Below are positions 1-23,707 of a stretch of DNA of 23,707 nucleotides, in pieces. The stretch's first letter is position 1, and the number at the start of each line of letters is the position of its first letter. This stretch comes from a virus: positions 1 through 23,707 of IMG/VR virus record IMGVR_UViG_3300030430_001450. One strand, given 5' to 3'. Under the pieces are notes generated by a model. That model saw only the letters and a list, made by a program, of their open reading frames with translations, was not told the origin of the DNA and made no database searches. The position numbers and the translations under genes were made by a program.

Positions 1-1
1 A

Positions 2-25
2 GGTAATATAGAGAAAATGTTTTAA
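2..25 (+). CDS. 3' end of upstream gene (partial)
   Basis: Seven codons (ending EKMF) are open from the left edge to a TAA at 23-25. The other two plus frames stop at 4-6 and 9-11, so this is the longest readable tail of whatever precedes the tape measure gene. In the lambda order this would be a G/T-type tail assembly chaperone, but nothing in seven residues can confirm that. Any of the three frames could be the real end. Confidence 0.25.
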   Translation, partial: GNIEKMF

Positions 26-37
26 TTTTTATAGCAA

Positions 38-2287
38 GTGGCTAATTATAATGTAGATATTGCTGTTGCTTTAAAAGGTGCTAAACAATTAACTTCTTTC
101 AATAGAGAAGTTAAAGCTACAACTACAAGTATAGATTCTTTTGCTAAACAATTAAAATCTGCTGCAAAAGATCAAACCTTACTTGTTAGAAGTTTTGATA
201 ATTTAAATAAAGTATTATCAGAAGCAACAAAAAATTTTAATGCTGCTGCTACAGGTTCACAACAACAATTTGCTGCTGCAAGACAATTAGTATCAATAGA
301 AAAAGAATTAAATAAAGAATATCAAGAACGTGAAAGGGTTTTACAAAGTATTACTTTAAAAGGTCAACGATCTTCAATATTACCTGGACAAAGTTTATTT
401 GGACAAAGTGTAACCCCAAAAGGTGGTGCATCTGGAAGATCAAGACAGATATTGCAAGAAGAACAAGCTTTACAAGAAGCATTGGCAAGAATGGATCAGA
501 GAGATATGAAATTAACTGGTCAAAGTGTAAATATAGAAGGTAGATTACAACAGGCTTTAGCAACACAAACTGCTAACAGAAAAAGAGCAGAAGAAGAAGT
601 AAGTAAGATAAGAGAAAATGCAGTAAAAAAAATAGAAACAAGAGAAAAAAAATTAATTTTACTTAGAAAAAAAGCAATAAAACAAGAATTTGCAGAACGA
701 AGAAAATTATTAAGACAAAATCAGTTTGGTAATGTTAACCCTGGTATGGGAGGATTTAGAGCATTTAGCCAAAGAGCAGACGAGATTACTGCTAATGCTG
801 CTGCGACAGCAAATAGACCTGGTATTGGTTCTTTAATAAGAAGTCAGTTTGCTCCAGGAGGTAGTTTTGCTGCTACTAGAGGGCAGAGAGCAAAAGGTGC
901 ATTAAGTAATGCTCTTATTGGTGGTGGTTTTCCTCTGTTATTTGGTCAGGGTGCTATAGGTGCAGCAGGTGGTGGTATCGGTGGTGCTTTAGGTGGTGCT
1001 TTAGGTGGAGGCTTTGGTTTTGGATTGTCTATCGCTGGTACTGCAATAGCTCAACAAATACAACAAACTCTTGATTTTAGAAAATCTATTAGAGAGTTAA
1101 ATAAAGAAATGGAAAGAATGGGTATTAGTTCAAATATTAGTGGATCACAGGTAAGACAATTAGGTAAGTCTTTAGGTATTACAAAAGAAGAAGCAGTAAA
1201 AGCTTTACAAGAGTTCAAGCGATTTGGAAATCAAGCAGTATTATTTGCTGAAAAATTTGGAGGAGATTTTGCTAAATTTGATGCTATCGCACAAGCAAAT
1301 ACAGTTCAATCTGCATTAGCAGCGATAAGAAAAATTAATAAAGATTTGACATTAGATGATGAGTTAAGATTTATAAATTCAGTAAGAAGACAAGGTGTCG
1401 AAGCAACGATAAATCAAATGCTTGATGAAATGTTAGAAAAAGAAAAGAAATTAAAAACAGAAAGTTTTGGTCAGGGAGAAGGTAAAAATGCAGGTGCTAA
1501 TAGAAAAAGATTAGGTCAATTAAATCAAGAAAAAAATGCAACACAAGAATTAGTAGATAAAAATAAAGCATTTTCAGCAGAATTGACAATAATCAGAGAT
1601 AAATTTATACAAAACAGAGATGCGGCAGAGGCAGCTAATCGTTCTATTGCATCAGGTTTAGAAGATGTAAATGCTGAACTAAGAAAATTAAATGATATTC
1701 AGTTTCAAGTAGTTGAATTATCTAAAACACTTGGTTCTGCTTTTTCAGAATCCTTTAAGGGAATAATAAAAGGAACAATGAGTGTTGGAGATGCGTTTAG
1801 AAATATGTTTATGCGTATAGCAGATCATTTCTTAGATATGGCTGCACAGATGGCTGCTGCACAAATATCAAAAGGATTTATGGGAATGTTTGGAAGTTTA
1901 TTTAGTGGTTTTGGTGGAGGTTTAGCTAGTTCTGCTCAGTTAGGAGCACAAGCAACAGCAATGACAGGAATACCAAGTGGTGCAGCTTTACCAGCAGGTT
2001 CATTTGGTATATCTTCTATTACAAGAGCAGCAGGAGGGCCAGTAAAACGAGGAAGTAGTTACCTTGTTGGAGAACGTGGACCTGAAATGTTTAGCCCAGG
2101 CGTATCTGGTACAATCACACCAAATCATGCACTTGGTGGTTCAACAAATATCGTAGTAAATGTAGATGCTTCTGGTTCTAATGTAGAAGGAGATGAAAAT
2201 GAAGGTAGAGCTTTAGGTATTGCATTATCAGCAGCTATAGAGACAGAATTAATTAAACAGAAAAGACCTGGAGGTTTACTTGCATAA
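38..2287 (+). CDS. Tail tape measure protein (lambda gpH-like)
   Basis: Sets tail length and is threaded through the tail tube, from which it is ejected on infection. The start is GTG at 38: an in-frame TAG lies at 32-34 and no ATG exists nearby, and no convincing Shine-Dalgarno is seen. Residues about 20-240 are charged, helix-forming and Lys/Glu/Gln-rich. Residues about 288-345 are a glycine-rich hydrophobic block, and a second Met/Ala/Gly-rich hydrophobic block lies near 590-640. The C-terminus (about 665-700) carries the tape-measure signature AAGGPV...YLVGERGPEMF...G.I.PNHALGG. At 749 residues, and about 1.5 angstrom per residue, it would specify a tail of roughly 110 nm (family rule of thumb). 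Its TAA overlaps the next ATG by one base (TAATG). Confidence 0.93.
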   Translation: MANYNVDIAVALKGAKQLTSFNREVKATTTSIDSFAKQLKSAAKDQTLLVRSFDNLNKVLSEATKNFNAAATGSQQQFAAARQLVSIEKELNKEYQERERVLQSITLKGQRSSILPGQSLFGQSVTPKGGASGRSRQILQEEQALQEALARMDQRDMKLTGQSVNIEGRLQQALATQTANRKRAEEEVSKIRENAVKKIETREKKLILLRKKAIKQEFAERRKLLRQNQFGNVNPGMGGFRAFSQRADEITANAAATANRPGIGSLIRSQFAPGGSFAATRGQRAKGALSNALIGGGFPLLFGQGAIGAAGGGIGGALGGALGGGFGFGLSIAGTAIAQQIQQTLDFRKSIRELNKEMERMGISSNISGSQVRQLGKSLGITKEEAVKALQEFKRFGNQAVLFAEKFGGDFAKFDAIAQANTVQSALAAIRKINKDLTLDDELRFINSVRRQGVEATINQMLDEMLEKEKKLKTESFGQGEGKNAGANRKRLGQLNQEKNATQELVDKNKAFSAELTIIRDKFIQNRDAAEAANRSIASGLEDVNAELRKLNDIQFQVVELSKTLGSAFSESFKGIIKGTMSVGDAFRNMFMRIADHFLDMAAQMAAAQISKGFMGMFGSLFSGFGGGLASSAQLGAQATAMTGIPSGAALPAGSFGISSITRAAGGPVKRGSSYLVGERGPEMFSPGVSGTITPNHALGGSTNIVVNVDASGSNVEGDENEGRALGIALSAAIETELIKQKRPGGLLA

Positions 2288-2661
2288 TGGCTAACTTTGA
2301 TACTGAGGTGAACATAAAACCTACTTACGGTGTACGAAAAAACTCTGCTCCAAAAGTTCGTACTGTAGTCTTTGCTGATGGATTTGAACACAGATTAAAT
2401 TTTGGATTAACGCAACATCAAAACCCTAAAATCTATAATCTTACTTTTGAGGTATCAGAAACTCAAGCAGATACTATTGAAAGTTTCTTAGATGATCGTG
2501 CAAACGCAGCAGGTGTATCTGGAGACAGTGATAGTTTTGATTTCACTCCTCCAGGTGAGTCAACCTCATCTAAATTTGTATGTGAGGCTTGGAATAAATC
2601 AATGCCTTATCTTAATAGAGCAAGAATACAAGCAACATTTAGGGAAGTATTTGAACCATGA
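2287..2661 (+). CDS. Minor tail protein M (lambda gpM-like)
   Basis: A 124-residue protein of the phage minor tail family, which acts at the tail tip between the tape measure initiator complex and the tube. The sequence opens with a YGVRKNSAPKVR stretch and FADGFEHR, followed by a beta-rich body (YNLTFEVSETQADTIESFLDD) and the typical ending with an aromatic F.F.PPG strand and RARIQATFREVFEP. Lambda gpM is slightly shorter. Its position immediately after the tape measure and before L is the lambda order. It is coupled to both neighbours, by TAATG upstream and a 4-bp ATGA overlap downstream. Confidence 0.85.
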   Translation: MANFDTEVNIKPTYGVRKNSAPKVRTVVFADGFEHRLNFGLTQHQNPKIYNLTFEVSETQADTIESFLDDRANAAGVSGDSDSFDFTPPGESTSSKFVCEAWNKSMPYLNRARIQATFREVFEP

Positions 2662-3269
2662 GTACTGCTAAGTATGTAAGCGAGCTACAAAATGTTAATC
2701 CAAGTTCTGTCATAGAACTTTTTGAATTACAACTTAAAAAAGCATTACACGGTTCAAATCAAATTTATTATTTTCATAATGGTTCTAATTTAAATTTTAA
2801 TCGTGAAATTATATGGAACGGTAATAGTTATCAAAGATTTCCGATACAAGCAGAAGGCTTTGAGTACAAAGGTGGTCAATTACCACGACCTACATTGACT
2901 ATTAGTAATGCAACAGGATTTATGAGTGCTTTACTTATTGATGTTAATGATCCTACATTGGCAGATCCAAATGACCCTGACTCAGGAGGCACAGTTGGTA
3001 ATGATTTAACTGGTGCAATCTTTACAAGAAGAAGAACAAATGCAAAGTTTTTATCTCATGCTAATTTTGTTGGTAATAACCCATTTGGTACACCTGATGA
3101 AAATGTAGAAGATGCAAAACAAATATTTACTATTGCCAGAAAGTCAACAGAAAATAGAGAAATTGTACAATTTGAACTAGCTGCTGCTTTAGACATGGCA
3201 AATGTAAAATGTCCTAGAAGAATATGTACTAGAAAAGATTTTCCTTCTATTGGTACGTTTATAGGATGA
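2658..3269 (+). CDS. Minor tail protein L (lambda gpL-like), short C-terminus
   Basis: A tail-tip protein of 203 residues. The N-terminal half matches the family: ELQNVNPSSVIELFEL, then a beta domain with IIWNGNSYQRFPIQAEGFEYKGGQLPRPTLTISN, then the AAALDMANV segment. Lambda gpL is about 30 residues longer, and its C-terminal part carries four cysteines that hold an iron-sulfur cluster (established for lambda). Here AAALDMANV runs straight into CPRRICTRKDFPSIGTFIG, which looks like the very end of the family, and only two cysteines exist in the whole protein. The cluster-binding segment therefore seems to be missing. The gene overlaps K by ATGA. Confidence 0.85.
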   Translation: MSTAKYVSELQNVNPSSVIELFELQLKKALHGSNQIYYFHNGSNLNFNREIIWNGNSYQRFPIQAEGFEYKGGQLPRPTLTISNATGFMSALLIDVNDPTLADPNDPDSGGTVGNDLTGAIFTRRRTNAKFLSHANFVGNNPFGTPDENVEDAKQIFTIARKSTENREIVQFELAAALDMANVKCPRRICTRKDFPSIGTFIG

Positions 3270-3967
3270 ATTGGAAGCAAGCTGCTATTATTCATGCTAA
3301 AGAAGAAGCTCCTAAAGAGTCTTGCGGTTTATTATTAAATATAAAAGGGAAAGAAACTTACCACCCCTGTCGTAATCTTTCGCTAACAAATCATCAATGT
3401 TTTATTTTAGATCCAGAAGATTATGTAAAAGCAGATAATAGAGGAGAGATTATTGCAGTAATTCATAGTCATCCAAATAACTTACCAATTGCAAGTCAAG
3501 CAGATAAAATAAGTTGTGAACAAAGTGGTTTAGTATGGCATATTGTTAATCCGAAAACAGAAGAATGGGGTTATTGTGAACCAACAGGTTATAAACCGCC
3601 ATTACTAGGTAGACCATGGGTTTGGGCTGTTGCAGACTGTTGGACATTAGTAAGAGATTGGTATAAAGAGGTTAAAGATATAGAGTTACAAGATTATACA
3701 AGACCTATTACACCACAAGAATTTTATGTTAATCCATCACTTGAAACACTTTTACCAGAAAGAGGTTTTAGGTTATTAAGTCCAGATGAAGCGTTATTAA
3801 ATGGTGATGTATTAGCAATGAGTATTTTTAATAAACAATTAAATCACGTTGCTATTTTTCTAAATGGGGAGGTTTTACATCATTTAACCGATAGACTATC
3901 TTGTAGAGAGCCTTATTCTGCTTGGCTGCAAAAATGTACAGGAGCAAAGTATCGTTATGTTGACTAA
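3266..3967 (+). CDS. Tail tip protease/peptidoglycan hydrolase K (JAMM + NlpC/P60)
   Basis: A two-domain lambda gpK-type protein of 233 residues. The N-terminal half is a JAB/MPN metalloprotease-like domain with a complete JAMM set: E18 in PKESCG, H67 and H69 in HSHP, S77 and D80 in IASQAD. The C-terminal half is NlpC/P60-like: likely nucleophile C125 in VADCWTLVRDWY and histidine H194 in LNHVAIFL, followed by H205/H206. In lambda this protein joins the tail tip and is thought to process tip components and locally open the cell wall during DNA entry. It sits between L and I as expected. It overlaps L by 4 bp and I by 11 bp. Confidence 0.92.
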   Translation: MNWKQAAIIHAKEEAPKESCGLLLNIKGKETYHPCRNLSLTNHQCFILDPEDYVKADNRGEIIAVIHSHPNNLPIASQADKISCEQSGLVWHIVNPKTEEWGYCEPTGYKPPLLGRPWVWAVADCWTLVRDWYKEVKDIELQDYTRPITPQEFYVNPSLETLLPERGFRLLSPDEALLNGDVLAMSIFNKQLNHVAIFLNGEVLHHLTDRLSCREPYSAWLQKCTGAKYRYVD

Positions 3968-4556
3968 ATTAAAACTTTACGGTGATTTAGGTAAATTTAT
4001 AGGTCGTAAGGAATTTGATATTCATGCTAACACTCCTGCAAAAGCAGTAAGTTTTCTTATTAATAATTTTCCACAGGCAGAAGCATATATGAATAATAGA
4101 AATTATGCAGTATTGGTAAATGATGTTGAAATTGATGAGACTGAATTACATGATTTAACAGGCACACAGGAGATTAAATTTATACCTGTTATTAGTGGTG
4201 CTGGTCGTGGATTTGAAAAAGTTGTAGCTGGTGCATTGATAATTGGAAGTGCTTTTTTATTTGGCCCTACTGGTTTTATGACTGCTCAAGGAGCTAGTGT
4301 AACAGCAGGTACAGTTATAGCAAAATCAGCAGTTTATGTTGGAGCAAGTTTAGCTTTAACTGGTGTAAGTGAAATGCTTTTTCCTCTTCCTGATAATGAT
4401 ATGGAAGGCGACCCAAGAATTTCTTTTAGTTTTACTGGCCTTCAAAATACATCCAGGGCTGGAACTCCTGTTCCTATTTGTTACGGGGAAATCTTAACTG
4501 GTTCAGTGGTAATCAGTGCAGACATTACAACTGATGAAGTAGGAGGAGTAAATTGA
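3957..4556 (+). CDS. Tail assembly protein I (lambda gpI-like)
   Basis: A 199-residue tail assembly protein. Residues about 1-80 form a ubiquitin/MoaD-like beta-grasp (MLTKLKLYGDLGKFIG, a PAKAVSFLINNFPQAEAYM helix, VLVNDVEI, IKFIPVISGAG). A glycine/alanine-rich hydrophobic block (about 88-140) follows, then the family ending with NTSRAGTPVPICYGEILTGSVVISADI. In lambda, gpI is needed for tip assembly but is not found in the finished tail. The ATG lies inside the end of K, and the TGA overlaps the TTG start of J. Confidence 0.87.
   Translation: MLTKLKLYGDLGKFIGRKEFDIHANTPAKAVSFLINNFPQAEAYMNNRNYAVLVNDVEIDETELHDLTGTQEIKFIPVISGAGRGFEKVVAGALIIGSAFLFGPTGFMTAQGASVTAGTVIAKSAVYVGASLALTGVSEMLFPLPDNDMEGDPRISFSFTGLQNTSRAGTPVPICYGEILTGSVVISADITTDEVGGVN
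4541..4546 (+). promoter_or_regulatory. Shine-Dalgarno AGGAGG deciding the TTG start of J
   Basis: A perfect AGGAGG lies six bases before TTG at 4553, which overlaps the stop of the I gene. It is the strongest ribosome-binding site I see in the late operon and supports a TTG start for a very long protein. Confidence 0.75.
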
Positions 4557-7500
4557 CTGAAAATATTATTAAAGGTTCTTTATTTGGATTATTTGGTGGT
4601 GGAAGGAAACAAAAAATAGCACCTGACAATTTAAATTCAAGACAGCAATTAAAAGTTTTAGATTTAATATCAGAAGGTGAAATAGAAGGTTTTGCTAGTC
4701 CTTCAAAAGAAGGTCTTACTCAAGGAACGACTGCATACAATAATGCAGCTTTAAAAGATGTTTTTTTAAACAATACTCCTGTATTGCAATCTTCAGCAAA
4801 TTCTGCAAATCCTTCTTCAAGTAATTTTAATTTTGCTGATGTAGATTTTCAAGTTAGATTTGGAACTTCTAATCAACAAAAAATAAAAGGAGTACGAGCA
4901 ACAGGACAACCTGTAGATGTAGGAGTAGTTGTTACGGATAAATTACCAAATGGTGATGAATCTGATGGGGTAACAAGGCAATTCGCAAATAACTTTGATC
5001 AAGTTAGAGTTATTATAGATTTCCCAGTTTTACAAAAATCAACTAAAAAAGGTGATATTAAGGGTTCAAGTGTAAGATTTAAAATACGACTTAAATATAG
5101 TAATGAAACTGAATTTACAACAATCATTGACGATACTGTCAAAGGAAGAACTGCTGACTTATATCAAAGAAGTTATCTTCTCGATCTCGATAAAGACAAT
5201 GGAAGTAACATAGTTAATTTAAATGTTTTAAGAATAACTAAAGATGCAACTGTGGGTGGTAGAGAGCAAAATGAGTTTAGCTGGAACTCATATATACCTC
5301 TTACAGATGAAAATTTAGAATATAAAGATAGTGCCTACGCTGCTATAAAATTTGATTCAAAACAATTTAATTCTGTTCCTCCAAGATTTTTTCGTGTAAG
5401 GGGTATAAAAGTAAGAATACCGGGAGTCGGTACAGGTACAATATCTTCACAGCATAGTCAATTAGGAAATATAGTTACAGTTACAAGTAACAATCATGGG
5501 TTTGCTGTAGGTGATTCTTTTCAATTTACTGCTTCTGCAGGTTCGACTCCTAATGGTACTTATACTGTTTTAGATAATGATAGTTTTACTACAAATACTT
5601 TTCAATTTGATGCAAGCCCTTCAAATTTAAATGCTGGTAGTCTTGGCTCTACTCTTGTACCTATTCCAGTTGTTGATAGTAATACTGGTCGTATTATTTA
5701 TCCAGCTAATTATGTTTTTAATGGAACAATGGCTGCAGCACAATGGTGTTCGTGCCCTTCGTTCATACTTCTCGATCTTTTAGTTAATAAACGCTATGGA
5801 TTTGGAACGCATATCGCACCAGATCAATCTACAGATGCAAAACTATATGAGAACATTGATTTGTTTTCTTATTTTAATTCAAGCAAGTTTGCAAATGAAC
5901 TGGTCAGTGATGGTAGTACGAGTGGAAAAGAAGCAAGGTTTAGTTGTAATGTAAGTATTCAAAATTCTAACGAAGCCTTTAAATTAATTAATGAATTAGC
6001 AGGTGTAATGAGGTGTATGCCAATATGGTCTGCTGGTTCAATATCTCTTGCACAAGATGAACCAAAAGACCCAAGTTATTTATTTAGTCTTTCTAATGTA
6101 ACTGAAGCAGGTTTTTCATATTCTGGTAGCGATATAAAAACTAGAGCCACAATTATAAATGTTTCTTATTTCAATATGGAAACAAGAGAGCTTGATTATG
6201 AAACTGTTGGTGACAATACAGATTCAACTAAATCTGATTTTATACAAGCAGATTTAGATAGACAGAATAAATATGGGGCTGTTGTTAAAAATATAAAAGC
6301 ATTTGCTTGTACAAGTGCTTCACAGGCAAGAAGATTAGGAAAATCAGTTTTATTTAGTCAGGAAAGAGAATCTGAAGTTGTTACTTTTTCAACTTCAATA
6401 GATACTGGCGTTATAGTAAGACCTAATTCTGTAATAGAAATTGCTGATCCTGTAAGGTCAGGAAAAAGAAGAGGTGGTAGGGTTAAAACTGCTACGACAA
6501 CAGCAATTACTATTGATAATATAGGTTCAGTAAATATACAAACTATTACTTTAGGTGTAAATCCTAAATTATCCGTTGTTCTCCCCGATGGAACGATGGA
6601 AACAAGAACTGTTACGGACTGCACAAATGGGGTATTTACAGTAGAACCTGCATTTTCACAAACTCCAAATGTAAATACTGTTTGGTTATTTCAAAATGAT
6701 GATATTCAATCACAATTATTTAGGGTTATAAATGTAAGTGAAAACGATGGTATAACTTATACAATTACAGCTTTATCTTATATAAGTAATAAATACGCTG
6801 CTATTGAGGCTAACGACCCAATAGCAACAAGAGATATAACTGTATTTAATCAACCAGTAGAGCCTCCAACAGAATTAAAAGCAACAGAACAAATTGTTGC
6901 AATAAATGGTAAAGCAGTTTCAAAAATTATTGTTACTTGGAAAGTTGCTGCAAATGTAAATGAATACCAAATTAATTACAGATTGGATGATAATAATTTT
7001 ACAAGTTTTAGAGTTTTAAGTAATGATTTTGAAATTTTTAATTCTGATGCTGGAACGTATGAAATACAAGTATTTTCATATAATACTGTGGGTGAAATAA
7101 CCTCTACCTCTACTAACATTAATTTTGAAGCAACAGGTAAAACAGCACCACCTTCAGATTTAACTGGTTTGTCAATTGAACCTGTTAATGATAAAGACGT
7201 GAGACTTAGATGGGACTTGCACCCTGATGTAGACGTTATTCATGGTGGTCAAATATATGTCAGACATAATTTAAAATCAGATGGAACTGGAACATTTCAA
7301 AATTCAAGTAATTTAATACCTGCATTGGCAGGTAACTCTACATTTGCTGTTGTACCTGCATTAGAAGGGGAATACATACTCAAAGCAAGAGATGATACAG
7401 GAAATTTCAGCACGGGAGAAACCAGTGTTATTTTAGATATTCCTGAGGAAATAAAACCATTACAAGTTTTAACGAGAAGAGAGGACCTTGATAATCCAAT

Positions 7501-8524
7501 TTTTCAAGGTGTTAAAAGTGCTACTGTTGAATTTAGTGAAGATTTAGGTGCAATTGATTTAATATCCACAGGTTTATTTGAGGATATTGAAAATTTTGCC
7601 AGTCTATCGTCTTTAGTAGATTTTGGTGCTATTGCATCAAGTGGTACTTATGATTTTGGTGGTACTGCTGGCGGTACAGTTTTAGATTTAGGTGCTGTAT
7701 ATAATTTAGAATTAAAACGACACCTTGTTTCCGATGCGTTTAATCCTAATAATGTTTTTGATTTTATTGTTGATGTAGATACCTTAGACAATTTTGACGG
7801 AGTAGAAGCTTTTGATGCTAATGCCGAACTATTAGTGAGATCATCTGGTAACCCTTCCAATACTTCTAAAACTGGTACGTATACTCAAACTGGAACAACT
7901 GTAACAATAAATATAAATGGTCATAATTTTAAAGTAAATAATTTTGTTACCTGTGATTTTACTTCTGGTACTGCAACAGATGGTGAGTTTCAGATTACAT
8001 CAATTACAAATGCTGACCAATTTAAAATTACGGTTACAAATTCAGCCACTACAAGTGGAAGTGTTACCTGCGGTGCTGATTACACAGAGTTTGCTAGTTT
8101 TGCCAATGGTAGATTTAAAGGACAATCTTTTAAATTTAGAGCTTTACTGACAAGTAATGACGCAAACCAGGATGTAAAAATAACAGAACTAGGTTATACA
8201 GCAAGTTTTCCAAGAAGGACAGAACAAAGTACGGAACTTATTGATGCTGGTTCAACTGGTACAAAAACTATTACTTTTGAAAATGAATATTTTACAGGAA
8301 CTTCTTCTTTAGGTGGTGTTAATAGCACACTTCCTTCTATTGGTATTACTGCACAAAATATGCTTAGTGGTGAATTTTTTGAAGTTACAAATATAACTGG
8401 TGCTGGATTTACTGTTGCATTTAAAACAAGCACTGGTGTTGCAGCTACTCCATCAAACCGCAGTGGTACAACAGATACTGTAAAATTTGGATTTACGGCT
8501 GTTGGATTTGGCAAAAAAGGGTAG
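4553..8524 (+). CDS. Tail tip attachment / host specificity protein J
   Basis: A 1323-residue lambda gpJ-type central tip protein, whose trimer closes the tail and contacts the receptor. The start is TTG behind AGGAGG. The first 290 residues carry the conserved core (LNSRQQLKVLDLISEGEIEGF, then LKDVFLNNTPV). Residues about 390-770 hold the tip barrels (PANYVFNGTMAAAQWCSCPSF, LLVNKRYGFGTHI). Two fibronectin-III-like domains lie near 771-960 (PPTELKATEQ..., APPSDLTGLSIE...). Two short domains built around NNHGFAVGD (about 295-375) and NGHNFKVNN (about 1103-1182) look like the FCCH-like module also present in the next gene. The C-terminus ends GFTAVGFGKKG, as in many J proteins. The C-terminal third is probably the host-range part (inference). 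Confidence 0.93.
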   Translation: MTENIIKGSLFGLFGGGRKQKIAPDNLNSRQQLKVLDLISEGEIEGFASPSKEGLTQGTTAYNNAALKDVFLNNTPVLQSSANSANPSSSNFNFADVDFQVRFGTSNQQKIKGVRATGQPVDVGVVVTDKLPNGDESDGVTRQFANNFDQVRVIIDFPVLQKSTKKGDIKGSSVRFKIRLKYSNETEFTTIIDDTVKGRTADLYQRSYLLDLDKDNGSNIVNLNVLRITKDATVGGREQNEFSWNSYIPLTDENLEYKDSAYAAIKFDSKQFNSVPPRFFRVRGIKVRIPGVGTGTISSQHSQLGNIVTVTSNNHGFAVGDSFQFTASAGSTPNGTYTVLDNDSFTTNTFQFDASPSNLNAGSLGSTLVPIPVVDSNTGRIIYPANYVFNGTMAAAQWCSCPSFILLDLLVNKRYGFGTHIAPDQSTDAKLYENIDLFSYFNSSKFANELVSDGSTSGKEARFSCNVSIQNSNEAFKLINELAGVMRCMPIWSAGSISLAQDEPKDPSYLFSLSNVTEAGFSYSGSDIKTRATIINVSYFNMETRELDYETVGDNTDSTKSDFIQADLDRQNKYGAVVKNIKAFACTSASQARRLGKSVLFSQERESEVVTFSTSIDTGVIVRPNSVIEIADPVRSGKRRGGRVKTATTTAITIDNIGSVNIQTITLGVNPKLSVVLPDGTMETRTVTDCTNGVFTVEPAFSQTPNVNTVWLFQNDDIQSQLFRVINVSENDGITYTITALSYISNKYAAIEANDPIATRDITVFNQPVEPPTELKATEQIVAINGKAVSKIIVTWKVAANVNEYQINYRLDDNNFTSFRVLSNDFEIFNSDAGTYEIQVFSYNTVGEITSTSTNINFEATGKTAPPSDLTGLSIEPVNDKDVRLRWDLHPDVDVIHGGQIYVRHNLKSDGTGTFQNSSNLIPALAGNSTFAVVPALEGEYILKARDDTGNFSTGETSVILDIPEEIKPLQVLTRREDLDNPIFQGVKSATVEFSEDLGAIDLISTGLFEDIENFASLSSLVDFGAIASSGTYDFGGTAGGTVLDLGAVYNLELKRHLVSDAFNPNNVFDFIVDVDTLDNFDGVEAFDANAELLVRSSGNPSNTSKTGTYTQTGTTVTININGHNFKVNNFVTCDFTSGTATDGEFQITSITNADQFKITVTNSATTSGSVTCGADYTEFASFANGRFKGQSFKFRALLTSNDANQDVKITELGYTASFPRRTEQSTELIDAGSTGTKTITFENEYFTGTSSLGGVNSTLPSIGITAQNMLSGEFFEVTNITGAGFTVAFKTSTGVAATPSNRSGTTDTVKFGFTAVGFGKKG

Positions 8525-8550
8525 AATGAACCTATTAATACTCAAATAAC

Positions 8551-11010
8551 ATGGCTAGAGTAGACGACACTGGTGGTTCTGGATATGTAATAGATAATGG
8601 TACTGGCTTGAATGTCAGAACAAAACTTAATCAAATCGCTGCTGCTATAAATTCATTAAATAGTGGTACAGGTAATCCAACTATTAATACAGCTTTTCAA
8701 CCACACATAGATACAAGTTCAAACTTATTAAAGATAAGAAATGGAGGTAATGATGGCTATATAACTTTAGGGAATATAAATACGAGTTATTTAGGTTTAT
8801 TACCTTTGTCCGCTGGAAGTGCAACTGAACGAACATTAACTGAACGAATAACTCATGGATATACAAGTGCTTTTCGTTTACCTGTCGGCACAACAGGACA
8901 AAGACCAACAAGTCCTGTCGCTGGGGATTTTAGATTTAATAGTGATCTAAATAATATTGAATTTTATAATGGCTCTTCTTTTATAGCTAGTGGAATAGCT
9001 GCTGGTTCCATAGTTAATGCTGATATAAGTAATAGTGCTGCTATTGCTGGAACTAAATTATCTTTTACGCAAACAGGAACTGGTGCAAATGCTCGAACTG
9101 TAACCAGTAGATTCCAAGATACAATATCAGTTTTAGATTTTATACCTTCAGCACAACACGCAGATATTCGTGCTGGTACTAGCACCTATAATGCTACGGC
9201 TAATATTCAGGCAGCTTTAAATCAAGGTTCAACATCAGGGGTTAGTGTTTATTTGCCTGCTGGTACTTATCAAGTTGAAGATACGATTAATGTAAAAAGT
9301 AATACTCATTTTTTTGGTGCTGGTGAGGCAAGCATTATTAGGATGAAAAGTACAATTGGTAGAGATACAACCCTAGTTCGTACAGGTAGTAGAGATAACA
9401 AAATTAAAAATGTAATTATTGAACATATGACCCTAGATTTTAATAAGGCCAGACATACTGTAAGTGGTGGTACAAAGCCTACTGACCCTCGTATAAATGA
9501 TGGTGCTGCATTAGCTTCAAATGATGCAAATTTTTCTAGTACTTTTACTGTTAATGGTGGAAGTGATGATTTTGGTGGCGATGTTTTTCAAGATATAAAC
9601 GCTACTACTTTATGTATTTGTTTTAGTGAGAATGTTCTTATAAATAATGTAAAAGCTCTCAACGCTTATAAGCATTGTATAGATGTGACTTCGCCAAAAT
9701 ATAGGCGAAGTGCTAGTGGTAGTGCAACAAAAACAACACCTCAGATTTACGATACCATAGCTCGTAATGCGACTGTAGCTGGTTCAAGTAAAACAATTAC
9801 TGTCAGTTTAACTGCACATGGTTTTAGTGTTGACGATCAAATCTTCTTAAGAATTACTGGTAGCACAGCACATGATGGTTTATATGATGTAGTTACAGTA
9901 GCAGACGCTAATACGTTTACAGTTACAACAGATTCAACTGTCAGTATAAATTCTGGAACGGCTTGTGTTGTAATACAAGATCAAGGTTGCAAAAATGTAA
10001 TTCTTCAAAACTGTTACGCTGAAGGAAGTGGCGATGACAATATTACAACGCACTTTTCAACTGATATTTTAATTACGGGTTGTGAGTCTAGAAATCCATC
10101 AGGAGTTTTAATACCAGCTAATAGTAACTGTTATGAAATAGATGACGGAAGTCGTAATGTAACAATTTCAAATTGTCTCGGTGTCGCAGGTTGTAAAGGA
10201 TTACAAATAAAAGGACATGATTATGCACCAGCACCTTATAACATTACAGTAGACGGATTACGATTAGTTAATTGTGCTGAAGGTATGGATATAAAACACA
10301 CAGGCAGAGGTGTCCTTACTTTTAGCAATACAAGTTTAGGTGGTGATACGATTACAAATCCAGATCATCAAATCAGAAATGGCAGTATTGCATACTCAGG
10401 TGCAAGTCCTACTGCTAAAAATGTAACAATATCAAATGTACAGATTATTGCACCAAGAGGAGTTATAACTGGAACTACCAAAACTTTAGTAAAAGTAGGC
10501 AGACAAATTCAATTATATGCTTATGAAAACGTAGTTTTTAGTAATATTATGATTCAAGATGGTTCGTTTGATTTGGCAGGTGACTCTAAACCAGCAGTAG
10601 GTGGAAGTGATGGTACAAACTCAGATGCGTCAACAGATATAACTGAAGTAATTTATGTATTTTACAATGCTAAAAACATAATTTTTAAAAATTTAGCGAT
10701 TATGGGTTTTAGAAATGCTGTTAAAGGTTTTCGTTGCACAACTTCATTTGCAGATCATCTTGCAGTTGATGGATTTATTTCTCAAGACGGCCCACCTATT
10801 GCTTTTGAAATTACAGGTAATAGTGCAAACCCACCGGCAACAGGCCAATTAGATAATTATTTTATTGTTGGAAATCATAGTTCTACTTCTGGAAGTATTG
10901 GTATAAGAAATACATTAGATAGATTCTTTATAGAATCACACGGCGGTAGGGTTGTGGGTTATGAGGATAATATAGCTTCAGCAACTTCCGTTACTACTCA
11001 AGAAGGTTAA
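8551..11010 (+). CDS. Tailspike / tail fibre with pectate-lyase-like beta-helix
   Basis: An 819-residue probable receptor-binding protein or glycan depolymerase. The N-terminal ~75 residues (YVIDNGTGLNVRTKLNQI...DTSSNLLKIRNGGNDGYITL) match the start of the next fibre and probably form the virion-attachment module. A GQRPTSPVAGDFRFNSDLNNIEFYNG segment, common in phage fibres, follows. From about residue 190 a right-handed beta-helix starts with VLDFIPSAQHADIRAG, then NIQAALNQ...VSVYLPAGTYQVEDTI, typical of Pectate_lyase_3-type spikes. Many parallel strands (NVIIEHMTLDF, NVILQNCYAEGSGDDNI, NVTISNCLGV, NVTISNVQI) follow. An FCCH-like domain (HGFSVDDQ, about 405-480) interrupts the helix. No enzymatic substrate can be named. 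Confidence 0.85.
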   Translation: MARVDDTGGSGYVIDNGTGLNVRTKLNQIAAAINSLNSGTGNPTINTAFQPHIDTSSNLLKIRNGGNDGYITLGNINTSYLGLLPLSAGSATERTLTERITHGYTSAFRLPVGTTGQRPTSPVAGDFRFNSDLNNIEFYNGSSFIASGIAAGSIVNADISNSAAIAGTKLSFTQTGTGANARTVTSRFQDTISVLDFIPSAQHADIRAGTSTYNATANIQAALNQGSTSGVSVYLPAGTYQVEDTINVKSNTHFFGAGEASIIRMKSTIGRDTTLVRTGSRDNKIKNVIIEHMTLDFNKARHTVSGGTKPTDPRINDGAALASNDANFSSTFTVNGGSDDFGGDVFQDINATTLCICFSENVLINNVKALNAYKHCIDVTSPKYRRSASGSATKTTPQIYDTIARNATVAGSSKTITVSLTAHGFSVDDQIFLRITGSTAHDGLYDVVTVADANTFTVTTDSTVSINSGTACVVIQDQGCKNVILQNCYAEGSGDDNITTHFSTDILITGCESRNPSGVLIPANSNCYEIDDGSRNVTISNCLGVAGCKGLQIKGHDYAPAPYNITVDGLRLVNCAEGMDIKHTGRGVLTFSNTSLGGDTITNPDHQIRNGSIAYSGASPTAKNVTISNVQIIAPRGVITGTTKTLVKVGRQIQLYAYENVVFSNIMIQDGSFDLAGDSKPAVGGSDGTNSDASTDITEVIYVFYNAKNIIFKNLAIMGFRNAVKGFRCTTSFADHLAVDGFISQDGPPIAFEITGNSANPPATGQLDNYFIVGNHSSTSGSIGIRNTLDRFFIESHGGRVVGYEDNIASATSVTTQEG

Positions 11011-11071
11011 TTAAATGATTTTTTGCTTTTATTCTAGCTTCAACTTAAGATATTATTAAACAGGAAAAGTA

Positions 11072-14000
11072 ATGGCAGTAGCAACAGATTATGTTATAGC
11101 AAACGGAACAGGAACTGCCGTGCTTGCAGACCTTAATTCTGTTTTTGGTGCGATAGTAACTAATAATTCAAGTAATAGCGAACCACCGACAAAATACGCT
11201 TATATGTTATGGGCAGATACGTCTGCAAACTTATTAAAAATAAGAAACTCTGGTAATGATGCTTGGATTACTCTTTTTACTTTAGCTGGTGGTGTGGATG
11301 TAGATGCTGATAGTACTTTTGGAGGAACTATAAAGACTACTGGCAATCAAATAACTATAGAAGGTGTTGCACCTGTTTTAACTTTTACTGAGACTAATGA
11401 TAACCCTGATTACCAAATATCAGGGAATGGTGGTGCTTTAACTTTTAAAGACACCACTAATAACGCTGAAAGGTTAAAAATTAGTTCTAATGGCAACATA
11501 CAAATCCCAAACGATGGCGTAAGACTACAATTCGGTGCTTCTCAAGATTTAGATATTTTTCACCATGGAGGTAATTCTCTTATAGCTAATCATACAGGTA
11601 CATTATTAATACATTCAGATAATTTAGACCTTAGACCAAATACAAATAGCGGTGAAGTTTATTTACGCTGCACTCAAGATAGTAGTGTAGAGCTTAGGTT
11701 TGACTCTGTTAAAAAGTTAGAGACAACCTCAACTGGAATAGATGTAGATGGTTCTGTTACAGCAAACGATATTATTACTGCTGGTGCTTTATTACACGAA
11801 GGTGATACTGATACCTTAGTACATTTTTCTGCTGCTGATACTATAGATTTAAAAACTAGCGGAACAGAAAGACTTAGAATAAATAATTCTGGTGTTAGTT
11901 TATTTGGTGTTTTATATACCAATGGCAGAAATATTAGTTTAGGAGATAGTGGTAGTGCTACTGATGATCGTATAACTTTTGGAGAATCTCAAGACCTACA
12001 AATTTATCACGATGGAACGGACAGTTACATAAAAAATACTACTAATGATTTAATTATTGAAAGTACTGGAGATGATGTTTTTGTTAAAGCTGCGGATAAT
12101 ATGTTTTTTCATGTTCAGGGAACAGAAACAGGTATAAATATTGCTGGGAATGGATCAACAGACCTCTTTTTTGACAACAGTAAAAAACTTGAGACAACTT
12201 CAAACGGTATAGATATAAATTCAACGGGTTCTGGTAATGGACTTATAAGAATCAATGGAGCCTTAGGAAGTACAGAAGGAATTATAATTCAGAGAGATGG
12301 CACAGAAGCGAGTCGAATAAGTCATAGTAACTCTGCTGATTTAATTTTCAGCATGGGTTCAAGTGTTGCAACAAAATTAAAACTTACATCTGGTGGTAAT
12401 TTACAAATACCAGTAGACAACGCAAAACTACAATTAGGTGCTTCTCAAGATCTAAGTTTATATCACAATGGTAGTAACAATAGTTCGTTTATAGATAACA
12501 CCACAGGAGATTTAACCATTAGAGGTGGTGGCGGTAATATTCTTATTCATCCTGTTAATAATGAAACTGCAATATATGCAATAGCTAATGCACAAGTACA
12601 GCTTAGATATGATAACAGCACCAAACTAGAAACAACTTCAACTGGAATCGAAGTTGTAAATACCGCTGCTGACATAAATATTAGGTCTAGTACTTCTTCT
12701 AACAGTGGTGGTGGTCAGATTACATTTGAAAACGTAGATGGTAATGGTCAACCTAGAGATGTAGTAAGAATAAAAGGCGACACATCTGGTAATGGAGGAT
12801 ACGGTGAGTTAACTTTACAAACAGCTTTTAACAATACTTTAAATGATCGTTTAGTTATTAAAAAAGATGGCAACATACAAATACCAAATGACAACGCAGT
12901 ACTACAATTAGGTGCTAGTCAAGATTTAGAGATTGTTCATACAGGTAGTCAAAGTACAATTCAAAGCACTAATGTTGATAATCTTACGCTGAGACAGCAA
13001 TATGGTGGTGGTTATTTGTTTATTCACGGAGATAATGTACATTTAAGATCCCAAGCAACTAACGAACTATACCTTGCTGCAAATAACAATAATGCCGTAA
13101 AACTCTACTTTGACAACTCACAAAAGTTTGAGACAACCTCAGAAGGTGGAACACTTACAGGTCGTCTGACAATATCAGATACAAGTCCAATAATTAATTT
13201 TACAGATACTAACAATGATTCTGATTTTAGAATCCAAGTAGAATCTGGAAGTTTTATAATTGAAGATGCAACAAATAGTTTTGCTGACAGATTTTTAATA
13301 GATTCTAACGGAAACATCCAAATACCAGCAGATAACGCAAAACTACAAATCGGTGCTGGTCAAGATTTACAGCTATTTCATACAGGTACTTACAGTAATA
13401 TTTATAACGCCACAGGTGATTTAGATATATCATCTGACGTAACAAGGTTAAAAAATGGCAATAGAACTGAAAACTTTGCTGCATTTATAAACAACGGACA
13501 AGCTGAACTTTACTTTGACAACAGTAAAAAATTTGAGACAACTTCAACGGGAGCTAAAGTTACAGATAATTTCAGCATAACTGACGCTGCTGGTGGTCAA
13601 AGACTGCTAATGGGTAATCAGGATAGTGCTGGTGCTAACTGTCCAAAAATACTTAATTCTGGTAATGGAATACTTACTATTGGTATTGGAGATAGTTGGT
13701 CAGGAGATGGTGGTACTCTTACAGAGCAGTTTAAAATATTAAAAGATGGCAGCGTACAAATACCCGCAGATAATAAAAAACTACAACTCGGTGCTAGTCA
13801 GGATTTACAAATTTATCACGATGGAAATAATACTGTTATAGACAACAATACAGGAAATTTATATGTACAGAGTGAAGGCAGTATTTTAATTCAAGGAACT
13901 AATAATGAAAGTGCTATTTCATACATTACAAACGGAGCCGTAGAACTGTTTTTTGACAACAGTAAAAAGTTTGAGACACTTAGCGATGGTGTTAATATTA

Positions 14001-15127
14001 CTGGTACTTTAAAAGTTAATGGTTCTGCTATTTCAACTGGTGGTTTAGGTAATGTTGTTGAAGATACTTCACCACAACTAGGCGGTGCTTTAGATACTAA
14101 TAATCAAAATATTGAATTTGGTGACGTTGGTAGCTTAACTCAAAACCGCTTAAGGTTTGGTGCTAGTAATGATTTATCTATATTTCATGATGCTAATAGT
14201 TCAACAAACTTTATATCTACTGTTGGTAATAATTCCTGTTCAATTACAAGTGAAAGAACTGATTTTAAAAATGGTAGCAACAATGAGACTCTTGCCTCAT
14301 TTATAGCTGATGGGGCAGTAGAACTCTATTATGACAACAGTAAAAAAGCTGAAACTACAACAAATGGATTTCAGGTAAGTAATGGAAATTTAGATATATT
14401 TAACACATCTGGTGGTGCAAACATAAGAAATATATCTTCATCTGGTTCGTTTTTTATAGGTAATCCAAATAATGGCGATTTAGCTTTATATGTTCAAGAC
14501 AGTACAGATAATAATATAGTTTTACAAGTTAACACTGGCGAAAAAATGCTTGAATGCACTGCTGGTGGATCAACTGACCTGTATCATCATGGCACTAAAA
14601 AGTTTGAGACAACTTCATCTGGAGTTACTATTACAGGTAATTTAGCTGTACCTTCTGGTAATGGTATTGATTTTAGTGCTACTGGTGATGGGTCTGGTAC
14701 AACTTCAAGTGAACTTTTAGATGATTATGAGGAAGGAACTTGGACTCCTACTTTAAGAGGAGGTAGTAATAATGCTAGTGGCTATTCTATTCAATCTGGG
14801 TCTTATACAAAAGTAGGAAGAAAAGTAACAGTTAGTTGGGCAATTGAAATAACAGGCAAGGGTTCAATGTCAGGTGATTTACATATAATTGGTTTACCCT
14901 TTGGAGTAGCAAGTAATATAACTGGTTCTAGTATTGAATCTTCTGGTATTTGTGGTTTTTGGAAACACGTTGACCCTAACTTATCACATATTACTGCTAT
15001 AGCTGATGATGCTGATGCAATATATTTAAGAGGTACGGCTGGTCCAGAAGATGACCCTGATCAACTAACTGCTAGTGATATTGATAGTGATTTTACTGTT
15101 CGTGGTACTGTTACTTATTTTGCATAA
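11072..15127 (+). CDS. Long repeat-built tail fibre
   Basis: A 1351-residue fibre. The N-terminus (YVIANGTGTAVLADLN...DTSANLLKIRNSGNDAWITL) is homologous to that of the preceding spike. The shaft is built from seven modules of about 125-158 residues, each with I.IP.DNAKLQLGASQDL.I.HDG, a TGDL.I strand and ELYFDNSKKFETTSTG. The C-terminal ~160 residues start with the ELLDDYEEGTWTPTL cap seen in many marine phage fibres, followed by YTKVGRKVTVSW and a compact beta domain that probably binds the host (inference). The start is supported by AGGAAA shortly before ATG. The 61-bp gap upstream contains TTGCTT and TAAGAT 17 bp apart, which could be a weak promoter. Confidence 0.88.
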   Translation: MAVATDYVIANGTGTAVLADLNSVFGAIVTNNSSNSEPPTKYAYMLWADTSANLLKIRNSGNDAWITLFTLAGGVDVDADSTFGGTIKTTGNQITIEGVAPVLTFTETNDNPDYQISGNGGALTFKDTTNNAERLKISSNGNIQIPNDGVRLQFGASQDLDIFHHGGNSLIANHTGTLLIHSDNLDLRPNTNSGEVYLRCTQDSSVELRFDSVKKLETTSTGIDVDGSVTANDIITAGALLHEGDTDTLVHFSAADTIDLKTSGTERLRINNSGVSLFGVLYTNGRNISLGDSGSATDDRITFGESQDLQIYHDGTDSYIKNTTNDLIIESTGDDVFVKAADNMFFHVQGTETGINIAGNGSTDLFFDNSKKLETTSNGIDINSTGSGNGLIRINGALGSTEGIIIQRDGTEASRISHSNSADLIFSMGSSVATKLKLTSGGNLQIPVDNAKLQLGASQDLSLYHNGSNNSSFIDNTTGDLTIRGGGGNILIHPVNNETAIYAIANAQVQLRYDNSTKLETTSTGIEVVNTAADINIRSSTSSNSGGGQITFENVDGNGQPRDVVRIKGDTSGNGGYGELTLQTAFNNTLNDRLVIKKDGNIQIPNDNAVLQLGASQDLEIVHTGSQSTIQSTNVDNLTLRQQYGGGYLFIHGDNVHLRSQATNELYLAANNNNAVKLYFDNSQKFETTSEGGTLTGRLTISDTSPIINFTDTNNDSDFRIQVESGSFIIEDATNSFADRFLIDSNGNIQIPADNAKLQIGAGQDLQLFHTGTYSNIYNATGDLDISSDVTRLKNGNRTENFAAFINNGQAELYFDNSKKFETTSTGAKVTDNFSITDAAGGQRLLMGNQDSAGANCPKILNSGNGILTIGIGDSWSGDGGTLTEQFKILKDGSVQIPADNKKLQLGASQDLQIYHDGNNTVIDNNTGNLYVQSEGSILIQGTNNESAISYITNGAVELFFDNSKKFETLSDGVNITGTLKVNGSAISTGGLGNVVEDTSPQLGGALDTNNQNIEFGDVGSLTQNRLRFGASNDLSIFHDANSSTNFISTVGNNSCSITSERTDFKNGSNNETLASFIADGAVELYYDNSKKAETTTNGFQVSNGNLDIFNTSGGANIRNISSSGSFFIGNPNNGDLALYVQDSTDNNIVLQVNTGEKMLECTAGGSTDLYHHGTKKFETTSSGVTITGNLAVPSGNGIDFSATGDGSGTTSSELLDDYEEGTWTPTLRGGSNNASGYSIQSGSYTKVGRKVTVSWAIEITGKGSMSGDLHIIGLPFGVASNITGSSIESSGICGFWKHVDPNLSHITAIADDADAIYLRGTAGPEDDPDQLTASDIDSDFTVRGTVTYFA
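11494..14625 (+). repeat. Seven imperfect modules inside the fibre gene
   Basis: The DNA reading GASQDL (or GESQDL, GAGQDL, GASNDL) recurs near 11533, 11980, 12437, 12911, 13352, 13790 and 14160, giving spacings of about 370-475 bp. The companion motif FDNSKKFETTSTG occurs eight times in variant forms. The copies are diverged at DNA level, so this is an old protein-level repeat rather than a fresh tandem duplication. Confidence 0.85.
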
Positions 15128-15171
15128 TAATTTAGACCGAGCTAAGTCTATAAACTAAGCCTAAACCTGTT

Positions 15172-15186
15172 TTAATCGGAGATTAA
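15172..15186 (+). promoter_or_regulatory. Hairpin presenting the Shine-Dalgarno
   Basis: TTAATC-GGA-GATTAA is a perfect 6-bp inverted repeat with a three-base loop. It contains the GGAG (15178-15181) that lies 10 bases before the ATG at 15192. A second small stem, TAGAC/GTCTA with an 8-base loop, lies just upstream at 15133-15150. The stem is AT-rich and weak, so a regulatory effect is only possible. Confidence 0.35.
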
Positions 15187-15191
15187 TCCTA

Positions 15192-15500
15192 ATGGCACTT
15201 ACAGAGTCAATCGAGTACGACAAAATAGAGGTTGTAGGCATATATAAAACTGTGCAGGTAAGAAAATCACTTGTAATTAAAAGAGATGGAACAGAAATTT
15301 CAAGATCGTATAATAGATATATTTTAAATTGTGGTACGTTAGATGCTTCAAATAATTTAATTGACAATCCATTAGATAAAGAAGCTGATGGAGTTACTGC
15401 AATTCCTGATGAAGTTAAAAATATTTGTGGTATTGTTTGGACTGATGATGTAAAATCGGCTTATAAAGCTAAACTTATAGCAACTAAATCTGAACTCTAA
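15192..15500 (+). CDS. Small fibre-associated protein of unknown function
   Basis: A 102-residue soluble protein beginning MALTESIEYDKIEVVGIYKTVQVRKSLVIKRDGTEISRSYNR and ending in a helical VKNICGIVWTDDVKSAYKAKLI. I recall similar ~100-residue proteins directly after tail fibre genes in marine phages, always next to a partner like the following gene. No function is established to my knowledge, and a minor structural or fibre-assembly role is inferred from position. Its TAA overlaps the next ATG by one base. Confidence 0.75.
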   Translation: MALTESIEYDKIEVVGIYKTVQVRKSLVIKRDGTEISRSYNRYILNCGTLDASNNLIDNPLDKEADGVTAIPDEVKNICGIVWTDDVKSAYKAKLIATKSEL

Positions 15501-15835
15501 TGGCAATTACTAAAACTTGGGAAATTAACACCTGTAAAAGAGACATTGCAGATGGTTTCATAAAAGAAATTATTTTTCGTCTAAAAGCAATGGATGGTGA
15601 AACAGAAGTAGAAGGTACAAGGCAAACTGGTTCTGTCTTTTTTGAAAAGCCGTCAAAATTACCATCTGAATTTATTGCTTTTGATACAAGTAAAAAAACC
15701 CCGACAGCAGATACCATGATCACATGGGTCAAAGAATCTTTGGGAACTACTCAAGTAACTGCAATGGAGACAGCAATGGATAATGCTGTTACACTAATAC
15801 AAACACCTGTTGAAGCTACAGGAACACCTTTTTAA
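15500..15835 (+). CDS. Small conserved phage protein, partner of the preceding gene
   Basis: A 111-residue protein starting MAITKTWEINTCKRDIADGFIKEIIFRLKAMDG. The middle is beta-rich (GSVFFEKPSKLPSEFIAFD) and the tail helical (MITWVKESLGTTQVTAMETAMDNAV). This layout, with a WV...LG..QV..ME helix and a short TPVEATGTPF end, is familiar from marine phage neighbourhoods beside tail fibres, but no biochemical role is known to me. TAATG coupling to the upstream gene implies co-translation. Confidence 0.75.
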   Translation: MAITKTWEINTCKRDIADGFIKEIIFRLKAMDGETEVEGTRQTGSVFFEKPSKLPSEFIAFDTSKKTPTADTMITWVKESLGTTQVTAMETAMDNAVTLIQTPVEATGTPF

Positions 15836-15853
15836 AATTATCTACAAAAAACT

Positions 15854-16060
15854 ATGACAAAACCTACAACAGATAAGTTGCAACTTGAGTTAAAAGAAAA
15901 CAAAGAAAAAGTACAACAACTTACTAATATGGTTAACAGTTTACAGATAAGGAATATTCAAATTGAAGCTGTTTTAGCTGATCGTTTAACTGATTTTTCC
16001 CAAGAAAATAAAGAGCAAGTAAAGCAAGACGCTGAAGGTCTTTACGGCAAAATTAGTTAA
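15854..16060 (+). CDS. Small coiled-coil protein
   Basis: A 68-residue hydrophilic protein. Residues about 7-50 (DKLQLELKENKEKVQQLTNMVNSLQIRNIQIEAVL, read in parts) have a heptad pattern of Leu/Val/Ile and should form a coiled coil, with a charged tail after it. It follows the fibre-associated pair on the same strand with an 18-bp gap. It could be a fibre or tail accessory. No family function recognised. Confidence 0.65.
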   Translation: MTKPTTDKLQLELKENKEKVQQLTNMVNSLQIRNIQIEAVLADRLTDFSQENKEQVKQDAEGLYGKIS

Positions 16061-16187
16061 TTTTACTCTGCATCTGCCTTGTCATCATTCCTGTTATTAA
16101 ATATAACGGAGCTATGGTTGGTATTATAAGCAGCATTGATATAATAAGGCTATGACTTATTGCACGGAGGATAGCTTCTTTAATCAT
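16053..16187 (-). CDS. Candidate 44-residue single-span membrane protein (antisense to the operon)
   Basis: On the minus strand an ATG at 16187 opens 44 codons to TAA at 16053. The product has a basic N-terminus (MIKEAILRAISHS), one hydrophobic segment (about 13-33, LIISMLLIIPTIAPLYLITG) and an amphipathic tail (MMTRQMQSKIN). The ORF fills almost exactly the gap between two plus-strand genes: it overlaps the end of one by 6 bp and the start of the next by 2 bp. No Shine-Dalgarno is visible, and it lies against the direction of its neighbours, so it may be a chance ORF. AT-rich DNA readily gives hydrophobic shadow peptides. Confidence 0.4.
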   Translation of the reverse strand: MIKEAILRAISHSLIISMLLIIPTIAPLYLITGMMTRQMQSKIN

Positions 16188-16404
16188 GTTTCAAAAAATA
16201 GCTAATGTTTTAAGTATTATTTCATTTTTAATGGTAGCTTCCATGAGTGGTGGAGCATACTTTGGTTACAAGTATGTAACTTCAGAACAGTTTAAATCTA
16301 GAGTAATGAATGAAATATTAGATAATGTACAAGGCATGATGCCAAAATTATTAGATAATGGTTTACCTAAAATGACAGGCCCATCAATGCCGATCATTAA
16401 ATGA
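16186..16404 (+). CDS. Small single-span membrane protein, cyanophage-like
   Basis: A 72-residue protein with one N-terminal membrane segment (about 7-29, NVLSIISFLMVASMSGGAYFG) and a soluble tail ending KMTGPSMPIIK. The tail, with SEQFKSRVMNEILDNVQGMMPKLL, is helical. I recall close relatives in marine cyanophage genomes, annotated only as hypothetical. A GGAGG lies 15 bases before the ATG, further than usual, but no closer in-frame start exists. ATGA coupling links it to the next gene. It may act in the host inner membrane. Confidence 0.7.
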   Translation: MFQKIANVLSIISFLMVASMSGGAYFGYKYVTSEQFKSRVMNEILDNVQGMMPKLLDNGLPKMTGPSMPIIK

Positions 16405-16622
16405 TTTTTGGTTTTGTAAAAAAATTAGTAAAATATTATGTTAATAAATTAGTACATTGGCTGCGTATGCAAAAATTTAATTTAGAACTAGATAACGATA
16501 TAAAAAAGTATCATGAAAAATTAGATAAAAAAGTAAAAAAACCAAAAATTATAGAAAAAGGTAAATTTGGAGAAGATGGTTGGTCTATTTCTATAGGGGA
16601 TGTAAAAGATGGAGATACCTGA
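16401..16622 (+). CDS. Small basic amphipathic protein of unknown function
   Basis: A 73-residue, lysine-rich protein. Residues 1-24 (IFGFVKKLVKYYVNKLVHWLR) form an amphipathic helix with hydrophobic and basic faces that could lie on a membrane. The middle is a charged helix, and the end (GEDGWSISIGDVKDGDT) is a short beta-like stretch. It overlaps the membrane protein gene before it by 4 bp and the proline-rich gene after it by 14 bp, so all three are probably translated together. No family function recognised. Confidence 0.65.
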   Translation: MIFGFVKKLVKYYVNKLVHWLRMQKFNLELDNDIKKYHEKLDKKVKKPKIIEKGKFGEDGWSISIGDVKDGDT

Positions 16623-17241
16623 TATAAATATTCCTGAGATATACATTCCAGACGTTCCAGAAATCTATACTCCTCACTATTTAACTATTACAAAGCCACC
16701 AGATATAGATGTTCCTGGTTGTACCTATCAACATCGTGATATAAAAAATACTGGTAATCGTAATTTATTATTGGAAGATCCAAATGGCGTATTTACAACG
16801 TGTGATTTTCCGTTTCCTAGTTTTGTTCCTCTTGACTATACACCTGAAAATATGGTCATTACAGAAGAACCGCTTGTTGATAATGAAGCATCGCCTTTAC
16901 CAGAAACAGAGCAGCCAAAAATTCCTCCACCACCTGACCCTCCCCCACCAGATTTTCCTCCCTGTCCTGGTAAAAATGACCAAAGAGTAGGAGACTTTCG
17001 TAACGAAAAGAAACTGGAACGTGTCATCGGGCACGAAAGAGGGCAAGATGGGTCTGAATGTATAACTATCTATGAAGCAGTTGAGTGGAAAGATCAGTAC
17101 ATACCTTCTGCCCCTCAGTTTGTTGGGGTATTTAGCTTGGCTTTGGTTGGGGCATCTGCTCCCGCTATTCTTCAACTTGTACGACCATTAGTAAAGCAAG
17201 CCGTTTCCAAATTGACGAAAAAGAAAAAAGATATAGAATAG
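16609..17241 (+). CDS. Proline-rich protein with C-terminal membrane segment
   Basis: A 210-residue protein with a striking layout. The N-terminus is a Pro/Ile/Asp repeat (IPDINIPEIYIPDVPEIYTP), followed by a C...C-containing segment with DPNGVFTTCDFPFPSF. Residues about 100-122 are a rigid proline run (PKIPPPPDPPPPDFPPCPG). A short globular part with ERVIGHERGQDGSECITIYEAV follows. The C-terminus has a hydrophobic segment (about 172-192) and a lysine cluster (KKKKD). Relatives with the same order occur in marine cyanophages by recollection, none with known function. It could be a membrane-anchored tether, but that is inference. It is the last gene of the plus-strand late operon. Confidence 0.75.
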   Translation: MEIPDINIPEIYIPDVPEIYTPHYLTITKPPDIDVPGCTYQHRDIKNTGNRNLLLEDPNGVFTTCDFPFPSFVPLDYTPENMVITEEPLVDNEASPLPETEQPKIPPPPDPPPPDFPPCPGKNDQRVGDFRNEKKLERVIGHERGQDGSECITIYEAVEWKDQYIPSAPQFVGVFSLALVGASAPAILQLVRPLVKQAVSKLTKKKKDIE

Positions 17242-17246
17242 TACAT

Positions 17247-17316
17247 AAGCAACCAGACCCATTATCAAGTTGTTGACTCAACCTCTGCTCTGTCGGAACG
17301 TCAGTTGCTTTTATTA
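17247..17316 (+). terminator. Terminator-like stem at the end of the late operon
   Basis: AAGCAAC (17247-17253) pairs with GTTGCTT (17304-17310), extended inward by GAC/GTC (17256-17258 with 17300-17302). An inner GTTG/CAAC hairpin is present, and the outer stem is followed by TTATT. The stem begins 5 bp after the stop of the proline-rich gene. The large loop makes it an imperfect intrinsic terminator. Lying between convergent operons, it could serve one or both directions. Confidence 0.4.
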
Positions 17317-17414
17317 GATCGGAGTTGTTATGCCTAGAGAAATACTAGGTCAGCCAACCTCTCTCTGATGCGGCTTAAACAGCTTAGGCAACTGTGAAAG
17401 ACCCTTCCGATCTA
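17315..17414. ncRNA. Candidate structured RNA domain between convergent operons
   Basis: TAGATCGGA (17315-17323) pairs with TCCGATCTA (17406-17414) as a perfect 9-bp helix enclosing about 80 nt. Inside, CCTAG/CTAGG (17333-17337 with 17345-17349) forms a 5-bp hairpin with loop AGAAATA. Alternative pairings also exist: TGCCTA (17331-17336) with TAGGCA (17385-17390), GTTG/CAAC, and GGTC (17348-17351) with GACC (17400-17403). On the plus strand a GGAG lies 5 bases before a 12-codon ORF (ATG 17330, MPREILGQPTSL). I tested it by eye against tRNA and hammerhead layouts and found no match. Strand and function are unknown. Confidence 0.3.
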
Positions 17415-17416
17415 GC

Positions 17417-18004
17417 CTACTCTAATTTATGAGTATGTGGGATAACTTGATTTGGTGGAATATTGTAGACAATATCTTCACAGGTAACAGCACTAGGAGT
17501 ATTAGGCTTGAAAGTAACACCTAATCTAGCTTGAGCCGCACATTGTTCCAAACGATATAAACTAATTTCCATTTTGGTTTTCTTTATTAGTAGTTTCTGA
17601 GCTTCAATATTTACTTCTGTAGCTTTATGGCAGAGTGCTGGTGATTTTCCTAATGGAATATTTATTTGAGCGGAGATACCATAGTTTAAATTGTAATTAT
17701 CTTTTTCAAATCGGGGAGTTTCTTGAACGTACTTTACCTCTCCTGTTTCTTCATCATATATGTTTTGCCTAGTGACATATTCCATTGGTCTATCGAATGA
17801 CCAACTATCAGTTACATATGGTGTAATTGTAAGACTAGGAGAAGCACACACTATGCCTTGACTCATTCTGTAGCTTGGCATTGAGCTTGGAGTTATCATG
17901 GTCGCATTGTTATTTACTACGCCCTGTGCGTTACTGCTCGGAGATGCTACTGTTGTATTAGCCAAAACCCTTGCAGGGCAAAGGATTATAGCTACTGCCC
18001 AAAT
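17417..18004 (-). CDS. Secreted cyanophage-family protein, non-standard start
   Basis: About 195 residues, unknown function. A hydrophobic N-terminal segment (WAVAIILCPARVLA) ends in a plausible signal peptidase site before NTTVASPS. The mature part has VVNNNATMI, C.SPSLTITPYVTDSWSF, then NLNYGISAQINIPLG....LCHKATEVNI and RLEQCAAQARLGVTFKPNTPSAVTCEDIV. This pattern (NFGIS..IPL....C, RL..C....G..., CADV-like end) I recall from many marine cyanophage proteins. No ATG, GTG or TTG stands before the signal segment: the frame runs back to ATG 18163 through what looks like a shadow of the upstream gene, so ATT at 18004 is the nearest candidate start. It overlaps the upstream stop by 13 bp, which suggests translational coupling. 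Confidence 0.7.
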   Translation of the reverse strand: MWAVAIILCPARVLANTTVASPSSNAQGVVNNNATMITPSSMPSYRMSQGIVCASPSLTITPYVTDSWSFDRPMEYVTRQNIYDEETGEVKYVQETPRFEKDNYNLNYGISAQINIPLGKSPALCHKATEVNIEAQKLLIKKTKMEISLYRLEQCAAQARLGVTFKPNTPSAVTCEDIVYNIPPNQVIPHTHKLE

Positions 18005-18423
18005 GTAGTTGTAGTTTCTGTTGTGGTGCTTGTGTTTATTTGACGAGTTATGGTGGTTACTGTGTCCAGCCCTGGAGTGATCAGTGTCTCTTGAAGAGAA
18101 AATGCTGCTCCATCGTTTGATATGGACCAACGAGGAATAGCTTCTAAATTTGGTGAAGTCCAATGAAAGTTTACTCCCCCGACTGTTTGTTCATTCGTAG
18201 TCGTAGGAGTAGGGTTGATATATCCTGTTTCAGATTCGATATTATGTCCTGATGCTGAGTAGGAGTATCCTGTGCGATATTGATGGCTTGTGATCGTTTC
18301 ATTTATTATTGATTCCGAAGTTGAGGAAGTCTGAGAACTACCCGAACGAAATTGTGGAACTACAGGAACAGCAAGTGTTCTTATAGGTAATGTTAATAAA
18401 ACCAGCAGCCAAAGTCTAGTCAA
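17992..18423 (-). CDS. Secreted beta-rich protein, cyanophage family
   Basis: A 143-residue protein with a signal peptide (MTRLWLLVLLTLPIRTLA, cut predicted after residue 18). The mature part is Ser/Thr-rich and beta-like: SSQTSSTSESIINETITSHQYRTGYSYSASGHNI, then FHWTSPNLEAIPRWSISNDGAAFSLQETLITPGL and TTITRQINTSTTTETTTTFGQ. The order of tracts (sSTTTS..ID, E.Y.SG.SYT.SG.NI, W..P....IP.W......F...E....PG) is familiar from marine cyanophage hypothetical proteins. Its ATG overlaps the end of the preceding gene by 8 bp. It was probably exported to the periplasm or cell surface of the infected cell. No function known to me. Confidence 0.75.
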   Translation of the reverse strand: MTRLWLLVLLTLPIRTLAVPVVPQFRSGSSQTSSTSESIINETITSHQYRTGYSYSASGHNIESETGYINPTPTTTNEQTVGGVNFHWTSPNLEAIPRWSISNDGAAFSLQETLITPGLDTVTTITRQINTSTTTETTTTFGQ

Positions 18424-18931
18424 TCGTAATAGTGACTTTAGTAGATCCTATACAGCTTGTGCCAGACCCCCCTGCGGTGCAAGTATGAATCCCAGAACTT
18501 AACGAAGTAAGAGCAAGGTTTCCTGCTGTACCACCCGAAGCTACAGTTGTTGTTCCACCTAATACTGGTAATGCTGCTATACCACTAGAAGGAGTTACCG
18601 CAGATGGTGTAGCGTCACCCATAGTCACCGATTCAGTTTTTGAAAACGCTGAACCGCTAGTAGTTACTGTGGTATCAGTTTGAATCATAGCTGGCACTCC
18701 GTTAGATAACGAACCAACATTGATTCCACCAATCTTTCCTGATGTTGTGGTGTCTCCTACAGTTACAGATGGGGTGATATTGTTTCCGCTTAAAGAATAG
18801 GTCGTACCAACCTTTTGGGTCGTTACAAAAGGCATATCTACAGTAATTTGTGCCGAAGTAACAAACTCTTGTTTTATATCAGCAAAGGCAGCTGATGGTA
18901 AGAATAGAAGTAAAGCAAACAGTTTTTTCAT
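18416..18931 (-). CDS. Secreted Ser/Thr/Gly-rich beta protein, cyanophage family
   Basis: A 171-residue protein with a clear signal peptide (MKKLFALLLFLPSAAFA, cut before DIK). The mature chain is almost entirely beta-type: QEFVTSAQITVDMPFVTTQKVGTTYSLSGNNI, a VTVGDTTTSGKIGGINVGSL part, FSKTESVTMGDATPSAVTPSSG, then GGTTTVASGGTAGNLALTSL and a C-terminus with two cysteines (IHTCTAGGSGTSCIG) that could pair. The order SAQ.TVD...R..SYSLSGNNI...EGDAT...VT...GGTAG.L matches cyanophage proteins I remember as hypothetical. The start follows the preceding gene with an ATGA overlap. Role unknown. Confidence 0.78.
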   Translation of the reverse strand: MKKLFALLLFLPSAAFADIKQEFVTSAQITVDMPFVTTQKVGTTYSLSGNNITPSVTVGDTTTSGKIGGINVGSLSNGVPAMIQTDTTVTTSGSAFSKTESVTMGDATPSAVTPSSGIAALPVLGGTTTVASGGTAGNLALTSLSSGIHTCTAGGSGTSCIGSTKVTITID

Positions 18932-19215
18932 TTGATACCTACTTTAGAGTTCTTGTTATCTACTATATTAACCTTACCAAGTTTCTTTTTGCCATTTGTA
19001 GCAGATTTTACTTGTAGACCCATGTTTGACATGACAGCACTGAGCAAACCTGCGGCAAAGGTCGTATCAATTTGTCGGGTTGAATTTCCGAAGTACGCAA
19101 AAGAAATAACCCCCAAACTCCAAAAAAGTATAATCATCTGGACAAGATTAGACAGGATTGAATTACCTTGCTGCGATTCTTCTTGTTCTACTTCTTTGGT
19201 GGTATCTTCAGCCAT
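18928..19215 (-). CDS. Small protein with two membrane segments (holin-like topology)
   Basis: A 95-residue first gene of the minus-strand secreted operon. An acidic head (MAEDTTKEVEQEESQQ) precedes two membrane segments, about 24-42 (LVQMIILFWSLGVISFAYF) and 52-68 (TFAAGLLSAVMSNMGLQV), and then a lysine-rich tail (NGKKKLGKVNIVDNKNSK). Two segments with a short turn and a charged tail fit a class II holin, but no endolysin lies beside it, and cyanophage relatives I recall are unannotated. It could instead be the membrane partner of the three exported proteins behind it. It shares a 66-bp divergent promoter region with the plus-strand gene at 19281. Confidence 0.72.
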   Translation of the reverse strand: MAEDTTKEVEQEESQQGNSILSNLVQMIILFWSLGVISFAYFGNSTRQIDTTFAAGLLSAVMSNMGLQVKSATNGKKKLGKVNIVDNKNSKVGIK

Positions 19216-19229
19216 AAAAGTTAAGATTC

Positions 19230-19258
19230 TTGTCTAATACTAGCAAGTTAGCTATGTT
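19230..19258 (+). promoter_or_regulatory. Candidate plus-strand promoter in divergent region
   Basis: TTGTCT (19230-19235) and TATGTT (19253-19258) are 17 bp apart and sit 22 bp before the ATG at 19281. Each matches four of six sigma-70 consensus positions. The spacer contains CTAATACTAG, which shares ATACTA with the palindrome at 22389-22398. The minus-strand operon starting at 19215 must also be expressed from this 65-bp gap. No clear minus-strand promoter stands out. Confidence 0.3.
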
Positions 19259-19280
19259 TGGGAAGTAACACATAAAAACG

Positions 19281-19454
19281 ATGGTAAAAATTCTAAAACC
19301 TATCCTCCTTGTCTTTATAAAATCTAAAGCAATGAAGAGATTGATAGTGGATCTGTTAAAGGCATTAGTTAAACAAACCGACAACACAATAGATGATCAG
19401 GCAGTTGCTTTTATCGAAGCCAGATTATATCCGGGTTCTACTACAAATCTTTAG
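19281..19454 (+). CDS. 57-residue helical protein, cyanophage-like
   Basis: ATG at 19281 to TAG at 19452-19454 gives 57 residues: a hydrophobic and basic start (MVKILKPILLVFIKSKAMKR), then LIVDLLKALVKQTDNTIDDQAVAFIEARLYPG. It is fully helical in character. I recall near-identical small proteins (starting MVKILKP, with VDLL.A..K.TDN..DD..V.LI) in marine cyanophages, without known function. It follows a divergent promoter region. The next gene begins four bases after its stop, so the two are probably co-transcribed. Confidence 0.72.
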   Translation: MVKILKPILLVFIKSKAMKRLIVDLLKALVKQTDNTIDDQAVAFIEARLYPGSTTNL

Positions 19455-19458
19455 TGAT

Positions 19459-19740
19459 ATGAAAATTACTAACTTTCTCAACATTGATATAGAACCTGCA
19501 CCTCCAGAAATGGAATTACAGGTTGAGATGCAATGTAGAGAGATTATGCAAGCTAATGATATAGATAACGTAAAAAGATATTGTACACATATGGTTAGAA
19601 AAAAATTTGATCAAGATATTTTTATGGCTTCGCTGTTAAATAGACTTATAGAAATGGAATCTGAACGAGTTATAAGAGAAATGAGAAAAGAAAAGAAAAA
19701 ATCAACTAATCCAATTAAGAAGTTTTTTCGTATTCCTTGA
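19459..19740 (+). CDS. Small helical cyanophage-family protein
   Basis: A 93-residue protein starting MKITNFLNIDIEPAPPEMELQVEMQCREIM. It continues as charged helices (NDIDNVKRYCTHMVRKKFDQDIFMASLL, ESERVIREMRKEKKK) and ends PIKKFFRIP. The frame is open back to 19393, but that extension overlaps the 57-residue gene in another frame and reads like a shadow. ATG 19459, four bases after the previous stop, is preferred. Relatives next to the same 57-residue partner are familiar from cyanophages. Function unknown. It overlaps the convergent gene at 19715 by 26 bp. Confidence 0.7.
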   Translation: MKITNFLNIDIEPAPPEMELQVEMQCREIMQANDIDNVKRYCTHMVRKKFDQDIFMASLLNRLIEMESERVIREMRKEKKKSTNPIKKFFRIP

Positions 19741-19999
19741 TCTCTTCATCAGTAAAGTCTTTAATTAATAATTTATCAATTTTATCAACTTCATAATTGA
19801 ATTTAAGTACGGCAGTTCTTATGTGTTCTGTAACCCAACGACCTTCATCATAAATCACTTGTGCTTTGCCATTTTCTTTTATAAAAACATAATGATCCTG
19901 TCCTTTCATTTGTATTTCTAAAAAATTCTTTTCTAAATTTTTACGTCTTATATCTTTGAGTTTGCGTAGTTTAAGAATTGATTTTCTAACTGGTTTCAT
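19715..19999 (-). CDS. Small basic protein of unknown function
   Basis: A 94-residue protein with a strongly basic head (MKPVRKSILKLRKLKDIRRKNLEKNF). A short beta-like centre follows (LEIQMKGQDHYVFIKENGKAQVIYDEG), then helices (WVTEHIRTAVLKFNYEVDKIDKLLIKDF, DEEIKEYEKTS). Its ATG overlaps the end of the methyltransferase gene by 4 bp, so it is translated with it. It might be a nucleic-acid-binding accessory (basic head, position), but no family is recognised. It is the last gene of the minus-strand early operon. Confidence 0.65.
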   Translation of the reverse strand: MKPVRKSILKLRKLKDIRRKNLEKNFLEIQMKGQDHYVFIKENGKAQVIYDEGRWVTEHIRTAVLKFNYEVDKIDKLLIKDFTDEEIKEYEKTS

Positions 20000-21099
20000 T
20001 TGTAATAAAGATCATATACTCTTTGTAATGGTATCGCAGCAACTGGAGGAGAAACACTATTTCCTAAAGATTTAAGTCGGTCCATCCTACCTCGTAACCC
20101 ATCATCTCCTCTACGAAGGCAGGGTTCAGAAACATATCTAGTCCAGTCTCTTTCGAGAGTTCTCCCCTGCGAGCTATTGATGAAAGCATTTGCCCAGATT
20201 GACTTGTATTCTTTTGACCAGTTGCCTTGTGTTCGTGAGCCGTAGGTGTAGGAAGTGTTTGAAACTGATTGAAAAGATTTATTGCTTGTGGGTTCACTGC
20301 CTCTCTGAGATTGGCTAACTGAGTCCTGCCTTTGCGATGTTCCGTTGCTTGTTTTTTCATTGATTCCACACTTCTCTGTGGAAGATGATCCATTGTTGTT
20401 GGTGTCGGTAAACTCCTTACCGCTACATGAATCTGTCTTCCTAAAGTCTGGTGTTTCTTGCAATTCCTGCATGACTTCCATGACCCGTCCTTCCATTCCC
20501 TCGCTGTTGGAGTTGGAAGACTTGATATCACTGTTTCTAAATTTGGATGTCGATGATTTTTTATTGAAGGTTGATTTAGATTCATTGCCATCGCAGAATT
20601 CGCCCTTGGGGTAAGCAACGCACCACCAACGTTGTCTTCGATGACAGCCTCCCATATCTTCGCACGATACAATTGCCCATTCCGCATCATACCCTGCTTC
20701 TGAAAGCTCGCCGAGTACGATGTCCAATCCGTTATTAAGGATCGCTGCCACGTTTTCCAGGACAACGAATTTTGGTCGTACCATGCGTATGATTCTGATG
20801 ACTTCAAAGAAAAGACCTGATCTTGTTTTTTTGGTAATACCTTTTTGAAGCCCGGCCACGGATATGTCTTGGCATGGGAATCCACTACAGAAGACATCAA
20901 ATTCTCCAAGGTTAGCTGTAAAGGTTCTGACATCGTCATGAATGGGAATGTTTGGAAATCGTTTAGCAAGAAGTTTCTGACAGAATTTATCTATTTCAAT
21001 AAATTGAGTGGTTTCAAAACCTCCTACTATTTTATGAGCAGCATAAGAGAAACCACCAATACCTGCAAATCCATCAAGTATTTTTAGTGGAGGTTTCAT
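19996..21099 (-). CDS. DNA (cytosine-5) methyltransferase
   Basis: Transfers methyl from S-adenosylmethionine to cytosine C5 in DNA, probably to shield phage DNA from host restriction. 367 residues. Motif I DGFAGIGG (9-16), the acidic IEIDKFC (35-40) and motif IV GFPCQD with nucleophile C76 are present. So are motif VI ENV (115-117), motif VIII HRRQRWW (153-159), and a C-terminal motif IX/X part, RMDRLKSLGNSVSPPVAAI (338-356). Between about 170 and 310 lies a Ser/Asn-rich recognition region with repeated (A/S/T)(D/N)(T/A)...G..QG units, as in many phage enzymes of this type. That region and the catalytic half are also read in a second frame. No restriction enzyme gene accompanies it. It overlaps the upstream gene's stop (21099). 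Confidence 0.92.
   Translation of the reverse strand: MKPPLKILDGFAGIGGFSYAAHKIVGGFETTQFIEIDKFCQKLLAKRFPNIPIHDDVRTFTANLGEFDVFCSGFPCQDISVAGLQKGITKKTRSGLFFEVIRIIRMVRPKFVVLENVAAILNNGLDIVLGELSEAGYDAEWAIVSCEDMGGCHRRQRWWCVAYPKGEFCDGNESKSTFNKKSSTSKFRNSDIKSSNSNSEGMEGRVMEVMQELQETPDFRKTDSCSGKEFTDTNNNGSSSTEKCGINEKTSNGTSQRQDSVSQSQRGSEPTSNKSFQSVSNTSYTYGSRTQGNWSKEYKSIWANAFINSSQGRTLERDWTRYVSEPCLRRGDDGLRGRMDRLKSLGNSVSPPVAAIPLQRVYDLYYK
20064..20939 (-). CDS. Nested LPTPT-family phage protein inside the methyltransferase gene
   Basis: The same strand, in the +1 frame relative to the methyltransferase, is open for 301 codons from TTG 20969; the first ATG is at 20939 (291 residues). The product has tracts I recognise from a phage/prophage protein family usually found beside cytosine methyltransferases: LSWKTWQRSL, SASFQKQGMMRNGQLYR, LLTPRANSAMA, PNLETVI, three LPTPT repeats, TQLANLREAV, and the ending LNPAFVEEMMGYEVGWTDL. 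No Shine-Dalgarno is visible before any candidate start. A chance ORF of this length is unlikely in so AT-rich a genome. It may still be a conserved by-product of the methyltransferase sequence. Function unknown. Confidence 0.6.
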   Translation of the reverse strand: MTMSEPLQLTLENLMSSVVDSHAKTYPWPGFKKVLPKKQDQVFSLKSSESYAWYDQNSLSWKTWQRSLITDWTSYSASFQKQGMMRNGQLYRAKIWEAVIEDNVGGALLTPRANSAMAMNLNQPSIKNHRHPNLETVISSLPTPTAREWKDGSWKSCRNCKKHQTLGRQIHVAVRSLPTPTTMDHLPQRSVESMKKQATEHRKGRTQLANLREAVNPQAINLFNQFQTLPTPTAHEHKATGQKNTSQSGQMLSSIARRGELSKETGLDMFLNPAFVEEMMGYEVGWTDLNL

Positions 21100-21416
21100 T
21101 AAAATTCCATTTGAGTGAGATCCGGGGCATCTTCGATTTTCAAGGGTGAAAAGCTTCCATATAATCCATAGTCACCATTAGTGCCTTTGCAATAAAGCAT
21201 AACGCATGGTTTTTCATCACTTTTACCAATTTTTGGATCATATACTTTTTTTGACACTTGTTTTGTATTCACAAGGTTTGTAAGATGTTCAATCAATGAA
21301 GTGACAGATTCAACAGGTACTTGAATTGCAAGTAGTGGTTCATTAGGGTTTTCTTCATTGAATTTGTTTTTTCCAACAGACCATTTGATTGGAAGAGGTA
21401 AAGCAAAATTAGGCAT
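21099..21416 (-). CDS. Unknown early protein
   Basis: 105 residues from ATG 21416 (MPNFALPLPIKWSVGKNKF). The frame stays open to 21467, but the extra 17 residues overlap the upstream gene and look like its shadow. The ATG is embedded in ATGCCTAA, overlapping the stop of the ribbon-helix-helix gene. The protein has EPLLAIQVPVESVTSLIEHLTNLVNT, then VYDPKIGKSDEKPCVMLYCKGTNGDYGLYGSFSPL and an acidic end (IEDAPDLTQMEF). The acidic C-terminus is reminiscent of single-strand-binding proteins and the location beside an annealing protein fits DNA metabolism, but this is weak inference. No family assigned. Confidence 0.65.
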   Translation of the reverse strand: MPNFALPLPIKWSVGKNKFNEENPNEPLLAIQVPVESVTSLIEHLTNLVNTKQVSKKVYDPKIGKSDEKPCVMLYCKGTNGDYGLYGSFSPLKIEDAPDLTQMEF

Positions 21417-21624
21417 TTGTAAAATAATTTTGAAGGACAGTTTTAATAAATTGATTGGGAGGAACATTATTGTCTTTGCAATATGTTCTTATTTGTTTAG
21501 CAAGAAGATCATCTGTACGAATTGAAAAGATGTTTCTGTTGTAATCCTTATGGCGATCTAGCTTGCGTTCGTGAAGTTGATCTAGAACTTGTCTCCCTGC
21601 AAATTCTGCTTCTTCCTGAGTCAT
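21409..21624 (-). CDS. Ribbon-helix-helix DNA-binding protein
   Basis: 71 residues. The C-terminal 40 have the ribbon-helix-helix layout: strand NIFSIRTDD, helix A LLAKQIRTYCKDNN, turn VPPNQ, helix B FIKTVLQNYF. The N-terminal 28 residues are charged and helical (MTQEEAEFAGRQVLDQLHERKLDR). Such proteins bind DNA as dimers, often as autorepressors at paired palindromes. A pair of palindromes one turn apart stands upstream of the annealing-protein gene two positions earlier in the same operon (22377-22398), a natural candidate operator (inference). Its start overlaps the upstream gene's stop (ATGA). Confidence 0.65.
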   Translation of the reverse strand: MTQEEAEFAGRQVLDQLHERKLDRHKDYNRNIFSIRTDDLLAKQIRTYCKDNNVPPNQFIKTVLQNYFTNA

Positions 21625-22364
21625 AGAGTTGAATCAATTTCATTTATTAGAAGTGTAAGGAACTGACCTTGTTCGGCAGTTCTTATGTCAGCAGGGCCAA
21701 TCTTTTCAGATGTAATCCCATACTGAGATTTGTATTGATCAAGAACTTTGTCTTTTTTCTTAGGATACTTTTGAGTTAAGTTCATAATCTTCTGTACGAC
21801 AGCTTCTAAAGCAGGTTGTGCTATAGGTTTACCATAGTTCTTATCTTCAATAGATTCAACAGGTTCGGGTTGTTGATTGGGTTTATCAGGAGTTCTTGTA
21901 ATACCCTCCTTTGTTTCTTTTTGTTCTTGATCTAATTCCTTAACTTCAACTCTTGCCCAAAGTTCAAAAGCATCTCCAAAAGAATAACAGGCACAAGCAC
22001 ATAAACATCTTCGATGAGAATTTTGAATATCATTAGCAGATATCTTGTCATAAACAATCGGTCTGTTTGGCCCTTCTGTAATTGCATAAGGATATAAAGG
22101 AAGTTTGATTCCTGTTATTACGTTTTGAAAATAACCCATCAGTAGACCTGTATTATTGGGAGTCTTCCAAACAAAGTCTCCTTCTGAATTTGGTTGCAAT
22201 GCAAAATACCAATTAGGTGCATTTTCTCTGATTCGTTGTGCTGTCTTTGCCCAAGCACTGTAGTCAAATTTTCCTTTTTTATAAAGATCACCAGTAGTTA
22301 AGATCCCTCCTAAATTAGGGATAGTATAAGTTTTAACTGGAGGCAGTTCAGTTTCTGTGGTCAT
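21621..22364 (-). CDS. Probable Sak-type single-strand annealing protein
   Basis: A 247-residue candidate phage recombinase that would anneal complementary single strands. The N-terminal ~155 residues fit the Sak/DUF1071 (Rad52-like) pattern: KFDYSAWAKTAQRIRENAPNWYFAL, WKTPNNTGLLMGYFQNVITGI, LPLYPYAI near VYDKISANDIQNSHRRCLCACACYSFGDAFELWARVE. That last tract corresponds to the DIN.A.MRC..KAIA..GLG..L..GE signature. A linker rich in Glu/Gln/Pro follows, then a helical tail with a KYPKKKDKVLDQYKSQYG part. Three cysteines in the RCLCACACYS run are unusual. It lies directly after a RusA-like resolvase, a typical pairing. Family assignment is by eye. Confidence 0.55.
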   Translation of the reverse strand: MTTETELPPVKTYTIPNLGGILTTGDLYKKGKFDYSAWAKTAQRIRENAPNWYFALQPNSEGDFVWKTPNNTGLLMGYFQNVITGIKLPLYPYAITEGPNRPIVYDKISANDIQNSHRRCLCACACYSFGDAFELWARVEVKELDQEQKETKEGITRTPDKPNQQPEPVESIEDKNYGKPIAQPALEAVVQKIMNLTQKYPKKKDKVLDQYKSQYGITSEKIGPADIRTAEQGQFLTLLINEIDSTL

Positions 22365-22376
22365 GTTTAATTATTA

Positions 22377-22398
22377 TTAGTAAACTAATAGTATACTA
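22377..22398 (-). promoter_or_regulatory. Paired palindromes, candidate operator/promoter for the annealing-protein gene
   Basis: TTAGTAAACTAA (22377-22388; arms TTAGT/ACTAA) and TAGTATACTA (22389-22398, perfect palindrome) abut, with centres 11 bp apart, one helical turn. On the minus strand the second contains TATACT, a close match to a -10 box, about 25 bp before the ATG at 22364. The right edge overlaps the stop of the resolvase gene. The layout suits a dimeric repressor binding two sites side by side over a promoter. Confidence 0.5.
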
Positions 22399-22848
22399 AT
22401 CACAAATGGATGATATTGCAATATATGCTCCCGGTAATTCATTTTTATTGATATATCTTTTCTTTGTATTAAGTTCAACAACAAGAGAATCATCTTCTAA
22501 CACACTTCCCCCGGCACTTACAGATAATCCATCCAAAGTAGACCTGGAAAGCTTATCAATATCTCCATTACCTCTACTTGTACAGAACTTTGGTGCTGAA
22601 GGTTTTAACACATCTGCATTCTTTCCTGTTCCATAATGTGACTTTGGTCTAGGAAAAACAAATTCTATTTCTGCCTTTACAGGTAAATTCAATGCTCCAC
22701 TGTTATAACATTCAAGTGCAGCTTCTTTTACATCAGTTCTCCAAGGCTTCACCTTTTTAGATGCTTCAATCATTGCACCCCAACGTGTAAGGGTTTTAGA
22801 TCCTTGAGGAGCAGGGATTCCTACAACCCTAATTGTTATTTCATTCAT
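22396..22848 (-). CDS. rusA: RusA-like Holliday junction resolvase
   Basis: A 150-residue endonuclease of the RusA family, which cuts Holliday junctions formed in replication and recombination. It starts with the family's VVGIPAPQGSKTLTRWG and has PWRTDVKEAA. The core carries EIEFVFPRPKSHYGTG, then APKFCTSRGNGDIDKLSRSTLDGL with acidic D96 and D98, and D119/D120 in SVLEDDSLV, at the spacing of the metal-binding aspartates in E. coli RusA (70, 72, 91). KKRY follows. It is coupled to the upstream gene by ATGA. The neighbouring annealing protein supports a recombination role. Confidence 0.85.
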   Translation of the reverse strand: MNEITIRVVGIPAPQGSKTLTRWGAMIEASKKVKPWRTDVKEAALECYNSGALNLPVKAEIEFVFPRPKSHYGTGKNADVLKPSAPKFCTSRGNGDIDKLSRSTLDGLSVSAGGSVLEDDSLVVELNTKKRYINKNELPGAYIAISSICD

Positions 22849-23015
22849 TCTTCAAGTTCTTTAATACGTTTTTTTAACTCTTCATCTCTTACAACATACT
22901 CTTTTGTTGTAATTTGATCACGAAACCATTCATCAGTAAGCATTCCTTTTTGAATCCATAAATTTTTTATTATGGTTTTTTTTGCCTTTTCTAATTCTTT
23001 ATAAAAAGATTTCAT
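22845..23015 (-). CDS. Small charged helical protein of unknown function
   Basis: 56 residues from ATG 23015 (MKSFYKELEKAKKTIIKNLWIQKG...). An upstream in-frame start at 23030 would add five residues and deepen the overlap with its neighbour. The 23015 start gives the 4-bp ATGA joint seen at other joints in this operon and follows a G-rich GGGGGGT. The end is a Lys/Glu helix (RDEELKKRIKELEE). No family recognised. It sits between another small ORF and the resolvase, and is co-translated with both. Confidence 0.6.
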   Translation of the reverse strand: MKSFYKELEKAKKTIIKNLWIQKGMLTDEWFRDQITTKEYVVRDEELKKRIKELEE

Positions 23016-23218
23016 AAATTTACCCCCCATTTCCTTCTTAGCTTTGAATTTAGTTGTTTTCTTTTCTGTCTTTTCAAACTTAAATAAGTGTCATTCAACT
23101 CATCAATCAAGTGACTAAAGTCACCTTGCGATGACATTTCTAATGACCTTTCAAAGTTAACTATAGATGCTTTGATTAGCTCTAGGTCTCTACCTGAGAC
23201 ATCAAGTATATATCTCAT
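23012..23218 (-). CDS. Small helical protein of unknown function
   Basis: 68 residues, MRYILDVSGRDLELIKASIVNFERSLEM, with a helical DFSHLIDELNDTYLSLKRQKRK and a basic end (LNSKLRRKWGVNL). The beginning reads like a short helical-hairpin regulator or accessory protein, but I recognise no family. Its ATG overlaps the stop of the GIY-YIG gene by 4 bp and its stop overlaps the next start by 4 bp, so it belongs to the same early operon. Confidence 0.62.
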   Translation of the reverse strand: MRYILDVSGRDLELIKASIVNFERSLEMSSQGDFSHLIDELNDTYLSLKRQKRKQLNSKLRRKWGVNL

Positions 23219-23706
23219 TTTTGTCCTCTTAGTTTGATTTCTACGGCTATTGTATTTCCTAGCAATTTTTTTATCTTTTTAACATCTTTTTCTGTCAAAT
23301 CATTAAATATTTCATATCTTCCTACACGATTTTTTGCAAACATTCTATGTATTTTTTTTTCTAAATCTCTATAGTCACCTCTTGCTTTACTTACAGCTAA
23401 TACTTCATCTGGACATTGTGATCTAACTCTATTTTTTATATTCCTTTTACATGAACTACCTACTTTAAAACTATTAGCACTTTTAAAGAAATAAACGTGA
23501 CCTAATTCTTTTTCATAATCAAATATTTTTTGTTTCTTTTGTTTTTTAGTAAATATAGCTGCTGTTCTTCCATGAATAGCTACATGCGATTCAGCAACAT
23601 CAATTGCTAATTGTTCTAATTCAGTTTCTGAAATTAAATAATGTTTTTCATCCCCTGGTAAGTTATCGAAAGCATTGTTGTCGTAAACTACTCCAGTTGC
23701 TGTAGG
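23215..23706 (-). CDS. T5orf172/GIY-YIG-like protein (5' end cut by window edge)
   Basis: 163 codons run from the right edge (frame starting at 23706) to TGA at 23215-23217. The visible part begins PTATGVVYDNNAFDNLPGDEK. A helical lead-in (SETELEQLAIDVAESH) is followed by a GIY-YIG-like domain of the T5orf172/MUG113 type: GHVYFFKSANSFKVGSSCKR, IKNRVRSQCPDEVL, then DYRDLEKKIHRMFAKNRVGRYEIFNDLTEKDVKKI. The pattern (.VY..KS...KVG.S....R......P.......D...LEK.IH..F...R...E.F) fits, but the first GIY-YIG tyrosines appear as VYF. It may be a nuclease or a DNA-binding relative. The N-terminus is outside the window. Confidence 0.6.
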   Translation of the reverse strand, partial: PTATGVVYDNNAFDNLPGDEKHYLISETELEQLAIDVAESHVAIHGRTAAIFTKKQKKQKIFDYEKELGHVYFFKSANSFKVGSSCKRNIKNRVRSQCPDEVLAVSKARGDYRDLEKKIHRMFAKNRVGRYEIFNDLTEKDVKKIKKLLGNTIAVEIKLRGQK

Positions 23707-23707
23707 A

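Follow-up and report, generated by a model that had tools for sequence, protein, structure and literature searches.

The methyltransferases M.AquI and M.EcoHK31I each consist of two polypeptides, and the small polypeptide of M.EcoHK31I bears motif IX only (PMC3404938). Here we analyze a stretch of viral DNA of 23,707 nucleotides (IMG/VR record IMGVR_UViG_3300030430_001450, hereafter the window) in which a cytosine methyltransferase frame, MT, wholly encloses a second long frame, LP, in the +1 register of the same strand. Both frames are conserved and under selection, motif IX is found in the LP frame only, and the segment encoded by LP lies in frame with the rest of the enzyme in single-chain relatives. 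On this basis, the locus very probably encodes a split C5-methyltransferase of the M.EcoHK31I kind, with MT as the alpha subunit and the nested LP as a beta subunit that carries the specificity region and motif IX.

When the window is examined in the context of these split enzymes, the distribution of motifs over the two frames can be followed directly (Table 1). The initial annotation had described two overlapping frames on one strand, and both are indeed present on the minus strand together with all of the motifs that it quoted; the interval 20064-20939 is an ATG-to-stop ORF, whereas the mechanically listed ORF of 301 aa begins at a TTG 10 codons before the LP ATG. MT matches the Pfam family DNA_methylase (PF00145, 1.3e-45) and, above cut-off, TIGR00675 (1.4e-38). 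Its frame contains motifs I-VIII and X (I, IV, VI, VIII, and X were located individually), and motif IX was not found in the window MT frame, which thus does not have the motif set of a single-chain C5-methyltransferase. LP gave no significant match in Pfam and NCBIfam profile searches. It matches the PHROG family phrog_1008 (7.6e-26; residues 20-299 of the 301-aa ORF against profile positions 34-281), so the initial annotation was right to relate it to a known family of phage proteins. The LP stop codon falls after motif IX, and motif X of the window is in the MT frame; the arrangement is thus not that of the M.AquI type, with motif X on beta, and at the sequence level it is that of the M.EcoHK31I type, with motif IX on a second polypeptide and motifs I-VIII and X on the first.

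The methyltransferase pair sits alongside Sak-like and RusA-like genes in a block on the strand opposite to a tail gene cluster (window 38-15127, + strand), which encodes a tape measure protein, a J-like fibre, and appendage proteins. Two other ORFs that share the minus strand (window 17417-18163 and 17992-18423) overlap each other by 172 bases, and the second of them matches DUF6322.

Table 1. Positions in the window of the MT and LP frames and of the motifs and regions within them
Feature	Positions	Strand	Details
MT (putative alpha subunit frame), C5-cytosine methyltransferase	19996..21099	-	367 aa, ATG 21099, TGA 19996
LP (putative beta subunit frame), wholly nested in MT, +1	20064..20939	-	291 codons, ATG 20939, TAG 20064
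Motif I DGFAGIGGF, MT frame	21049..21075	-	
Motif IV GFPCQD with catalytic Cys, MT frame	20866..20883	-	
Motif VI LENV, MT frame	20749..20760	-	
Motif VIII CHRRQRW, MT frame	20626..20646	-	
LP residues 50-91 (SYAWYD...MMRNGQLY), predicted beta-stranded N-terminal piece, over MT motifs VI-VIII	20667..20792	-	AlphaFold2 pLDDT about 81-88
MT linker (codons 166-322), equal to the LP variable region with LPTP repeats, probable TRD of the putative beta	20134..20604	-	window vs L002 20/5/3
Motif IX LNPAFVEEMMGYEVGWTDL, LP frame	20073..20129	-	complementary distribution; hhalign 97.5%, E 7e-12
Motif X SLGNSVSPPVAAIPLQRV, MT frame, begins over the last LP codons	20017..20070	-	

The relationship between the two frames is clearest in the distribution of motif IX. 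To avoid the bias of LP queries, we classified methyltransferases that had been retrieved with methyltransferase queries, correcting misses of the regular expression manually: motif IX is in the +1 frame only in 50 of the 92 complete sequences, in the MT frame only in 42, and in both frames in none (one further sequence was truncated). None of the 42 enzymes with an in-frame motif IX has an LP. The initial annotation had proposed a check for LP frames broken by stop codons beside an intact methyltransferase, and almost none were found; the one case among the 50 split methyltransferases (L133:1649-2700), in which an in-frame stop cuts LP in two and leaves the methyltransferase frame intact, is either a broken beta or a sequence error. 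Two bridging cases, L096 and L098, have a near-canonical motif IX (RRLLPIEKERLMGFPENWT and RKLTPKEKERLMGFPENWT) in the +1 frame. In hhalign comparisons the C-terminus of LP aligns with motif IX of the single-chain enzymes (97.5%, E 7e-12), and its best alignment with canonical methyltransferases falls again on motif IX, although weakly (15.9%, E 0.0016). The independent profile phrog_1008 also matches the in-frame C-terminal half of a single-chain enzyme, L425 (residues 185-379, 5e-49), as well as the actinophage betas. The reading of LP as a nested gene is supported, and what the initial annotation had missed is that the C-terminus of LP is a methyltransferase motif IX.

Searching viral contigs with LP returned 80 loci, or 81 with Synechococcus phage S-H1, and the +1 frame of the methyltransferase is open in 81/81 of them; it spans 197-475 codons, though the length of the middle of the gene differs by hundreds of bases. 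A search with the pattern L[NR][PA]x[FW]xE[WE][ML]M alone gave more than 500 relatives, and a scan of bacterial genomes with a single protein gave 12 loci, with LP in the +1 frame relative to the methyltransferase in 12/12. The nested pair is present in hundreds of phages, usually with only one of the two genes annotated, and the suggestion that it is a real and perhaps widespread gene pair is supported both by this conservation and by the selection in both frames that is described below. At four loci (L013, L055, L321, and L322) both frames are very long, with LP frames of about 457-517 codons and large insertions that keep both open.

Three architectures can be distinguished among these relatives. 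In the first, represented by 54 loci from actinophage-type queries, motifs I-VIII are followed in a single ORF by a variable region, which in many of these loci includes LPTP repeats, and then by LSPxFVEWMMGxPxGW and LGNGVVPQQ, so that the LP segment is in frame between motifs VIII and X. In the second, seen in Camperdownii, DrYang, Eesa, and their relatives (39 loci), the frames overlap partially: alpha terminates shortly beyond motif VIII, and an ORF in the +1 frame encodes the LP region together with motifs IX and X. This actinophage form is an intermediate and M.AquI-like. The third is the full nesting of the window. In one single-chain methyltransferase (L430:1939-3240), motif IX is in frame and the variable region resembles the passenger sequence of the MT frame (SDT.., ADT..) rather than LPTP repeats, possibly reflecting a recent frame change. 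The LPTP repeats themselves number mostly 1 to 5 per LP and up to 7, and their number tracks LP length (r = 0.74), variation that would suit a variable specificity region.

We also modeled both forms with AlphaFold2. For LP alone (119 sequences) overall confidence was low (pTM 0.27); residues of about 50-91 were predicted as beta strands with pLDDT about 81-88, and the helix of motif IX was also predicted confidently. A fold search of the PDB with this model gave nothing significant, and a search with the LP sequence against solved structures gave no match. As the model of LP alone is of low confidence and has no fold match, the structural argument rests on the single-chain relative. The model of L425 (pTM 0.69) places a confident catalytic domain and a confident motif IX-X region in one fold (pLDDT above 93) and matches M.HhaI (E 4.6e-15). 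The LPTP region is unmodelled even in this single chain (pLDDT below 50), and none of the single-chain enzymes examined has a counterpart of LP residues 50-91 in frame.

The selection acting on the two frames changes along the gene. Compared with its closest relative, L002, the window differs 1, 0, and 5 times at MT codon positions 1, 2, and 3 over MT codons 57-165, the motif III-VIII region, where changes fall on MT wobble positions as is normal for MT, and 20, 5, and 3 times over the linker (MT codons 166-322), where MT position 1 is the wobble position of LP. Identity at four-fold degenerate MT sites was compared over about 1,900 pairs, which are not independent, so that the figures are descriptive: it is 0.47-0.54 over codons 1-103, 0.74-0.81 over codons 104-165, and 0.74-0.82 over the linker, then peaks at 0.90 across motif IX before falling to 0.41 across motif X. 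Where LP is constrained, the MT frame thus shows less synonymous change (0.74-0.90 versus 0.41-0.54 outside), as had been predicted for a genuine overlap. This window-clade set was retrieved with an LP query and is biased towards conserved LP, a bias of which the motif IX test is free; a second, more diverse set (n=74) shows a weaker version of the four-fold pattern. Taken together, the codon-position and four-fold data give the order of the selected frames: MT by itself through codon 103, the two together over motifs VI-VIII, LP by itself in the hydrophilic linker, the two together over the end of LP, and MT by itself over motif X. The MT linker is a hydrophilic passenger, and LP is the frame under selection there. 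Dual constraint starts at MT codon 104, the start of the piece formed by LP residues 50-91, and the substitution analysis shows no amino-acid constraint in the LP residues before 50.

A map of stop codons in 69 non-redundant window-clade homologues shows where the LP frame opens and closes. It contains stops over MT codons 1-30 in 69/69 homologues and over motif X (MT codons 346-366) in 60/70, and it is stop-free over MT codons 54-79 in 69/69 (33 expected) and over codons 80-103 in 68/68 (17 expected), with none through codon 165. An LP-frame ATG within MT codons 51-57 is shared by 69/69 homologues, against an expected 51.4, and such ATGs are scarcer downstream (7 versus 23.1 expected over MT codons 76-103). 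The LP ATG of the window has no Shine-Dalgarno-like sequence upstream.

These boundaries bear on a different reading, in which a programmed +1 frameshift near motif VIII joins the LP segment to the N-terminus of MT, so that motifs I-VIII, the LP specificity region, and motif IX would be in a single chain. Exactly that order is seen in one frame in the single-chain relatives, and selection passes from MT to LP near motif VIII. However, the constraint on LP starts about 60 codons upstream of motif VIII, at MT codon 104, and a frameshift at motif VIII needs neither a frame that is stop-free from MT codon 54 nor the LP-frame ATG that every homologue has there. Because the constraint and the stop-free stretch both begin well upstream of motif VIII, we consider a frameshift product unlikely. 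The shifted chain would also lose motif X, and in Escherichia phage K1ind2 a ribosome-binding-like GGAG lies just before the nested ATG.

Less probable again is a reading of LP as a phage protein in its own right, such as an inhibitor or anti-restriction factor, that only overprints the methyltransferase. Such a protein could account for residues 50-91, which are predicted to fold and are missing in frame from the single-chain enzymes examined. The initial annotation had predicted that stand-alone LPTP genes would exist, and none was found apart from a methyltransferase among the viral-contig, pattern-matched, or bacterial loci examined; LP is nested in the +1 frame inside the methyltransferase in 80/80 loci among the matches listed for the motif pattern. 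We ascribe this to LP being part of the methyltransferase enzyme, since alpha is without motif IX exactly when LP is present and the LP segment belongs to the enzyme in the single-chain relatives.

The length of the LP frame is not an accident of the methyltransferase sequence. When the codons of the window MT gene were shuffled synonymously 2000 times, no shuffle gave a +1 frame as long as the observed 308 codons (maximum 245), which agrees with the earlier judgment that so long a frame is unlikely by chance; the +2 frame is ordinary in the same test, and the test is weaker in two GC-rich relatives (19 and 5 of 2000). LP is neither a chance frame nor a database artefact: the idea that this family is an out-of-frame reading held open by methyltransferase codons, which the initial annotation had also entertained, is barely credible, for although the N-terminal 50 residues of LP are without amino-acid constraint and long +1 frames are less improbable in GC-rich members, it is contradicted by the shuffles, the stop-codon map, the inverted codon-position pattern in the linker, and the actinophage members in which the LP ORF continues without the MT frame.

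For the split enzyme that we favor, we suggest the following division of labor. Alpha, from the MT frame, would supply the catalytic domain with motifs I-VIII together with motif X, and beta, from the LP frame, would be translated separately, with ribosomes initiating internally at the ATG at 20939 or close to it. Beta would supply the small domain, made up of the variable LPTP-repeat region, which probably recognizes the target sequence, together with motif IX, which would organize that region. The two chains would assemble into one enzyme that is predicted to methylate a specific sequence, most likely shielding phage DNA from host restriction. No restriction-endonuclease gene was recognized among the scanned neighbors (tail genes, Sak-like, RusA-like, and unknowns), and this gene content makes an orphan protective methyltransferase the likely role. 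A wider proposal, which we hold tentatively and with rather more doubt than confidence, is that nested splitting is a standard design shared by phage 'dcm' genes of a large class, every one of them half an enzyme, in which beta gained a new folded N-terminal piece (LP residues 50-91) through overprinting of the catalytic sequence near motifs VI-VIII, and the LPTP arrays (usually 1 to 5 per beta) serve as exchangeable target-reading modules. Residues 50-91 are read as a newly overprinted piece because the single-chain relatives examined are without it.

Existing annotations divide between the two frames. Alpha is the called gene in S-H1, ESSI2_ev129, and pTO42E; in Sphingomonas and Pseudomonas plasmids LP is the CDS that was called, and MT, though open, is left uncalled. 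Two plasmid or prophage records (L345:2386-3477 and L346:2458-3144) list LP as a 'hypothetical protein', with the overlying open methyltransferase frame unannotated. If the split-enzyme reading is correct, many of the 'DNA cytosine methyltransferase' genes of phages and prophages, and some of those on plasmids, are half an enzyme as annotated; assayed alone they would seem inactive, and efforts to match them to methylation motifs would not succeed. As a same-strand overlap of ~290 codons in which the selected frame visibly changes from one part of the gene to the next, the locus is also a clean example from nature, and single-chain, partially overlapping, and fully nested forms can all be compared.

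The beta of M.EcoHK31I is reportedly also encoded in another frame within its alpha. By its published description, M.EcoHK31I (YGGCCR) resembles the window in that motifs I-VIII and X belong to alpha and motif IX to a second, smaller polypeptide (PMC3404938). Its specificity region is predicted in the literature to lie in alpha, whereas here it is the beta frame that selection follows over the variable region. M.AquI (CYCGRG), whose alpha contains motifs I-VIII and whose beta runs from motif IX onwards, shares its form with the actinophage members; its beta also bears motif X (PMC3404938), whereas the window keeps motif X in alpha, and its beta lies entirely within the alpha frame. An alternative-frame gene of another kind is the ShiLan element, an HNH endonuclease encoded out of frame in an actinophage methylase, which resembles the window in having a second gene in an alternative frame but, unlike LP, is a mobile homing endonuclease insertion and not part of the enzyme (PMC11855218).

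The same arrangement as in the window pair is found in Escherichia phage K1ind2 (L449:1201-2130), where ORF28 is nested in the +1 frame inside ORF29 and ends in the motif-IX-like QLNPAHSRWLMGYPPEW. ORF28 is annotated as 'putative Mte8-like protein' (RefSeq 'DNA methyltransferase') and ORF29 as 'putative C-specific methylase'; this pair is divergent from that of the window, and although both nested genes are annotated, no relation between them is stated. The LP family itself corresponds to phrog_1008, whose name, 'DNA methyltransferase', is silent on a subunit in an overlapping frame. The literature searched contains the two split precedents and no description of LPTP proteins as nested subunits. 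Given M.AquI and M.EcoHK31I, and the deposition of both nested genes of K1ind2, enzymes of this kind are already known; what appears to be new relative to the literature searched is the breadth of the arrangement, the frame-by-frame map of selection, the identification of LPTP proteins as beta subunits, and the link to single-chain enzymes.
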